From contig AP017605.1 in the NCBI GenBank assembly GCA_002356515.1, positions 5,999,020 through 6,063,019 on the forward strand: a DNA stretch of 64,000 nucleotides, in the 5' to 3' direction. Every line of letters starts with the position of its first letter. The first letter of the stretch is position 1. The position numbers and the translations under genes were made by a program. Below are positions 1 through 64,000 of the stretch, in pieces. The DNA comes from Mesorhizobium loti (GTDB lineage: Bacteria > Pseudomonadota > Alphaproteobacteria > Rhizobiales > Rhizobiaceae). Under the pieces are notes generated by a model. The model was not told where the DNA came from and made no database searches. It saw only the letters and a program-made list of their open reading frames with translations.

Positions 1-573
1 AACTGGCTGGCGGGGTGCATGGCCGCGTTCCGCAAGAAGCATCCCGAGATCGAGATCGTGCTGCACGGCACGATCTGGGAGGATATCAGCGAACAGATCG
101 CCGACATCACGATTTCGACGCGGCGTTTCGACGATCGCCCGCCCGCGGGCATCCCGCTTTGGAACGACGAACTGTTGTTGCTCTGCGCTCCGGCGCTGCT
201 GGATGGCGAACACGCGCTGAAGACGCCGCGCGATATCCTCAAGGTGGATTGGATCTTCGTGCACGGCCGTCAGGAATACTGGCAGGTCGTCACGACGGCG
301 CTTGGCCTCGACATGGACGAGCACGACAAGGGGCTGTCGACGAACGCCTCCAACATCGCGCTCGAACTCGCTGCCATGGGGGCCGGACTGGTCGCCACCC
401 AGCGGTCGCTTGCCCACGCCTATCTGCGTCGCGGGCTGCTCGTCGAACCCTTTCCGGTTCGGCCGCCAAGCCCCTGGAATTACTACCTCACCGAGAGCCA
501 GCTCTCCAAAGGCAACATCGCGCGCATCGTGCGCGAATGGATCCTCGCGCGAGCGCGCGAAGACGGCGCCTGA
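1..573 (+). CDS. LysR-family transcriptional regulator, C-terminal part (5' end outside window)
   Basis: The frame is open from the first base, so the N-terminal winged-helix DNA-binding domain lies outside the window. What remains (about 190 residues) looks like the periplasmic-binding-protein-like effector domain of LysR regulators of the GcvA type: an early 'FRKKHPEIEIVL' strand, a 'DITISTRRFDD' segment, then 'LLLLCAPALL' and a late 'GAGLVATQRSLAHAYL' helix. It runs in the same direction as the solute-binding protein gene 195 bp downstream, so it may control that gene and the FAD oxidoreductase after it. The effector is unknown. Family call is good; target is inference. Confidence 0.8.
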   Translation, partial: NWLAGCMAAFRKKHPEIEIVLHGTIWEDISEQIADITISTRRFDDRPPAGIPLWNDELLLLCAPALLDGEHALKTPRDILKVDWIFVHGRQEYWQVVTTALGLDMDEHDKGLSTNASNIALELAAMGAGLVATQRSLAHAYLRRGLLVEPFPVRPPSPWNYYLTESQLSKGNIARIVREWILARAREDGA

Positions 574-767
574 CAGCCATCCGCTAGCCGACGGCAGGCC
601 CGCGCTCAAAAAATTGACACGCCAATGGCATCGTTTTTTTAGGTCTTGAGGGCCGGTTTTTGGCGGTTCTTCAGGGTTCGAGCCCTTCCGGGATTTTTGC
701 ATCGCCCCTAACATGGATATCGCAAGGGGAATGTAACGGGCGGAAAGCCCTGAACCGGAGAACAACG

Positions 768-2423
768 ATGACAATGTTCAAGAGCAACGGTGATCGCGTC
801 CCGGCGGTCATCGAAAGCTACGCAGCCGAAGTCAAAAGCGGCAGGATGGATCGCCGCGAATTCCTGGCCATGGCAAGCGCGATGGGCGCTTCCACGGCGT
901 TCGCCTATTCGATGGCCGGCATCGCCCCGGCCAAGGCCGCGGCGATCGTGCCCGGCAAGAAGGGCGGCATCCTCAAGATGCAGATGATCATCAAGGACAT
1001 GAAGGATCCGCGCTCCTGGGATTGGTCCGAGATCGCCAACGTCATGCGCCAGTGCAACGACTACATGATCCGCTACACCACCGACTTCACCTTCGAGGGC
1101 CATCTCATCGAGAGCTGGGAAGTCAGCGACGACGCCACCGAGTACACGCTGCATCTGCGCAAGGGCGTCAAGTGGTCGAACGGCGACGACTTCAACGCCG
1201 ACGACATCGTCCATAACATCGAGCGCTGGTGCGACAAGGCGGCCGAGGGCAATTCGATGGCCGGACGCATGAGCTCTCTGATCGATCCCGCCACCAAGAA
1301 GGCCGCTGCCGGCGCCATCACCAAGGTCGACGACCACACGGTGAAGCTGAAATGCCATCAGTCCGACGTCACCATCATTCCGGGCTTTTCCGATTATCCG
1401 GCGGTCATCGTCCATCGCGACTTCGACAAGAACGACGCCGACATGCTCAAGACGCCCGGCACCGGTCCCTATGAGCTGATCTCGTACAAGGTCGGCGAGT
1501 CGGCCTCGGTACGGCGGCGCAAGGACTTCACCTGGTTCGGCGGCGAGCCCTATCTCGACGGCGTCGACTGGACCGACTACGGATCGGACGCCTCCAACCC
1601 CGCCATCGGCAGCGCCTTCGAGGCCGGTGAGATCGACTGCAACTACCAGACGGTGGGCGGCACGGTCGATCTCTATGACGGCATGGGCCTGGTCAAGGAG
1701 CAGGTCATCACCGCCGGCACCATCGTGCTGCGCACCAATGTGACCAACAAGCCGTATGACGACAAACGCGTGCGCAATGCCATCCAGCTCGCGGTCGACA
1801 ATGAGACGGTGCTGAAGCTCGGCTACAGCGGCTTGGGCCAAGTCGCCGAGAACCACCATGTCTGTCCGATCCATCCGGAATATTTCGCCCTGCCGAAAGT
1901 TCCGCGCGACATTGCCAAGGCCAAGGCGCTGATGACCGAGGCCGGCCAGATGGATCATGAATTCGAACTGATCTCCTACGATGCGGACTATGTGAAGGAC
2001 CCGGCCGACGTCGTCGCCGCGCAGATGCGCGAGGCCGGCTTCAAGGTCAAGCGCACCATCATTCCGGGCTCGTCGTTCTGGAACGACTGGACGAAATATC
2101 CGTGGTCGACCACCGACTGGGGTATGCGGCCGCTCGGCGTCCAGGTGCTGGCGATCGCCTATCGCAGCGGTGAGGCCTGGAATGAGTCGGGCTACGCCAA
2201 TCCGGAATTCGACAAGAAGCTCAACGCGGCGCTCGCCGTGGCGGACGTCGACAAGCGCAAGGAATTGATGAAGGACGTCGAGTTCATTCTGCAGGACTCC
2301 GGCATCCTCATCCAGGCATTCTGGCGTTCGCTCTACCGGCACCACGCAACCTATGTGAAGAACCTCGGCATGCATCAGACATTCGAACTGCAGCTGGACA
2401 AGGTCTGGCTCGACAAGGCCTAG
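768..2423 (+). CDS. ABC transporter substrate-binding protein, family 5 (peptide/opine type), Tat-exported
   Basis: 551 residues, the usual length for SBP_bac_5 (DppA/OppA-like) periplasmic binding proteins. Start at ATG 768 is chosen over upstream in-frame codons because GGAG lies just upstream and it leaves a normal signal: '[16 protein letters not shown]' is a twin-arginine motif followed by a hydrophobic stretch and an AKA-type cleavage site near residue 55. The family-typical segment '[20 protein letters not shown]' is present. No permease or ATPase genes of this family follow, so it is an orphan binding protein in this window. It is followed, after a hairpin at 2448-2470, by an amine-oxidising FAD enzyme, which suggests an N-methylated amine or betaine-like ligand, but this is inference. 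Confidence 0.85.
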
Positions 2424-2447
2424 GCCGGCCGGTCACAGCAAATATTT

Positions 2448-2470
2448 CAGGGGCGCATGTTGCGCCCCTG
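2448..2470 (+). terminator. Perfect 10-bp hairpin after the binding-protein gene (attenuator or mRNA-stabilising stem)
   Basis: Arms CAGGGGCGCA and TGCGCCCCTG with a 3-nt loop pair perfectly and sit 24 bp after the stop codon. No T-run follows, so it is not a classical intrinsic terminator. Stems in this place commonly protect binding-protein mRNA from 3' decay and reduce read-through into later operon genes. Role is inferred; the structure is visible. Confidence 0.55.
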
Positions 2471-2548
2471 AAGTCGCCGGGCGACTGCGATTGACCCATC
2501 AGCTAAATCAAACGCCAAGATAAAAGTCGCCGAATAAAGGGAAGAAAC

Positions 2549-4969
2549 ATGCGTACCCATGCACAAGCCGTCGTCATCGGCGGTGGTCTGATCGGTTGCT
2601 CGATCCTCTATCACCTTGCCAAGTTCGGCTGGACGGATGTCGTTCTCCTGGAGCGCAGCGAACTGACCTCCGGCTCGACCTGGCACGCGGCGGCCAACAT
2701 CCACGGCCTGCATGATTCCACCAACATCAGCCGCCTGCAGCACTACACCATGGCGCTCTACAAGGAACTGGAGGCCGAGACCGGCCAGGGCTGCGGCATC
2801 TTCCAGCCGGGCTCGCTCTATCTCGCCCAGACCGAGGCGCGCGAGCATCAGCTGAGGCTGCAGGAAGCCAAGGCGCGGCGCTACAAGATGAATTTCTACG
2901 AGGTCGCGCGTGACGAGGCGGAGCGGCTGCACCCGCTGGTCGATTTCGACGGCATACGCTGCATCATGTATGAGCCGGAAGGCGGCAATGTCGATCCGTC
3001 CGGCGTCACCGCCGCCTACGCCGCCGGCGCGCGCCAGCGCGGCGCCGAGATACATCGCTTCACGCCGGTCACCGCCACCGAGGCGCAACCCGACGGCAGC
3101 TGGATCGTGCGCACGCCGAAGGGCGACATCCACACGCAATGGGTGGTCAACGCCGCCGGCCTGTGGGGCAGGGAGGTCGCCGCGATGGCTGGGCTGCAAC
3201 TGCCGCTGATCCCGACCGAGCACCAGTATTTCGTCACCGAGACCATTCCGGAAATCGCCGCCATGGGCCGCCGCTTGCCCTCGGTCGCCGATCGCGACGG
3301 CGAGTACTATCTTCGCCAGGAAGGCCTCGGGCTGCTCATCGGCGCCTACGAGCGCAAGATGAAATTCTGGGCCGAGGACGGCACGCCGCTGGACTTTGGC
3401 CACGAACTGTTTCCCGACGATCTCGACCGTATCGAAGAGAACATGCTGCGCGCGATCGCGCGCGTCCCGGCCGTCGGCACCGCCGGCGTCAAAAAGGTGA
3501 TCAACGGACCGATGATCTGGTCGCCGGACAGCGCGGTGCTGTTCGGACCGGTGCCCGAACTCAGCAACTATTTCTGCTGCAACGGCATCATCCCCGGTTT
3601 CTCGCAGTCGGGCGGGATGGGCAAGCTGGCGGCCGAGTGGATGATCGAGGGCGAGCCTTCGCTCGACATGTTTGCTTGGGACATGGCGCGCTTCGGCCAC
3701 TGGGCCGGCAAGGCCTTCACCAAGGCCCGCGTCCAGGATCAGTACAGCCATCGCTTCAAGATCCATTTCCCCAATGAGGAGCGCGCCGCCGGGCGGCCGG
3801 TGCGGACAAGGCCTGCCTATGAAACGCAGAAGCAGATCGGCGCCGTCTTCGGCCTCAATTTCGGCTGGGAGCACCCGTTGTGGTTCGCCGCCGAGGGCGA
3901 GCCGAGCGAGGAGACGATCGGCTTCACGCGCCAGAACTGGTGGGGACCGGTGGGCCGCGAGGCGCGTATGCTGCGCGAACGCGCCGGCATCATCGACATC
4001 TCCAATTTCGCCAAATACGAGGTCAAGGGTCCCGGCTCCGAGGCCTGGCTCAATGCGCTGTTCGCCAACCGCATGCCGACAAGGATCGGCCGCTCCTGCC
4101 TCACGCCGCTGATCGGCAAGCGCGGCGGCATTGCCGGCGACTTCACCGTGACCAGGCTCGCCGACGACGAATTCATGGTCGTCGGTTCCGGCATGGCCGA
4201 GCGCTTCCACCAAAGGTTCTTCAAGGCCGTCCCGTTGCCCGAGGGCACGACCTTCCGCTCGCGCACCGAGGACCTCTGCGGCTTCAACGTGGCCGGACCC
4301 AGTTCGCGCGACTTGCTGCAGCGCCTGACCAATGAAGATCTGTCGAACGAGGCATTCCCCTTCATGCAGTCGCGCCGGATCACCGTCGCCGGCATCGATG
4401 TGGTGGCGCTCAGGGTATCCTTCACCGGCGACCTTGGCTGGGAACTGCATTGCAAGGTCGCCGACCAGGTCGAGCTCTACGACGCGCTGCTCAAGGCCGG
4501 CAACGAAGTTGGCGCCGGACCAGTCGGGTCGCGCGCGCTGATGTCGCTGCGGGTCGAAAAGGGCTATGGCAGCTGGAGCCGCGAATACTCGCCCGAATAT
4601 TGGCCGCAGGAGGTCAAGTTCGACGGCCTTGTCAAAATGGATAAGGGCGCGTTCCTCAACCGCGAGGCCTATGCCGCCATCGCCGGCAAGCCGGCGCGCG
4701 ACGAACTCATCATGCTGTCGATCGACGCCAGGGATGCCGACGCGACCGGCGGCGAGCCGATCTTCCTCGCCGACGGCACGCCGATCGGCCAGGTCTCTTC
4801 AGGCGCCTACGGCTATTTCGTCGAGCAGTCGCTGGCGCTCGGCTATGTCAAGGCGGGCTCCGCCAGGGCCGGCGACAAGGTCTCCGTCGCCATACTGGGA
4901 AGGCCGCATGAGGCGATCCTGCTGCCGCATCCGCCCTTCGATCCTGAGGGCAAGCGGCTGCGCTCATAG
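2549..4969 (+). CDS. Dimethylglycine/sarcosine dehydrogenase-type FAD oxidoreductase with C-terminal GcvT domain
   Basis: 806 residues with two parts. Residues ~1-400 are a DAO-fold FAD domain: dinucleotide motif 'VIGGGLIGCSILYHLAKFG' near residue 9 and 'SGSTWHAA', where the His is the position that carries covalent FAD in dimethylglycine and sarcosine dehydrogenases. Residues ~420-800 are an aminomethyltransferase (GcvT) domain ('GPVGREARMLRERAGIIDIS', 'VGSRALMSLRVEKGYG') that in the family transfers the one-carbon unit to tetrahydrofolate. Expected reaction: oxidative demethylation of an N-methylated glycine-type substrate. The exact substrate cannot be read from sequence. The ATG follows 'GGGAAGAAAC'. 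It probably works with the binding protein encoded upstream. Confidence 0.85.
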   Translation: MRTHAQAVVIGGGLIGCSILYHLAKFGWTDVVLLERSELTSGSTWHAAANIHGLHDSTNISRLQHYTMALYKELEAETGQGCGIFQPGSLYLAQTEAREHQLRLQEAKARRYKMNFYEVARDEAERLHPLVDFDGIRCIMYEPEGGNVDPSGVTAAYAAGARQRGAEIHRFTPVTATEAQPDGSWIVRTPKGDIHTQWVVNAAGLWGREVAAMAGLQLPLIPTEHQYFVTETIPEIAAMGRRLPSVADRDGEYYLRQEGLGLLIGAYERKMKFWAEDGTPLDFGHELFPDDLDRIEENMLRAIARVPAVGTAGVKKVINGPMIWSPDSAVLFGPVPELSNYFCCNGIIPGFSQSGGMGKLAAEWMIEGEPSLDMFAWDMARFGHWAGKAFTKARVQDQYSHRFKIHFPNEERAAGRPVRTRPAYETQKQIGAVFGLNFGWEHPLWFAAEGEPSEETIGFTRQNWWGPVGREARMLRERAGIIDISNFAKYEVKGPGSEAWLNALFANRMPTRIGRSCLTPLIGKRGGIAGDFTVTRLADDEFMVVGSGMAERFHQRFFKAVPLPEGTTFRSRTEDLCGFNVAGPSSRDLLQRLTNEDLSNEAFPFMQSRRITVAGIDVVALRVSFTGDLGWELHCKVADQVELYDALLKAGNEVGAGPVGSRALMSLRVEKGYGSWSREYSPEYWPQEVKFDGLVKMDKGAFLNREAYAAIAGKPARDELIMLSIDARDADATGGEPIFLADGTPIGQVSSGAYGYFVEQSLALGYVKAGSARAGDKVSVAILGRPHEAILLPHPPFDPEGKRLRS

Positions 4970-5084
4970 AGGTTCGGCCATCCGTTCGCCCAGTGAACCA
5001 ACTGACGAAAACCGTAGCCGGCCGGAGACGCCGGCGAAGCTGAACGAGGAAGATTTTGACCGTCTGAAAACAAAGGGGAATCGC

Positions 5085-5987
5085 ATGATCAAACGGCATC
5101 TGCTGGGCACCCTGTTTGCCCTGATCCTCACATCCTCCGCGCATGCGGGAGACGTCAAGGTTATCAATCAAGACGCGTGGTTCGCCGAAGGTCCGATCTG
5201 GTATCAAGACAAGCTGTTCTACGTCGAATATGGCCGCGGTACCGTGGACGTATGGGACGGCAAGAAGAACGCGATCTTCTGGAAGATGGACGGTTGTGGC
5301 CCATCGGCGGTGTTACCAACGACCACTGGCGAGTTCCTTGTCACCTGCTACGACAGCAACTCGATCGGCCGCATCTCCGCTGACGGCAAGACACTGCCGG
5401 CCTATGACAAGGACACGGACGGCAATCCGTTCAGCGGGCCGAACGACTTCGCGCCCGACAAGGATGGCGGCATCTATTTCACCGGCTCCGGCAAGGGCGG
5501 ACCGCTGATCGACGCCTCGGCCTACTACATCGGCAAGGACGGCAGCGTGAAGAAGGTTGCCGGCGACCTGCACAATGCCAATGGCCTCGTCATGTCGAAC
5601 GACGGAAAAATCCTGTACCTGGTCGAGACCGAGGATAACAGGATCATCGAGTTCGACGTCCAGCCCGACCATAGCCTGAGCAACCGCCGCGTCTTCCTGC
5701 GCCTTGACGACTTGTTCCCGAACCAGCCGCATATCTGGCCTGACGGCATCAAGATGGACAAGGCCGGCGAGATGTATATCGGCCAGAGCCCGCGCTCGCT
5801 CGACGCGCCAGGCAAGATTGTCGTCGTAGACAAGGATGCGAAGCTGCTGCGCACGCTTTCGGTGCCATCGCCATCCATGCCGAATTTCGCCTTCGGACCC
5901 GAAGAGAAAGAGCTCTACGTGATGGCGCTAGACCAGATCGATGCGGCACCCTGGCACGGCAAGGTCTACGAGGTTCCGAACAAGTAG
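5085..5987 (+). CDS. Secreted SMP-30/gluconolactonase-family protein
   Basis: 300 residues. The start at ATG 5085, after 'AAAGGGGAATCGC', gives a clean Sec signal: 'MIKRHLLGTLFALIL' then 'SSAHAG', with cleavage expected after residue 22. The six-bladed propeller of the SMP-30/gluconolactonase family is indicated by metal-ligand-type segments 'WFAEGPIW' (Glu), 'NANGLVMSND' (Asn) and 'IWPDGIKMD' (Asp). Family members hydrolyse sugar lactones or related esters with a divalent metal; export to the periplasm is unusual for the sugar-acid enzymes. It lies 115 bp after the FAD enzyme on the same strand and may be co-transcribed. Substrate unknown. Confidence 0.8.
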   Translation: MIKRHLLGTLFALILTSSAHAGDVKVINQDAWFAEGPIWYQDKLFYVEYGRGTVDVWDGKKNAIFWKMDGCGPSAVLPTTTGEFLVTCYDSNSIGRISADGKTLPAYDKDTDGNPFSGPNDFAPDKDGGIYFTGSGKGGPLIDASAYYIGKDGSVKKVAGDLHNANGLVMSNDGKILYLVETEDNRIIEFDVQPDHSLSNRRVFLRLDDLFPNQPHIWPDGIKMDKAGEMYIGQSPRSLDAPGKIVVVDKDAKLLRTLSVPSPSMPNFAFGPEEKELYVMALDQIDAAPWHGKVYEVPNK

Positions 5988-6007
5988 GGTGTTGCCGGCG
6001 GCCAGGG

Positions 6008-6049
6008 CAATTCCAGGAAAAGTGCGAAGCGGTTTTCCGTCCGGAATTG
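6008..6049. repeat. Rhizobial-type intergenic palindromic repeat
   Basis: Outer arms CAATTCC and GGAATTG and inner arms GGAAAA and TTTTCC form an interrupted palindrome, followed by 'CGTCAAAACAA'. It lies between the convergent SMP-30 and deacetylase genes. The pattern is like the short palindromic elements scattered between genes of Rhizobiales; naming its exact family needs a genome-wide search. It could also act as a transcript end for both genes. Confidence 0.55.
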
Positions 6050-6077
6050 CGTCAAAACAATGCCGCCGGGTGCATTG

Positions 6078-6983
6078 TCAGCCGCCGAACCGATCCAGCC
6101 AATGTTGGGCAAGGTCGGAGCGGCGGCAGATCCAGATGTCCGGATTGGCCTTGATCTTGTCGAGGAAGCGGGCGAGCCCGATCATACGGCCCGGCCGGGC
6201 CGCCAGCCGGCAGTGCAGCGACACGGTCATCATGCGCGGTGTGTGCCCGCCTTCGGCCAGCAGCCAGTCCACGCCATCGCTGACATATTCGAAGAACTGG
6301 CTGCCGGTCTCCAGACCGGAGCCGCGCGAAAAGCGGCTGTCATTGTTGTCGAAACTGTGCGGGACGACCAGGTGCCGCTTGCCATCGACGTCGACAAAAT
6401 AGGGCAGGTCGTCATTGTAGTCGTCGCAATCGAACAGGAAGCCGCCATGCTCCGCCACCAGCCGCCGGGTGTTGAGACTGGGCCGGCCCGTGTACCAGCC
6501 GAGCGGGCGAATGCCGGTCAGGCGCTGGACGGTGTCCACGGTCATCGCAATGTGATTGCGTTCTTCGGCCTCGCTCAGCGGCGCGTAGTCGATCCACCGC
6601 CAGCCATGGCAGACGATGTCGCTGCCGAGTGCGGCGATCGCCTTGCCGGCCGCCGGATTGAGTTCCAGCGCCCTGCCGACGACATAGAAAGTCGGAACGA
6701 TGCCCTTTTCGCCAAACAGCGAAGCGAGCCGCCAGACGCCGACGCGCGAACCGTATTCGTAGAGCGATTCCATGTTGCGGTTGCGCAGGCCGGGCACTGC
6801 CGGGGACACCGCAAGGTCCGACAGGATCGCCTCGGAGACGCCGTCGCCCTCGCCGATGCTGTATTCTGCGCCTTCCTCGTAGTTGACGACGATGTTGAGT
6901 GCCAGTTTGGCGCCGCCGGGCCACTCAGCGGCCGGAGGCTTGGCGCCATAGCCGATAAGGTCACGGACAGGCAGATACGGCAT
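6078..6983 (-). CDS. Polysaccharide deacetylase-fold hydrolase, allantoinase PuuE-like
   Basis: 301 residues with the NodB-type fold of the PuuE subgroup. Diagnostic segments are 'ALNIVVNYEEGAEYS' near the N-terminus, 'IVCHGWRWIDY' (metal-binding His region) and 'RPLGWYTGRPSLNTRRLV' in the middle. Characterised PuuE proteins hydrolyse allantoin without the amidohydrolase metal centre; others in the group act on N-acyl or cyclic amide bonds. It is transcribed away from the repeat at 6008-6049, 47 bp after the aminotransferase gene on the same strand. No other purine-degradation gene is nearby, so allantoin as substrate is only a family guess; a cyclic amide linked to the neighbouring B6 cluster is equally possible. 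Confidence 0.7.
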   Translation of the reverse strand: MPYLPVRDLIGYGAKPPAAEWPGGAKLALNIVVNYEEGAEYSIGEGDGVSEAILSDLAVSPAVPGLRNRNMESLYEYGSRVGVWRLASLFGEKGIVPTFYVVGRALELNPAAGKAIAALGSDIVCHGWRWIDYAPLSEAEERNHIAMTVDTVQRLTGIRPLGWYTGRPSLNTRRLVAEHGGFLFDCDDYNDDLPYFVDVDGKRHLVVPHSFDNNDSRFSRGSGLETGSQFFEYVSDGVDWLLAEGGHTPRMMTVSLHCRLAARPGRMIGLARFLDKIKANPDIWICRRSDLAQHWLDRFGG

Positions 6984-7030
6984 CTCTCAATCTCCCCAGG
7001 ATTCAGTCGTAAGACATGCGGTCGCCAAAA

Positions 7031-8098
7031 CTATCCGCCGCGCATGTCGATCAGTATGTGCAGTGCTCGATCCATTATCTCTTGCGGGCCGACCGTCGCG
7101 CGCAAGCAGTCCGTGAGGCCGTAGCCGCCCAGGCTGCGCACGATGATATCGGCGCCGCGTAAAGTTCTCTCGGCGGCTTCTGCGGCGGCTGCACTGGAGA
7201 AGCGGATCAGTACGAAATTCGTCCGGCTTTCGGGAACATGGTAGCCGGCAGACCGCAGATCATGCGCATACCGATCGCGGATCACGGCCGTGCGGGCCAC
7301 TGTTTCGCGCATATAGGCCTGGTCCTGCACGGCCGCGACGGCCATTGCCAGGCTCGGTGTCGTGACCTGGTTCGAATTCTGCATCTTGCGCATTTCAGCC
7401 GCGACCGAAGGCGCGAACAGTCCCCAGCCGACGCGCGCGCCGGCCAGGCCATAGGCTTTGGAGAGGGTGCGCAACACCACCGTATCGCCACGCGCGGCGA
7501 GCGCAAAAATCGGTCCTGGGTCTTGGTCGTCGAATTCGCCATAGGCCTGATCGATTACGAGGAGCACGTCCGGCCGCAACGCCGCGCGCAGCCGCAGCAG
7601 TTCGCTGTTGCGGATACGGGTGCCGGTCGGATTACCCGGATTGCAGACGAAGACGATACGCGTTGCTGGCGTGACGGCAGCCAGGATGTTGTCGATCGAA
7701 ACGGTGAGATCGCGCTCTTCTGCCTTGACGTAGACTGCACCAACACGCGCGGCGGCGGACGCGGCGAAATTATAGGCAAAGGCGGTGCCCAGCACCTCAT
7801 CGCCTGGCCCGGCAAACGCCGCGACGGTGCAACTGATCAGGTCCATCGAACCGGCGCCGCACAAGACCAGGCTGCGCTCGACCCCGTAGGCTTGTGCGAG
7901 CGCTTCGCGCAGCGCTGTCCAGTCCGGATCGGGATAGAGATGGCTGCGGGCAATCGCGTCCCGGCCGGCGGCAATCGCCCTGGGGCTGGGTGGAAAGGCG
8001 CTTTCGTTCTGGGCAAGGGTCGGCCGGTCATAGCCGCCGAAATTCGCAAGCGCGAAGGCAGACATGGCCTCGATATGGGTGGCTGCTTTCAGCGGCAC
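7031..8098 (-). CDS. PLP-dependent aminotransferase, histidinol-phosphate aminotransferase-like
   Basis: 355 residues, fold-type I aminotransferase of the HisC group: substrate-arm 'LAQNESAFPPSP', 'GAGSMDLI', 'VCNPGNPTGT' and the PLP lysine in 'TLSKAYGLAGARVGW'. Start is taken as GTG 8098; an internal ATG at 8065 is possible because no strong ribosome site marks either. Solitary HisC paralogues outside the his operon often transaminate aromatic amino acids or take part in secondary pathways. Its place between the PuuE-like gene and pyridoxine 4-oxidase, all on the minus strand, hints at a linked role, but no step in B6 degradation needs it. Confidence 0.75.
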   Translation of the reverse strand: MPLKAATHIEAMSAFALANFGGYDRPTLAQNESAFPPSPRAIAAGRDAIARSHLYPDPDWTALREALAQAYGVERSLVLCGAGSMDLISCTVAAFAGPGDEVLGTAFAYNFAASAAARVGAVYVKAEERDLTVSIDNILAAVTPATRIVFVCNPGNPTGTRIRNSELLRLRAALRPDVLLVIDQAYGEFDDQDPGPIFALAARGDTVVLRTLSKAYGLAGARVGWGLFAPSVAAEMRKMQNSNQVTTPSLAMAVAAVQDQAYMRETVARTAVIRDRYAHDLRSAGYHVPESRTNFVLIRFSSAAAAEAAERTLRGADIIVRSLGGYGLTDCLRATVGPQEIMDRALHILIDMRGG

Positions 8099-8295
8099 GG
8101 CGCATCCATGAGGATGTAGATCATCTCGCGGACCACCTTCTGTCGGACCGGCTCATGAGCAAGCTACAATCCGCCAGCGTGTTCACAAGCAAAAACTAAC
8201 CGCGCAATGGCTCCGAAATTCTGGCCCTTGTTGGGGTCGTCCGCACGAGAACGAAGAAGAGATGGCATTGTCGGGCCGGACGCGAGCCCTTCGGG

Positions 8296-9858
8296 TCAGG
8301 ATTGTAGGATTTCCCGGTGCCGTCGAGCGAAGGTCTCGGCGATCGCGAGGACCGCGGCGTGAATCGGTCCCGCGGTGAGGCTGGGCATGATCGACGCGTC
8401 CACGACAAAGAGATTGTCGAGCGCCTTCAGCCGTAGATCTGCATCGACGACGGCGTCCGGGTCCTTGCCCATCCTGCATGTGCCGCAGGGATGATGGTGC
8501 GTGATGACCGATCGCGCGATGAAGTCGTCGATCTCGGCCGCACTGTTCAGCGCGCCTGGCAGCAGTTCGCGCTCTCGCCAGCCGGCGAGTTCATCTCCAT
8601 GCCCGATTGTCCGTGCCGCCTCGAGTGCCTTGCGAAACAGCGCGCGGTCGCGGCCGGTTTGCAGATATGCCGGGTCGATGATCAGGGGATCGCCGAGCTC
8701 ACGCCCACTTATGCGCACGCTGCCGCGGCTCGTCGGATGGGTGATGCCGAACAACAGCGAGTAGGCCGTGCCGGCGGCAGGTGCCTGGAAGCATTCGGAC
8801 ACGATCGGCGCGATGCCGCAACCAACGACTATTTCAGGCTGGCCGGTAGCGGCGAAGTCGTCGGCGCGCATATAGGCCATCGACTCTGAATGTTGGAGGC
8901 GTGACGGCGGCACCGGCTTGCGGGCGGCATAAAGGTTGCCGGCACCAAGCAGATGGTCCTGAAGGTTTCGACCGATTTCAGGCATATCGATCAGGCAGCC
9001 AACGTCCGCGGCATCGAGCACATCACGCGGACCGATCCCCGAACGCATCAGCAAAGCCGGACTTTCCAGCGCTCCGGCGCAAAGCACGATTTGATCCGCA
9101 AAGATTTCGACCGGACCCTGTTGCCCTGCGACCTCGAGGCTGCGGACCTGATTGCGTTCCAAATTGAGCCGCCGCACTCGGGATCCCGTAAGGATGGTCA
9201 GGTTTTCGCGGCCTCGAACTGCCCCGGTGAGCCAGGCGTCCGCCGCTGTGACCCGCCGCCCATCGCGAATGTTCAAGGAGTTCGGGGTGACACCGATCAT
9301 CGCTCCGCTGTTATGGCCCTCGAGGCGAGGCAGACCCAATGATGCGCCTGCCTCGATGAAGGCACAAGCAAGCGGACTGACTTCGTCAGCCGGCAGATGG
9401 ATCGGCAATGGTCCGCCCTTGCCGTGAATGCCGTCGCCGCCAAGCGGGTGGTCTTCGATAGCCTGGAAAACCGGCAGCAGTTCATCCCAACCCCAGCGGC
9501 GATCCCCGGTCGCGTCGACCCAGGCCTGGAAATCCGAGGGATGACCGCGCATGTAGCCCATCGCGTGCAGGCAACTCGAGCCGCCGATCAACCGCCCGCG
9601 CGCCCAATGATGGACCCGGCCCGCGGTGCCGGCCTGCGGCTGCGTGCGATAGTCCCAATCGTAGCTGCGGCCCTGAAGCGCCGGCCACGCGGCGGGGTTC
9701 CAGATGTCGGGGTCCGTCGCCTCTTCGCCCGCCTCGATCAGCAGAACTCGACTGTCCGGATCTTCACTCAGTCGCGCGGCAAGCAACGTCCCGGCCGAAC
9801 CGCCGCCGACGATGACGATATCGCAATTCGGTCTACGCTCGACATCGGCCCTGGTCAT
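8296..9858 (-). CDS. pno: Pyridoxine 4-oxidase (GMC family FAD oxidase)
   Basis: 520 residues. N-terminal FAD motif 'DIVIVGGGSAGTLLAARLS', GMC signature 'GRLIGGSSCLHAMGYMRG', second signature region 'LCAGALESPALLMRSGIG', and C-terminal active site 'VITHHHPCGTCRMG' with the catalytic His pair of GMC oxidases. The protein closely matches my recollection of M. loti pyridoxine 4-oxidase, which starts MTRADVERRPN; this fixes the start at ATG 9858, preceded by 'GGAGTGATG', rather than longer forms beginning at 9930 or 9876. Reaction: pyridoxine + O2 to pyridoxal + H2O2, the entry step for pyridoxine in degradation pathway I. It is divergent from the hydrolase/oxygenase operon with the GntR gene between. 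Confidence 0.9.
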   Translation of the reverse strand: MTRADVERRPNCDIVIVGGGSAGTLLAARLSEDPDSRVLLIEAGEEATDPDIWNPAAWPALQGRSYDWDYRTQPQAGTAGRVHHWARGRLIGGSSCLHAMGYMRGHPSDFQAWVDATGDRRWGWDELLPVFQAIEDHPLGGDGIHGKGGPLPIHLPADEVSPLACAFIEAGASLGLPRLEGHNSGAMIGVTPNSLNIRDGRRVTAADAWLTGAVRGRENLTILTGSRVRRLNLERNQVRSLEVAGQQGPVEIFADQIVLCAGALESPALLMRSGIGPRDVLDAADVGCLIDMPEIGRNLQDHLLGAGNLYAARKPVPPSRLQHSESMAYMRADDFAATGQPEIVVGCGIAPIVSECFQAPAAGTAYSLLFGITHPTSRGSVRISGRELGDPLIIDPAYLQTGRDRALFRKALEAARTIGHGDELAGWRERELLPGALNSAAEIDDFIARSVITHHHPCGTCRMGKDPDAVVDADLRLKALDNLFVVDASIMPSLTAGPIHAAVLAIAETFARRHREILQS

Positions 9859-10007
9859 CATCACTCCATCTGCCATTTGCCGGCTTCGATGGCCGGCATG
9901 TCTGACACCGACATGAAGAAGGCCGCGCACTGATCTACGTTCGGCCGATCCGAAAACGTCATGAAGGACGTCGAGTCTTCAGATGGAACGACAGTCCATC
10001 GAAGAGC

Positions 10008-10679
10008 TCAAATCCCGTGGTCCATGGATATCTTCGCCGCCGCTTTCGCCCTCAGGACGTGCTGTTTCGAGGCTTTGCGGGCGGCCTTCTCGTCGCCGGC
10101 GGCGATGGATTCGAAGATCTCCCTCATCTCCGCCAGGCTGCTTTGTGCTCTGCCCTCCAGGGACATCGATCGTCCTCGGAAGAAGCTGATCCTGGCCACA
10201 AGACCGCGATGGACTTCCTCCAGGATCGGGTTGCCGCAATTCGCGAGTATGATGGAATAGAAGTCCGCGGCGGTCATCACCTGCGCCAGGCTGTCATTGC
10301 TCGATGCCGCCTCTTCGAATGCGGAAAGAGATTTCTCGAGTTCACGCAACTGTTCCGGCGAAATCCTTAGCGCGCATCGTCCCGCCGCCTCGACTTCCAA
10401 CAGCTCTCGAACCTCGTAGATGGCGGTTGCCACCTCCCATGAAAGCGCCGGTATCGACGGCCCGCGGTTGGGCACGATCTCGATCAGGCGCTCGGCCTCA
10501 AGACTGCGCAAAGCCTCCCTCAGCGAGGGGCGGCTGATGCCGAGTTGTGTGCACAGTTGACTTTCGATGAGGCGGCTTCCCGGCTGAAACAATCCGGAGA
10601 AGATCGCCAGCCGTAACTTGTCGACGGTCTCCCGTTGCACGGTCCGTGGCGAAATTCGCAAATTCAAATCTGGGGGCAT
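10008..10679 (-). CDS. GntR-family (FCD/FadR subgroup) transcriptional regulator of the B6 cluster
   Basis: 223 residues from ATG 10679. Winged helix at ~10-75 ('RETVDKLRLAIFSGLFQPG', 'QLGISRPSLREALRSLEAER') and an all-helical FCD effector domain at ~85-215 with the expected 'EVRELLEVEAAGRCAL' helix and metal/ligand-type residues. The frame extends upstream without a stop but that part is not protein-like, so the ATG at 10679 is preferred. It sits between pyridoxine 4-oxidase and the divergent AAMS hydrolase operon, the usual place for a local repressor responding to a pathway intermediate. The B6-related effector is inference from position. Confidence 0.85.
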   Translation of the reverse strand: MPPDLNLRISPRTVQRETVDKLRLAIFSGLFQPGSRLIESQLCTQLGISRPSLREALRSLEAERLIEIVPNRGPSIPALSWEVATAIYEVRELLEVEAAGRCALRISPEQLRELEKSLSAFEEAASSNDSLAQVMTAADFYSIILANCGNPILEEVHRGLVARISFFRGRSMSLEGRAQSSLAEMREIFESIAAGDEKAARKASKQHVLRAKAAAKISMDHGI

Positions 10680-10739
10680 CGATAACGTCTCATGGGCTTT
10701 TGAGTCGCAAGCTGAAGCAGCATACGCCACGCCGTTGAA

Positions 10740-10797
10740 ATTTGACAGCAGGATGGCCTGATTGTCAAATCTGAAGATTGCAAGAATGTCAGACAAT
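10740..10797. promoter_or_regulatory. Candidate GntR/FCD operator region in the divergent intergenic space
   Basis: Two features lie between the GntR gene and the AAMS hydrolase gene. First, ATTTGACA at 10740-10747 and its inverted copy TGTCAAAT at 10763-10770 (15-bp spacer). Second, AATGTCAGACAAT at 10785-10797, which differs by one base from a perfect ATTGTC-N-GACAAT palindrome and resembles the TNGTNNNACNA sites described for FCD-type GntR regulators. Autoregulation and control of both directions are inferred. Confidence 0.45.
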
Positions 10798-10860
10798 CTG
10801 CTTGACGCGCTTCGGGCTGTATGATCCTTTTGCAGGAGACGAGCAGCGGAGGCGAGGATC

Positions 10861-11697
10861 ATGGACATGGCGGCAGAGGTAGCTTCCGACCACTTCATCT
10901 CGCGACGGGTCGACATTGGCCGCATCACCTTGAACGTGCGCCAGAGGGGCAGCGGCCCGTTGATGCTGTTCTTCCATGGCATCACTTCCAACTCCGCCGT
11001 CTTCGAGCCGTTGATGGCCCGGCTCTCGGATCGGTTTACGACGATTGCGGTTGACCAGAGGGGGCATGGCCTCAGCGACAAGCCGGAAACCGGCTACGAG
11101 GCGAATGACTACGCGGAAGACATCGCCGGCCTGATACGCACGCTCGATCGCGGCCCTCCCGTCCTCGTCGGACATTCGCTTGGTGCCAGGAATTCCGTCA
11201 CCGCCGCGGCGAAATACCCGGATCTGGTGCGGTCGGTCATAGCAATCGACTTTACGCCGTACATCGAGACCGAAGCGTTGGACGCGCTGGAAGCGCGGGT
11301 GAACGCGGGGAGCCAGCTTTTCGAGGATGTCGGGGCTGTCGAAGCATATCTCGCCGGCCGCTATCCGAACATTCCCGCTCCCGCCATCAGGATCAGGGCC
11401 GAAAGTGGCTATCAGCCGGTCGACGGCGGATTGCGTCCGTTGGCCTCGCCCGCGGCGATGGCGCAGACCGCCAAGGGCCTGCGAGCGGACCTGGTGCCGG
11501 CCTACCGCGACGTGACGAAGCCTGTCCTCATCGTTCGCGGCGAGACGAGCAAATTGGTTTCGGCGGCGGCGCTGTCCAAGACAAGCCAGCTGCGGCCCGA
11601 TCTGCCTGTCGTCGTCGTCCCGGGCGCCGACCACTACGTCAACGAGGTCTCTCCCGAGATCACGCTGAAAGCCATCACCAACTTCATAGACGCCTGA
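10861..11697 (+). CDS. (E)-2-(acetamidomethylene)succinate hydrolase (alpha/beta hydrolase)
   Basis: 278 residues, the length of the M. loti enzyme (mlr6787). Alpha/beta-hydrolase fold with 'LFFHGITSN' oxyanion region, nucleophile Ser106 in 'VGHSLGAR' and His258 in 'PGADHYVNE', matching the Ser106/His258 pair known for that enzyme. It performs the last step of B6 degradation: AAMS is hydrolysed to succinic semialdehyde, acetate, ammonia and CO2. First gene of the plus-strand operon, with 'GGAGGCGAGG' just before the ATG; the candidate GntR sites lie 65-120 bp upstream. Confidence 0.92.
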   Translation: MDMAAEVASDHFISRRVDIGRITLNVRQRGSGPLMLFFHGITSNSAVFEPLMARLSDRFTTIAVDQRGHGLSDKPETGYEANDYAEDIAGLIRTLDRGPPVLVGHSLGARNSVTAAAKYPDLVRSVIAIDFTPYIETEALDALEARVNAGSQLFEDVGAVEAYLAGRYPNIPAPAIRIRAESGYQPVDGGLRPLASPAAMAQTAKGLRADLVPAYRDVTKPVLIVRGETSKLVSAAALSKTSQLRPDLPVVVVPGADHYVNEVSPEITLKAITNFIDA

Positions 11698-11741
11698 CGG
11701 CCAAGCGCGCCGTCTTCTTGTACGCAGCATCAGGATAGAAA

Positions 11742-12881
11742 ATGGCCAATGTAAACAAAACTCCGGGCAAAACGCGTCGCGCCGAAGTCGCCGGCGGCGG
11801 CTTTGCCGGCCTGACCGCCGCCATCGCTCTCAAGCAGATCGGTTGGGACGTCAGGCTGCACGAAAAGAGCTCGGAGCTGCGGGCGTTCGGCGCTGGCATC
11901 TATCTCTGGCACAATGGCCTTCGCGTGCTCGAAGGACTGGGCGCCCTGGACGATGTTCTCCAGGGTTCGCACACGCCTCCGACCTACGAGACCTGGATGC
12001 ACAACAAGTCGGTCTCCAAGGAGACTTTCAACGGTCTGCCCTGGCGCATCATGACGCGCAGCCACCTGCACGATGCCCTGGTCAACCGCGCTCGTGCGCT
12101 TGGTGTCGACATAAGCGTCAATTCCGAGACGGTCGCCGCCGATCCGGAAGGTCGCCTGACGCTTCAGACCGGCGAGGTTCTCGAAGCCGATCTGATCGTC
12201 GGCGCCGATGGCGTCGGCTCCAAGGTCAGGGATTCCATCGGCTTCAAAAAGGATCGATGGGTTTCGAAAGATGGTCTCATCCGGCTGATTGTCCCGCGCA
12301 TGAAGAAAGAGCTCGGTCATGGCGAGTGGGACAACACCATCGACATGTGGAACTTCTGGCCACGTGTTCAGCGCATTCTCTATTCGCCCTGCAATGAGAA
12401 TGAACTCTATCTGGGCTTGATGGCTCCGGCCGCCGATCCTCGCGGATCCGCCGTTCCGATCGATCTCGAAGTCTGGGTCGAGATGTTTCCTTTCCTTGAG
12501 CCGTGCCTGGTCGAGGCGGCCAAGCTGAAAACCGCCCGATACGACAAGTACGAAACGACCAAGCTGGATAGCTGGACAAGAGGCAAGGTCGCCCTTGTGG
12601 GTGATGCCGCGCATGCCATGTGCCCGGCTCTTGCCCAGGGTGCCGGTTGCGCGATGGTCAACGCCTTCAGCCTGTCGCAGGACCTGGAGGAGGGCGCTTC
12701 AGTCGAGGATGCGCTCGTCGCGTGGGAGAAGCGCATCCGCCCGATCACGGATCGCTGCCAGGCCCTGTCCGGCGACTATGCGGCGAACCGCTCGCTCTCG
12801 AAGGGAAACATGTTCACACCGGCGGCACTGGAAGCTGCCCGCTACGACCCTCTGCGCCGTGTCTTCTCGTGGCCGCAATAA
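11742..12881 (+). CDS. 2-methyl-3-hydroxypyridine-5-carboxylate oxygenase (MHPCO), FAD monooxygenase
   Basis: 379 residues, same length as M. loti MHPCO (mlr6788) and nearly identical by recollection. PHBH-type flavoprotein: FAD motif 'EVAGGGFAGLTAAIAL' at ~15, 'LIVGADGVGSKVR' (NADH/FAD DG motif) at ~150 and 'KVALVGDAAHAMCPALAQG' at ~285. It hydroxylates MHPC and opens the pyridine ring oxidatively to AAMS, using NADH and O2; ring opening by a single flavin enzyme is the striking step of this pathway. It is 44 bp after the AAMS hydrolase gene, the enzyme that uses its product. Confidence 0.93.
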   Translation: MANVNKTPGKTRRAEVAGGGFAGLTAAIALKQIGWDVRLHEKSSELRAFGAGIYLWHNGLRVLEGLGALDDVLQGSHTPPTYETWMHNKSVSKETFNGLPWRIMTRSHLHDALVNRARALGVDISVNSETVAADPEGRLTLQTGEVLEADLIVGADGVGSKVRDSIGFKKDRWVSKDGLIRLIVPRMKKELGHGEWDNTIDMWNFWPRVQRILYSPCNENELYLGLMAPAADPRGSAVPIDLEVWVEMFPFLEPCLVEAAKLKTARYDKYETTKLDSWTRGKVALVGDAAHAMCPALAQGAGCAMVNAFSLSQDLEEGASVEDALVAWEKRIRPITDRCQALSGDYAANRSLSKGNMFTPAALEAARYDPLRRVFSWPQ

Positions 12882-12951
12882 ACGTCGGGCAAGCCGGCCA
12901 GCGAATTAATCGGTGCGCGCGGAAACAGCGCGCACCCTTCAGGAGATAAAG

Positions 12952-13542
12952 ATGAATTATTCCAGTGAAGTCGAACGAGATTATGAGGTCAGGGGATGGT
13001 ACTCCTCGGTCCAGGAAAGCCGGCATGACGGCGGCACACCGGGCGAGACCCTCGTCAAAGTCGCGACCGGCGTTGTCATACGCAATCCCTTTGCCGGAAA
13101 GTTCGTCGCCGAACTGTCTGATCTGACCAATCCGAGTGCCGCGATCGGTCATGCGCTTGGCGAGCGCGCCGTGGCGCTGCTCGGCAACAGGCCGGTCGAA
13201 AGCTATGGCAAGGGCGGTATCGCGGGTACATCAGGCGAACAGGAGCATGTCGTCGCCTGCATCACCACGGTCTTCGGAGATCCGCTGCGCCAGCAGGTGG
13301 GCGGTGGCAAGGCGTGGATCTCGTCGGTCAGCAAGGTCGCTGTCGCCGGCACGACCATCGATATCCCGCTTGCCCACAAGGACGAGCTCTACATCCGTTC
13401 CCACTACGACGCCGTCACCTTTTCCGTGCCGGATGCGCCGCGCCCGGACGAACTTCTGATCTGCGTCGCCGTCGCATCAGGTCCGCGCGTGCATCAGCGC
13501 GTCGGCGGCAAATCCGTCGCCGACCTCAAGGCCGGCGTCTAG
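12952..13542 (+). CDS. DUF1185 ('amino acid synthesis family') protein of the B6 operon
   Basis: 196 residues, starting at an ATG with 'AGGAGATAAAG' directly before it. Segments 'IRNPFAGKFVAELSDLTNP', 'SYGKGGIAGTSGEQEHVVA' and 'DIPLAHKDELYIRSHYDA' are typical of DUF1185. Biochemical function is not established to my knowledge. It sits 70 bp after MHPCO and 29 bp before the PEBP gene inside the B6 operon; the M. loti cluster has the same arrangement in my recollection. Plausible roles include handling an unstable intermediate or a regulatory/ring-amide related activity, but none is supported directly. Confidence 0.8.
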   Translation: MNYSSEVERDYEVRGWYSSVQESRHDGGTPGETLVKVATGVVIRNPFAGKFVAELSDLTNPSAAIGHALGERAVALLGNRPVESYGKGGIAGTSGEQEHVVACITTVFGDPLRQQVGGGKAWISSVSKVAVAGTTIDIPLAHKDELYIRSHYDAVTFSVPDAPRPDELLICVAVASGPRVHQRVGGKSVADLKAGV

Positions 13543-13571
13543 TTCGATCGAAATTGCTGAAGGACGAATTC

Positions 13572-14030
13572 ATGCCCCTGAACATCAAGGACCTCAAGAT
13601 CACGTCGGCGGATTTCAAGCCGCTCGGGAAACTGCGTGACGAGCATGCCGGCGACAAGGGCAACGTATTGCCCAGGCTTACCGTCAGCGGCGTCCCGGCA
13701 GGGACGAAGGAACTGGCGGTCATCTGCCACGATCCGGACGCGCCGCTCGCCAACGGTTTCACGCATTGGGTGGTCTACGGCATCGATCCCTCGACCACCG
13801 ACCTGTCGGATGCGCAGGAGAAATTCCGCGTCGGCCCCAACGGCGCCGGTGGCAAGCAATATTACGGCCCTCAGCCGCCCGCGGGTCATGGTGAGCATCA
13901 CTACTATTTCTGGGTCTATGCGCTCGACACGAAGGTCGAAGGAACGCCCACCCGGGAGGAGTTCCTGCAGAAATATGCCGGAAACATCATCGAGCAGAAC
14001 CGGATCGTCGGCATCTACGAAAACAAGTGA
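13572..14030 (+). CDS. YbhB/YbcL-type phosphatidylethanolamine-binding (PEBP/RKIP-like) protein
   Basis: 152 residues without a signal peptide, so cytoplasmic. The PEBP pocket motifs are present: 'LAVICHDPDAPLANGFTHW' (DPDxP ... HW) near residue 60 and 'GPQPPAGHGEHHYYFWVYAL' near residue 98. PEBP proteins bind anionic small molecules or phosphorylated groups; bacterial members have few known roles. It lies between the DUF1185 and decarboxylase genes, all on one strand with short gaps, so it is presumably made together with the pathway. A role in binding a pyridine dicarboxylate intermediate is conceivable and untested. Confidence 0.85.
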   Translation: MPLNIKDLKITSADFKPLGKLRDEHAGDKGNVLPRLTVSGVPAGTKELAVICHDPDAPLANGFTHWVVYGIDPSTTDLSDAQEKFRVGPNGAGGKQYYGPQPPAGHGEHHYYFWVYALDTKVEGTPTREEFLQKYAGNIIEQNRIVGIYENK

Positions 14031-14100
14031 AATCCGCGGCCCTGGTGACCAATAACAACAACAAGAATGGTCGCCATCGCCGCAATGGGAGAATTTGGAA

Positions 14101-14823
14101 ATGAAAGACAACAACCCCGCGCACCAGAAGGTCTTCGAGGAACTCGTCACGGCAACGAAGATACTTCTGAACGAAGGCATCCTGGATACGTTCGGGCACA
14201 TCAGTGCCCGTGACCCCGAGGATCCCGAGAGCTTCTTCCTGGCGCAGAAGCTGGCTCCAAGCCTGATAACGGTTGGGGATATCCAGCGGTTCAACCTCGA
14301 CGGCGAGACCTCGGACAACCGGCCATCCTATCTGGAGCGCTATATCCACAGCGAGATCTACAAGGCACGGCCCGACGTCCAGTGCGTGCTCCACAGCCAT
14401 TCGCCGGCTGTCCTGCCCTATTGCTTCACCGACCAGCCGCTGCGGCCCGTGACCCATATGGGGGCTTTCCTCGGCGACGCCGTCCCGGTCTACGAGATAC
14501 GCGACAAGCAGGGAGACGATACCGATCTCTTTGGCGGCAGCCGGAGCGTCTGTGCGGACATCGCTGAAAGTCTCGGGAACTATCCCGTCGTGCTCATGGC
14601 ACGCCACGGCGTCGTCAATGTCGGCAGTTCCGTCCGGCAGGTGGTGTTCCGGGCCTTCTATCTTGAGCAGGAGGCGGCAGCGCATACCGCCGGCCTGCGG
14701 ATCGGCACGATCAAGTATCTGTCGCCGGGCGAAATCAAGGCCGCAGGAAATCTCGTCGGCGCCCAGATCGACCGTGGATGGGATCACTGGTCGCAGCGCC
14801 TCAGGGAAGCAGGCTTGGCCTAG
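14101..14823 (+). CDS. 3-hydroxy-2-methylpyridine-4,5-dicarboxylate 4-decarboxylase (class II aldolase fold)
   Basis: 240 residues of the class II aldolase/adducin family, highly similar by recollection to M. loti mlr6791. Metal-ligand histidines appear in '[12 protein letters not shown]' and '[11 protein letters not shown]', with the early '[12 protein letters not shown]' segment typical of the fold. Reaction: Mn2+-dependent loss of the 4-carboxyl group of HMPDC to give MHPC, the MHPCO substrate. ATG 14101 (GGGAGA upstream) is chosen over TTG 14095. It follows the PEBP gene by 70 bp. Confidence 0.92.
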
Positions 14824-14928
14824 GGGCCGGCGGCGTTTGAACATACCGGGAAAGACCTTGGTCCTGGCCCAGGTTTTCCAGACTCGATCGCAATGGGTTC
14901 CCTGACGCCGCGGCGTCGGACGAAGGCA

Positions 14929-16572
14929 ATGAAACGCACCATGCCGCATGCTGAAAGCTACGATTACATCATTGTTGGGGCCGGATCGGCCGGTTGCGTG
15001 CTCGCCAACCGGCTGAGCGCCGACCCGGGATGTTCGGTGCTGTTGCTGGAGGCCGGCGGCTGGGACAGCGATCCGATGATCCACATTCCGCTTGGATGGG
15101 GCAAAATCCTGACCGAGCGTCGGCATGACTGGATGTATTTCTGCGAGCCGGAAGACAATGTCGGAGGACGCCGGGTCGAGTGCGCGCGCGGAAAGGTCAT
15201 TGGCGGATCCTCGTCGACCAACGCCATGGCCTATGTGCGGGGCAATCGCGGCGATTACGATCGTTGGGCAGCTTCTGGGCTCAGGGACTGGTCGTACGAC
15301 AAGGTGCTGCCGTATTTCCGCAAGCAGGAAAGCTGGGAAGGCGGCGGGAACCAGTATCGTGGCGGCAACGGCCCGGTCAGCACCCAGTTCTGCCGCTACA
15401 AGGACACGCTGATCGACGCATTTGCGAAAGCCAGCGTGGACGCCGGCTATGCGCAGACGAACGACTACAATGGCGAGCGGCAGGAAGGGTTCGGCCGCCT
15501 CCAGATGACGATTTCGAAGGGCCGGCGCGCCTCGACCGCCTCTGCCTATCTGCGGCCGGTGCTGAAGCGGCCCAATCTGACCGTCCTGACGGAAGCGAGC
15601 GCGACGAAGATCGTGCTGGAGGGTGCGCGCGCCACCGGCGTCACCATAAACCATCGCGGCGGCGAACGCACGGTTCTCGCCCGTAGGGAAGTGCTGCTTT
15701 CCGGCGGTGTGATCAACACGCCGCAACTCATGATGCTGTCGGGCATCGGGGCGCAGGACGAGCTTGCCGCGCACGGGATCCAGACGCGGGTCGACCTGCC
15801 GGCGGTCGGCAAGAACCTGCAGGATCACGTCTCGGTCATCCTCATGTACCGGCGCCGGGCTCCGGGCGGCCCTTTCCTGCGCAACATGCGTGCCGACCGG
15901 ATCGGGCTCGATTTCGTCAAGACCTACCTCACGGGACGCGGTTTTTCCGGCGATGTGCCCGGCGGTGTTGTCGCCTTCCTGAAGAGCGGTCCGGCGCGGC
16001 CATTGCCGGATGTGCAACTGCTCTTCACGGCGGCGCCGCTCGCGGCATGGCCATATTTCAAGCCGTTCAAGGCGCCGTTTGCAGACGGCTTCGCAACACG
16101 CATCGTGGCGACACAGCCTGAAAGCCGGGGAGCGGTGAAACTGGCGTCGGCTGATCCTTCCGCGGCGCCTCTGATCCACCAGAATTTCCTCGCCTCGCCG
16201 AAGGATTGGGAATCGCTGCGGGCCGGCTTCCGGGTGGCGCGCGATCTTGCCGCGCAGCCCTCCATGCAGCCCTTCATCGAGGCGGAATTCTTTCCCGGTC
16301 CGAAGTGCCAGAGCGACGACGAGATCGACGAGCATATCCGCAAGACCTCCATCACAGTGCATCATCCGGCCGGGACCTGCCGGATGGGCGCCGATGATGC
16401 CTCGGTCGTCGACCCGCAATTGCGCGTGCGCGGCGTCGACGGCCTCAGGGTGGTGGACGCTTCCGTCATGCCCGACCTGGTCTGCGGAAACATCAATGCG
16501 GCGGTGATCATGATCGCCGAGAAAGCCGCCGACCTCATCGCCAGCTCAAAACAAAGCGGGACAATGCAATGA
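14929..16572 (+). CDS. 4-pyridoxate dehydrogenase (GMC-family flavoprotein)
   Basis: 547 residues. FAD motif '[18 protein letters not shown]', GMC signature '[18 protein letters not shown]', second signature '[19 protein letters not shown]' and active-site His in '[14 protein letters not shown]'. In M. loti the equivalent (mlr6792) is a membrane-associated FAD dehydrogenase that oxidises the 5-hydroxymethyl group of 4-pyridoxic acid to the aldehyde FHMPC. The start at ATG 14929, after 'GAAGGCA', is favoured over ATG 14893, which would add 12 basic residues. It ends in an ATGA overlap with the FHMPC dehydrogenase gene, so its product is handed to the co-translated enzyme. Confidence 0.88.
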
Positions 16573-17498
16573 TCCGACGTATCGCCATCATCGGTATGGG
16601 TACGATGGGGCCGGGCATGGCCGCCCGGCTCGCCAGAGGCGGCTTGCAGGTCGTCGCCTACGATGTTGCCCCGGCAGCGATCGAGCGCGCGAGATCCATG
16701 TTGGGCGTGGCCGAGACCGTTTTGGACGCCCTGGGCATCGCGCCGCCGTCGACCGGCGCTGGAGCGGTCCGCTTCACCGATGATATCGGCGATGCGGTAT
16801 CGGGGGCCGACCTCGTCATCGAGAACGTCCCTGAAAACATTTCGGTCAAGGCCGATGTCTATCGCGCGATCGACGGCCTGATCGCCTCGGACACGATCGT
16901 CGCCTCCGACACGTCGGGTATCCCGATCACCAAGTTGCAGGCGCATATCTCGCATCCCGAGCGGATGGTGGGCATGCACTGGTCGAACCCGCCGCACATC
17001 ATCCCGATGATCGAGGTGATCGCCGGCGAGAACACCGCGCCGCAAACCGTGGCTGTCATCCGCGACCTGATCCGCTCGATCGGTTTGCTGCCGGTGGTGG
17101 TGAAGAAGGACGTTCCGGGCTTCGTCGAGAACCGCGTGCTCTATGCGCTGCTGCGCGAGGCGGTCGACCTTGTCGAACGCGGCGTCATCGACCCGGAAGA
17201 TCTCGACACCTGCGTGTCCTGGGGCATCGGCTACAAGATCGCCGTGATCGGGCCGATGGCGCTGCTCGATATGGCGGGCCTCGATATCTACAAGTCCGTC
17301 TCCTCCTTCCTCAATGCCGATCTCTCCAATCGCGACGATGTCGCGCCCATGGTGCTGGAGAAGACGAACGCGTCGAAGTTCGGCATCAAGTCGGGCGAGG
17401 GCATGTTCTCCTACACGCCCGAGCAGACCAAGGCGCTGCAAGGCGAACGGGCGCGCAAATTGGTCGCGGTGCGGCGTATCCTGGAGGGCCGGGAGTAG
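16569..17498 (+). CDS. 5-formyl-3-hydroxy-2-methylpyridine-4-carboxylate (FHMPC) dehydrogenase
   Basis: 309 residues, homologous to 3-hydroxyacyl-CoA dehydrogenases: Rossmann motif '[16 protein letters not shown]' at 8-23 and '[12 protein letters not shown]' with His137, the residue implicated in catalysis in the M. loti enzyme (mlr6793). Although its fold is that of an alcohol dehydrogenase, it oxidises the aldehyde FHMPC to the dicarboxylate HMPDC with NAD+. The ATG overlaps the upstream stop (ATGA); the ABC transporter ATPase starts 2 bp after its stop. Gene context and length agree with the B6 role rather than fatty-acid oxidation. Confidence 0.9.
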
Positions 17499-17500
17499 CC

Positions 17501-18334
17501 ATGCGCATGGAACCCATTCGAGCAGCAGGCGGCCGGCCAGCACATATCCGCCACGACGACGATCTGATCTCCGTCAAAGGCGTTTCGGTGGTCATGGCCA
17601 AGCAGCTGGTTCTGCAGAATATCGATCTTTCGGTACCGAAAGGGTCGTTCGTCTCCCTTATCGGTCCTTCCGGCTGCGGCAAGAGCACCTTGCTCAAAGT
17701 CCTGGCCGGGCTTGTCAATCCGACGAGCGGCAGTGTTTCGATTGCCGGGCTTTCGCCGGTCGAGGCGGCGCGCAAGCGCATGATCGGCCTCGTCTTCCAA
17801 GACGCCAATTTGCTTCCCTGGAAGAACGCCGTCGACAACGCGTCGATGCTGCTCGGCATCGCCGACAAGTCGCTCTCGCGCGCTGAGTTGCGGGCGCGCG
17901 GCCAGCAGATGCTGGAACTAGTCGGGCTGGGCGACAGCGCCCACAAGCGCCCCCATGAATTGTCAGGCGGCATGCGCCAGCGCGTCGCCATCGCGCGGGC
18001 CCTGGCGCTCGATCCGGCGGTGCTGCTGATGGACGAGCCGTTCGGCGCGCTCGACGCCATCACCCGCGATTCGATGGGCCAGTCGCTGCTGGAGATCTGG
18101 CAGCGCACCGGCAAGACCATCGTGCTTGTCACCCATTCCATAGACGAAGCCATCCACCTGTCGCGCCATGTCCACGTGATGGGGATCAAGCCGGGGCGGA
18201 TCACCGAGAGCCTCGACATTGGTCTGCCCTATCCGCGCGACCTGTCGGTGACGGAAGATCCGGAGTTCGTCAGGCTGGTGGTTCAGCTGCGGGTGATGCT
18301 GCGCGCCAGCCATCAACCAGGAGGCGCGTCATGA
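17501..18334 (+). CDS. ABC importer ATPase (SsuB/TauB type) in the B6 operon
   Basis: 277 residues. Walker A 'GPSGCGKSTLLKVLAGL' near residue 58, Q-loop 'VFQDANLLPW', signature 'LSGGMRQRVAIARAL', Walker B 'AVLLMDEPFGALDA', switch His in 'LVTHSIDEAI'. This is the nitrate/sulfonate/taurine/thiamine-precursor class of importer ATPases. It begins 2 bp after FHMPC dehydrogenase and overlaps the permease by ATGA, so it is part of the catabolic operon. Uptake of a B6 vitamer or 4-pyridoxic acid is the likely job, by context only. Confidence 0.85.
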   Translation: MRMEPIRAAGGRPAHIRHDDDLISVKGVSVVMAKQLVLQNIDLSVPKGSFVSLIGPSGCGKSTLLKVLAGLVNPTSGSVSIAGLSPVEAARKRMIGLVFQDANLLPWKNAVDNASMLLGIADKSLSRAELRARGQQMLELVGLGDSAHKRPHELSGGMRQRVAIARALALDPAVLLMDEPFGALDAITRDSMGQSLLEIWQRTGKTIVLVTHSIDEAIHLSRHVHVMGIKPGRITESLDIGLPYPRDLSVTEDPEFVRLVVQLRVMLRASHQPGGAS

Positions 18335-19146
18335 GCGATCAACCCATCACCAATCTCTCCGAGCCCCGGCCTGCCTCCAACTGGGCCGCGGCGACAGGCA
18401 GCTGGCTGCCGGCGGTCATCCTCCTGCTTGCGACGATCGTGGTGTGGGAAGCCGTGGTGCGGATTTTCGCCATCTCCGCCTTCATCATTCCCGCCCCGTC
18501 CGAGATCGCGCAATCGCTGGTCGCGCAATGGGCAACGCTGATGCAGGCGACACTGGTGACGGCGGGCGAGATCCTGGTTGGATTCCTTGTCTCCGTCGTG
18601 GTCGGCATTGCCATCGCGCTGGTCATCGTGCGCTTCGACTGGCTGGGGCGAGCGCTCTATCCGCTGGTGGTGCTGTTCCAGAACGTGCCCAAGGTGGCAC
18701 TGGCGCCGATCTTCATCCTCTGGTTCGGCTACGGGCTCGCGCCCAAGATCGGCCTGATCCTGGTCATCGCCTTCTTCCCGGTGACCTTGTCGATGCTGGC
18801 GGGCATGCAGTCGGTCGATCGCTCGCTGCTGTCGCTGATGAATTCGGTCGGCGCCAGCCGCACGCAAATCCTGTTCAGGATTCGCGTTCCGCATTCGCTG
18901 CCCAACCTGATGGCCGGCACCAAGATCGCCGCGACGCTCAGCGTCATCGGCGCCATCGTCGGCGAATTCGCCGGCGCTTCTGACGGGCTCGGCTACGTCA
19001 TCCAGTTCGCCTCGACCCAGCTCGACACCGCGCTGGTCTTCGCGGCCCTGCTCCTCGTTTCGGTGCTGGGCATCGCCTTCTACTACGCGGCCGAAATTCT
19101 CGAACGCATCGTGGTGCCGTGGGCGCCGAAATTCAGCCAGTCCTAG
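18331..19146 (+). CDS. ABC importer permease (SsuC/TauC type)
   Basis: 271 residues with about six membrane spans, beginning at 'WLPAVILLLATIVVWEAVV'. The cytoplasmic EAA-like loop that docks the ATPase is visible around 'SVGASRTQILFRIRVPHSLP' near residues 173-192. Start ATG overlaps the ATPase stop. Together with the NMT1-type binding protein downstream it forms a complete importer of the SsuABC class, placed in the inner membrane. Substrate is inferred to be pyridine-type from context. Confidence 0.85.
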   Translation: MSDQPITNLSEPRPASNWAAATGSWLPAVILLLATIVVWEAVVRIFAISAFIIPAPSEIAQSLVAQWATLMQATLVTAGEILVGFLVSVVVGIAIALVIVRFDWLGRALYPLVVLFQNVPKVALAPIFILWFGYGLAPKIGLILVIAFFPVTLSMLAGMQSVDRSLLSLMNSVGASRTQILFRIRVPHSLPNLMAGTKIAATLSVIGAIVGEFAGASDGLGYVIQFASTQLDTALVFAALLLVSVLGIAFYYAAEILERIVVPWAPKFSQS

Positions 19147-19179
19147 GTCCGCTCTCAACCAACGAAAAAGGGAACAAAA

Positions 19180-20190
19180 ATGCTCAGACGCTCACTCATC
19201 AAGGCAGCCGCGCTTGCGGCGTGTGTCGGGACACTCGGCTTCTCGGGCGCGGCCCTGGCGGCCGACAAGGTCAACGTCCAGCTCGACTGGGTGGTGCGCG
19301 GCAACCACGCCATGTTCTTCGTCGGCAAGGAAAAGGGCTTCTTCGCCAAGAACGACATCGACGTCGCCGAAATCCGCAAGGGCTCCGGCTCGCCGGATGC
19401 CATGCGGCTGGTGGGCAATGGCAACGCGGATTTCGGCTTCGGCGATCTTCCCACGCTCGCCGTTGCGCGGTCGCAGAATGTCCCGGTGGTGGCGCTTGCC
19501 GCCGTCAACCAGCACTCGCCGCTGGCGATCATCTCGCTGGCCAAGACGCTGAAGCTCGCCAAGCCGGCGGATCTCAAGGGCCTGACCATCGGCATTCATC
19601 CGGCCGGCTCAACCTACATCTTCTTCAAGGGCTTCCTGGCGGCCAACGGCCTGACGGAGAAGGACATGACGCTCAACAGCGTCTCGCCGCCCTATGAAAG
19701 CTATCTGCTTCTGGGCCGGGTCCAGACGGTGGTCGGCTATGTCGACGCCGAGGTTCCCGAACTGGAGGCCAAGGCGGGCGGTCCCGGTTCGCTCAGCATC
19801 ATGATGGGCTCGGATCACGGCTGGAAGGCCTATGGCTCGGGCCTGTTCACCTCGCAGACAATGATCAAGGACAAGCCCGAAATCGTCGCCCGCTTCGTCA
19901 AGGCGTATAGGGAAGCCTTCGACTATGTCGTCGCCCACCCTGAGGAGGCTGCCGAGATCACCGCCAAGGCCGCACCCGGCTACGCCGGCAAGAAGGACGT
20001 GCTTTTGGCGCAGATCAACGCCGACATCGCGTCGACCTTCACCAGCCCGGACACCAAGGAACACGGCCTTGGCTGGATGACGAAGACGCAGTGGGAGGAA
20101 ACGCTGAAGACGCTCACTGATCAGGGCGTGCTCAAGGCGGCCCTGTCGGCGGACGACGTCTTCACCGACAAATTCCTGGCCAAGGAGTAG
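19180..20190 (+). CDS. ABC importer substrate-binding protein, NMT1/THI5-like
   Basis: 336 residues with a Sec signal ('SLIKAAALAACVG' then 'SGAALAADK', cleavage near residue 27). The mature start 'KVNVQLDWVVRGNHAMFFVG' is the hallmark of the NMT1/THI5-like clade (L-DW-----H-g-y-vA--kG). This clade includes HMP/pyrimidine binders, and yeast Thi5 itself uses PLP; a pyridine ligand such as pyridoxine or 4-pyridoxate would fit this pocket type. Ligand assignment is inference. It closes the plus-strand operon that starts at 10861. Confidence 0.82.
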   Translation: MLRRSLIKAAALAACVGTLGFSGAALAADKVNVQLDWVVRGNHAMFFVGKEKGFFAKNDIDVAEIRKGSGSPDAMRLVGNGNADFGFGDLPTLAVARSQNVPVVALAAVNQHSPLAIISLAKTLKLAKPADLKGLTIGIHPAGSTYIFFKGFLAANGLTEKDMTLNSVSPPYESYLLLGRVQTVVGYVDAEVPELEAKAGGPGSLSIMMGSDHGWKAYGSGLFTSQTMIKDKPEIVARFVKAYREAFDYVVAHPEEAAEITAKAAPGYAGKKDVLLAQINADIASTFTSPDTKEHGLGWMTKTQWEETLKTLTDQGVLKAALSADDVFTDKFLAKE

Positions 20191-20227
20191 GTCGCGCCAT
20201 GTCGCGGGCCAACGGATCGATGAGCGC

Positions 20228-20683
20228 CTATCGGCACGCGAGCCGGTCCCGCTCCACGCCGCAGGACACGGCGCGCGCTCCCTTGGCCGCGTCGGTGCGG
20301 TCGAGTGTGATCTGCACCCGTGTGGCATATGCGCGACCCGACAGGCCGCACCACAGGCGCTCGACCGGCAGGTTCTCGTGCTTGTCGTTGAGGATCGTGA
20401 ACGTGCCGGTCTTGGCATCGAACCAGAGCTCGATGCGGGCGCTCTTGCCCGGCTCGACCGTCGCGATCCCGGCCGAATACCAGTGGGCGAAGTCGGCATT
20501 GCAGGACAGCCCTTCATTGCCCGCATTCGAAATCGTCAACGGCACCATGGCGAGCCCGTCGGTGCCCTTGCGGACGGTGACATGGTGCAACTCGACCGCG
20601 TTGGCGAAGGATGTGAACGCCAGCATCACTGAAAGGACATAACGAATCTTCACTTTGCCCGATCTCCATGGGTAGATTTTCAT
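20228..20683 (-). CDS. Small secreted protein of unknown function
   Basis: 151 residues from ATG 20683, with a Sec signal ('VKIRYVLSVMLAFTSFANA'; a GTG start at that Val is also possible). The mature part 'VELHHVTVRKGTDGLAMVPL' followed by 'SNAGNEGLSCNADFAHWYS' and 'ARIELWFDAKTGTFTILND' suggests an all-beta domain with three Cys. No family recognised. It is convergent with the NMT1-like gene and divergent from the BMP-like gene, sharing an AT-rich 71-bp promoter gap at 20684-20754 with the latter. Confidence 0.65.
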   Translation of the reverse strand: MKIYPWRSGKVKIRYVLSVMLAFTSFANAVELHHVTVRKGTDGLAMVPLTISNAGNEGLSCNADFAHWYSAGIATVEPGKSARIELWFDAKTGTFTILNDKHENLPVERLWCGLSGRAYATRVQITLDRTDAAKGARAVSCGVERDRLACR

Positions 20684-20754
20684 CGGGCAGTCTATCTCGC
20701 TTTTGCGCAATAACAATAAGAATATTGATTGGAAAATCAAACAGAGAGGGTAAC

Positions 20755-21783
20755 ATGTTAAAGATTATTAAGAGCAGTGTAAGTGCAGTTATACTGAGCG
20801 GTGTCTTGTTGGGCGGCGCGCTTGCCGGCGAAGTCAAGTCGATCGCCATCCTGACGCCTGAAGAAGGCACCGACTACGGCTGGAACCAGCAGGGCATCGA
20901 CGCCGCCAAGGCGGCAGGCAAGGCCGCCGGCGTCGAAGTGGTCGTGGCCCAGGGCCTCGGCTATGGCGACGTTCGTCCGACCTTGCGGGAACTTGCGTCC
21001 GACGGCGCCAGCCTGCTGATCGCCCACGCCAGCGGCTACAACACCTCGGCGCCTGAAATCGCCAAGGAACTGAAGGTTCCGGTGGCGATCGTCGACACGC
21101 CGAACGGCCTGGAGAAGGGCCTCGTCGCCGACTACACGCTGAGCGGCCACCAGGGCGCCTATCTCGCCGGCCGTCTCGCCGCCAAGATGTCGCGCTCGAA
21201 GTCGGTCGGCATCGTCGTCTCGGGCGAACCGCCATCGTGGAATTCGCAATCGGCGGCTTTCGCGCAAGGCGTGAAAGCGGAAAACCCGGACGTCAAGATC
21301 ACCTATGCGGTGATCGGACCCGCCGCCTACAGCGATGCCGCCGGCGGCAAGCGCGTCACCGAAAGCGTGATTGCGTCGGGCGCCGACATCATCTTCGGCC
21401 AGGGCAACGGTTCGAGCTTCGGCATGCTGCAGGCGGTCGAGACAACCAAGGCCGGCGACGGCGGCAAGGTCTATTTCATCGACGTCATCGGTGACAAGTC
21501 GCCGATCGACAAGGGCTTCCTGCTGTCGTCGGTGGTGTGGAACATCGAGCCGGTCTATGCGGCGATGATCGCCGACCTGAAGGCCGACACGTTCGGCACC
21601 AAGCACTATACGATCGGCCTCAAGGACGACTCGGTGAAGCTGCTGAAAACCGCTGCCATTCCGGACGATGTCTGGACGGAAATCCAGACACTGCGCGAAG
21701 ACGTCATTTCCGGCAAGATCAAGGTCGATCCGGTCTATGACGCGGCCGCCGTCAGGGCGCTGATGACCAGCGTCGCCCAGTAA
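20755..21783 (+). CDS. BMP-family ABC importer lipoprotein/periplasmic binding protein
   Basis: 342 residues. ATG 20755 follows 'GAGAGGGTAAC' and gives a Sec signal ending 'LLGGALAGEV' near residue 23. The body is of the BmpA/Med family: 'AILTPEEGTDYGWNQQGIDA', 'LIAHASGYNTSAPEIAKEL', 'GAYLAGRLAAKMSRSKSVGI' and 'GADIIFGQGNGSSFGMLQA'. Known members bind purine nucleosides, but the family also contains autoinducer and other small-molecule binders. It heads a four-gene importer that runs directly into 4-pyridoxolactonase, so a B6 vitamer such as pyridoxal or pyridoxamine is a reasonable candidate ligand. Lack of a lipobox Cys means it is likely soluble. Confidence 0.83.
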   Translation: MLKIIKSSVSAVILSGVLLGGALAGEVKSIAILTPEEGTDYGWNQQGIDAAKAAGKAAGVEVVVAQGLGYGDVRPTLRELASDGASLLIAHASGYNTSAPEIAKELKVPVAIVDTPNGLEKGLVADYTLSGHQGAYLAGRLAAKMSRSKSVGIVVSGEPPSWNSQSAAFAQGVKAENPDVKITYAVIGPAAYSDAAGGKRVTESVIASGADIIFGQGNGSSFGMLQAVETTKAGDGGKVYFIDVIGDKSPIDKGFLLSSVVWNIEPVYAAMIADLKADTFGTKHYTIGLKDDSVKLLKTAAIPDDVWTEIQTLREDVISGKIKVDPVYDAAAVRALMTSVAQ

Positions 21784-21860
21784 GGCGATCGAGGTCGGCT
21801 GCCGGAGGGGTGATCCGTTCACCTCTCCGGCTGATTACCATTTTTTGGTACAGGGCTTTC

Positions 21861-23429
21861 ATGAGCGGTTCTTCTTCATCGTCCGTTGCCGGGCGCGACA
21901 TCGTCGCGCTGGAAGGCGTGACCAAACGGTTTCCCGGCATTGTCGCCAATGACAGCGTCGACCTGTCGATCCGTCCCGGCGAGGTGCATGTGCTGCTCGG
22001 TGAGAACGGCGCGGGAAAATCCACCTTGATCGGCGTGCTGTCGGGGCTGCAGCAGCCGGACGAAGGGCGCATACTGGTCGACGGCAAGCCGACCCCGATC
22101 ACCTCGCCGCGCCATGCGCTGGCGCTGGGCATCGGCACCGTCTTCCAGCACATGATGCTGGTGCCGACGCTGACGGTGGCGGAAAACCTGTTGCTTGGCG
22201 GACCCTGGTGGCAACGCCCCAGGACCGAGGAGCTTGAGGCGCGCGTCGCCGAGATCACCCGCAGCCTCGGCATCACGGTGAAGCTGCATGCCAAGGTATC
22301 GGAGCTTTCGCTCGGCGAGCAGCAGCAGGTCGAAATCCTGCGCGCGATGGTGCGCAACAGCCGATTGCTGATCCTCGACGAATCCACCTCCATGCTGACG
22401 CCGAAAGGCATCGACGAACTGGGCGCGCTGATGCGCCGCCTTGTCGAGCAGGGCCTGGCGATCGTCTTCATCACCCACAAGCTCAAGGAGGCGGCGGCCT
22501 TTGGCGACCGCATCTCGGTGCTGAAGCTCGGCCGCAAGGTCGGCGAGATCCCACCCGAGCGGTTTCGCGCACTGGGCGAACAGGCGATCATTTCGGAGAT
22601 CGTGGAATTGATGTTCGGCAAGCAGAAGGACGATCCGGAAGCTGTCGAGCGCCCGGTCCGTACAGTCCGCACCGCTGCTGCTCCACTGCTTCAGGTCGCT
22701 GATCTGGCGGTCGCGCCGACGGACAATGCGCCCGGCCTGTCGTCGATCTCCTTCGACATCCGCCCGGGCGAGATCCTGGGCATCGCCGGCATCGATGGCA
22801 ACGGCCAGAAGCAACTGGCGGAAGCGCTGGCCGGCCAGCGCGCCGCGACCAGCGGTTCGGTGCGGCTGGAGGGCACCGCCATCGAGGCGCTGAGTGTCGG
22901 CGAACGCCGCAAGCGAGGCCTTCGCTACCTGACCGATGACCGGTTGGGCGAAGGCACGGTCGGCACTTTCCCGGTGTCGATCAACTTCTTCCTCAAGCAG
23001 GTTGGCGCTGCGCCCTTCTGGCGCGGCGGCGTCGAGCAGCGCGGCGAGATCGACAAGCGCGCCGCTGAACTCGTGCGCGAATACGATGTGCGCACGCCAA
23101 GCCTGAAGACCCCGGTCGCCCGGCTGTCAGGCGGCAACATCCAGAAGGTGCTTCTGGCACGCGAACTGGCTGAGGGTGCCAAGGTGGTGATCTTCAACAA
23201 GCCGACCTATGGGCTCGATCTCGCCAACACATTGGCGTCGCGCCAGCGCATCCGCGATACGGCGGCCCGCGGCCTTGCCGTGCTCTTGATCTCCACCGAC
23301 CTCGAGGAGTTGCTCAGCATGTGTGACCGCGTCGCCGTCATCGCCAACGGAGCGCTGGTCGGCACCGTCGAGAATACCGACGACGCCCGCACCAGGATCG
23401 GCCGCCTGATGATCGGACTTGCCGCATGA
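21861..23429 (+). CDS. ABC importer ATPase with two nucleotide-binding domains (BMP/nucleoside or sugar type)
   Basis: 522 residues from ATG 21861, a tandem ATPase. N-terminal domain: Walker A 'GENGAGKSTLIGVLSGL', signature 'LSLGEQQQVEILRAM', Walker B 'LLILDEST'. C-terminal domain: degenerate P-loop 'GIDGNGQKQLAEALAG' and signature 'LSGGNIQKVLLAREL', with the Walker B Asp-Glu replaced in 'KVVIFNKPTYGLDL' (Asn-Lys), so the second site is probably catalytically weak or dead. Such asymmetry is common in this transporter class. It ends in an ATGA overlap with the first permease. Confidence 0.85.
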   Translation: MSGSSSSSVAGRDIVALEGVTKRFPGIVANDSVDLSIRPGEVHVLLGENGAGKSTLIGVLSGLQQPDEGRILVDGKPTPITSPRHALALGIGTVFQHMMLVPTLTVAENLLLGGPWWQRPRTEELEARVAEITRSLGITVKLHAKVSELSLGEQQQVEILRAMVRNSRLLILDESTSMLTPKGIDELGALMRRLVEQGLAIVFITHKLKEAAAFGDRISVLKLGRKVGEIPPERFRALGEQAIISEIVELMFGKQKDDPEAVERPVRTVRTAAAPLLQVADLAVAPTDNAPGLSSISFDIRPGEILGIAGIDGNGQKQLAEALAGQRAATSGSVRLEGTAIEALSVGERRKRGLRYLTDDRLGEGTVGTFPVSINFFLKQVGAAPFWRGGVEQRGEIDKRAAELVREYDVRTPSLKTPVARLSGGNIQKVLLARELAEGAKVVIFNKPTYGLDLANTLASRQRIRDTAARGLAVLLISTDLEELLSMCDRVAVIANGALVGTVENTDDARTRIGRLMIGLAA

Positions 23430-24523
23430 GCATCGACACCGCACCCACGGCCAGTGCCACCGCACTCGACGCAACGAGCGCGGCGGCGACGCGTCGCGAC
23501 ATCCTGCATAGGTTGCTGATGACGCTCGGCCCGATCCTCATCGCTCTCGTCATAGCCGGCTGCATCCTGCTTGCCGTCGGCGTCGACCCGCTCGCCTATT
23601 ACGGCTTCGTGCTGGAGAAAGGACTGTTCTCGCCGCTCGGCATCCAGCAGACGCTGACGCGGATGGCGCCGTTGCTGTTTCTCGCCGCCGGCCTGATCGT
23701 GGCCTTTCGCGCCGGTATGTGGAATCTCGGCGGCGACGGCCAGTTCCTGCTTGGCGCGGTGACGGCGGCGGCCAGCGCTCCGGTGTTGGTGGAGATCTTG
23801 CCGGCTTGGCTGGCGCTCATCTGCTCGTTCCTGATCGCCATGGTCGTGGCCATGATCTGGTCGCTGGTGCCGGCCTTGCTGCGCGCCTATCAGGGCGTCA
23901 ACGAGATTATCACCACACTGATGATGACGTTCCTCGGCACCTCGCTCGCCAATGTCCTGGTCAAGCTGGCATTTCGCGACCCCACCACGACGGTGCCGCA
24001 GACCCGCACGTTGCCGGTCGAGGACCGGCTGCCGCGCCTGTTCGATACGACCATCACCAGCGGCCTGCTGCTTGGGTTGGCGGCGATCATCATCGTGCAT
24101 CTGGTGATGACGCGCACGGCGTTCGGCCTGAAGTTGCGGATCGTCGGCGCCAATCCGCGCGCGGCGGTCCATTCGGGGCTGGGCGTGCCCTGCCTGACCG
24201 TCGCTGTCTTCGCCATTTCAGCGGGGCTCGCCGGCCTGGCCGGCGCCGTCGATATCATCGGCGTGCAAGGCAATGTCCGCGCCGACTGGAATCCCGCCTA
24301 CGGGCTTGCCGTCATTCCCGCGGTGTTTCTCGCCCGCATGAACGGCTTTGCAGCCATCGGTTTCGTGTTCCTGCTCTCGGTGCTGTCGATCGGCGGCGAG
24401 AGCGCGGCGCGGCGGCTCGGCGTGCCCAATCATTTCACGCTGGTGCTGGTTTCCATCGTGCTGATCGTGCTCGCGCTCGCCGAATATTTCGATCATCGAT
24501 ACAACCAGTCGCGGAGGGCTTGA
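23426..24523 (+). CDS. ABC importer permease 1 (BMP/nucleoside type)
   Basis: 365 residues with about eight to nine membrane spans; the first is 'MTLGPILIALVIAGCILLAVG'-like near residue 32. The motifs 'GMWNLGGDGQFLLGAV' and 'GVNEIITTLMMTF' are typical of the larger permease of BMP-associated transporters (NupP/YufP class). ATGA overlap with the ATPase; 3 bp gap to the second permease. Confidence 0.85.
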   Translation: MSIDTAPTASATALDATSAAATRRDILHRLLMTLGPILIALVIAGCILLAVGVDPLAYYGFVLEKGLFSPLGIQQTLTRMAPLLFLAAGLIVAFRAGMWNLGGDGQFLLGAVTAAASAPVLVEILPAWLALICSFLIAMVVAMIWSLVPALLRAYQGVNEIITTLMMTFLGTSLANVLVKLAFRDPTTTVPQTRTLPVEDRLPRLFDTTITSGLLLGLAAIIIVHLVMTRTAFGLKLRIVGANPRAAVHSGLGVPCLTVAVFAISAGLAGLAGAVDIIGVQGNVRADWNPAYGLAVIPAVFLARMNGFAAIGFVFLLSVLSIGGESAARRLGVPNHFTLVLVSIVLIVLALAEYFDHRYNQSRRA

Positions 24524-24526
24524 GGC

Positions 24527-26316
<1,790 letters not shown>

Positions 26317-26338
26317 CCGCCGCCAATCCGGAGACAAG

Positions 26339-27520
26339 ATGATGCGCTATCCCGAACACGCCGATCCGGTCATCACCCTGACCGCGGGCCCGGTGAACGC
26401 CTATCCCGACGTGCTGCGCGGCCTCGGCCGCACCGTGCTCTACGACTACGATCCGGCCTTCCAGCTCTTCTACGAGGGTGTGGTCGACAAGGCGCAGAAG
26501 GCGATGCGGCTGTCGAACAAGCCGGTCATCTTGCATGGTGAGCCGGTGCTCGGCCTCGAAGCGGCGGCGGCGTCGCTGATCGCGCCGGACGACGTGGTGC
26601 TCAACCTTGCCTCGGGTGTCTACGGCAAGGGCTTTGGCTATTGGGCAAAACGGTACTCGCCGCATCTGCTCGAGGTCGAAGTGCCCTACAATGAGGCGAT
26701 CGATCCGCAGGCGGTCGCCGACATGCTCAAGGCACATCCGGAAATCACCGTTGTTTCGGTCTGTCACCACGACACGCCGTCGGGCACCATCAATCCGATC
26801 GACGCCATCGGCGCGCTGGTTTCGGCGCATGGCGGCTATCTGATCGTCGACGCGGTCTCGTCCTTTGGCGGCATGAAGACGCATCCGCAGGATTGTAAGG
26901 CCGACATCTATGTCACCGGCCCCAACAAATGCCTGGGCGCGCCTCCCGGCCTCACCATGATGGGTGTCAGCGAGCGGGCCTGGGCCAAGATGAAGGCCAA
27001 TCCCCTGGCGCCGCGCGCGTCGATGCTCAGCATCGTCGACTGGGAAAATGCCTGGTCGAGGGACAGACCGTTTCCGTTCACGCCATCGGTCTCGGAAATC
27101 AACGGGCTCGACGTCGCGCTCGACCTCTATCTCAATGAGGGGCCGGAGGCGGTGTGGGCGCGCCACGCGCTCACCGCCAGGGCCATGCGCGCGGGCGTCA
27201 CCGCGATGGGCCTGGCGATCTGGGCCGCCAGCGACAGCATCGCGTCGCCGACCACCACCGCCGTCCGCACCCCCGAAGGTGTCGACGAGAAGGCGCTTCG
27301 CCAGGCCGCGCGCGCCCGCTACGGCGTGGTGTTTTCGTCGGGCCGCGGTGAGACATTGGGGAAGCTGACGCGCATCGGCCATATGGGCCCAACCGCCCAG
27401 CCGATCTATGCGATCGCCGCACTCACGGCACTTGGCGGCGCCCTGAACGCAACCGGGCAGAAACTTGCAATCGGCAAAGGCATCGAGGCGGCGCTGGCCG
27501 TTATCGACGCCGACGCCTGA
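26339..27520 (+). CDS. ppat: Pyridoxamine-pyruvate aminotransferase
   Basis: 393 residues, beginning MMRYPEHADP as in M. loti PPAT (mlr6806). Fold-type I aminotransferase of the alanine-glyoxylate group; Lys197 in 'VTGPNKCLGAPPG' is the residue that forms the Schiff base with the pyridoxal substrate. Unlike other aminotransferases it uses pyridoxamine as substrate rather than PLP as cofactor: pyridoxamine + pyruvate to pyridoxal + L-alanine. It brings pyridoxamine into the same degradation route as pyridoxine. Confidence 0.94.
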   Translation: MMRYPEHADPVITLTAGPVNAYPDVLRGLGRTVLYDYDPAFQLFYEGVVDKAQKAMRLSNKPVILHGEPVLGLEAAAASLIAPDDVVLNLASGVYGKGFGYWAKRYSPHLLEVEVPYNEAIDPQAVADMLKAHPEITVVSVCHHDTPSGTINPIDAIGALVSAHGGYLIVDAVSSFGGMKTHPQDCKADIYVTGPNKCLGAPPGLTMMGVSERAWAKMKANPLAPRASMLSIVDWENAWSRDRPFPFTPSVSEINGLDVALDLYLNEGPEAVWARHALTARAMRAGVTAMGLAIWAASDSIASPTTTAVRTPEGVDEKALRQAARARYGVVFSSGRGETLGKLTRIGHMGPTAQPIYAIAALTALGGALNATGQKLAIGKGIEAALAVIDADA

Positions 27521-27545
27521 ACCGACATACCAGATCACGGATTGA

Positions 27546-28304
<759 letters not shown>

Positions 28305-28340
28305 GTCGGATAGCGACTGCTCAGCCCCCGCAATGCAACC

Positions 28341-28361
28341 GGCGGCCGTACCATGGCCGCC
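28341..28361. terminator. Hairpin between convergent genes (possible two-way terminator)
   Basis: GGCGGCC at 28341-28347 pairs with GGCCGCC at 28355-28361 across a 7-nt loop. It lies in the 73-bp gap between the convergent pyridoxal dehydrogenase and deaminase genes. No T-run, so a factor-independent stop is uncertain. Confidence 0.35.
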
Positions 28362-28377
28362 CGTCGCACTTGCCGGG

Positions 28378-29340
28378 TCAGGCTGCGTATCTGGCAATCA
28401 CGCCGGGTTGCCTCGACCACTGGGCATACCAGCTGTCGAACAGCTTGAGTTGCGCCTCGACATAGCCGCGCTGGCTGTCGGTCAGGGCATCCGTCTCGTT
28501 GAAGTGCAGCTTGTATTCAGGAGCGCCCTTCAGCACCATCATGTGCTTGAAATAGAGCACCAGGTCGGGGCCCTCGTCGAAGGAGGACAGCACGGCGAGC
28601 GCGGCGTCCAGTTCCAGCGCGCGCTGGCGGGCCTCGACGTCGCCCTTGGCCGCGGCCTGGCTCAAGCCCACAAGGTGCAGCACCTCCTTCGGCAGGACGT
28701 TGCCGATGCCGGTGATGGCGCCGGACGCGCCGCAATTGACGAAGCCGTGGAAGACGGCGGTGTCGACGCCGATCATCAGCGCCACCTCATCGTCGCGGCT
28801 GGTGATGTTTTCCGCCGCGTAGCGCAGATCCGACGGGCCGCCAAACTCCTTGAAGCCGACCAGGTTCGGGTGTTCGGCGCGCAGCGCGAAGAACAGGTCC
28901 GCGCGCGTGGCAAAGCCGTAATAGGGGCTGTTGTAGATGACCGCGGGCAGGTCGGGTGCGGCGGCGAGGATCGCCTTGAAATGGTTGCGCTGCGCCGTCA
29001 CCGAAGGCCCGCGCGACAGAACGCGCGGGATCACCATCAGGCCGCGAGCGCCGACCTTCTGGGCGTGTGCGGCATGCGCAACGGCCTTGGCGGTGTTGAC
29101 CGCGCCGGTTCCGACGATCACCGGCACGCCGGCCTTCACCAGGCGCTCGACGCCTTCCATGCGCTGCTCGTCGGTCAAGAGCGGCCAGTCACCCATCGAG
29201 CCGCAATAGACCACGGCCGACATGCCGGCCGCGATCAGCTCGCGTCCCTTGCGCACCAGCGCATCGAAGTCGGGCTGGCGGTCCTGCGTGCACGGGGTCA
29301 TCAACGCCGGCATGCAGCCGGAAAAAACATTGGGGGTCAT
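28378..29340 (-). CDS. DapA-family deaminase/aldolase, 1-pyrroline-4-hydroxy-2-carboxylate deaminase-like
   Basis: 320 residues from ATG 29340, preceded by 'AAGGAGAATCCGAA'. TIM-barrel DHDPS family: Schiff-base Lys in 'LVGFKEFGGP', Tyr in 'VIYNSPYYGF', substrate loop 'YCGSMGDWPLL' where DHDPS has GTTGE. This pattern matches rhizobial hydroxyproline-pathway deaminases (HypD/LhpC), which turn pyrroline-4-hydroxy-2-carboxylate into 2-oxoglutarate semialdehyde. It is divergent from the proline-racemase-family gene, 109 bp away, which supports hydroxyproline catabolism, but the dehydrogenases of that route are not in the window. Confidence 0.78.
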   Translation of the reverse strand: MTPNVFSGCMPALMTPCTQDRQPDFDALVRKGRELIAAGMSAVVYCGSMGDWPLLTDEQRMEGVERLVKAGVPVIVGTGAVNTAKAVAHAAHAQKVGARGLMVIPRVLSRGPSVTAQRNHFKAILAAAPDLPAVIYNSPYYGFATRADLFFALRAEHPNLVGFKEFGGPSDLRYAAENITSRDDEVALMIGVDTAVFHGFVNCGASGAITGIGNVLPKEVLHLVGLSQAAAKGDVEARQRALELDAALAVLSSFDEGPDLVLYFKHMMVLKGAPEYKLHFNETDALTDSQRGYVEAQLKLFDSWYAQWSRQPGVIARYAA

Positions 29341-29449
29341 TTCGGATTCTCCTTGAGGCTGGCACGCGGATTGACCAGTTTGTCCCGAAGCGGCATGGCT
29401 TGCCAAGCAAAATAGTCGTGGTCGCCAGGGACCGGCACAGGGAGCAACA

Positions 29450-30490
29450 ATGCGCAGCAAAACCAGCATCCATGTCGTCGGCTGCCATGCCGAAGGCGAA
29501 GTCGGCGACGTCATCATTGGCGGCGTGTTGCCGCCGGCGGGCCGCACGATGATGGACAAGATGATCACGATGGAACGCGATCACGATCATATCAGGCGCA
29601 TGCTGATCTGCGAGCCGCGCGGCAGCGTGGCGCGCCATGTCAATCTGCTGGTTCCCTCGACGCGCGAGGATTGCGCCGCCGGCGCCATCATCATGGAGCC
29701 GACGGAATATCCGCCGATGTCCGGTTCCAACACCATATGCATCGCCACGGTGCTGCTCGAGACCGGCATGGTGCCGATGCAGGAGCCCGAGACGCGCTTC
29801 AAGCTCGACATGCCGGGCGGGGTCATCGAGGTGCGCGCCGAATGCCGCGACGGCAAATGCGTCTCGATCACCTTCCGCAACGCGCCGGCCTTCGCCGAAC
29901 GTCTCGATGCCGCCATCGAGGTTGAAGGGCTGGGCACGCTCACCGTCGACATCGCCTATGGCGGCATGTTCTACGCCATCGTCGACGCCAAGGCGCTCGG
30001 CTTTTCGGTCGCCCCCGACGAGGCGCGCGAGTTGGCGGTGGCCGGCGAGAAGGTCCGCCGGGCCGCGCGCGAACAGCTCGATGTCGTCCATCCGGAATTC
30101 GACCATGTGCGCGGCGTGTCGATCGTGCAGTTCGCCATGCCGTTCCAGGGGCCGGGCAACGTCACGCGCAACACCTGCATCGTCTCGCCGGGCCGCTCGG
30201 ACCGCAGCCCGACGGGAACCGGGACATCGGCCCGCATGGCCGTGCTGCAAGCCCGGGGCTTGATGGGCGTCGGCGACGTGCTGATCCATGAATCGATCAT
30301 CGGCTCGCGCTTCACCGGCAGGATCGTGGAACTGACGGAAGTCGCAGGGCGTAAGGCGATCGTTCCGGAGATCACCGGCCGGGCCTGGATCACCGGCGAG
30401 CACAGCTACTATCTCGATCCGACCGATCCTTATCCCCAGGGTTATGTGCTGTCGGATACCTGGGGCACCTCCACTTCGGTGAAGCAGTAG
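29450..30490 (+). CDS. Proline-racemase-family enzyme, trans-3-hydroxyproline dehydratase-like (Ser/Thr active site)
   Basis: 346 residues. Both family motifs are present but both catalytic Cys are replaced: 'YPPMSGSNTICIA' has Ser (near residue 90) where racemases have MCGHG, and 'DRSPTGTGTSARMA' has Thr where they have SPCGTG. Cys/Cys enzymes epimerise proline or 4-hydroxyproline; family members with Ser or Thr at the first site dehydrate trans-3-hydroxy-L-proline. A dehydratase is therefore more likely than an epimerase. The N-terminus 'IHVVGCHAEGEVGDVIIGG' is typical. It is divergent from the deaminase gene and convergent with the dioxygenase gene at 30510. Confidence 0.75.
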   Translation: MRSKTSIHVVGCHAEGEVGDVIIGGVLPPAGRTMMDKMITMERDHDHIRRMLICEPRGSVARHVNLLVPSTREDCAAGAIIMEPTEYPPMSGSNTICIATVLLETGMVPMQEPETRFKLDMPGGVIEVRAECRDGKCVSITFRNAPAFAERLDAAIEVEGLGTLTVDIAYGGMFYAIVDAKALGFSVAPDEARELAVAGEKVRRAAREQLDVVHPEFDHVRGVSIVQFAMPFQGPGNVTRNTCIVSPGRSDRSPTGTGTSARMAVLQARGLMGVGDVLIHESIIGSRFTGRIVELTEVAGRKAIVPEITGRAWITGEHSYYLDPTDPYPQGYVLSDTWGTSTSVKQ

Positions 30491-30509
30491 GACTCGTCGC
30501 GCCTGGGAC

Positions 30510-31397
30510 TCAAGCGGGCCGAGGCCGCGCCAGGATGAAATCGTGCTCGACGTCCCAGAAGGGATTGTCGAACGCATAATCCCTGGCGCGCGACGGATCG
30601 TCGATGCGTCTGAACTCTGCCAGCAGGCTCTCCTTCACCCCGAACACGGCATCCGAATTGATGTAGGGATCGTCCGGATCGAAGATGTGGGTGGTCAGCG
30701 TCTCGAAACCATCGGCCTTGAGAATGTAATGCAGATGCGCCGGCCGGTAGGGATGGCGGCCAAGCGCGTGCAACAGCTTGCCGACCGTGCCGTCGTCAGG
30801 GATCGGGTAGAATTTCGGCTTCACCGCGCGGAACCAATAGCGGCCGTCGGCACCGGTGCGGAAGACACCGCGCAGATTGAAGTCGGGCTGGATGCCCTTC
30901 TGCTGCACGTCGTAGAACCCTTCGTCATTGGCCTGCCAGACGTCGAGCACCGCATTGGCGATCGGCTTGCCCTCGGTGTCGAGGATGCGGCCATGGATGA
31001 ACATGTCCTCGCCCTTCTGATCGAGGCAGATGTTGGCGCCCATCGGCAGTTCCGGTGCGTCGGCCAGATGGAATGGCCCGAGCACCGTAGATTCCGAAGC
31101 GCCCGAGGGTTTGCGGTTGTTGATGGCGTCGACCAGCATCGAAACGCCGAGCACATCCGACAACAGGATAAACTCCTGCCGCCATTCGGTGGAGAGCTGG
31201 CCTGTTTTGGTCAGGAACAGGATCGCCTCGAACCATTCCTCCTGCGTCGGCTCGATCTCCTTGACCGCCTCATGCAGTTTCCGCGTGATGACCTCCATCA
31301 CCGCCTTCAGCCGTTCGCTCCTGGCGTTCTTGTTGCGGCCGGTGACGACCTCGACCGAATTCGCCTCGGTGAAGAAGCCCTTTTCGTGCGCTTCCAT
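30510..31397 (-). CDS. Intradiol ring-cleavage dioxygenase 1 (hydroxyquinol 1,2-dioxygenase-like)
   Basis: 295 residues from ATG 31397. Fe(III) ligands of the family: Tyr in 'NDEGFYDVQQ', Tyr in 'KPKFYPIPDDG', and His pair in 'YRPAHLHYIL'. N-terminal helical dimerisation domain at ~1-105. Expected to cleave hydroxyquinol (1,2,4-trihydroxybenzene) to maleylacetate rather than catechol, given the FAD monooxygenase 5 bp upstream and a maleylacetate reductase in the same operon. Last gene of the minus-strand operon. It is paralogous to the gene at 38891. Confidence 0.82.
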   Translation of the reverse strand: MEAHEKGFFTEANSVEVVTGRNKNARSERLKAVMEVITRKLHEAVKEIEPTQEEWFEAILFLTKTGQLSTEWRQEFILLSDVLGVSMLVDAINNRKPSGASESTVLGPFHLADAPELPMGANICLDQKGEDMFIHGRILDTEGKPIANAVLDVWQANDEGFYDVQQKGIQPDFNLRGVFRTGADGRYWFRAVKPKFYPIPDDGTVGKLLHALGRHPYRPAHLHYILKADGFETLTTHIFDPDDPYINSDAVFGVKESLLAEFRRIDDPSRARDYAFDNPFWDVEHDFILARPRPA

Positions 31398-31402
31398 ATC
31401 GC

Positions 31403-33157
31403 TCACCTGTCCAGAATTGATGTCAGGGCGCGGCGCAGATCCGCCGTCGGATCGCTGCTGATGGCGTCCTTGCGCCAGGCTACATGCTGGTCGGGCCGCA
31501 CCAAAAGCACGCCGCTGTCGCGGATCTCGCGGGCGCGCGCCCAGTCGCCGGAAAAGTCCTGCCAAGGCTGGCGCGGGCCGATGAGATGCCCCGTAATGTC
31601 GATGCCCAATTCCTTGCCGACTGCCTTGGCCGCGTCGAGCCAGCCTTGGCCGCCAATGCCGGTCAGCACGGTGAATTTGCCGTGCCCGGTCAGATCGAGC
31701 GTCGAGACCTTGTCGCCTCGATCCGAATGCACCCAGACATGCGGCAGACGCGCGCCCGGCCAGGAGGTCGGCTGGTGGTGCAATTCGGCGTCTCTGTCGA
31801 AAGCCGGCTCCTGCTGGCCGTCGGTGACGATGGCATTCGACCTGTAGCGCTGGTTCATCTCGACGCCATGGGCGTCGAATTCATAGACTTTTGAAGCGAT
31901 GGTTTCGCGTATCTTGGCGCGTTGCGCTTCGGCCGCCGGCGTGTCGTCGCAGCGCGCGTCCATATTGCACTGCATCTTCACCGGGTCGATGGAATCGAGC
32001 AGGCCAAGCGCCTTGAAGATCGGGCCGAATTCCTCGATCGACTTGTTGGCGCGGGTGACGATCTGCCTGGCGACCGGCGCGCGCTCCTGTGAATAGCTGT
32101 CGAGCAGTTTTGGGCCGGCCTTGCCCTTGACGACATGGGCAAGCTTCCAGGCGAGATTGAAACCGTCCTGGATCGATGTGTTGGAGCCTAGCCCATTCGA
32201 TGGCGGGTGGCGGTGGATGGCATCGCCCATGCAGAACACGCGGCCCTTGGAGGTCTCAGTGGCGTACATGTTGTTGACGGTCCAGGTCGATACGGACTGG
32301 ATCTCGATTTCGAGCTCGGGATCGCCGACCAGATCACGCGCCACTTTTCTCGCGAAGGCCTCGTCGACCTTCGGTGCCGGCTGGTTGATGTCGTAGCCCC
32401 AGACGATCAGCCACTCGTTCCACGGCCGGATCATGCGCACCAGGCCCATGCCAATGCCACCGACATCGGCGCCCGGCTGCACCACCCAATAGAGCACTGA
32501 CGGCCGGTGGGCGACGTATTTCGACAGGTCGGCCTTGAACAGGATGTTCATCGAGCCGCCTACGCCCATCTTGCCTTCGAAGGGCAGACCGGCATGTTCG
32601 GCGACCAGCGAATTGCCGCCATCGGCGCCAACCAGATATTTCGAGCGGATGGTGATGTCCTTGCCGGTCAGCCGGTCTCGGCAGGTCGTGGTGACGCCGT
32701 CGGCATCCTGGACATGGGAAAGGTATTCGGTCGACATCCGCGCTTGCGTGCCGCGCGAACAGGCTGTCTTGAACAGAAGCGGCTCCATGAAGGTCTGCGG
32801 CAAATCGTTCATGTGCGAAGGCGAGGACAAGAGATGCTCGGCACGGCTGAGCGGATGCTTGCCCCAACTGCGCATGCGGCCGATCTCCTCGCCGGCCAGC
32901 GACGTGCAGAACACGTTCTCGCCCATCAGATCCTGCTCGGTGGCATGCATATAGGCTTCCGCCTCGACATCCCTTCCGAGGTCGCGCAGCACCTCCATCG
33001 TGCGCTGGTTGGTGATGTGCGCGCGAGGCGTCGCGGCCAGCCAGCGGTAGCGGTTGATGACCATGTTCTCGACGCCATAGGTCGAAAGCAGCGCTGCCGT
33101 CGCCGAGCCCGCGGGCCCGGTGCCGATGGTCAGCACGTCGGTGGTGATGTCAGCCAT
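31403..33157 (-). CDS. FAD-dependent aromatic monooxygenase (phenol hydroxylase/TfdB family)
   Basis: 584 residues. FAD motif 'LTIGTGPAGSATAALL' at ~9, 'YLVGADGGNSLVAEHAGL' (DG motif) at ~190, and 'GDAIHRHPPSNGLG' at ~315; the C-terminal ~170 residues form the thioredoxin-like domain of the PheA/TfdB group. Such enzymes ortho-hydroxylate phenols with NADPH. Next to hydroxyquinol-type dioxygenases it may convert a resorcinol-type or hydroxylated benzoate substrate to hydroxyquinol. It overlaps the end of the LIV permease gene by 8 bp. Confidence 0.82.
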   Translation of the reverse strand: MADITTDVLTIGTGPAGSATAALLSTYGVENMVINRYRWLAATPRAHITNQRTMEVLRDLGRDVEAEAYMHATEQDLMGENVFCTSLAGEEIGRMRSWGKHPLSRAEHLLSSPSHMNDLPQTFMEPLLFKTACSRGTQARMSTEYLSHVQDADGVTTTCRDRLTGKDITIRSKYLVGADGGNSLVAEHAGLPFEGKMGVGGSMNILFKADLSKYVAHRPSVLYWVVQPGADVGGIGMGLVRMIRPWNEWLIVWGYDINQPAPKVDEAFARKVARDLVGDPELEIEIQSVSTWTVNNMYATETSKGRVFCMGDAIHRHPPSNGLGSNTSIQDGFNLAWKLAHVVKGKAGPKLLDSYSQERAPVARQIVTRANKSIEEFGPIFKALGLLDSIDPVKMQCNMDARCDDTPAAEAQRAKIRETIASKVYEFDAHGVEMNQRYRSNAIVTDGQQEPAFDRDAELHHQPTSWPGARLPHVWVHSDRGDKVSTLDLTGHGKFTVLTGIGGQGWLDAAKAVGKELGIDITGHLIGPRQPWQDFSGDWARAREIRDSGVLLVRPDQHVAWRKDAISSDPTADLRRALTSILDR

Positions 33158-34238
33158 GCGGCCCTCCCTTTTTGGCTAATGGTTCAGGTCCGCCGGTCAA
33201 TCGGCGGCGAACGGGAAAAAGCTGGATGCCGGTGCGCTCGGCGAACAGGCCCCACAGGCCGCGCGGCGCAAACAGCATGATGACGATGCCGATCAGTCCG
33301 AGGATCAAGAGATACCAGGAGCCGTAATCGGCCAGCAGGTTTTGCAGAAGATAGAAGACGATGACGCCGACGATCGGCCCCTCGATGGTGCCGATGCCGC
33401 CGACGACGACGATGAAGATGACATAGGCGGTCCAATCGACGACGGAGAAGGCGGCGTCCGGTGAGATGCGGGCCTTCTGCACATAGATCAGCGCACCGCA
33501 AAGACCGGTGCCGAAGGCCGCCGCCAGATAGACCAGCGTCTTCATGCGGCGCGCGTCGACGCCGACCGATCGCGCCGCTTCCTGATTGTCGCGCACGGCG
33601 GCAAGCCCCAGCCCCTGCTTCGAGCGCAGCAGGCGGTAGACGAGGCCGATCGTGGCGATGGCCAGCAGCAGCGCCAGCCAGTAGGTGAGGATATCGCCGG
33701 CTTCGGACGATTTGACGCCGAACAGCTCACCAACCAGTTTCAGTGCCGGCATGTCGCGGGTCGCTTCGCGCGGCAGCGAGGTGCCGGTGCCGCCGCCCAG
33801 CATCTTCCACTGCGCCAGCGCCAGCCGCACGACTTCGGCGATGACCCAGCTGCCGATGGCGAAATAGGCGCCCTGCAAGCGAAACAGGAAGAAGGCGGTC
33901 GGGACGGCAAGCAAGGCGCTGGCAATGCCGGCGAGCAGGATCGCGGCCAGCGGGTCGAGCCCGGCGAGGATCACCAGGGCAAACATGGCGTAGGCGCCGA
34001 AGCCGACAAAGGCCTGTTGGCCGACCGAGACCAGCCCGGCATAGCCTGCGAGCAAGTTCCAGTTCTGCGCCAGCACCAGCATGGTGAGGATGAAGAACAG
34101 GTCCTGCAGCACGCTGCGTGAAGCGAAGAGCGGCGCGGCGAAAGCGAGCAGGATGAGGAGCGCGGCGACGATGGCGAATGTCGCCGATGCTTTGGTTCGG
34201 GTCTCGACTTTCCAGTGCGGGATTGTGACGTAGGTCAT
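33150..34238 (-). CDS. LIV-type ABC importer permease (LivM-like)
   Basis: 362 residues from ATG 34238; the open frame extends upstream only as an antisense-type shadow of the LivH gene, so it is not a fusion. About nine to ten membrane spans; 'LVSVGQQAFVGFGAYAMF' and 'RSVGVDARRMKTLVYLAAA' are typical LivM signatures. Part of the branched-chain amino acid transporter class often recruited for aromatic acids. It is 5 bp after LivH and overlaps the monooxygenase start. Confidence 0.85.
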   Translation of the reverse strand: MTYVTIPHWKVETRTKASATFAIVAALLILLAFAAPLFASRSVLQDLFFILTMLVLAQNWNLLAGYAGLVSVGQQAFVGFGAYAMFALVILAGLDPLAAILLAGIASALLAVPTAFFLFRLQGAYFAIGSWVIAEVVRLALAQWKMLGGGTGTSLPREATRDMPALKLVGELFGVKSSEAGDILTYWLALLLAIATIGLVYRLLRSKQGLGLAAVRDNQEAARSVGVDARRMKTLVYLAAAFGTGLCGALIYVQKARISPDAAFSVVDWTAYVIFIVVVGGIGTIEGPIVGVIVFYLLQNLLADYGSWYLLILGLIGIVIMLFAPRGLWGLFAERTGIQLFPVRRRLTGGPEPLAKKGGPHG

Positions 34239-34243
34239 GGCGT

Positions 34244-35107
34244 TCAATCCAGCGCACGCGGAAACAGGCCACGCGGCCTGACCAGCAGTACCAACAGGAA
34301 GGCCAGGTGCCCGGCCAGAATCTGCCATTCCGGATTGATCGCGGCGCCAAAGGTTTGGGCGATGCCGATGACGATGCCGCCGGCGAGCGTCCCCCACAGC
34401 GAGCCGAGACCGCCGATGATCACCGCCTCGAAAGCGTAGATCAGCCGCGCCGGGCCGATGGTTGGATCGAAATTGGCGCGCGTGCCGAGATAAAGCGCGG
34501 CGATCGTCACCACCACCATGGCGATGCCGGTGGCGGTGGCGAAAATCCGCTTTGGCTGGATGCCCATCAGCCCGGCTGTGACCGGATCGTCGGAGGTGGC
34601 GCGGAAGGCGCGACCGAGCGACGTGCGGTAGAAGAGTTGGTTCAGCCCGACAATCACCGCGATGGCCGAAGCCAGGGTCAACAGCGGCATGACGCCGACA
34701 TTGATCGGGCCGAGTGCCAGCGACGCCGATTCCAGTCCGCCAACCGAAATGCGTCGGCTGTCGGCGGTAAAACCTTCGAGCAGGCCATTCTGGATGACGA
34801 TCGACAGGCCGAAGGTAACGAGCAACGGCGGCAATATGTCGGTGCCGAGCGTGCGGTTGAGCAAGAAGAATTGCAGTGCCCAGCCGATCGCGAACATCAG
34901 CGGCATTGCCACCAGGGCGGCGACGAAGGGATTGAGGCCAAGGGCCGAAACCAGCATCAGGATCAGGAAGGCGGCGAGCACGATCAAGTCGCCATGCGCC
35001 AGATTGACCAGCCGCATGATGCCGAAGACCAGGCTGAGGCCCGCCGCGAACAAAGCGTAGAGGCCGCCAAGCAGAATGCCCTGGATGATGGTGTCGAGCC
35101 ACGCCAT
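34244..35107 (-). CDS. LIV-type ABC importer permease (LivH-like)
   Basis: 287 residues, eight predicted spans. N-terminal 'GILLGGLYALFAAGLSLVFG' and 'MRLVNLAHGDLIVLAAF' are classic LivH sequence, with the docking segment 'TSLGRAFRATSDDPVTAGLM' in the middle. Spaced 1 bp from LivF and 5 bp from LivM. Confidence 0.87.
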   Translation of the reverse strand: MAWLDTIIQGILLGGLYALFAAGLSLVFGIMRLVNLAHGDLIVLAAFLILMLVSALGLNPFVAALVAMPLMFAIGWALQFFLLNRTLGTDILPPLLVTFGLSIVIQNGLLEGFTADSRRISVGGLESASLALGPINVGVMPLLTLASAIAVIVGLNQLFYRTSLGRAFRATSDDPVTAGLMGIQPKRIFATATGIAMVVVTIAALYLGTRANFDPTIGPARLIYAFEAVIIGGLGSLWGTLAGGIVIGIAQTFGAAINPEWQILAGHLAFLLVLLVRPRGLFPRALD

Positions 35108-35108
35108 G

Positions 35109-35813
35109 TCAGGCCACCCCGAAATACGCAGCGTGGATCTTTTCGCGCGTCAGATCCGACGGCGCACCGGAGAGCGTGATGCGACCCTCCATCATGCAGT
35201 AGACGCGGTCGGCGACCATCAGCGCCTGGCCGATGTCCTGCTCGACCATGACGATCGAGGCGCCGGCGGCGCGGATGCGGGGGAAGGCGGCGTAGATATC
35301 CTTGATGACGACCGGCGCCAGGCCAAGGCTGATCTCGTCGCACAGCAGCACGCGCGGGTTGGACATCAGCGCGCGACCGATCGCCACCATCTGCTGCTGG
35401 CCGCCGGACAGCGCCGTGCCCGGATTGCCACGTCTCTCCCTCAGGATCGGGAATAGCGCGTAGACGGTGTCGAGACTCCAATGTCCTTCGACCGCGCGGC
35501 CATAGCGGCCAATGAGAAGGTTCTCCTCGACGCTGAGCGAGGGAAACAGTTTTCGCCCTTCGGGCACGATGGCAATGCCGCGCGCGACGATGTCGGGAGC
35601 GGGCAGGGCGCCGATCTTCTCACCGTCGAACAGCACCGCATCGGGCTGGTTGGCCAATATGCCTGATATCGAGCGCATCAGCGTCGTCTTGCCGGCGCCG
35701 TTGGCGCCGATGATGGCTATGGTCTCGCCCTGGTTCAGCGCGATGTCGACGCCGAACAGTGCCTGGAAGTCGCCATAGCGCGCGGTGAGGTTCCTGGTCT
35801 CGAGCAGCGCCAT
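35109..35813 (-). CDS. LIV-type ABC importer ATPase (LivF-like)
   Basis: 234 residues from ATG 35813, which overlaps the LivG stop by one base. Walker A 'GANGAGKTTLMRSI', signature 'LSGGQQQMVAIGRAL', Walker B 'VLLCDEISLGLAP'. The segment 'GIAIVPEGRKLFPSLSVEENL' is the LivF hallmark. Works as a heterodimer with the LivG-like ATPase encoded just upstream. Confidence 0.87.
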   Translation of the reverse strand: MALLETRNLTARYGDFQALFGVDIALNQGETIAIIGANGAGKTTLMRSISGILANQPDAVLFDGEKIGALPAPDIVARGIAIVPEGRKLFPSLSVEENLLIGRYGRAVEGHWSLDTVYALFPILRERRGNPGTALSGGQQQMVAIGRALMSNPRVLLCDEISLGLAPVVIKDIYAAFPRIRAAGASIVMVEQDIGQALMVADRVYCMMEGRITLSGAPSDLTREKIHAAYFGVA

Positions 35814-36532
35814 CAGACTTCGATCCCGAGATAGATTTCGCGGACCTCGCGCGACGCCATCACGGCATCGGGCGCGCCCATGCCGATAACCCTGCCGAAA
35901 TTGAGCACCAGCAGCCGTTCGACCACCGAGTTCAGCGCGTGCAGCACATGCTCGATCCAGATGATCGACATGCCACCTTTGTGGATGGTGCGGATGGTGT
36001 CGACCAGCATGCCGCATTCGCCTTCGGTCAGGCCGCCGGCGATTTCGTCCAGCAACAGCAGCCGCGGCTCGGTCGCAAGCGCGCGGGCAAGTTCCAGCCG
36101 CTTGCGCTGCAATAGGCTCAAGGTCCCCGCTGGATGATTGGCGCGGTCGATCAGTCCTGTCTCGACCAGGATCTCGGCGCAACGCTCACCGACCTCGGCT
36201 TCAGTCTTGCCTGCCCCGAAGGCACCGGCGACCAGCAGGTTCTCGAACACGGTCAGTTTCTCGAAGGGTTGCGGGATCTGGAAAGAGCGGCCGACGCCGG
36301 CAAGGCAACGTTGCATCGGCGGCAGTCGTGTCACCTCGCGGCCGTCGAAGACGATGGTGCCGGCATCGGCCGATATGTTGCCGGTGATCAGGTTGAACAG
36401 CGTCGACTTGCCGGCGCCGTTCGGGCCGATGATGCCCAGCGCCTCGCCCTCGCCAAGTTCGAACGAAACCGCGTCGGCGACCGTCAGTGCGCCGAAGCGT
36501 TTCGACACATTGGAGAGGGCGAGGATGGCCAT
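35813..36532 (-). CDS. LIV-type ABC importer ATPase (LivG-like)
   Basis: 239 residues. Walker A 'GPNGAGKSTLFNLITG', 'GVGRSFQIPQPFEKLTVFEN', signature-region 'LSLLQRKRLELARAL' (the usual LSGG reads LSLL here, as in many LivG proteins) and Walker B 'LLLLDEIAGGLTEGE'. The His switch is in 'IIWIEHVLHAL'. Starts 2 bp after the binding-protein gene. Confidence 0.86.
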   Translation of the reverse strand: MAILALSNVSKRFGALTVADAVSFELGEGEALGIIGPNGAGKSTLFNLITGNISADAGTIVFDGREVTRLPPMQRCLAGVGRSFQIPQPFEKLTVFENLLVAGAFGAGKTEAEVGERCAEILVETGLIDRANHPAGTLSLLQRKRLELARALATEPRLLLLDEIAGGLTEGECGMLVDTIRTIHKGGMSIIWIEHVLHALNSVVERLLVLNFGRVIGMGAPDAVMASREVREIYLGIEV

Positions 36533-36534
36533 GG

Positions 36535-37809
36535 CTAGCCGATGGCTTCCATCTTGCCGCCGGTCGGAATGTTCGGCGCGGTCTTGTTGTCGGTGATGAC
36601 GAGGTCATAGCCGCCGCCGTCCTTCAGCCGCCACTGGCCGCCGACCAGCGGCGTCTTGGCGATATTCTTGGCGGCAAAGGGCGGCAGTTTGGCACCGTCC
36701 CAGGCGATCGGCCCGACCAGCGTGTCGAGCTTGGTTGCGGCAATCGCCGCCGCCACCTTGTCGCCGTCGCCGGCTTCACCCGCCCGCTTCATCACATCCA
36801 CCGCGATCTCAAACAGCGCGTGGACAAAGCCGATCGGCTGCGTCCACTGCCGGCCGGTGGCCTTGGTGAAGCCATCAGCCACCTGCGCCGAGCTTTCTCC
36901 GGTCAGCGACGATTTGAACGGGTGGTTGGGTGTCCACCAGACTTCCGACGACAGGTTGTGGCCGGACTTGCCGAGCGCCTCGACCGATTGCGGGAACAGC
37001 AGCGCCTTGCCGATCGAGGCCACCTTCGGCGCAAAACCCTGCTGCTTGGCCTGGTTCCAGAAAGTGGTGAAATCGGGCGGGATCATCACGCCGGTGATGA
37101 TTTCGCACGACGCGCCCTTGAAGGCGTTGATCTGCGCGGAAAAATCGTCGGTCAGGTTCTGGTAGCGGCCGGTATCGGTCAGCCCGTAGCCGCCCTTGGC
37201 CAGCACCGGCGGAAAGCCGACCGTGCCATCGCCCCAGGCATTGCCGTCACCATCATTGGGGAAGAGCCCGCCCACCTTCTTGTTGGTCTCGACCTGCGCC
37301 CACATGTTGGTGAAGACGGCTATGACGTCTTCCAGCCCCCAGAAGAAATGATAGGCGTAGTTGAACGGCTTCCACGAAGCGGGATCGCTGGGATTGCCTT
37401 GCTGGCCGATGAACCAGGGCTGCCAGGGCGCCACGGTCGACAGGCACGGCACTTCCTCGGCCTCGCAGGTGGTGGCGACCGGATTGGTGGTCTCTGGCGT
37501 CGAGGCGACAAGCATCAGATTGACCTTGTCGTTGACGATCAATTCCTTGGCGACTTCCGCCGCGCGGTTGGGATTGGACTGGCTGTCCTTGACCACGACC
37601 TCGTAGTTGAGGCCGGCGGCCTTGGTGGCGGCCATAAAACCGTCGATGATGAATTTGTCGGCCTCGGCGAAGGCGGCGAGCGGGCCGGATTGCGGGCTGA
37701 CATAGCCAAGCTTGATCGGCGCGCTCTGCGCGATCGCCGGCATGGGCAGGCCGCCGGCAAGCAGGCCGGTGGCGGCCGTATTCCGGATGAATTCGCGTCT
37801 GGTAATCAC
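36535..37809 (-). CDS. LIV-type ABC importer substrate-binding protein, Tat-exported
   Basis: 424 residues starting at GTG 37809, preceded by 'GAGGAACAACA'. The start is set by the twin-arginine signal 'ITRREFIRNTAATGLLAGG' ending 'MPAIAQSAP'. The mature part 'IKLGYVSPQSGPLAAFAEAD' is the type I periplasmic-binding fold of LivK/amide-urea binders. Context in an aromatic operon suggests an aromatic acid or phenolic ligand instead of an amino acid. Tat export may mean the protein folds or binds a ligand before export. Confidence 0.83.
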   Translation of the reverse strand: MITRREFIRNTAATGLLAGGLPMPAIAQSAPIKLGYVSPQSGPLAAFAEADKFIIDGFMAATKAAGLNYEVVVKDSQSNPNRAAEVAKELIVNDKVNLMLVASTPETTNPVATTCEAEEVPCLSTVAPWQPWFIGQQGNPSDPASWKPFNYAYHFFWGLEDVIAVFTNMWAQVETNKKVGGLFPNDGDGNAWGDGTVGFPPVLAKGGYGLTDTGRYQNLTDDFSAQINAFKGASCEIITGVMIPPDFTTFWNQAKQQGFAPKVASIGKALLFPQSVEALGKSGHNLSSEVWWTPNHPFKSSLTGESSAQVADGFTKATGRQWTQPIGFVHALFEIAVDVMKRAGEAGDGDKVAAAIAATKLDTLVGPIAWDGAKLPPFAAKNIAKTPLVGGQWRLKDGGGYDLVITDNKTAPNIPTGGKMEAIG

Positions 37810-37832
37810 TGTTGTTCCTCCCTGTGTTGCCG

Positions 37833-38894
37833 TCAGTCCTGCGGACGTCTTCCCTCCCACGCGTCCTGCAACAGGGCGCGGATTGCGGCGCGGTCGAAAG
37901 GCCGCGGGTTCCAGTACGGGTTCTTCGTCGCGATCTCGGCGGCGCGGTCGAGGTCGGCCTGCTTGAGGCCAAGCTCCTTCAGCGTCAGCGGTGCGTCGAC
38001 GGACCCGGCAAAAGCGTGGAGACCGCCGCCGGCACTGCCGCCAAAGAGATCGGCGACCGGCTTGAGCAGTTCGGGCACGGCGACGGCGTTGAAGCCGATC
38101 GTGTGCGGCAGCATCACCGCATGGGTCTCGGCATGCGGCATGTCGAAGGAGCCGCCCAGCGTGTGGCAGATCTTGTGATGCAGCGCCATGCCGACTGTGC
38201 CGAGCACCGTGCCGCACAGCCAGGCGCCGTAGAGTGCGTCGCCACGGGCATCGAGATTCCTGGGTTCTCTCACCAGAACGGGGAGAGCCGCCTTCAGGGC
38301 ACGCAGTCCCTCGCTCGCCATCAGCGTCGAGATCGGATTGCGGTCCTGGGCGTAAAGCGCTTCCGCCGCGTGCGCCATGGCATTGAGACCAGAGGTGACG
38401 CTCATCGCGACCGGCAGGCCGATGGTCAGTTCGGGATCATAGATCACCACTTCCGGCAGGATTTTCGCATCGCGTACCGTGGTCTTTTCGCCATGCTCGG
38501 TCTGGCCGAGGATCGGCGTCACTTCCGAGCCGGCATAGGTGGTCGGGATGACGATCTGCGGCAGGTCGGTGCGATACGCGATCGCCTTGCCGAGACCGGT
38601 GGTCGAGCCGCCGCCAAGCGCGACGACGCAGTCGGCCCTGACCTCGGCTGCCTTGCGCATGGCGGCTTCGGTCACCTCGACGGGCGTGTGCATGGCAGCG
38701 CCCGAAAAGGTCCCGGCGGCCAGCGATCCAAGCCGCTTCGCCAGCGCCTCGCCATCGCCCGCTTGATGCGGCGTCGACAGCACCAGCGCGCGTTTGCAGC
38801 CGAGCTTTTCGATCCAGCTGCCGACCTGCGAGGCGGCGCCATTGCCGAAGACGATGTTTGCCGGGCTGCCGGAATAGGTGAACGTTCTTGTCAT
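37833..38894 (-). CDS. Maleylacetate reductase
   Basis: 353 residues, iron-alcohol-dehydrogenase-like. N-terminal 'RALVLSTPHQA', nucleotide-binding 'VALGGGSTTGLGKAIAYR', 'PTTYAGSEVTPILG', and the conserved histidines in 'GMALHHKICHTLGG' and 'PHAETHAVMLPH'. This motif set is typical of maleylacetate reductases, which reduce maleylacetate to 3-oxoadipate with NADH. Start codon overlaps the stop of the dioxygenase gene (ATGA), so cleavage and reduction are translationally coupled. Confidence 0.88.
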   Translation of the reverse strand: MTRTFTYSGSPANIVFGNGAASQVGSWIEKLGCKRALVLSTPHQAGDGEALAKRLGSLAAGTFSGAAMHTPVEVTEAAMRKAAEVRADCVVALGGGSTTGLGKAIAYRTDLPQIVIPTTYAGSEVTPILGQTEHGEKTTVRDAKILPEVVIYDPELTIGLPVAMSVTSGLNAMAHAAEALYAQDRNPISTLMASEGLRALKAALPVLVREPRNLDARGDALYGAWLCGTVLGTVGMALHHKICHTLGGSFDMPHAETHAVMLPHTIGFNAVAVPELLKPVADLFGGSAGGGLHAFAGSVDAPLTLKELGLKQADLDRAAEIATKNPYWNPRPFDRAAIRALLQDAWEGRRPQD

Positions 38895-39754
38895 GCCGCC
38901 CCCTTGCGCGCCATCGCCATGACGAAGCTGTAGTCGAGCGACCAGCCGTCGCCAGTGCTAGAGCGCTTGAAGTCACCGACCAGTTCCGGCCTGACGCCGA
39001 ACAGCGCGTCCTGGTCGAGGCGCGGGTCGGCACGATCGAACACTTGCGTGGTCAGAGTCTCGAAATTGTCGGCGCGTATGAGGAAGTGGATATGTGCAGG
39101 CCGGCTGAGAGGATAGTTCAGGCGGCCGAGCATCTGTCCGACAGGTCCATCGTCCGGCACGCCGTAGCCGTCGGGCTTGACGGTGCGGTAGTGGAAGCGG
39201 CCGTCTCTGTCGGTGATGAAGACGCCGCGCAGATTATATTCCGGCTGCAGGTCGGGCTGCTGGTTCTCGTAGAAACCTTGCGCGTTGGCTTGCCAGGTTT
39301 CGACCATTGCTCCCGCTATCGGCATGCCGTCGAGATCGGTCACCCGCCCCGACACGATGAGCGGCGCGCCGGCGCGATCGAGCGAAATGTCGGCGCCGTG
39401 CGGCAGCCTTGGCGCATCGGGGCGATAGAAGGGACCGCGCCCGGTGTTGGGCGTCGCGCCGTTCGGGCGGCGGGAGTTGATGTCCTCGACCAGCGCGGTG
39501 ACGCCGAGCAGGTCCGACAGCAGCACCCATTCCTGCCTTTTGTCGTCGCTGGCATGGCCGATTTCGGTGAGGAAGGCGATGGCCTGGCGCCAGTCCGCCG
39601 CGGTCGGTCGGGTTTCCCTGACGATCTGATGGAGGTGGTCGACGACAACAGCGAGAAAACGCGGCAGCGGCCCGGCCTTCGCCTTGAGCAGGCGCTGGGC
39701 GACCATCTCGGCCGAGTTGGCCTCGCTGAATGGTGGGATACCGGTCTGTGACAT
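38891..39754 (-). CDS. Intradiol ring-cleavage dioxygenase 2 (hydroxyquinol 1,2-dioxygenase)
   Basis: 287 residues. ATG 39754 is chosen because GGGGAGGAGC sits immediately upstream. Iron ligands: Tyr in 'NAQGFYENQQ', Tyr in 'KPDGYGVPDDGP', His pair in 'SRPAHIHFLI'. N-terminal linker domain at ~1-100. Operon leader gene, coupled to maleylacetate reductase, hence the better candidate for the main hydroxyquinol 1,2-dioxygenase; the paralogue at 30510 may prefer a substituted ring. Divergent from the LysR gene 91 bp away. Confidence 0.85.
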   Translation of the reverse strand: MSQTGIPPFSEANSAEMVAQRLLKAKAGPLPRFLAVVVDHLHQIVRETRPTAADWRQAIAFLTEIGHASDDKRQEWVLLSDLLGVTALVEDINSRRPNGATPNTGRGPFYRPDAPRLPHGADISLDRAGAPLIVSGRVTDLDGMPIAGAMVETWQANAQGFYENQQPDLQPEYNLRGVFITDRDGRFHYRTVKPDGYGVPDDGPVGQMLGRLNYPLSRPAHIHFLIRADNFETLTTQVFDRADPRLDQDALFGVRPELVGDFKRSSTGDGWSLDYSFVMAMARKGAA

Positions 39755-39832
39755 GCTCCTCCCCGGTTTCATCTCACCGGGGAACATTAACGCGGGCCAA
39801 AGACGAAGATGATGATTTCTGCCAGATTTAAT

Positions 39833-39847
39833 ATACCATATCGTTAT
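39833..39847. promoter_or_regulatory. Imperfect AT-rich palindrome at the LysR start (candidate LysR box)
   Basis: ATACCATATCGTTAT lies within the divergent gap and runs into the LysR start codon. It is an imperfect palindrome with ATA/TAT ends. Such a position would allow autorepression and control of the aromatic operon. No footprint-quality consensus is visible, so this is tentative. Confidence 0.3.
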
Positions 39848-40796
39848 GAAGCTCGATGAGAGGCATTTGATTCAGCTGGCAGCGGTGGTGCAGGCGGGCG
39901 GCGTCACCGAAGGCGCCGCGCTTATCGGCCTGTCGCAGCCGGCCGTGTCGCGTACTTTGTCGATGCTGGAAAAGCGGCTGGGCGAACCATTGTTTCTGAA
40001 AGGCCGCCGGCCGTTGCAGCCGACGCCACTCGGCAAGGCGCTTGCCGATCATGGCCAGGTGATGCTGACGGCCTCGCTCAAGGCCTCCGACATCGTCGCC
40101 AATTTCAGCCAGGGCCGTTCCGGCGTGGTGCGGGTCGGCGGCACGCCGTTTTTCATGGATGCGCTGATCTCCGGCATGATCGCCGATTTCCAGAACGCCT
40201 ATCCCGATGTGCGCGTCGACCAGAGCTATGGCTATCTCACGGACCTGCGCGCCGCCATCAACGCCGACCGCATCGACCTTGCCGTTTGTCCGATCGACAT
40301 ACTGGAGGAAGGGTCAGGGATGGAGTTCCGCGAGATCCTGCCCGGCCGCAATGTCGTCGCCTGTCGCGCCACGCATCCATTGCTGCTGCGGCGCAAGCTC
40401 AAGACCGGCGACCTGCTCGATTATCCCTGGATCGCGCCGCCGCCGGGCAGCCCGCTGCTGGAAGATCTGCGCAGCCTGCTGTTGTCGCTCGGCGCCACCG
40501 AGATAAAGATCCGCTATTCCGGCGGATCGCTGACCAGCGCCGTCAACTACATGAAGGAGACTGATGCGCTGACCGTGCTGCCGCACAGCGTGGTCTTTGC
40601 CTTTCGCAAGGACAAGTCGATCACGGCGCTTCCCGTTGCCATTCCGCATCCCGAGCGGGCGCTCGGCCTGCTTCGGCGCGCCGACACCCCGCGCGCACCG
40701 GCCGTCGATGCCTTCGCCAAACACATCCGCCAGAGCTTCGACAACCTCAAGCACCTGATCAAGCGCCATGAGCAGGCGGTAGTCTGGGGCATGTGA
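39846..40796 (+). CDS. LysR-family regulator of the hydroxyquinol operon
   Basis: 316 residues. N-terminal helix-turn-helix 'GGVTEGAALIGLSQPAVSRT' at ~19-38 and 'KRLGEPLFLKGRRPLQPTPLG'-type wing; effector domain from ~90 ('GVVRVGGTPFFMDALISGM', 'DLAVCPIDILEEG'). Divergent placement next to the dioxygenase/maleylacetate reductase operon is the usual arrangement for LysR activators of ring-cleavage genes. Effector probably an aromatic or ring-fission intermediate. Confidence 0.86.
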   Translation: MKLDERHLIQLAAVVQAGGVTEGAALIGLSQPAVSRTLSMLEKRLGEPLFLKGRRPLQPTPLGKALADHGQVMLTASLKASDIVANFSQGRSGVVRVGGTPFFMDALISGMIADFQNAYPDVRVDQSYGYLTDLRAAINADRIDLAVCPIDILEEGSGMEFREILPGRNVVACRATHPLLLRRKLKTGDLLDYPWIAPPPGSPLLEDLRSLLLSLGATEIKIRYSGGSLTSAVNYMKETDALTVLPHSVVFAFRKDKSITALPVAIPHPERALGLLRRADTPRAPAVDAFAKHIRQSFDNLKHLIKRHEQAVVWGM

Positions 40797-40858
40797 ACTG
40801 CATTCATGCTGCGCAGGCTGTTTGATTCAGCGAGCCCAGCCTGACATAGAATTCGCGC

Positions 40859-41986
40859 ATGAACATAAATGGTATCTGTGATCCACGCTTTGCCGCCGTT
40901 GGCGAGGCATTCGCCGAATGTTTTGCCCAAGGGCTGGAACATGGCGGTGGCGTATCCGCCGTCGTCCACGGCAAGACTGTCGTCGATCTGTGGGGAGGCC
41001 ACGCGGATGCCGCGCGCACCCGCCCTTGGCGGCAGGACACGCTGATCAATGTCTGGTCCTCCACCAAAGGCGTCGTGGCGCTGGCGATCGCAATGTTGGT
41101 GGAGCGCGGCAGGCTGGATTATGCCGCACCCATTGCCCGCTACTGGCCGGAATTCGCGGCCAGCGGCAAGGAGCGCATCACGCTCGATCAGGTGATGTCG
41201 CACCAGGCCGGGCTGAATGGTCTTGCCGTGCCGATGGACGAAGCGGGAATGTTCGCGTGGACGCCGTTTGTCGACGCGCTTGCGGCCATGTCGCCGCTAT
41301 GGGAGCCTGGCAGCCGCTGCATCTATCACGCCCTGACCTATGGCCACCTTGCCGGCGAAGTGCTGCGCTGCGTCGACGGGCGAAGCATCGGCCGCTTCAT
41401 CGCGGAAGAGATCGCAGGCCCGCTCGGAGCCGACTTTCATGTCGGTCTGCCGGACCGCGAGGATTCCAGGGTCGCCGAGATGATCGAGGGTCCCAGGACT
41501 TCGGACTGGGTCGAGTTCGTTCGCGCTTCGCCATTTCCCCACGCAAGCGACAATCCGGCGCCGCGTGCATTGGCCCCCAACGACCGCGTCTGGCGCGCCG
41601 CCGAGGTGCCGGGCGGCAATGGCCAGTCGACGGCGCATGCCCTGGCACGTATCTACGGCATGATGGCAGCAGGCGGGGTCTGGGAGGGCAAAGCTCTGAT
41701 CGGCCGCGCGGCGATCGAGGAAGCAACGCACCTGCGCATTCGCGGCATGGATGACAGCTTCGCGGTTCCAACGGCCTTCGCCGCCGGCTATCAGATGGAG
41801 GATCCGGTCTATGCCGGCCGTGCGTCGCCGCAAACCTTCGGCCACACCGGCTGGGGCGGCGCCATCGGCTTTGCCGATCCCGGTGCCGGCGTCGGGTTCG
41901 GCTATGTCACCAACCGCATGCTGGGCTTTGACGATTTGGACCCACGCCGCAAACTGTTGATCGACGCCGTTTACGACTCGCTCTGA
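40859..41986 (+). CDS. Serine beta-lactamase-like hydrolase (class C/EstB esterase type)
   Basis: 375 residues, no clear signal peptide, hence probably cytoplasmic. Catalytic motifs of the beta-lactamase/DD-peptidase fold: 'VWSSTKGVVAL' (S-x-x-K) at ~64, Tyr in 'IYHALTYGHLAGEVL' at ~157, and 'FGHTGWGGAIGF' replacing KTG at ~325. Proteins of this kind are usually esterases or amide hydrolases rather than true beta-lactamases. It stands alone 62 bp after the LysR gene on the same strand. Confidence 0.8.
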   Translation: MNINGICDPRFAAVGEAFAECFAQGLEHGGGVSAVVHGKTVVDLWGGHADAARTRPWRQDTLINVWSSTKGVVALAIAMLVERGRLDYAAPIARYWPEFAASGKERITLDQVMSHQAGLNGLAVPMDEAGMFAWTPFVDALAAMSPLWEPGSRCIYHALTYGHLAGEVLRCVDGRSIGRFIAEEIAGPLGADFHVGLPDREDSRVAEMIEGPRTSDWVEFVRASPFPHASDNPAPRALAPNDRVWRAAEVPGGNGQSTAHALARIYGMMAAGGVWEGKALIGRAAIEEATHLRIRGMDDSFAVPTAFAAGYQMEDPVYAGRASPQTFGHTGWGGAIGFADPGAGVGFGYVTNRMLGFDDLDPRRKLLIDAVYDSL

Positions 41987-42234
41987 CTGAATGGCGCAAG
42001 GTCAGCCGGGTTGCTGCATGCCGGAACGAAAACTGACCCTGGTCCGCGCCGTCGGCTTGCCGCCTTCGGGTCGTTCGAGACGTATAGCTCCCGCAATCTC
42101 TTGGCACTCCCAACAAAAGCTGTGGCTAATCCCTCTCCCACACCCCCGCAAATATCCGCATCGCCACACCATCTGTAGTAGTCTCGCCTTGAATACCTCG
42201 GCCGAGAATCAGCCGGGGCGGCGGGTGGTTGATT
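41987..42234. other. Intergenic gap before the type II secretion operon
   Basis: About 250 bp without a convincing gene. It is less GC-rich than its flanks between 42100 and 42200 and probably holds the gspL operon promoter. No clear -35/-10 pair or repeat was seen. Confidence 0.4.
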
Positions 42235-43284
42235 GTGGCGACACTCAACGCGCAATTTCTGGATTTTTTCGACTGGTGGCTCGATGAGCTGCGAGGGGTC
42301 CGGACGCGGGTTGTTGCCAGGAAAGAACAAGCCTCCACCGCCGACTGGATCGTCAGCCTGGCGGATGACGGCATTCGCGTGCGGGAGGCCAATGCGCCGG
42401 AGTTTCAGTCGATCCCCTTGGCGCTGACTGCTTCCTCGGATGAGATCCTGGCATTGCTCCAGGGTGGCGCTCGGCGCAGGCGGCCGAGCTTCGATATCAG
42501 GGTCCAGCCCGGCCTGGTCCTGACCCGGCAACTGGCGGCTCGCCGGCTGCCGCTTCGGCAGGCACGCGACATGGCCGAACTCGACCTTCTGGCTGCGACG
42601 CCGATCGACCCGGCGCAGGTGCATGTCATCTTCGCCACGGCTGCGGAACAGGACAGCGCCTACCATGTCGTCAAGGCCAAGACGCTTGCCGCCGTGCTGG
42701 ACGCGGTCCGCCGGGCGGGTGGCTCGGTCCGCTGCCTGTCGCTGCCGCGGCCGGCCGGCACGCTGCACGCCGATCCGCTCAGCCTTGCCGCCATCTGGCC
42801 GCCGACGGCGCGTGACCGGCGCGCCAGGACTGCATGGATCACGGCCATTTCGGTGCTGGCCGGGGCCGTGCTGGTGACCTTCGCGCATGCGCATTGGCGC
42901 GCCTGGCAGGCCGAGGCCGAACTGGACATGCAGATCGCCGATGCGCAGGTGCTGGCCAAGGCGGCGCGAACCTCGCTGCAGAAGCGCCAGGCCGGCATAG
43001 AGCGGATCGAGAAGATCCGTCAGGAAAAGAAGACGACGGCATCGCTGGTGCGCGTCTGGGCCGAGCTGACGCATCTGCTGCCCGACACGGCATGGTTGAC
43101 CGATCTCTCGGCCAAGGGCGACGACCTGACCATTTCCGGCTTTTCCACTTCGGCCGCCGAACTGATCCAGCCGATCGACGCCTCGCCGCTATTTTCGGCG
43201 CCTGAATTCGCATCACCCGTGGTCAAGGTTCCCGGTCAGGACGGCGAGCACTTCACCATTTCGGCAAAGATCGGAGCGCTCTGA
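42235..43284 (+). CDS. gspL: Type II secretion system protein GspL
   Basis: 349 residues from GTG 42235; TTG 42229 is an alternative. An N-terminal actin-like cytoplasmic part is followed by one membrane span around 'WITAISVLAGAVLVTFAHA' (~residue 203) and a periplasmic PilN/ferredoxin-like domain ('LTHLLPDTAWLTDLSAKGDD'). GspL links the GspE ATPase to the inner-membrane platform with GspM. First gene of a nine-gene operon with 0-2 bp gaps or overlaps. Sequence is divergent from gammaproteobacterial GspL; the order of genes gives much of the support. Confidence 0.78.
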   Translation: MATLNAQFLDFFDWWLDELRGVRTRVVARKEQASTADWIVSLADDGIRVREANAPEFQSIPLALTASSDEILALLQGGARRRRPSFDIRVQPGLVLTRQLAARRLPLRQARDMAELDLLAATPIDPAQVHVIFATAAEQDSAYHVVKAKTLAAVLDAVRRAGGSVRCLSLPRPAGTLHADPLSLAAIWPPTARDRRARTAWITAISVLAGAVLVTFAHAHWRAWQAEAELDMQIADAQVLAKAARTSLQKRQAGIERIEKIRQEKKTTASLVRVWAELTHLLPDTAWLTDLSAKGDDLTISGFSTSAAELIQPIDASPLFSAPEFASPVVKVPGQDGEHFTISAKIGAL

Positions 43285-43286
43285 CC

Positions 43287-43880
43287 ATGCTCTCCGCCAT
43301 CCTCAACACGAGGCCGACGATCCGCCGCCTGATTGCGCTGGCGCTCGCCGTAGTCACGGCCTGTATGCTTGCCTGGGTGGTGTTCGCGGCGTTCGACAGC
43401 GTCGCCTCCGCACAGGCCGGGATCGAGGAAAAGCGCGAGCTTCTCGGCCAGTTGCAGAGCGTGGCGGCCCTGGCAAAGCGCCTCGATAGCGCCGCAAGTC
43501 CGCAAGCCCCGGCCAATCCCGAATTTCTCACCGGCGGCAGCGAAGCGATTATCCGCGGCGGGCTGCAAACCCGCCTGAACGCGATTGCCGCCGCCAATGG
43601 GGTCAGCGTGCTGTCAGCCGGCAATGCACCGGTGCTGAGCGAGGCCGGCGTCGATTTCATCGGGCTGCGGGCCAATTTGTCCGGGCCGCTGGAAGGCATC
43701 CACAACGCCATCCTCGCCATCGAGACGTCGCTGCCGGTGCTGTTCATTCGCGAGGCCACCTTGCGCACCACCGATGTCAGGCCCGCGGCGGGGCGAACCG
43801 GCGACCCCGAGCTTTTTGCCGAGATCCTGTTTTACGGGCCGCTGCAAACGCAGATGGCGCCCGCCGGGGTCAAACCATGA
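43287..43880 (+). CDS. gspM: Type II secretion system protein GspM
   Basis: 197 residues. One membrane anchor near the N-terminus ('LIALALAVVTACMLAWVVFA'), a short coiled region ('QAGIEEKRELLGQLQSVAAL') and a periplasmic domain. This is the GspM pattern, and it lies 2 bp after gspL as usual. Forms the inner-membrane platform with GspL. Ends in an ATGA overlap with the next gene. Confidence 0.75.
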   Translation: MLSAILNTRPTIRRLIALALAVVTACMLAWVVFAAFDSVASAQAGIEEKRELLGQLQSVAALAKRLDSAASPQAPANPEFLTGGSEAIIRGGLQTRLNAIAAANGVSVLSAGNAPVLSEAGVDFIGLRANLSGPLEGIHNAILAIETSLPVLFIREATLRTTDVRPAAGRTGDPELFAEILFYGPLQTQMAPAGVKP

Positions 43881-44434
43881 CCGGGAAATTCGCAGGCCTG
43901 GCGATTGCGGCTGTGATCGCGGCCCTCGCTTTGGTCAATGTCGCGCTTTACGACACACCTGTCGACATCACACCGGTCGCCTCCGGCAAGGGCCATGATG
44001 GCGGCCCGACCTCGGTGGCGGGATCGCTGCAATTTCCCGAAGCTGGCGATCTCAGCGAGACGTTTCAGCGTCCGCTGTTCACGCCGACACGCCGGAAATT
44101 CGTGCCGCCGCCGGTCGCGCCGCCACCGCCGGTGGAGGTTGCCGTTGCCCCGGTCGCGCCGGCACCGGCGCCGCCGCCACCCGAAGCCCCGCCGGCCGTC
44201 GCGCCATCGCTTCTGGGCATCAGCATTCAGGGCGGAGCGGCAAAGGCGCTGCTGCGCGTCGCCGGCAGCGGGGCCGCGGTCTGGTATGGCAATGGCGAGA
44301 CCGTCGACGGCTGGACGGTGTCGGCGATCGACAAGGATCAGGCCGTGCTGGAGCGGGATGGCAAGGTGGCACGCATCCCGCTTTATCCGCCCTGGAAGAG
44401 TGGCCCACCAACTCCGAATGCCCCGGAACTATGA
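43877..44434 (+). CDS. GspC/GspN-like inner-membrane component of the type II secretion system
   Basis: 185 residues: N-terminal span ('LAIAAVIAALALVNVALYD'), then 'FQRPLFTPTRRKFVPPP', a Pro-rich linker rich in PPP and APAP at ~78-108, and a small beta domain 'LLGISIQGGAAKALLRV' ... 'VWYGNGETVDGWTVSAIDK'. The last part resembles the homology region of GspC that contacts the secretin; a PDZ domain is missing. It therefore looks like a minimal GspC, annotated GspN in some rhizobia. Assignment rests on architecture and gene order. Confidence 0.65.
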   Translation: MTGKFAGLAIAAVIAALALVNVALYDTPVDITPVASGKGHDGGPTSVAGSLQFPEAGDLSETFQRPLFTPTRRKFVPPPVAPPPPVEVAVAPVAPAPAPPPPEAPPAVAPSLLGISIQGGAAKALLRVAGSGAAVWYGNGETVDGWTVSAIDKDQAVLERDGKVARIPLYPPWKSGPPTPNAPEL

Positions 44435-45357
44435 GCGACCGCGCCGCCCATGACAGCGCCAATGAAAGCGCAGCGGACGACAGCGGAGGCGCCGGCTTTT
44501 CGCTGGTTGCCGTGCTGGTGTTCATGCTGATCGTCTCGGCAATCGTCGTCCCCTTTGCCGTGATGGCCAAAACGCGGCTGATGATCGCCAACAACGAGGT
44601 CGAGCAGGAGCGCCTGTCGCTGCTTGCCGAAGGCCTCGGCAATGTGGTCGCGAGCGCATTGACCGGCGGCTCAGGCGCGGAAAAGTTTCCGCTGGATTCC
44701 ACACCGACAGCATGCCAGTCGGGAGAGTTCAGTTTCAATGTGCGCGTCCAGGATCACGGCGGACTGATCGACCTCAATGCCGCGGATGAGAGCCTGCTGG
44801 CGCTTGGCTTTGCAGCGCTCGGCTTCGAGCAGCAGCCATCGGATGAGCTGGCCAAGGCCGCCATCCGGTTTCGCGACAGCGCCAAGCTGTTCGCCGGCCT
44901 GCCGCAATCAAGAAGCGCCGTCGGACCGCCGGAAGACAAGCAGGCGCCGTTTGAATCGGTGTCCGAACTGCAGGAGTTTTCGGCCCTGTCGTCGATAAAA
45001 CTGCAGGCCCTGAATGGTGTTTTCACGGTCAACTCGAAGCGCGGCACGATCAGCGCCGATCGCGCGCCAAGCCGTCTTCGCGCCGCCCTTGCCGGTGGCT
45101 CCAGCGCTTCGGTCGTTCAGGCGTCGGCCGAACCATCGGCCTACACGGTCGACGTGGTGGTGAGACGGGACGGCTCCGGGATCGCAGGCGAGGCCGGGTT
45201 CATCATCGAGAAATCTGCGACAGGCGGGGCATTCCCACGCGTCGCCCGAAGCCCGGCCAGCGAAGCCGGCGCCCTGCTGCCAGTCGCCAGTACGGCTGAC
45301 TGCGAAGTGCTTTTCGGCACTGAGGCTGCGCAGATCCTGCGGGGATGGAGCTCATGA
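44431..45357 (+). CDS. gspK: Type II secretion minor pseudopilin GspK
   Basis: 308 residues. Prepilin-like N-terminus 'GGAGFSLVAVLVFMLIVSAI' with cleavage expected after the Gly, but without the usual Glu at +5, which is characteristic of GspK. A large globular domain follows with 'GGLIDLNAADESLLALGF'. GspK caps the pseudopilus with GspI and GspJ. ATGA overlaps on both sides. Confidence 0.82.
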   Translation: MSDRAAHDSANESAADDSGGAGFSLVAVLVFMLIVSAIVVPFAVMAKTRLMIANNEVEQERLSLLAEGLGNVVASALTGGSGAEKFPLDSTPTACQSGEFSFNVRVQDHGGLIDLNAADESLLALGFAALGFEQQPSDELAKAAIRFRDSAKLFAGLPQSRSAVGPPEDKQAPFESVSELQEFSALSSIKLQALNGVFTVNSKRGTISADRAPSRLRAALAGGSSASVVQASAEPSAYTVDVVVRRDGSGIAGEAGFIIEKSATGGAFPRVARSPASEAGALLPVASTADCEVLFGTEAAQILRGWSS

Positions 45358-46997
45358 ACGCTGCCGTCCAGACAAAGGGGATAGAGGCGTTTCTCGCCTT
45401 TCTCGAGGGCGAGAAAGTACTGACCGCGCATGCCGCCCAACGCGCGCTCGGGGCATCGCGAACATCGGGGCATCCGTTCGATACGGTGATGACGGAACTC
45501 GGGCTGATCGGCGAGCAGGACCTAGCCAACAGCCTCAGTCGTTATCTCGAGGCGCCGATGCCGGTCGAGATTCCCGAACAGATCGGCCCCGAGATGCTGG
45601 CAAGCGTACCGCTGGCCTATCTCAGGGAAAACGCCATCTTGCCGCTGCAGATGGACGCCGAGCGGCTGGTTGTCGCCGTCGCCGATCCTTTCTCCTCGGC
45701 CACCATCGACGCACTGGCCTTCCACTATGAGCGGACGCTGGCGCTGCGCATCTTGCCAAGGCGCATGATCGCCGAACACATCGATCGCATCGAGCAATCG
45801 GCCATGGCTGCTGTTTCAAATGGCGGCGGCAGCGGCGAAACCCTGGATTTCGGCCCCGACGACCTCGAGCGGTTGAAGGATTTTGCCCGTGAGGCGCCGA
45901 TCGTGCGCTTCGTCGCCGAGACCATCCACAAGGCGGTCGACGCAAGGGCCACTGACATTCACATCGAGCCGCTCGAGGATCACGTTCGCATCCGCTTCAG
46001 GCATGACGGCATGCTGTCCACCGTCGATACCGCCTCGATCGCTATGCTGTCCGGCATCTCCACCCGCATCAAGATCCTGTCGCGGCTCAACATTGCCGAA
46101 CGGCGCCTGCCGCAGGACGGACGCATGCGCATTGCCGTGCGCGGCAGGGATGTCGACCTGCGCGTCTCGGTCATTCCCTCCATTCACGGCGAGGCCATCG
46201 TGCTTCGCATTCTCGACCGCGCCGGCGTTGAACTGAAACTGGAGAAACTCGGCTTCGACGCTGCCGCGCAGGCGAAGATCCGCAACATGTCGCAAGCTGC
46301 CAACGGCATCGTGCTGATCACCGGACCGACCGGCAGCGGCAAGACGACGACGCTCTATTCGATCCTGGCCGAACGCTCGCGGCCGGATGTCAAGATTTTC
46401 ACGGTCGAGGATCCGGTCGAATACCGCATGGCCGGCATCACCCAGCTGCAGGTCAATCCGGCGATCGACCTCGACTTCGCGGCCGCCTTGCGCTCGATCC
46501 TGCGCCAGGACCCCGACATCATCCTGCTCGGTGAAATCCGTGACCGCGAGACGGCGCAGGTCGCGGTCCAGGCGGCCTTGACCGGCCATCTCGTCTTCTC
46601 GACGTTGCACACCAACAGCGCCGCAGGCGCGCTGACGCGCCTGCGCGACATGGGCATCGATGGCTATCTGCTCGGCGCCACGATCCGCGGCGTCATTGCG
46701 CAGCGGCTGTTGCGCCGTATCTGCCCGACTTGCCACGGCGCCGAGCAGACCGGCCCGGCCTGCCGCACCTGCAACGGCTCCGGTTACAGCGGCCGCACGG
46801 TGACCTATGAAATGCTGCAAGTGTCGCCACGCATTGCCGAGCTTATCGACCAGGGTGCCGGCGAAATGGAGATCGGCCGCATTGCAGCCGAGGACGACCT
46901 CGTGCCGATGTCGGCCCACGCAACCGCCCTTGCGCGATCGCAGGTGACCACGATGGACGAAGTCCGTCGGGTCATCGATCTCGCGGGAGGTGACTGA
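45354..46997 (+). CDS. gspE: Type II secretion ATPase GspE
   Basis: 547 residues from ATG 45354 (ATGA overlap with gspK). N-terminal GspE_N domain at ~60-150, then the ATPase: Walker A 'GPTGSGKTTTLYSILA' near 325, Asp box 'TVEDPVEYRMAGITQLQV', Walker B 'DIILLGEIRDRETAQVA', His box 'TGHLVFSTLHTNSA'. The zinc-binding tetracysteine is compact: 'CPTCHGAEQTGPACRTC' with only nine residues between the pairs instead of about thirty. Powers pseudopilus assembly. Confidence 0.92.
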   Translation: MNAAVQTKGIEAFLAFLEGEKVLTAHAAQRALGASRTSGHPFDTVMTELGLIGEQDLANSLSRYLEAPMPVEIPEQIGPEMLASVPLAYLRENAILPLQMDAERLVVAVADPFSSATIDALAFHYERTLALRILPRRMIAEHIDRIEQSAMAAVSNGGGSGETLDFGPDDLERLKDFAREAPIVRFVAETIHKAVDARATDIHIEPLEDHVRIRFRHDGMLSTVDTASIAMLSGISTRIKILSRLNIAERRLPQDGRMRIAVRGRDVDLRVSVIPSIHGEAIVLRILDRAGVELKLEKLGFDAAAQAKIRNMSQAANGIVLITGPTGSGKTTTLYSILAERSRPDVKIFTVEDPVEYRMAGITQLQVNPAIDLDFAAALRSILRQDPDIILLGEIRDRETAQVAVQAALTGHLVFSTLHTNSAAGALTRLRDMGIDGYLLGATIRGVIAQRLLRRICPTCHGAEQTGPACRTCNGSGYSGRTVTYEMLQVSPRIAELIDQGAGEMEIGRIAAEDDLVPMSAHATALARSQVTTMDEVRRVIDLAGGD

Positions 46998-48214
46998 TGC
47001 CGGCCTTCGCCTATCGCGCCTATCTGGCCGACGGCTCGACGGAAGCCGGCGTTCTCGATGCATCGACCAAACAGGACGCCGCGCGCAAATTGGCGCAGCA
47101 GGGCCGCCGATCCTACCATCTTGCCCCTGTGAACAGCGAAAGGCCGCAGCTTCGCCTGCCCGGGCGCAGCGCGCTGACGCTGACGCGCAGGGTCGACCTC
47201 AGCCGCTTGTTTTCCGAACTTTCGGTGCTTCTGAATGCCGGCTTCACGGTCGACCGTGCCTTGGGCGCGGTCATCTCCGGCGAAGCCAACCGGCAGCGGC
47301 GCCAGCAGCTGCAAGCGGTGCTCGATCTGACGACCGGCGGCCGGCCGATCGCCGAGGCCTTTGCCGCCCTGCCGGGCATCACCCCGGATATTGCCGCGCT
47401 GCTTGCCAGCGGCGAGCGCAGTGGCAAGATGGCTTATATCTGCCAGCGGCTGGCGGACACGTTCGAGGCAACAGCCAAGCGCCGCGCGGCAATCGGCGAG
47501 GCGCTGGCCTATCCGGCCTTCCTGCTGCTGGTCATGAGCGGCGCGCTGGTCATCCTGGCAACGGTCCTGGTGCCGGCGCTGGAGCCGATCTTCGAGGGTT
47601 CATCCGCCCCCAAGCCGTTCACCATGACCATGCTTTCCACCTTCGGCATCGTGTTCCGCGATTACCCCTTCGTTTTCCCGCTGGCGGCGGTTCTCGGCCT
47701 GCTTTGTTACCTTCTGGTCTCCCGTTCCGCCGGCGCCAGGAGACAGCTTTCGCACTCGGTGTTGAAGATCCCGCTCATCGGCGCGCTGGTCAGGGATGCC
47801 GTGGTCGCGCGCTATCTCGAAACGCTTGCTCTGCTGCTCGGCAATGGTGTGGCGATGACCGAGGCGCTTGGCCTGGCCGCCAATGTCTCCCGGCAGAGTT
47901 CATTGGCCGCGAGCTTTGCCACCATTGAAGAGAACGTCGCCAATGGCGCGCGCCTGCACGGCGCTATCGTCAAGGCGGGGATTTTCGACCACGCGACAAT
48001 GTCGCTGGTCTCGCTTGGCGAAGAGGCCAATGCGCTTCCCGTGGTGCTGGATCGCGCCGCCAAGATGCTGCAGCTGACGCTGACGCGGCGCATCGACACC
48101 GTGCTGAAGCTGTTGACGCCGGCACTCACCATTTCGCTCGGCTTTCTCGTCGGTAGCCTGGTCATTTCGGTGATGACGACGATCCTCAGCATCAACGATC
48201 TGGCGCTGCAATGA
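46997..48214 (+). CDS. gspF: Type II secretion inner-membrane protein GspF
   Basis: 405 residues, two GspF repeats and three membrane spans ('FLLLVMSGALVILATVLVPA', 'FVFPLAAVLGLLCYLLV', 'PALTISLGFLVGSLVISVM'). Conserved 'FSELSVLLNAGFTVDRALG' opens the first repeat, and 'ALLLGNGVAMTEALGLAANV' the second. Start overlaps the gspE stop by one base. Platform protein that couples GspE to the growing pseudopilus. Confidence 0.9.
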   Translation: MPAFAYRAYLADGSTEAGVLDASTKQDAARKLAQQGRRSYHLAPVNSERPQLRLPGRSALTLTRRVDLSRLFSELSVLLNAGFTVDRALGAVISGEANRQRRQQLQAVLDLTTGGRPIAEAFAALPGITPDIAALLASGERSGKMAYICQRLADTFEATAKRRAAIGEALAYPAFLLLVMSGALVILATVLVPALEPIFEGSSAPKPFTMTMLSTFGIVFRDYPFVFPLAAVLGLLCYLLVSRSAGARRQLSHSVLKIPLIGALVRDAVVARYLETLALLLGNGVAMTEALGLAANVSRQSSLAASFATIEENVANGARLHGAIVKAGIFDHATMSLVSLGEEANALPVVLDRAAKMLQLTLTRRIDTVLKLLTPALTISLGFLVGSLVISVMTTILSINDLALQ

Positions 48215-48684
48215 CCGCCGCCCCTGGAGCCAACACAGAGGCGGACGCAACGGCCGGATTCACCCTGGTCGAGATGCTGGTGGTGCTGGCGATCATGGCG
48301 CTTGTCGCGGCCATCGCCGCACCGGGGCTGGTCAGCCACTATCGCACCAAGAGCCTGGAGACGGTGGCCGGCGAGATCACCATGCGGTTGCGCCTGTCGC
48401 GCACATCGGCCATCGCCACCGCCCGGCCGAGGCAGATCGTTGTCGATCTCGGCAGCCGTCTCATCCACTTCGGCGAACGCGACAGTCTTGCCTTGCCGGA
48501 CGATGTCAAAGTGACCCTGATCACCGGCCAGGAGACTGTCGTCGCCGATCGGCAGACAGTGCTGACCTTCCTTCCCGACGGCAGCGCTTCCGGCATGGAC
48601 ATAGCGCTGGAGCAAAAAGGGCGGACCGCGCGCATCGCGGTCAACTGGCTGACAGGGCTTTCGACATGGCGAACCCTGCCATGA
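48211..48684 (+). CDS. gspH: Type II secretion minor pseudopilin GspH
   Basis: 157 residues with prepilin site 'AGFTLVEMLVVLAIMALVAA' (cleavage G|F, Glu at +5). The following beta-rich domain with 'LRLSRTSAIATARPRQIVVD' is the GspH pattern. ATGA overlap with gspF. Minor component of the pseudopilus. Confidence 0.83.
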   Translation: MTAAPGANTEADATAGFTLVEMLVVLAIMALVAAIAAPGLVSHYRTKSLETVAGEITMRLRLSRTSAIATARPRQIVVDLGSRLIHFGERDSLALPDDVKVTLITGQETVVADRQTVLTFLPDGSASGMDIALEQKGRTARIAVNWLTGLSTWRTLP

Positions 48685-49040
48685 CCGGGCCATCGTCCCC
48701 ATCCTCAGCCGAAGAGGGATTCTCGATCCTGGAGATGATCGTTGCCATGACGATCCTGGCGCTGGTGCTCGGCATCGCCAGCCAGTCGATCGTGCTGGCC
48801 AGCCGCAGCATTGCCGCGGCCAAACGCCAGGTCGAGGCGGCCAGAACGGTTCGCATGATGCTGGCCGACTACGAGGCCCGGGCGCAAACCACGGCGCAGC
48901 CCGGCTGGACCCTGAAGACCCGCACGATAGACGTCGCAAAGGCGCGGGTGACCGCCGTTCTCATCGAGAAGCCGGGCGGAGCGTTTCCAGGCGGCCCGTT
49001 TCTGACTTTCGTGCCGGCGCAGGGCCCGGCTGCGCGATGA
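48681..49040 (+). CDS. gspI: Type II secretion minor pseudopilin GspI
   Basis: 119 residues from ATG 48681, which overlaps the gspH stop (ATGA) like other genes in the operon; ATG 48666 would add five residues. Prepilin site 'EEGFSILEMIVAMTILALVL' with Glu at +5. The short length and position between GspH and GspJ identify GspI, which forms the tip trimer with GspJ and GspK. Confidence 0.8.
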   Translation: MTGPSSPSSAEEGFSILEMIVAMTILALVLGIASQSIVLASRSIAAAKRQVEAARTVRMMLADYEARAQTTAQPGWTLKTRTIDVAKARVTAVLIEKPGGAFPGGPFLTFVPAQGPAAR

Positions 49041-49753
49041 GCTGGCCGTTCTCCCGCGCTCAGGCGAAGGCCTGCGTCGTTCGCCGCCGTCTTGCAGGCG
49101 CTGCTTCATCCGACGGCAAGTCGCATCCGCAACCCCAGGCATCGGCAGCGGGTTTTGCGCTCATCGATGTGCTGGTGGGGCTGGCGCTGATCGGCGTCAT
49201 CACATCGCTGATGATGGTCTTTCTCGGCCAGGCGCGAACCATGATGCGTATCGAAAAGGCGACCGAGTTCCAGATGGAGGTCGATGCCGCATCGCGGTTC
49301 CTCGAGACGGCGATAAGCCACGCCGAGCCCTTGCCTCTGTCGAAATCGTCGCCGGACAAGGTGCTCTATTTCAGCGGGGATGGTGCCCGGATCGAGTTCA
49401 ATGCCGTTCAGGCGATAGGTTTCAAATCCTCCGCATTGCGCGAAATCGCCGTTTCGCCCGGCGATGGCGGAGGCGCCCTGGTCATCGTCCAGAAAACGCG
49501 GCGCGGCAGCAAGCCCGGCGCATCGGTGTCGAGCGAACCGGTGCGGCTGATCGGCGGCGTGAGCGCGATGAAATTCGAATATCTCGACAACGCGCTCGCG
49601 CCGCCATCGTGGCTGCCGGTCTGGAATGCGCCGCGGCGGCTGCCCGCCGCCGTGCGCTTCACCCTCTCAGTGGCGCGCGATGGCGCGGCCTATTCATCCC
49701 GGGGTTTTGCCCGCCTCGATCTGGCAGGCACCGCACCGCCTCGCACGAATTGA
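49037..49753 (+). CDS. gspJ: Type II secretion minor pseudopilin GspJ
   Basis: 238 residues. Prepilin-like segment 'AAGFALIDVLVGLALIGVIT', with Asp at the usual Glu+5 place, follows an unusually long basic leader of about 38 residues ('AQAKACVVRRRLAGAASS'). Globular domain ends 'ARLDLAGTAPPRTN'. ATGA overlap with gspI. Last gene of the plus-strand half; gspG faces it from the other strand 18 bp away. Confidence 0.8.
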   Translation: MSWPFSRAQAKACVVRRRLAGAASSDGKSHPQPQASAAGFALIDVLVGLALIGVITSLMMVFLGQARTMMRIEKATEFQMEVDAASRFLETAISHAEPLPLSKSSPDKVLYFSGDGARIEFNAVQAIGFKSSALREIAVSPGDGGGALVIVQKTRRGSKPGASVSSEPVRLIGGVSAMKFEYLDNALAPPSWLPVWNAPRRLPAAVRFTLSVARDGAAYSSRGFARLDLAGTAPPRTN

Positions 49754-49771
49754 GCGGGCTCTCTTCGACCG

Positions 49772-50260
49772 TCAGTTGGTGACGTCCTGGTCCTCGCCGG
49801 TTCCGTCGGGTTTGCCGTCCTTGCCAAGGCTGCGGATGACCACGCCGCTGGCATCGGCCTTCACTTCGTAGGAGTAGGGCCTGCCCCATGGATCCTTCAG
49901 GCCGGTTGTCCCCTTGAGATAAGGCCCGTTCCAGCGCGTCTCGCCGGCAGGCTGCGCGACCAGAGCGTTGAGCCCCTCTTCATCGGTCGGGTATTTCGCA
50001 TTGTCGACATAGTAGAGTTCGAGCGCGCTTTCGATGTTGCGGATCTGCGCCTTGGCCGCATTGGTCCTGGCCGCGCCGAGATAGCGCAGCACCTGCGGCG
50101 CCGCGAGCGTCGCGATCAGCGCGATGATGGCGAGCACGACCAGAAGCTCGACCAGGGTGAAGCCGCTCTGGCGATCGTCGCGTTTACCGACAGATTTTCT
50201 GGCGCGGCCCGGTTCTTCGGAGGGTTGACGTTTTTCGGAGGGGTGAAGAGAGCGCATCAT
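49772..50260 (-). CDS. gspG: Type II secretion major pseudopilin GspG
   Basis: 162 residues with a long hydrophilic leader of ~32 residues and the prepilin site 'QSGFTLVELLVVLAIIALIA' (G|F, Glu+5). Diagnostic C-terminal features of GspG: 'YYVDNAKYPTDEEGLNALV' and 'NGPYLKGTTGLKDPWGRPY', the calcium-loop region. ATG 50260 overlaps the prepilin peptidase stop by one base (TGATG); ATG 50257 is equally possible. Main subunit of the pseudopilus. Confidence 0.92.
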   Translation of the reverse strand: MMRSLHPSEKRQPSEEPGRARKSVGKRDDRQSGFTLVELLVVLAIIALIATLAAPQVLRYLGAARTNAAKAQIRNIESALELYYVDNAKYPTDEEGLNALVAQPAGETRWNGPYLKGTTGLKDPWGRPYSYEVKADASGVVIRSLGKDGKPDGTGEDQDVTN

Positions 50261-50754
50261 CAGAGCAGTCCCATGTCTAGACCTGCAAATTGTTCCAGCG
50301 CCCAGCTTGAGCCGAGGCCGATGGCGATAAACGGACCGAAGGCGACGCGGGCCCGAGCTGCCGCCGGTCCCGTCGCGACCACCTGCCCGCCGACGAACAA
50401 AAGAGCGCTGGTGCTGGCGATGAACAGCAGCACCGGCAACAGCAGCGGGCTGATCCAGCACGCGGCGGCCGCCAGCATCTTGACGTCGCCGAGGCCGAGG
50501 CCGATCCGGCCGGTCATGAGGAAATGGCCGTGCCGCAGCAGCCAGGCTGCAATGAAAGTCGCGGCGGCGAACAGCAGATGCAGCAGTAGGCCGTCTGCCT
50601 GCGCCGCCAACTGATAGCAAAGCCCGATGCCGGCCAGCGCCAGGTTGAGCCCGTCAGGGATGATCTGCCGGCGGAAATCGGCGACCGCAATGGCGGCGAG
50701 AACAATCGCCAGGGCGATCGTGGCAGCCAGTACGAGAGATGGATGCGTAGCCAT
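50260..50754 (-). CDS. gspO: Prepilin peptidase, short form (GspO/CpaA-like)
   Basis: 164 residues, all membrane. Catalytic aspartates are in 'AVADFRRQIIPDGLN' and 'GLGLGDVKMLAAAACW' (GxGD). It lacks the N-terminal zinc/methyltransferase domain of classical GspO/PilD and so resembles CpaA/TadV-type peptidases. It presumably processes GspG, H, I, J and K. ATG 50754 lies 2 bp after the gspD stop. Confidence 0.85.
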   Translation of the reverse strand: MATHPSLVLAATIALAIVLAAIAVADFRRQIIPDGLNLALAGIGLCYQLAAQADGLLLHLLFAAATFIAAWLLRHGHFLMTGRIGLGLGDVKMLAAAACWISPLLLPVLLFIASTSALLFVGGQVVATGPAAARARVAFGPFIAIGLGSSWALEQFAGLDMGLL

Positions 50755-50756
50755 CG

Positions 50757-52883
50757 TCAATACGCCAGCCTCTTCAAATCCTGCTGCAGCTTGGTGCCGC
50801 CACGCCGCTTCTGGATCGGCGTCTGCAGGCTGATCTTGCCGCGGAATTCGTCGGTCACCTCGCGCGCTTCATTGATATCACGCACGACATGGGGGCGGAT
50901 GAAGATAATCAATTCGGTGCGCCTGATGGAATCGTCTTTCTGCTTGAACGCATTGCCGAGAATCGGGATGTCGCCGAGGATCGGCACCTGGCTGCGGTCG
51001 ACATTGTTGTTCTGCTGGATGAGGCCGCCCAGTGCCAGGCTTTCGCCGTCATTGACCAGCACGCGCGTCTGGATCTTGCGCTGCTGGATGGTTGGCGAGT
51101 CGATATCGGAACTTTCCGTCTTGGTGACGTTGCTGACCTCCTGCTGGATGTCGAGCATGACCCTGCCGGCATTGTTGATGCGCGGCGTCACCGTCAGGAT
51201 GACGCCGGTATCCTTCATCTGGACCGAGTTGATGATCGGTGCGCTGCCGTTGCCGGTGTCCTGCGATTGCTGGGTCAGGATCGGCACCTGGTCGCCGACC
51301 TGCAAGATCGCCTTCTGGTTGTTGAGCGCCATGATGGTCGGCGCCGAGATGACATTGACGTCGGTGATCTTGGAAAGCGCGTTCAACGTCACCTGGATGT
51401 TGTCGGTTGCATAGCTCCAGTTGAAGCCGGGCAGGGTGGCCGCCGCGGCGGCCTTGGCCACGTCCGTCACGGAGACCTTGGTGCCGCCATTCTCGAAGAA
51501 CCAGCGCAGGCCGTATTTCAAATCGTCGTTGAGCGTGACTTCGGCGATCACCGCTTCCAGCATGACTTGCGTCGGCAGCACGTCGACCTTGGTCAGGATC
51601 TGCTCGATGCGTTCATAGTCGCGCGCCGTGGTCTGGATCAGCAGCGCATTGTTCTCGACATCGGCGACCACAGTGGCATGGGCGGGCGCCTCATTGTCTT
51701 GCTGAGGCAGCGAGGGCGAGGGCCCGGTCAGCGGCGCCGGCGTGACGCCGTCCGACTGCATGGCGATCGGCGTCTGGTCGGGCGACACGTTCGAGCCGCC
51801 CGATTGGCCTTCGGTCTTCACCGTGGTGCCGAGAACCGAGCTCAGCACCGCGGCCAGTTCCTTGGCCGGCCGGTTCTGGATCTGGTAGACGAAGAGCTGA
51901 CTTTCATTGGTCTCGGCCAGCTTGTCGAGCTTGTTGATCCAGGTTGCGGCGCGCGCCAGATAGGCCGGGCGCGAGGTGATCACCAGCACCGAATTCAGCC
52001 TGTCATTGGGGATGAACTGGATGAGCTTGGCGCCTGGCCCTTCCTTGGTGCCGAAGATCGAATCGAGCTCGGCGGCAACCGCTTCCGGCTTCGAGGTCTT
52101 CAACGGATGCAGCGCCACCGACATGCCGCGCATCCAGTCGACATCGAACACCGAAACCGCTTCCCGGATGGCATTGAGGTCGCTGTCGCTGCCGGCGACG
52201 GTGATGATGTTGCGGGTGGAATCGACGCGCAGCACCGAGCCCTGGCGGGTGATCGGTTCGAGAATGGTCTTCATCTCGTCGGCGGCGATGAATTGCAGCT
52301 GCAGCACCTGCACCTTGACGCCGGGGCCGGACGGCGAGGTCGAGGGCACGCTGACCGGCGGCGTCGAGGCCATGATCTCCGACAGCGGCACGATCTGGTA
52401 GGTGCCGGCGCGGCTGGTGATGCCGGCGGCGTTCACCGCCAGCGCCGATTGCAGGATGTCGACCAGCGCATCCTTCGACACCGGCTGCGAGGTCTGCAGC
52501 GTCACCGTGCCTTGCACGCGCGGGTCGACGATGTAGTTGAGGTGCAGCGCGTCCCCCAGCACCGCCTTGGCCGCGTCGGCGATCGGCGCATTGACCAGAT
52601 TGAGCTCGAACTTGCCGGAGCCGTCGCTCGTCACCTTCGTGACCGGCGCGCCCGACGACACGAACTGGCCCGTGCCCTGATACTGCGCGCCATTGAAGCG
52701 TTGTGCGGCGCCCGCCGCCGAGGTGATGGTGGCAGGCCCTGTATAGCCCGACCGCAGTGGCGAATTCTTGGCGTGCAGGCTGTCGATGGTCTCGGTGAAA
52801 AAGTCCTTGCCCGGCGCGGAGGTGCAGCCGGCAACAGCCAGCAGCGTGAACAACACGACGCAATGACTCGGCTTGCTCGACAT
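50757..52883 (-). CDS. gspD: Type II secretion outer-membrane secretin GspD
   Basis: 708 residues. Lipoprotein signal 'LFTLLAVAGCTSAPG' (lipobox AGC, Cys ~20). N-terminal N0 domain ('LNLVNAPIADAAKAVLGDAL'), repeated N1-N3 domains, and the C-terminal secretin barrel ('QVMLEAVIAEVTLNDDLKYG', 'VPILGDIPILGNAFKQ'). Being a lipoprotein, it may insert without a separate pilotin. A Gly/Ser/Pro-rich insertion lies in the N3 loop at ~365-405. First gene of the minus-strand gspD-O-G group. Confidence 0.93.
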   Translation of the reverse strand: MSSKPSHCVVLFTLLAVAGCTSAPGKDFFTETIDSLHAKNSPLRSGYTGPATITSAAGAAQRFNGAQYQGTGQFVSSGAPVTKVTSDGSGKFELNLVNAPIADAAKAVLGDALHLNYIVDPRVQGTVTLQTSQPVSKDALVDILQSALAVNAAGITSRAGTYQIVPLSEIMASTPPVSVPSTSPSGPGVKVQVLQLQFIAADEMKTILEPITRQGSVLRVDSTRNIITVAGSDSDLNAIREAVSVFDVDWMRGMSVALHPLKTSKPEAVAAELDSIFGTKEGPGAKLIQFIPNDRLNSVLVITSRPAYLARAATWINKLDKLAETNESQLFVYQIQNRPAKELAAVLSSVLGTTVKTEGQSGGSNVSPDQTPIAMQSDGVTPAPLTGPSPSLPQQDNEAPAHATVVADVENNALLIQTTARDYERIEQILTKVDVLPTQVMLEAVIAEVTLNDDLKYGLRWFFENGGTKVSVTDVAKAAAAATLPGFNWSYATDNIQVTLNALSKITDVNVISAPTIMALNNQKAILQVGDQVPILTQQSQDTGNGSAPIINSVQMKDTGVILTVTPRINNAGRVMLDIQQEVSNVTKTESSDIDSPTIQQRKIQTRVLVNDGESLALGGLIQQNNNVDRSQVPILGDIPILGNAFKQKDDSIRRTELIIFIRPHVVRDINEAREVTDEFRGKISLQTPIQKRRGGTKLQQDLKRLAY

Positions 52884-52934
52884 CCACCCGATTCCCCTAG
52901 GGGTTCAGTCTAGGGCTTCTTGCAGGCCGATGTC

Positions 52935-53109
52935 GGGAATGATGGGTGTGTTTGGGGTCTATCCACAGGGTAGGTGGGGAGGAGTGTGCGCGATTTGGAG
53001 ATCGATGCAGGATGCTTGCGCTCCTGCACAGGAGCGCGATCTCGGTCGGGACTGCTTTGGGCTATCGAGGCGGCGTGGCCTTGGTCTGGGAGGTTAAGCC
53101 GACATTGCG
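52935..53109. repeat. Repeat unit A, degenerate copy
   Basis: This ~175-bp non-coding stretch shares blocks such as GTTTGGGGTCTATCCAC, GAGTGTGCGCGATTTG and AAGCCGACATTGCG with the unit at 57013-57207, and like it runs straight into the GTGCACTGTCACCGTAATT repeat. The upstream part of the gap (52884-52934) holds the gspD promoter side. No gene is seen in 52884-53189. Confidence 0.7.
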
Positions 53110-53133
53110 AAAAAGTGCACTGTCACCGTAATT
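53110..53133 (+). repeat. RAYT-associated repeat, copy R1
   Basis: AAAAAGTGCACTGTCACCGTAATT in forward orientation. It marks the left edge of the first cassette (53134-54003), whose right edge is the inverted copy at 54004-54030. Confidence 0.85.
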
Positions 53134-53189
53134 CCTCCCTAACAATGGTGAGCAGAGAACAGTTTACCCCCGCAGGTGAGCCATTGCTT

Positions 53190-53942
53190 TTATCTTTCGG
53201 TTCCTAGAACCTCATGCCGAGCGAGATACCAGCGAACGGGTTCCGTCTGGTATCCCATATCGAAAACCTGCTGCATCCGCTCCATGCAGCCCGTCTCGTC
53301 GCCAGAAGCTCGGTGCAACGCGCCATCGTGAAACAATGCAACTCCGAGCGCTAACTTGATTGAACGATTGCTAGCAGCAGTCCGGAAGGCCGCAGCCAGG
53401 CTTCGCTCCTTCGTCGCACCTTCTAGCGCATCCTCGAAGGCGATCTCGCCCAGCATTTGTTTCACGGTCTGGGCCGGGTAGCGGAACAGTGTCGGGCGCT
53501 TGTTGTATTTAACGTTCAGCTTGCGTAGGTATTCAAGCGCGTAGTCGCGGCTGGCATCGTCACCCATCGTCAGGGCCATGTAGTGCAGGACAAGTCCGAA
53601 GGTCGCACCACCAGCCAGGTCGGGCGCCATGCCTATTGATCGATCCATAATGCCAGCACACAGCTCACGAGTGAGCTCGATCGCCCGAGCGCGATCATCA
53701 AGACACCAATAAGCTGCGCCTATTTGAAGTTGTTGTCCTGGAGCATCCGGAGTGTTCTTCTTCTGATAGGAATCTACTTGGTACAGAAGAGGAAGCGCTG
53801 CTGTATAATCTCCTATCCCGCAATAGGATTTTGCCAATCCATCGATCCACCCAATATCATTCGGCTCTACAGCGATTATCTCTCTAAATGCTCTGACCGC
53901 TTCGTCAAAGCGACCTGCTAAAAGGAGAACAAGTGCTGACAT
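53190..53942 (-). CDS. TPR-like protein, candidate immunity protein of a lost Rhs toxin
   Basis: 250 residues, predicted helical with tetratricopeptide-like pairs: 'GRFDEAVRAFREIIAVEPND' and 'GIGDYTAALPLLYQVDSYQ', then 'LDDRARAIELTRELCAGI'. No signal peptide. Its ATG overlaps (TAATG) the stop of a short frame encoding an Rhs YD-repeat remnant, so it lies where an Rhs immunity gene or toxin-linked gene would be. GC is lower than the gsp genes. Function is unknown; immunity is inferred from place only. Confidence 0.55.
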   Translation of the reverse strand: MSALVLLLAGRFDEAVRAFREIIAVEPNDIGWIDGLAKSYCGIGDYTAALPLLYQVDSYQKKNTPDAPGQQLQIGAAYWCLDDRARAIELTRELCAGIMDRSIGMAPDLAGGATFGLVLHYMALTMGDDASRDYALEYLRKLNVKYNKRPTLFRYPAQTVKQMLGEIAFEDALEGATKERSLAAAFRTAASNRSIKLALGVALFHDGALHRASGDETGCMERMQQVFDMGYQTEPVRWYLARHEVLGTER

Positions 53943-54003
53943 TAGAAATCAAACCCTCCTCGGATATTCCCGTTAGCATCATAGGTTACCGCGCGGACGG
54001 AAG
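53942..54003 (-). pseudogene. Rhs YD-repeat remnant cut by the RAYT repeat
   Basis: On the minus strand this short piece reads 'VRAVTYDANGNIRGGFDF' then stop. TYDANGNI is a canonical Rhs YD-repeat motif. Upstream it meets the repeat at 54004-54030, beyond which lies the transposase gene, so the rest of the Rhs gene is missing. Confidence 0.7.
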
Positions 54004-54747
54004 AATTACGGTGACAGTGCACTAATTTTTCCCCGTCGGCCCCGCTTTCCCGGTTTCACGGCTCTTCCAGTTTGCGCGGCAATCCGGCCCAAAAAAGCTT
54101 CATCCCCCACCGGCCGGCCAATGCTCTCGGCCTTGCGCAGCGCGTCGAAGGCCGCGACATCCGTCTCGACCAAATCGAACAGTCCGCTCGACGATGGCAG
54201 GCGATCCCGCATCGGCTGCGGATCGGTAACGCCATCGGGCTCGCCCGTGAGATGCGCGCGAGCGCTTGACCAGGGCCAATCCGCCACCTGTTTCACCAGC
54301 CCCGCGCGGACCGGATTCAGTACGACATACCGTACCGCCGACAAGAGGTGGTCCTCGTCCATCGCAACGGCGCCGAAGCGCCCTTGCCAGAAGTGTCCGG
54401 TTTTCTTCTGTCTCGCATGGATGATGCCGGCATAGGTGCGATGCACCTTGGCGAGCGCGCGCCGGAGACCGTCCGGATCGGTCGGCGTCAGGATCAGGTG
54501 CACATGGTTCGGCATCAGGCACCATGCCCAGATGCCGACATTGGCGGCGCGGCAATGCTCGACCAGCAGGGTCTTGTAGAGCGCGTAGTCCCTGGGCGTG
54601 AAAAACACCTTGGCGCGCCCGTTGCCGCGCTGCGTCACGTGGTGCGGCAGACCGGGAACGACAATGCGAGCAAGGCGAGCCATGCGGCTAATCTACACTC
54701 TGCGATAGCCAGGCGAACAGCGTAAAAAGTGCACTGTCACCGTAATT
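54004..54747 (-). mobile_element. RAYT element 1 (single-gene REP-type transposon-like unit)
   Basis: About 744 bp bounded by inverted copies of the same repeat: AATTACGGTGACAGTGCAC followed by TAATTTTT at 54004-54030 and AAAAAGTGCACTGTCACCG followed by TAATT at 54724-54747. It carries one RAYT gene. Element 2 at 56269-57012 is nearly identical and in the same orientation. Confidence 0.85.
54006..54683 (-). CDS. REP-associated tyrosine transposase (RAYT, Y1 family), copy 1
   Basis: 225 residues, starting [19 protein letters not shown] motif His60/His62 in '[11 protein letters not shown]' and the putative catalytic Tyr119 in '[15 protein letters not shown]' are intact, so it may be active. 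RAYTs cut single-stranded DNA at REP palindromes and are usually single-copy domesticated enzymes; here there are two. The stop codon and the last codons (ISALSP) lie inside the flanking repeat. The basic tail 'KPGKRGRRGK' may bind DNA. Confidence 0.9.
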   Translation of the reverse strand: MARLARIVVPGLPHHVTQRGNGRAKVFFTPRDYALYKTLLVEHCRAANVGIWAWCLMPNHVHLILTPTDPDGLRRALAKVHRTYAGIIHARQKKTGHFWQGRFGAVAMDEDHLLSAVRYVVLNPVRAGLVKQVADWPWSSARAHLTGEPDGVTDPQPMRDRLPSSSGLFDLVETDVAAFDALRKAESIGRPVGDEAFLGRIAAQTGRAVKPGKRGRRGKISALSP

Positions 54748-54759
54748 CCGTAATCCCCA

Positions 54760-54773
54760 GCACTGTCACCGTA
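54760..54773 (+). repeat. Partial copy of the RAYT-associated repeat (R4)
   Basis: GCACTGTCACCGTA follows the full copy at 54724-54747 after 12 bp. Two tandem copies at this edge suggest a second insertion or a partial duplication. Confidence 0.7.
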
Positions 54774-54797
54774 AAATGCGATTCCGCGATTCGTAGT

Positions 54798-55253
54798 TCA
54801 ACGATTGTCAGAATCAGATGTCCATCCAGAAATAACTCGCTCGATCAGCAAAGTGTCGTTCCAGATACCACGAATTGGCATTTTGCGTTGCTCGGGCGTG
54901 AGATTTTCGACGCGCCACTCCTTCTCACCGTCCCACAGCCACCATACAGAAACCTTTCCAGTGCGAGGGTCGGCAACTCCGTCTCGAAATATAGGAAAAG
55001 CTGCCACCTCGGCCGGTACCGCAACGTTCCCCACAACTGTTACAATACCCTTTGAAACTGCAGACCCTAGAGGAAAAAAGCACGAAAATTGAACGGCGTT
55101 GCTAACGATATCGCCTATCTTCTTCGGGCGAGTTTTATAGATTTTTTCGAAAACCCTTAGGAGGGCGCCATATCTTACATGCTTGTGAGTGTATATGGCG
55201 TAGCATTTTCCAATAGACGTTTGAAATTCAACAACATCTCCAATTTTAACCAT
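54798..55253 (-). CDS. Probable immunity protein for the adjacent Rhs nuclease tip
   Basis: 151 residues, AT-rich relative to the window, starting 13 bp after the Rhs tip gene with GAGG upstream. Begins 'MVKIGDVVEFQTSIGKCYAI'; ends with 'WWLWDGEKEWRVENLTPEQ' and 'RGIWNDTLLIERVISGW'. No signal peptide, as expected for a protein that protects the cytoplasm. Family not securely recognised. Position directly downstream of a toxin tip is the main evidence. Confidence 0.6.
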   Translation of the reverse strand: MVKIGDVVEFQTSIGKCYAIYTHKHVRYGALLRVFEKIYKTRPKKIGDIVSNAVQFSCFFPLGSAVSKGIVTVVGNVAVPAEVAAFPIFRDGVADPRTGKVSVWWLWDGEKEWRVENLTPEQRKMPIRGIWNDTLLIERVISGWTSDSDNR

Positions 55254-55266
55254 CGAATAACCTCGG

Positions 55267-56208
55267 TTAAAAGCCTGGGTAGCCCACGCTTTTTACTATG
55301 TCAACGCCGCGTGTTCCCACTTGTCCGTACGCCGGATTCGATTTTGCGATGCTGTTGATTTCATTCATCAAGCTTCCTCCACTCGTTGGCAGCCCATGAT
55401 GATCGATCAGCGCTTGTTCCGCAAGCCTTGCGTCCATTCTAGTTAGATTCGAAAGGCCAGGTATTTCTGAAATACTGATTCCTTTTCCACGAAGATGCTC
55501 AGCAGCACGACGAACCAAATCATTTGTTATTCCGACGTATTTGGTAACACCAGAAGCATCAACCGCTTGATATACGCTAGTTGATCCTCCTGTATAAACA
55601 GACGTCGCTGCATCTTTCAGTGCCGTCTTTCCACCAAATAAAGCAACTCCTACAAAGACCCCAGCTCTTATAGGTGCAACGCCAGGCATGAGCCCAAATA
55701 CACCATCAGCGTTGTCCACTTTTCCTGAAGCGCTGAGTTCACTCTGGCGAGCCACTTCATCGGATACTTTCGGGCTTAGACGTTCATATGGGTCCCTGTC
55801 CGCATTGAAGAAGTCCCGCCGACCCGTCCTTATCGCCTCCGCGCGGGCTTCAATCTCGGCCCGCTCGTGGTCAGCTTTTTGCGCTGCTGCCCTGGCTTCG
55901 GCGGCCGGGCCCGCAATACCTGTAGCATGCCCGTTCTGATCACTCTTGTTGACCGGATCATTCTGCGCATATGCATATCGGTTCGTCCCAACGCCCGGCA
56001 GCGTCGGATCCCAATCATCCGGCGAGACAAACCGCCCCAGCACCGGATCCATGTACCGCGCGTTGAGATACAGCAGTCCGGTCTCGGCATCGAAGCGCTC
56101 GCCTATATAACCCTTTTGCGTCTGGAAGCCGGTGTTGAGGCTCTCGCCATAGGTGGCGTAGGTGGTGCCTTCGACCACCGCGCCCGACATGTCGGTGACC
56201 AGGCGCAC
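55267..56208 (-). CDS. 5'-truncated Rhs core fragment with GIY-YIG-like nuclease toxin tip
   Basis: 313 residues from a GTG, with the Rhs frame running a further ~20 codons upstream to the repeat at 56269 ('[14 protein letters not shown]'). Residues 1-90 are Rhs core: '[20 protein letters not shown]', '[16 protein letters not shown]', '[18 protein letters not shown]'. The tip (~205-275) has GIY-YIG/URI features: Tyr213, 'KYVGITND' (Tyr224), Arg233-234, His238 and Glu264 in '[12 protein letters not shown]'. It lacks the delivery part of an Rhs protein, so it is an orphan tip that could be recombined into a full Rhs gene elsewhere. Confidence 0.75.
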
Positions 56209-56268
56209 CGAGGCCAGATGCTCGCGATGCAGGAAGTATTTGGTCGTGCCGACGACCTTGATGTCGGT

Positions 56269-57012
56269 AATTACGGTGACAGTGCACTAATTTTTCTCCG
56301 TCGGCCTCGCTTTCTCGGTTTCACGGCTCTTCCGGTTTGTGCGGCAATCCGGCCCAAAAAGGCTTCATCTCCAACCGGTCGGCCGATGCTCTCGGCCTTG
56401 CGCAGCGCGTCGAAGGCAGCGACATCCGTCTCGAGCAAATCGAACAGCCCGGTAGACGATGGCAGACGATCCCTTATTGGTTGCAGATCCGTAACGCCAT
56501 CGGGCTCGCCCGTCAGATGCGCGCGAGCGCTTGACCAGGGCCAGTCCGCCGCCTGCTTCACCAGCCCCGCGCGCACCGGATTCAGTCCAAGATACCGTAC
56601 CGCCGACAAGAGGTGATCCTCGTCCATCGCGACGGCGCCGAAGCGGCCTTGCCAGAAATGTCCGGTTTTCTTCTGTCTCGCATGGATGATGCCGGCATAG
56701 GTGCGATGCACCTTGGCGAGCGCGCGCCGGAGACCGTCCGGATCGGTCGGCGTCAGGATCAGGTGCACATGGTTCGGCATCAGGCACCATGCCCAGATGC
56801 CGACATTGGCGGCGCGGCAATGCTCGACCAGCAGGGTCTTGTAGAGCGCGTAGTCCCTGGGCGTGAAAAACACCTTGGCGCGCCCGTTGCCGCGCTGCGT
56901 CACGTGGTGCGGCAGACCGGGAACGACAATGCGAGCAAGGCGAGCCATGCGGTCAGTCTACACGCGGCCATAGCCAGGCGGACAGGGTAAAAAGTGCACT
57001 GTCACCGTAATT
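56269..57012 (-). mobile_element. RAYT element 2
   Basis: About 744 bp with the same terminal inverted repeats as element 1: 56269-56295 and 56989-57012. The left end cuts the Rhs core frame of the cassette 54774-56268. The right end abuts repeat unit A'. Near identity to element 1 implies recent duplication or gene conversion. Confidence 0.85.
56271..56948 (-). CDS. REP-associated tyrosine transposase (RAYT, Y1 family), copy 2
   Basis: 225 residues, the same length as copy 1 and differing at only about a dozen positions, such as '[15 protein letters not shown]' for '[15 protein letters not shown]' and '[10 protein letters not shown]' for 'KPGKRGRRGK'. His60, His62 and Tyr119 are kept. Its stop is again inside the flanking repeat. 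Most differences lie in the C-terminal half while the first ~115 residues are identical, suggesting partial gene conversion. Confidence 0.9.
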
Positions 57013-57233
57013 CGAGAATGATGGCGGTGTTTGGGGTCTATCCACGGGGTAGGTGGTGGGCGAGGCTGCAGGGGTGAGGAGAAGAGTGTGCGCGATTTGA
57101 GGATCGATGGACGCGTGCTACTCCAGCAGGGGGGTATGATTTTATCCGAGACGGCTTGGACTACAGAGGCGGGGTGGCTTGGCCTGGGAGGCCAAGCCGA
57201 CATCGCGAAAAAAGTGCACTGTCACCGTTATTC
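57013..57233. repeat. Repeat unit A', full copy, ending in repeat R7
   Basis: Homologous to 52935-53133. It contains a perfect 9-bp stem, GGCTTGGCC at 57176-57184 with GGCCAAGCC at 57190-57198, which is degenerate in the first copy. It ends with AAAAAAGTGCACTGTCACCG then TTATT at ~57208-57233 (one change from the other repeats). No open frame of protein character. Confidence 0.75.
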
Positions 57234-57282
57234 TACCTCAGATTTATCAAAAACAAATAAAAGTGACACTGTCGACACAAAA

Positions 57283-57822
57283 TCAAGCCGCAGCGAACCG
57301 GAGTCCTGTTAGCTTATTGGAATCGTATATATTTTTAAAATTATCAGAAACAATTATGTCGAACCTGGCGACAACTGGATCGTTCATTCTAAATATGTCA
57401 AGTTCTGTCGAAAATCCATTTTTCAATTTGAGCTCGAAAATCCTAGATATACTACCGTCGTCGTATTTTTCATAAGACGAAGTTAAAAAATCGAATCCGT
57501 CCACTTCATCCATAGGAACATATATTTCTATATCGTACTTGTCAGTTTTTGCTGCGTAGAATTTGTGTCGGCTCTGTAAAATTATCGCCCCAAATAGCTC
57601 GAACACTTCGCGCCTTGCAAAAAAGCCACTCCTTATAGAAGTCGCCACGAAATCTCCGATAGGGAGGGGACGCTGTTTGTCAAAGCGGAATTGCAACTTG
57701 CTTTGGTCGATATCCCTCGCACCTTCCATTCCTAGAAAATCTTGCGGTCCATAGTCATTCCCCCAATCACTAAGAATGGCATAATTTCTGGAATCTTGCT
57801 GGGTCCGCCAATATAACATCAT
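57283..57822 (-). CDS. AT-rich orphan protein, possible Imm11/DUF1629-type immunity protein
   Basis: 179 residues in clearly AT-richer DNA than its surroundings. Begins 'MMLYWRTQQDSRNYAIL'; contains 'GDFVATSIRSGFFARREVFE' and ends 'IVSDNFKNIYDSNKLTGLRF'. The general layout (a middle 'S-R----F' segment and a terminal GLRF) recalls Imm11/DUF1629 immunity proteins, but I cannot confirm it. It lies alone between repeats R7 and R8, with no toxin gene beside it. Confidence 0.5.
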   Translation of the reverse strand: MMLYWRTQQDSRNYAILSDWGNDYGPQDFLGMEGARDIDQSKLQFRFDKQRPLPIGDFVATSIRSGFFARREVFELFGAIILQSRHKFYAAKTDKYDIEIYVPMDEVDGFDFLTSSYEKYDDGSISRIFELKLKNGFSTELDIFRMNDPVVARFDIIVSDNFKNIYDSNKLTGLRFAAA

Positions 57823-57863
57823 AGCCCCTTAGAGTTGAGTTCTACCAGCGTCGACGTCGTTCG

Positions 57864-57889
57864 AATTACGGTGACAGTGCACTAATTTT
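57864..57889 (-). repeat. RAYT-associated repeat, copy R8
   Basis: AATTACGGTGACAGTGCAC followed by TAATTTT, in inverted orientation. The next bases (CCCTCGCCGGCCTC) resemble the 3' end of the RAYT genes after R2 and R5, so this may be the stub of a third, deleted RAYT element. Confidence 0.8.
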
Positions 57890-57940
57890 CCCTCGCCGGC
57901 CTCCTGCTGGAGGATATCCAGATCCCGAAGCGGGGCTAGT

Positions 57941-59263
57941 CTAGTCAGGTTGACGGTCCGCGGCCGGGCGGCGGCCGTCGATCCACAGCGCAAGCAATGT
58001 GCAGGCCGCGCCCGAGAGCAGATAGGCGCCGGCGGCGATGAGGCCGAAATTACCGGCCAACAGCAGGGCGGCGAGCGGCGCGAAGCCGGCGCCGAACATC
58101 CAGGCCAGATCCGAGGTTATCGCCGAGCCGGTGTAGCGGTACTGCCGGGAGAAGCTCGACGCGACGACGCCCGACGATTGCCCGAAACTCAATCCCAGCA
58201 GGATGAAGCCCAGCACCATGAACAGGGCCTCGCCGACGGCGCCGCCATCCAGGAGCTGAGGGGCAAAGCCGCTGAAGGTCGCGATGGCGATCGCCGAACC
58301 GCCGAGCAGCGCACGGCGTCCGACGCGATCGGCCAACGGGCCCGATGCGACGATGGCCGCGATGCCAAACAGCGCGCTCACCGCCTCGATCATCAGGAAG
58401 CGTGCCGGCCCCTCATTGGTGAACAGGAACACCCAGGAAAGCGGAAACACCGTCACCATGTGGAACAGGGCGAAACTCGCCAGCGGCGCGAAGGCGCCGA
58501 CGACGACATTGTGGCCCTCGGCCCGGATCGTGTCCCTGATGCGCGTTGGCTGCAGGTCGCCGCTCTCGTACAGTTTCGAGAATTCGGGCGTGACGACGAT
58601 GCGAAGCCTGGCGAACAGGGCCACGACATTGATGGCGAAGGCGACGAAGAAGGGATAGCGCCAGCCCCAGGAAAAGAAGTCGTCGGCCGACAGATTGGCG
58701 ACGAAGAAGGCGAAGAGGGAGCTTGCCACGATGAGGCCGATTGGCGCGCCAAGTTGCGGGATCATGGCATAGAAGCCGCGTCGATTCTGCGGCGCGTTCA
58801 GGGCCAGCAGCGAGGGCAGTCCATCCCATGTTCCGCCAAGCGCCAGCCCCTGGCCGATGCGGGCAAGCGCCAAAAGCCACACCGCGACCGCACCGATGTC
58901 GCCATAGGCCGGCAGGAACGCAATGGCGACGGTCGACGTGCCGAGCAGGAACAGCGCGATCGTCAGTTTCGCGCCGCGCCCATAGGCGCGGTCGATCGCC
59001 ATGAACAGAACCGAGCCGAACGGGCGCGCGACGAAGGCCAGCGCGAAGATGCAGAAGGAATAGAGCGTGCCGACGAGCGGGTCGTGCGTCGGAAACACCA
59101 GCTTGGGGAACACGATGACGGAGGCGATCGCATAGACGAAGAAGTCGAAGAATTCCGACGTCCTGCCGACGATCACGCCGACCGCTATATCGCCGGCGCT
59201 GACCTGGCCATGATGCGAGCCGATCAGCTCGCTGTTTGTTTCGGCAGTCGAAGTCTGAGCCAT
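57941..59263 (-). CDS. MFS transporter, metabolite:H+ symporter (MHS) type
   Basis: 440 residues from ATG 59263, twelve predicted spans. 'GRTSEFFDFFVYAIASVIVF' at TM1 and 'FARPFGSVLFMAIDRAYGRG' in the TM2-3 loop are MHS-family signatures (organic acid or osmolyte symporters such as ShiA/ProP). An upstream in-frame extension is not protein-like. Divergent from cyoA, with a 212-bp gap that would hold both promoters. Substrate unknown. Confidence 0.83.
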   Translation of the reverse strand: MAQTSTAETNSELIGSHHGQVSAGDIAVGVIVGRTSEFFDFFVYAIASVIVFPKLVFPTHDPLVGTLYSFCIFALAFVARPFGSVLFMAIDRAYGRGAKLTIALFLLGTSTVAIAFLPAYGDIGAVAVWLLALARIGQGLALGGTWDGLPSLLALNAPQNRRGFYAMIPQLGAPIGLIVASSLFAFFVANLSADDFFSWGWRYPFFVAFAINVVALFARLRIVVTPEFSKLYESGDLQPTRIRDTIRAEGHNVVVGAFAPLASFALFHMVTVFPLSWVFLFTNEGPARFLMIEAVSALFGIAAIVASGPLADRVGRRALLGGSAIAIATFSGFAPQLLDGGAVGEALFMVLGFILLGLSFGQSSGVVASSFSRQYRYTGSAITSDLAWMFGAGFAPLAALLLAGNFGLIAAGAYLLSGAACTLLALWIDGRRPAADRQPD

Positions 59264-59475
59264 CTTATCCGTCGCCACCGCGTGGAATGAACTGTCCGGA
59301 ACCCGATTCTGGGGATTCCCCAAGGGTTCTATTGTGCACTGCACACTGCGCCAAAGCCATGCCGGCTGGGCATTGGACAAATTGTCCAATGTTGCCGCGC
59401 CGCCGCGAGCAGTAGCCCTTGGATCGATACCGCACTGCAACATGAACGGTTGCCGCGGTCCATCGAGGGCAGCGT

Positions 59476-60660
59476 TTGATGAAACGATTTGGAGCCTTGC
59501 TTCTGTTCCCCCTGGCCGGGCTGTTGAGCGGCTGCGATCTGGTCGTGCTCGCGCCCGCCGGCGATGTCGCGGCCCAGCAGCGCGACCTGCTCGTGGTCTC
59601 GACCCTGCTGATGCTGGTCATCATCATCCCGGTCATGGCGCTGACGGTGTTCTTCGCCTGGCGCTACCGGCAATCCAACGCCGCGGCGACCTATGCGCCG
59701 GACTGGGATCATTCGACGAAACTGGAACTGGTGATCTGGGCGGCGCCGCTGCTCATCATCATCTGCCTTGGCGCGCTGACCTGGCTCGGCACGCATCTGC
59801 TCGACCCGTACCGCCGCATCGACCGCATCGAGCCCGGCCAGCCGGTCACCCAACTGCACAAGCCGCTGCGGGTCGAGGTCGTGGCGCTCGATTGGAAATG
59901 GCTGTTCATCTACCCGGACTACGGCATCGCCTCCGTCAACGAACTGGCCGCACCGGTCAACCAGCCGATCGACTTCCGCATCACCTCGTCGGCGGTGATG
60001 AATTCCTTCTACATCCCAGCCCTTGCCGGGCAGATCTATGCCATGCCGGCGATGGAGACGAAGCTGCACGCCGTCATCAACCGGCCGGGCACCTATAGCG
60101 GCTTTTCGGCCAATTACAGCGGCGCCGGCTTTTCGGGGATGCGCTTCGCCTTCCACGGCCTGTCCGACCAGGCTTTCGAGCAGTGGGTGGCGCAGGCCAG
60201 GACCGCGTCGGCCGCGCTCAGCCGAGAGAATTATCTCGAACTCGAAAAGCCGAGTGAGAACGAACCGGTCCGCCACTATGCCTCCGTCGATCCCGACCTT
60301 TACGGCGCCATCCTCAACCTGTGCGTCGAGCGCGGCAAGATGTGCATGAACGAGATGATGTCGATCGACGCCAAGGGTGGCCTCGGTCTTGCGGGTGTGC
60401 GCAACACGCTGCCGCTGCAATACGACAAGCTCGCCCGGCGCGGCGCGGTGTTCGGCAACGATCCGTCCTATGTCGCCAGCATCTGCACGGCGGAGGAGGC
60501 GGCTGCCGCGGCGCGCGCGGCTAGCGATGCCACGCCGGCGGATTGGCCGGCCAGGAATCTTTCCCCGCTACGTGGGGCGGGGCTGCTGAGGCCAGGCACC
60601 GAGAGCCGCCGCGCCGAGGCGGATACGCCGTCGCTTGGCCTGCTGCGGCGCGAATTGTGA
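59476..60660 (+). CDS. cyoA: Cytochrome bo-type ubiquinol oxidase subunit II
   Basis: 394 residues. Lipoprotein signal '[18 protein letters not shown]' (Cys ~20), two membrane spans ('[19 protein letters not shown]', '[19 protein letters not shown]') and a periplasmic cupredoxin domain '[20 protein letters not shown]'. The CuA Cys/His set of cytochrome c oxidases is missing, marking a quinol oxidase. It has a long C-terminal extension rich in Ala and Arg (~335-394) of unknown purpose. Confidence 0.92.
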
Positions 60661-60670
60661 GAGACAGAAG

Positions 60671-62674
60671 ATGCCCGATACGCTGATCAAATTCATCTTC
60701 GGCCGCCTCACCCTGGACTCGCTGCCGCTGCACGAGCCGATTGTCGTCGCCACCTTCATCGCGGTGGCGCTCGGCGGCATCGCCCTTCTCGGCGTCATCA
60801 CCTATTTCAAGCTGTGGGGCTATCTGTGGCGTGAGTGGTTCACCAGCGTCGACCACAAGAAGATCGGCATCATGTACATGGTGCTCGGCCTGGTCATGCT
60901 GCTGCGCGGCTTCTCCGACGCCATCATGATGCGCCTGCAGCAGGCCATCGCCTTCAACGGTTCCGAGGGCTACCTCAATTCGCATCACTACGACCAGATC
61001 TTCACCGCCCACGGCGTGATCATGATCTTCTTCGTGGCGATGCCCTTCGTCACCGGCCTGATGAACTTCGTCGTGCCGCTGCAGATCGGCGCGCGCGATG
61101 TCTCCTTCCCCTTCCTCAACAATTTCAGCTTCTGGATGACGGTCGGCGGCGCCATACTGGTCATGGCCTCGCTGTTCGTCGGCGAATTCGCCCGCACCGG
61201 CTGGCTCGCCTATCCGCCGCTCTCCGGCATCGGCTACAGTCCTGATGTCGGCGTCGACTATTATATCTGGGCGCTGCAGGTGGCGGGCGTCGGCACGACG
61301 CTGTCGGGCATCAACCTGATCTGCACCATCATCAAGATGCGCGCACCCGGCATGACGATGATGCGCATGCCTGTCTTCACCTGGACGTCGCTCTGCACCA
61401 ACGTGCTGATCGTGGCGTCCTTCCCGGTGCTGACGGCGGTGCTCTCTCTGCTGGCTCTCGACCGCTATGTCGGCACCAACTTCTTCACCAACGACTTCGG
61501 CGGCAACCCGATGATGTATGTGAACCTCATCTGGATATGGGGTCACCCGGAAGTCTACATCCTCATCCTGCCGCTGTTCGGCGTCTTCTCCGAAGTCACC
61601 TCGACCTTCTCCGGCAAGCGCCTGTTCGGCTACACCTCGATGGTCTACGCCACGGTGGTCATCACCATCCTGTCGTACCTCGTCTGGCTGCACCACTTCT
61701 TCACCATGGGCTCGGGCGCCAGCGTCAATTCCTTCTTCGGCATCACCACGATGATCATCTCGATCCCGACCGGGGCGAAGATCTTCAACTGGCTATTCAC
61801 AATGTATCGCGGCCGCATCCGCTTCGAACTGCCGATGATGTGGACGATGGCCTTCATGCTCACCTTCGTCGTCGGCGGCATGACCGGCGTGCTGCTTGCC
61901 GTGCCGCCGGCGGACTTCGTGCTGCACAACAGCCTGTTCCTGATCGCGCATTTCCACAACGTCATCATCGGCGGTGTGCTGTTCGGCCTGTTCGCCGGCA
62001 TTGCCTACTGGTGGCCCAAGGCCTTCGGCTTCAAGCTCGATCCGTTCTGGGGCAAGGTGTCGTTCTGGTGCTGGGTGGTCGGCTTCTGGTTCGCCTTCAT
62101 GCCGCTCTACATACTCGGCCTGATGGGCGTGACGCGCCGCATGCGCGTCTTCGACGACCCTTCGCTGCAGATATGGTTCGTCATCGCCGCCTTCGGCGCG
62201 GTGCTGATCGCTGCCGGCATCGCCGCCTTCCTGATCCAGATCTTCGTCTCCATCCGCAAGCGCGAGGCCCTGACCGATCCGACCGGCGATCCCTGGGACG
62301 GCCGCACGCTCGAATGGTCGACCTCTTCGCCGCCACCCGCCTACAACTTCGCCTTCACGCCGGTCGTGCGCGACAACGACGCCTGGTGGGACATGAAGAA
62401 GGCCGGCTATACCAGACCGCTCGCCGGCTTCAAGCCGATCCATATGCCGAGCAACACCGGCACCGGCGTCATCCTGGCCGCCTTCAGCGTCGCGCTCGGC
62501 TTCGGCCTGATCTGGTACATCTGGTGGCTGGCGGCGCTGAGCTTCGTCTGCCTGATCGCCACCGCGATCGGCCACACCTTCAATTATCACCGCGACTTCC
62601 ACATTCCGGCGGCCGAGGTCACGCAGACGGAGGAGGCGAGGACGACTCTCCTCGCCGCCCAGGCTAGGGTTTGA
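60671..62674 (+). CDS. cyoB: Cytochrome bo-type ubiquinol oxidase subunit I
   Basis: 667 residues from ATG 60671. Haem-copper oxidase core with about fifteen spans: low-spin haem His in '[17 protein letters not shown]', CuB His and cross-linked Tyr in '[16 protein letters not shown]', CuB His pair in '[11 protein letters not shown]', haem o3/b ligands in '[17 protein letters not shown]'. N-terminal '[18 protein letters not shown]' is typical. Pumps protons while reducing O2 with ubiquinol. 10 bp after cyoA. Confidence 0.95.
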
Positions 62675-62676
62675 GC

Positions 62677-63303
62677 ATGGCTACGACAGCAATCACGGCC
62701 GGCCCTGAACCGGTCTTTCACCTGGAAGAAGAGCATGCGCATGCCGAAGGCAGCAGCACCATGCTCGGCTTCTGGCTCTATCTGATGAGCGACTGCTTGA
62801 TCTTCGCCATGCTGTTCGCGGCCTATGGCGTGCTCGGCGGCAATTACGCGGCGGGGCCTGCTCCGAAGGACCTGTTCGATCTCGACCTGGTCGCGGTCAA
62901 CACCACCATGCTGCTCTTGTCGTCGATCACCTATGGCTTTGCCATGCTGACAATGGACAAGGGCCGCGTCGCTGCAACGCAAGCCTGGCTTGCCGTGACC
63001 GGCCTGTTCGGCCTGGCCTTCCTGTCGATCGAACTCTACGAATTCGCGCACATGATCCATGAAGGCGCGACACCACAGCGTAGCGCCTTCCTGTCGTCCT
63101 TCTTCACTTTGGTCGGCACGCACGGCCTGCATGTCACCTTCGGCACCGTCTGGCTGGTGACGCTGATGACGCAGGTCGCCAGGTTCGGCCTCACCGAGGC
63201 CAACCGCCGCCGGCTGATGTGCCTCTCGATGTTCTGGCATTTCCTCGACGTCGTCTGGATCGGCGTCTTCACCTTCGTCTATCTGATGGGGATGTTGCGA
63301 TGA
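62677..63303 (+). CDS. cyoC: Cytochrome bo-type ubiquinol oxidase subunit III
   Basis: 208 residues, five spans. 'LGFWLYLMSDCLIFAMLFAA' and 'HGLHVTFGTVWLVTLMTQVA' with the final 'SMFWHFLDVVWIGVFTFVYL' are subunit III hallmarks. ATG 62677 follows the cyoB stop by 2 bp; TTG 62671 is a less likely start. Overlaps cyoD by ATGA. Confidence 0.93.
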   Translation: MATTAITAGPEPVFHLEEEHAHAEGSSTMLGFWLYLMSDCLIFAMLFAAYGVLGGNYAAGPAPKDLFDLDLVAVNTTMLLLSSITYGFAMLTMDKGRVAATQAWLAVTGLFGLAFLSIELYEFAHMIHEGATPQRSAFLSSFFTLVGTHGLHVTFGTVWLVTLMTQVARFGLTEANRRRLMCLSMFWHFLDVVWIGVFTFVYLMGMLR

Positions 63304-63677
63304 GCGCTCATGATCACGCTGCCGATCACGGCCACGCCCATGGTGGAGCCGCGCATGGATCGTTCAGGGGTTATCTGATCGGCTTCGTCCTGTCGGTGAT
63401 CCTAACCGCCATCCCGTTCTGGCTGGTCATGAGCGGCGCCATCGACAACAAACAGGCCACGGCCATCGTCATCATGGCCTTCGCGGTGGTGCAGATCGTC
63501 GTCCACATGGTCTTCTTCCTGCATATGAACACCGCCTCGGAGGGCGGCTGGTCGATGCTGGCCCTGATCTTCACACTGATCCTGGTCGTCATCGTGCTGA
63601 CCGGCTCGCTCTGGGTGATGTACCACCTCAACGCCAACATGATGCCTGGGCTTCACGACATGCGCGAGATGCCATGA
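63300..63677 (+). CDS. cyoD: Cytochrome bo-type ubiquinol oxidase subunit IV
   Basis: 125 residues, three spans, with a His-rich N-terminus ('MSAHDHAADHGHAHGGAAHG') before 'GYLIGFVLSVILTAIPFWLV'. 'VQIVVHMVFFLHMNTASEGG' is the CyoD signature. Assists assembly of the copper site in subunit I. ATGA overlaps on both sides. Confidence 0.92.
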   Translation: MSAHDHAADHGHAHGGAAHGSFRGYLIGFVLSVILTAIPFWLVMSGAIDNKQATAIVIMAFAVVQIVVHMVFFLHMNTASEGGWSMLALIFTLILVVIVLTGSLWVMYHLNANMMPGLHDMREMP

Positions 63678-64000
63678 GCCCGGCGCCGGGCGGGCGGAGG
63701 GCCACTGTCGAGTCAGGGATCGGGCAGGCCGGCATTGATCTGTCCGCCGCGCCACGAAAGGACGCCGACAGATCGCCTGCGTCGCGGCTTTTCCTCGCAC
63801 TGCTCGGCCTCCTCGGCGTGCTGGTGTTTCTTGGGCTCGGCATCTGGCAGTTGGAAAGGCGGGTCTGGAAGCTCGACCTGATCGCCCGCGTCGACCAGCG
63901 CATTCATGCTCCGGTTGCCGATGCCCCCGGCCCGGGGGCCTGGGCCGGCATGACCGCGGCCAGTGGTGAATACAGCCATGTGCGACTGGCTGGGCACTTT
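63674..64000 (+). CDS. SURF1-family oxidase assembly protein (3' end outside window)
   Basis: The visible 109 residues start at ATG 63674 (ATGA overlap with cyoD). A charged ~37-residue leader precedes a span 'LFLALLGLLGVLVFLGLGIW' and the SURF1 signature 'GIWQLERRVWKLDLIARVD', then 'VRLAGHF'. SURF1 helps insert haem into haem-copper oxidases; its place after cyoABCD is common in alphaproteobacteria. The frame is open at the window end. Confidence 0.88.
   Translation, partial: MSPAPGGRRATVESGIGQAGIDLSAAPRKDADRSPASRLFLALLGLLGVLVFLGLGIWQLERRVWKLDLIARVDQRIHAPVADAPGPGAWAGMTAASGEYSHVRLAGHF

Follow-up and report, generated by a model that had tools for sequence, protein, structure and literature searches.

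A probable array of displaced Rhs tip and immunity modules separated by RAYT elements in Mesorhizobium loti

Introduction

In the Rhs elements of E. coli, the IS-like H-rpt lies beside Rhs cores and displaced tips; H-rpt is a DDE-type element. In the available part of a study of T6SS immunity arrays, tip swapping and the build-up of orphan immunity genes were ascribed to homologous and rare, unaided illegitimate recombination, and the arrays and Rhs displacement were proposed to arise by homology-facilitated illegitimate recombination, with transposon disruption in one cluster and no evidence for the help of an integrase (PMC5361080). A literature search, in which subscription journals are poorly covered, returned among the matches listed no paper whose title or abstract connects RAYT or REPIN with Rhs or with immunity arrays; several matches contained these words by chance or in genome reports. 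Here, we describe a locus of the soil bacterium Mesorhizobium loti, within a window of 64 kb (the whole stretch of DNA analysed), in which RAYT copies are interspersed with small genes and with Rhs remnants, pieces of an antibacterial-type toxin gene, in a fixed order and orientation.

Results

The repeat R and the RAYT elements

A 19-bp repeat, R (GTGCACTGTCACCGTAATT), occurs in eight copies, one of them partial, at 53.1-57.9 kb of the window (Table 1). Allowing for up to three mismatches, seven matches were found in 64 kb, all within 53115-57882, against a mean of 0.02 and a largest value of 1 in 100 shuffles. Six copies are exact, and the copy at 57214 has one mismatch. Their orientation along the window is + - + (+ partial) - + + -, which confirms the alternation reported in the preliminary description; however, the forward copies had been placed 5 bp too far to the left, because the preceding A-run was counted. 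The R-...R+ pairs 54004/54729 and 56269/56994 each enclose a RAYT gene, and the R+...R- pairs enclose three cargo blocks.

Table 1. Features of the array and of its flanks (positions in the window).
Feature	Position	Strand	Details
gspD-like secretin gene	50757..52883	-	flanks the array on the left; repeatedly found beside Rhs modules
Left flank segment	52933..53114		partly copied at 57012-57212 within the array, 88-91% identity
R+, exact	53115..53133	+	pattern match
250-aa TPR protein	53190..53942	-	putative immunity gene, by position
Rhs-like tip end, ending in VRAVTYDANGNIRGGFDF and a stop	53943..54003	-	starts at R; from sequence only
RAYT element 1	54004..54747	-	R- 54004-54022, RAYT gene 54006-54683, R+ 54729-54747
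Partial R, 15 nt	54760..54774	+	repeat comparison
151-aa protein	54798..55253	-	downstream of GIY-YIG-like tip; by position, a candidate for its cognate immunity protein
Rhs C-terminal fragment	55267..56268	-	~340 bp core and GIY-YIG-like tip; starts at R
RAYT element 2	56269..57012	-	R- 56269-56287, RAYT gene 56271-56948, R+ 56994-57012
gspD-side flank copy	57013..57212		duplicate comparison
R+, one mismatch	57214..57232	+	pattern match
Cassette	57233..57863	-	last 35 nt of Rhs tip gene (57829-57863) and 179-aa Imm11-like gene (57283-57822)
Truncated third RAYT	57863..57901	-	R- 57864-57882 and RAYT 3' end, joined to MFS flank
MFS transporter gene	57941..59443	-	right flank

Both RAYT genes of the window encode 225 aa, and the R- to R+ start distance is 725 bp in both elements; in element 1, the stop codon of the gene falls inside R. 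As the proteins are 96% and the elements 94.4% identical (42/744 DNA positions differ), calling the genes almost identical was fair, but the wording hid their mosaic nature. Y1_Tnp (PF01797) matched both copies above its cut-off (E 3.8e-10 for copy 1), whereas NF047646 matched copy 1 with 81.2 bits (cut-off 80) and copy 2 with 76.1 bits, just under it; the solved TnpAREP (PDB 4er8) is a relative (E 1.5e-9 for copy 1). The Y1 transposase core and the inverted-repeat flanks by which RAYT/TnpAREP is recognized are both present, with R forming the terminal inverted repeats of the RAYT/TIR element. Judged by eye, R is unlike a GTAG-type REP, as it has no GT(A/G)G head and no GC-rich hairpin; it ends in CCGTAATT, and its sole palindrome, AGTGCACT, is short. 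With a RAYT-like gene whose flanking TIRs bear no relation to GTAG REPs, the element agrees with the definition of TIRtron/TIRYT in the available part of PMC3733652. The GGGGWSAS motif, which according to that part only some TIRs have, is absent from R by eye. Segment 57863-57901 is 92% identical to the 3' end of the two elements and therefore represents a third, truncated RAYT; the DNA to the right of 57901 is present in relatives.

The whole genome (8.45 Mb) contains 15 R copies with up to two mismatches, which falls short of the high copy number of REPINs. Instead of being spread evenly, a pattern that the preliminary description had named as contrary to its proposal, they are confined to four places, with tip- or immunity-like genes at every one. 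Among the matches listed in at least 117 stretches from other species, 44/65 R-...R+ neighbours were spaced 38-147 bp apart, a REPIN-like trait, 15/65 had the 673-755 bp spacing of a full element, and 6/65 had other spacings.

Rhs remnants and cargo genes

Each cargo block contains one Rhs remnant cut at R (54003, 56268, and 57863). The Rhs pieces noticed earlier in two blocks are indeed both cut at R, but the count is three, with the tip end at 54003 recognized from sequence only. The 333-aa fragment at 55267-56268 matched TIGR03696 (E 3.1e-20), and its tip matched GIY-YIG with 20.2 bits, under the cut-off of 22.6. Its core aligns to other rhs genes up to 56267 and no further, whereas homologues of the core fragment, present at 20 places that belong to 17 distinct loci, continue beyond this point. 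In 19 of the 20 there is no R within 120 bp; the exception (L243) is a displaced fragment too. The fragment, with its tip and a downstream small gene and severed from the main gene, has the make-up that characterizes displaced Rhs arrays. The toxin gene of the window has probably lost its front part.

The cassette is 88% identical, R edge to R edge, to L245:5305-5935, and it corresponds, exactly from one R edge to the other, to a native module end in G094; its 35-nt tip remnant was identified via the end of an intact rhs gene in L245 (88% match). The 179-aa protein, 83% identical to L245:5346-5882, matched Imm11 at E 0.031 on a single sequence, under the cut-off; its gene is homologous to Imm11-like genes adjoining rhs and is a candidate immunity gene. 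The 250-aa and 151-aa proteins are putative immunity proteins by position: none of the 61 homologues of the former bears an immunity name in the table annotation, and profile searches with the latter gave no family match. No integrase or tyrosine recombinase gene was found among the six scanned proteins between gspD and the MFS gene. Segment 52933-53133 of the left flank is duplicated in part at 57012-57232, and gspD-like homologues (85-98% identical) have repeats and Rhs modules in their vicinity in G007, G019, G046, G053, G094, and G118.

Recombination between RAYT copies

In three of five arrays, RAYT pairs are mosaics, with perfectly identical runs of 294, 264, and 249 bp within 4-6% divergence, a sign of recombination. 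The 294-bp run is that of the window elements 1 and 2, and each of the three runs was matched by 0/2000 shuffles. Among the five arrays compared, such tracts were absent in G118 and in two G019 pairs, and the third G019 pair had a marginal tract (54/2000 shuffles). One G094 copy with an assembly gap of 94 N was excluded from the tract recount.

Distribution of R and RAYT in Mesorhizobium

In 146 Mesorhizobium genomes, with 132 repeat clusters and 69 Rhs cores, 20 clusters had an Rhs core no more than 2.5 kb away, where 0.078 were expected; this ~250-fold enrichment bears out the proposed link of the repeat to Rhs loci. For 112/132 clusters there was no Rhs core within 2.5 kb, and 46/69 cores were more than 2.5 kb from any repeat. 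RAYT gave 30 matches in 14/146 genomes, of which 24, in 12 loci, had an Rhs core within 5 kb and shared its strand in every case. A plasmid search for RAYT at E 1e-50 gave no match.

In the stretches from other species, in which genes were called by a simple longest-ORF rule, 138 neighbours fell into ordinary Pfam families among the matches listed (25 of 105 families). No immunity family was among these, and the idea that the repeat marks immunity genes class-wide was not supported; one neighbour, viewed separately as the first member alone, is Imm53. The control of 97 distant genes yielded one colicin-type DNase among the matches listed (25 of 84 families). We also sampled 40 non-Rhs clusters, taken from the top of a randomized list of the 109 that lie in the other genomes. 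Their 68 neighbours, counted without those lacking a Pfam match, belong mostly to ordinary families, plus Tdi1_C and SMI1/SUKH, among the matches listed (25 of 30 families in one scan). The flanking genes place 14 of the 40 clusters at response-regulator (7), gspD (2), tadC (1), and phage-toxin (4) sites.

Arrays and docking sites in related bacteria

Arrays with this order (Rhs, immunity, [RAYT], old tip and immunity, [RAYT]) but with different tips were mapped in G019, G118, G053, G071, G084, and G094, both at the same chromosomal site and elsewhere. In Bradyrhizobium, the same array is present in L112, and a RAYT with a remnant in L069, the RAYTs being ~65% identical. Rather than one fixed arrangement, which the preliminary description had taken as contrary evidence, a given locus carries different cassettes in different genomes, and the joints lie at the repeat. 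Displaced Rhs starts (11 in total) are located at an R edge (7), at a truncated RAYT (3), or at neither (1, L242 3169), and for three remnants, alignment with other rhs genes places the start exactly at the RAYT terminal repeat.

At the response-regulator (RR-HK) site, R was present in 10/14 filled and 0/16 empty sites of an unselected set of 30 genomes (the best DNA matches, the M. loti genome among them), with four filled sites lacking R; G037, in which the kinase was not reached, is counted as filled (10/13 without it), and the Fisher p (3e-5) overstates independence because the genomes are related. A further 27 of the 57 RR-HK genomes, chosen among those without a listed R, are outside this count. 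Two empty sites carrying R exist (G036 and G033, chosen for having R). By reading, an R+...R- pair faces across the cargo in 5/24 filled RR-HK sites with R. Pfam names among the 25 cargo genes of this site are few (Imm26, Imm8, DUF4279, DUF1493, and one weak match, with one member each), so that most are immunity genes by likeness or place only.

Each flank of 102 R-...R+ elements was searched on its own, which gave only second copies of the locus, an orthologue with the element, or within-repeat matches; no element-free version was found among the loci examined, nor, among the genomes examined, a strain pair differing by one displacement.

Discussion

We consider it probable (roughly 60%) that the locus is a remnant of an Rhs polymorphic-toxin locus, with displaced tip/immunity modules between RAYT/TIR copies and with joints formed at the RAYT elements, which act as portable homology and breakpoints. 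The recurrence of the array layout in related bacteria suggests that the element helps to splice arrays. Incoming DNA would carry rhs-tip-immunity-RAYT and recombine with the resident locus, on one side through homology in the Rhs core, and on the other through homology in the resident RAYT or through an illegitimate joint at or in it. The new module would land in front and displace the former tip end, together with its immunity gene, to a place behind a RAYT, and the array would grow by repeated rounds of displacement, while unequal exchange between RAYT copies in direct orientation could shorten it. The small cargo genes are probably immunity genes, retained, probably, because they protect against neighbours' toxins.

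The preliminary description went further, regarding RAYT-recognised repeats as possible breakpoints for shuffling. The strong Rhs link of clusters and RAYT matches and the joints at the repeat agree with it, but it is not general, as most clusters are without an Rhs core within 2.5 kb and four of 14 filled sites without R. If the transposase itself cut at R and moved or spliced R-bounded tip/immunity DNA, acting in trans on cassettes without a RAYT, then displaced Rhs starts at R edges, a cassette equal to a native module end, the small genes adjoining R at RR-HK, tadC, and gspD sites, and the response-regulator gene end that adjoins R in G053 (L239, a gspD site) would be accounted for; TnpAREP was reported, in the available part of PMC6006769, to cut REP DNA and join it again. 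Such shuffling nevertheless seems unlikely, considering that no clean empty site was found for an R+...R- cassette, that facing pairs surround the cargo so seldom, and that three remnants begin at truncated RAYTs; moreover, repeats adjoin ordinary genes too and are missing from some filled docking sites, which argues against its strong form. It is doubtful that a RAYT-family transposase was recruited in Alphaproteobacteria as a dedicated toxin-tip/immunity splicing system, which recognises R, sets module ends, and moves modules among docking sites by gspD, the response-regulator gene, and tadC. The direct mechanistic sign is recombination between RAYT copies, and the transposase as a shuffler is a proposal.

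The elements could also be bystanders: RAYT/REPIN would prefer dispensable intergenic DNA, which is plentiful in Rhs/immunity islands, and old displaced tips would have been interrupted later. The ordinary genes beside the repeat in other species and in non-Rhs clusters fit this, as do the short R-...R+ spacings, which resemble those of dispersed REPIN pairs. However, the enrichment at Rhs, the concentration of RAYT at Rhs loci in the genus, its fixed strand relative to the core, and the contrast between filled and empty RR-HK sites, even with two R-selected empty sites bearing R, make this explanation rather improbable. That the repeats reflect composition, assembly, or chance is refuted by the controls and has a negligible likelihood: no support for it was found, the reversed pattern gave 0 matches in 146 genomes, the shuffled 64 kb almost none, and the repeat is present in many independent assemblies.

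Under our preferred reading, that of displaced modules joined at RAYT copies, an inter-module element with recombination tracts and joints would give tip exchange a definite substrate, and the array would offer the puzzling RAYT genes a biological setting. The role of RAYT and of the repeat in array rearrangement thereby becomes testable.

As in E. coli, where H-rpt has this position, an IS-like sequence lies by Rhs cores and displaced tips, but here it is a RAYT. The remaining comparisons refer to the available parts of the sources. The rAID arrays of Bacteroidales (PMC12247911) likewise combine orphan immunity genes with motifs common to the intergenic regions and with an enzyme that processes DNA; there, the enzyme is a predicted tyrosine recombinase, whereas here a Y1 transposase is repeated between modules, and toxin remnants are found as well. 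In REPIN/RAYT systems (PMC2817692, PMC6006769), too, inverted repeats flank the RAYT and short paired copies occur, whereas the locus described here has 15 copies in its genome, no GTAG head, several RAYTs per locus, and a tie to Rhs. TIRtrons/TIRYTs (PMC3733652) resemble it in the RAYT-like gene between non-GTAG inverted repeats and in moderate abundance, with dimers and clusters; the TIRtron section mentions no toxin link, the name Mesorhizobium does not occur in the text, and R is likened to the TIRs by description. In the displaced T6SS/Rhs arrays (PMC5361080), as here, a new module stands in front and old immunity genes behind, but here the modules are separated by a RAYT, the end of which forms the joint. 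The displaced Rhs tip/immunity array is of a known kind, and the RAYT element between the modules is what differs here.

Organization of the Array and Its Counterparts in the Same Genome

The locus in the window is best read as an array of displaced Rhs tips and immunity genes, in a variant where RAYT/TIR elements stand between the modules and form their joints. The 19-bp terminal inverted repeat of these elements (R) has the core GTGCACTGTCACCGTAATT in the R+ orientation and its complement in R-, and its seven copies in the window all lie within 53115-57882, with an extra partial copy of 15 nt. Two minus-strand genes of the RAYT transposase are located between R-...R+ pairs, with the stop codon inside the repeat, and each of the three cargo blocks lies between an R+...R- pair (see the table). 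The GIY-YIG-like tip of block 2 scored 20.2 bits, which is under the Pfam cut-off. The array includes a second copy of some 200 bp from the flank on the gspD side, and a third RAYT is represented by its 3' end, fused to the MFS flank.

Features of the array and of related loci
Locus	Position	Feature	Basis
Window, block 1		Rhs-like tip end; 250-aa TPR gene	
Window, block 2		~340 bp of Rhs core; GIY-YIG-like tip; 151-aa gene	
Window, block 3		Final 35 nt of tip gene; 179-aa Imm11-like gene	
Window, array flanks		Left, gspD-like gene; right, MFS gene	
L016 (own genome)		Rhs-like tip end cut at R-; small ORF; beside duplicated tadC 3' end	Read by eye
L016	7782-8270	Second copy of the final ~120 tadC codons, with an R- on each side, adjoining the tip remnant	
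L017 (own genome)		Imm26-like gene	Read by eye
L018 (own genome)		Duplicated SUKH/SMI1-like genes beside 910-aa phage-like protein	Read by eye
L018 (also L198, L219, L220)	7700-12887 (L018)	~830-910-aa phage-like protein; behind it, repeats and small genes (SUKH-like or other)	
L245	6678-8354	ORF fusing RAYT part and Rhs core remnant (559 aa)	
L247	5906-6529	ORF fusing RAYT part and Rhs core remnant (208 aa)	
Window	54003, 57863	R+ in frame with Rhs remnant	Hand reading
L069	3590	R+ in frame with Rhs remnant	Hand reading
L112	4029	R+ in frame with Rhs remnant	Hand reading

The whole 8.45-Mb genome contains 15 copies of R (up to 2 mismatches) at four places, its only two RAYT genes of this kind are those of the array, and its sole Rhs core is the fragment in the window. 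Pooled Pfam scans that included the L016-L018 genes gave best E values of 1.4e-11 for Imm26 and 1.4e-13 for SMI1_KNR4, in tables that do not assign matches to individual member genes. Loci of the L018 type may represent another class of toxin, carried by phages, that also uses R.

Association of the Repeat and RAYT with Rhs Genes in Mesorhizobium

R (up to 1 mismatch) was present in 65 of 146 Mesorhizobium genomes, and the reversed pattern in none. The 258 R sites grouped into 132 clusters, 20 of which (own genome included) had an Rhs core within 2.5 kb; random placement in genomes of 7 Mb would give 0.078. Viewed in reverse, a repeat lay within 2.5 kb of 23 of the 69 Rhs cores, which are spread over 36 genomes (own genome included). 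The core profile matched none of 20 arbitrary Mesorhizobium regions and none of 40 non-Rhs clusters. The RAYT subfamily had 30 matches in 14 of the 146 genomes (E<=1e-30, fragments counted); 24 of them, at 12 loci, had a core no more than 5 kb away, in every case on the same strand. Of the remaining six, a 4.6-kb contig of G018 carried three, G019 had one (5.7 kb from its core), and G059 and G086 had one each.

The same order recurs in arrays of G019, G118, G053, G071, G084, and G094. Each opens with an Rhs gene or what remains of one. A small gene comes next, then a whole or broken RAYT bounded by R, then an older small gene that in some cases has an Rhs remnant with it, and the pattern continues. 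As in the window, Rhs modules with repeats adjoin gspD in G007, G019, G046, G053, G094, and G118, with differing cargo; the maps of the G007 and G046 modules show repeats and no RAYT.

Joints at the Repeat and Recombination between RAYT Copies

The core fragment of the window aligns with 20 places (17 distinct loci) up to 56265-56268, where it adjoins R- at 56269 and the matched genes continue beyond. No R was found within 120 bp at 19 of these places, and the exception, L243, is itself a displaced fragment. The L244 fragment likewise ends at its own R-, and cassette 57233-57863 of the window shares 88% identity with the native module end in G094 (L245:5305-5935), over a stretch whose two limits are precisely the R edges. 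Among 11 displaced Rhs starts read, a count that leaves out L035, L104, and L240, seven were at an R edge, three at a truncated RAYT (L243, L245, and L247), and one (L242) at neither. Three of the seven were placed by alignment to other rhs genes (both core fragments and the cassette) and four from sequence alone (window 54003, L016, and L069 and L112 of Bradyrhizobium). The L035 and L104 fragments probably start at or near R. By hand reading, R+ can give a GTG start as well as HCHRN, both in the reading frame of the Rhs remnant, at four of the seven R-edge joints; this may be chance, because the other three are out of frame.

Between the two RAYT elements of the window, 42 of 744 positions are different, and one run of 294 bp is free of such differences. 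Identical runs are also shared by the RAYT copies of G094 (264 bp, not counting an assembly gap) and by those of L112 (249 bp), and none of 2000 shuffles reached the observed length in any of the three cases. No excess was seen in the G118 pair or in two of three G019 pairs (486-939 of 2000 shuffles), the third G019 pair was marginal (54/2000), and one of the between-genome pairs reached 2/400. We read the long runs as recombination tracts. Compared with the window copies, eight RAYT copies from other genomes show 18-41 differences between positions 60 and 370; conservation of this gene part reduces the contrast of the tract without removing it. Recombination between RAYT copies is what these sequence comparisons show; the transposase itself may act, or its sequence alone may serve.

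A Second Docking Site

Small genes, many of them immunity-like, concentrate with and without R at a hotspot formed by a convergent response-regulator/histidine-kinase (RR-HK) gene pair (L270-L299, L330-L369). In empty genomes the gap is 37-167 bp; sites with more than 200 bp, or with the kinase not reached, were counted as filled, and R was counted at up to 3 mismatches. Among the 30 best-matching genomes, R was present at 10 of 14 filled and 0 of 16 empty sites (Fisher p 3e-5, treating related genomes as independent). All 77 genomes, of which 20 were picked because they have R and 27 because no R was listed for them, gave 47 filled sites (31 with R) and 30 empty ones (2 with R); one R-bearing filled contig, in G113, stops after 93 bp. 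Since filled sites without R exist, R is not needed for filling. At 16 of 24 filled R-bearing sites read, no more than 160 bp separated an R+ from the RR end, and the AATT side of this R+ faced the cargo. The cargo resembles immunity genes, few of them named by Pfam. Fragments of the RR gene end adjoin R elsewhere, in arrays of G008 and G028 (L234 and L236) and at the gspD site of G053 (L239). We infer that cargo has moved between docking sites with R at its edge.

Occurrence beyond the Genus

At least 117 stretches, none longer than 8 kb, were listed with an exact repeat, and most of their titles name Alphaproteobacteria or a genus of that class; 21 from Mesorhizobium or its relative G094 were set apart. 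Seven of the 96 others listed contain an Rhs core, all above the TIGR03696 cut-off (three titled Bradyrhizobium and one each Novosphingobium, Altererythrobacter, Phenylobacterium, and Sphingomonadales). With 62 core matches in 289 genomes drawn from the class, and a genome size taken as 3-4 Mb, we estimate that about 0.04 cores would be expected in the ~0.7 Mb covered. RAYT occurs in 29 listed stretches, 22 of them outside the 21. Among R-...R+ neighbours in the listed stretches, 44 of 65 were spaced 38-147 bp and 15 of 65 were spaced 673-755 bp. L112 of Bradyrhizobium mirrors the plan of the window: Rhs, small gene, RAYT, R-cut Rhs tip, small gene, RAYT, small gene.

One exact copy lies in a record whose title, a Clostridia MAG (L045), points to another phylum, and may reflect misbinning. 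Seven stretches of one Hyphomicrobiales MAG (L031, L033, L063, L091, L094, L107, and L120) carry several REPIN-like R-...R+ pairs and no Rhs core; judged on these seven, R has spread in that MAG without Rhs.

Relation to Known Systems

A title and abstract search of the literature, with most subscription journals outside its coverage, showed no link of RAYT or REPIN to Rhs or immunity arrays among the papers listed. Displaced Rhs tip/immunity arrays are a kind already known (PMC5361080). For the RAYT/TIR elements described here, the nearest published likeness found is the TIRtrons (PMC3733652).
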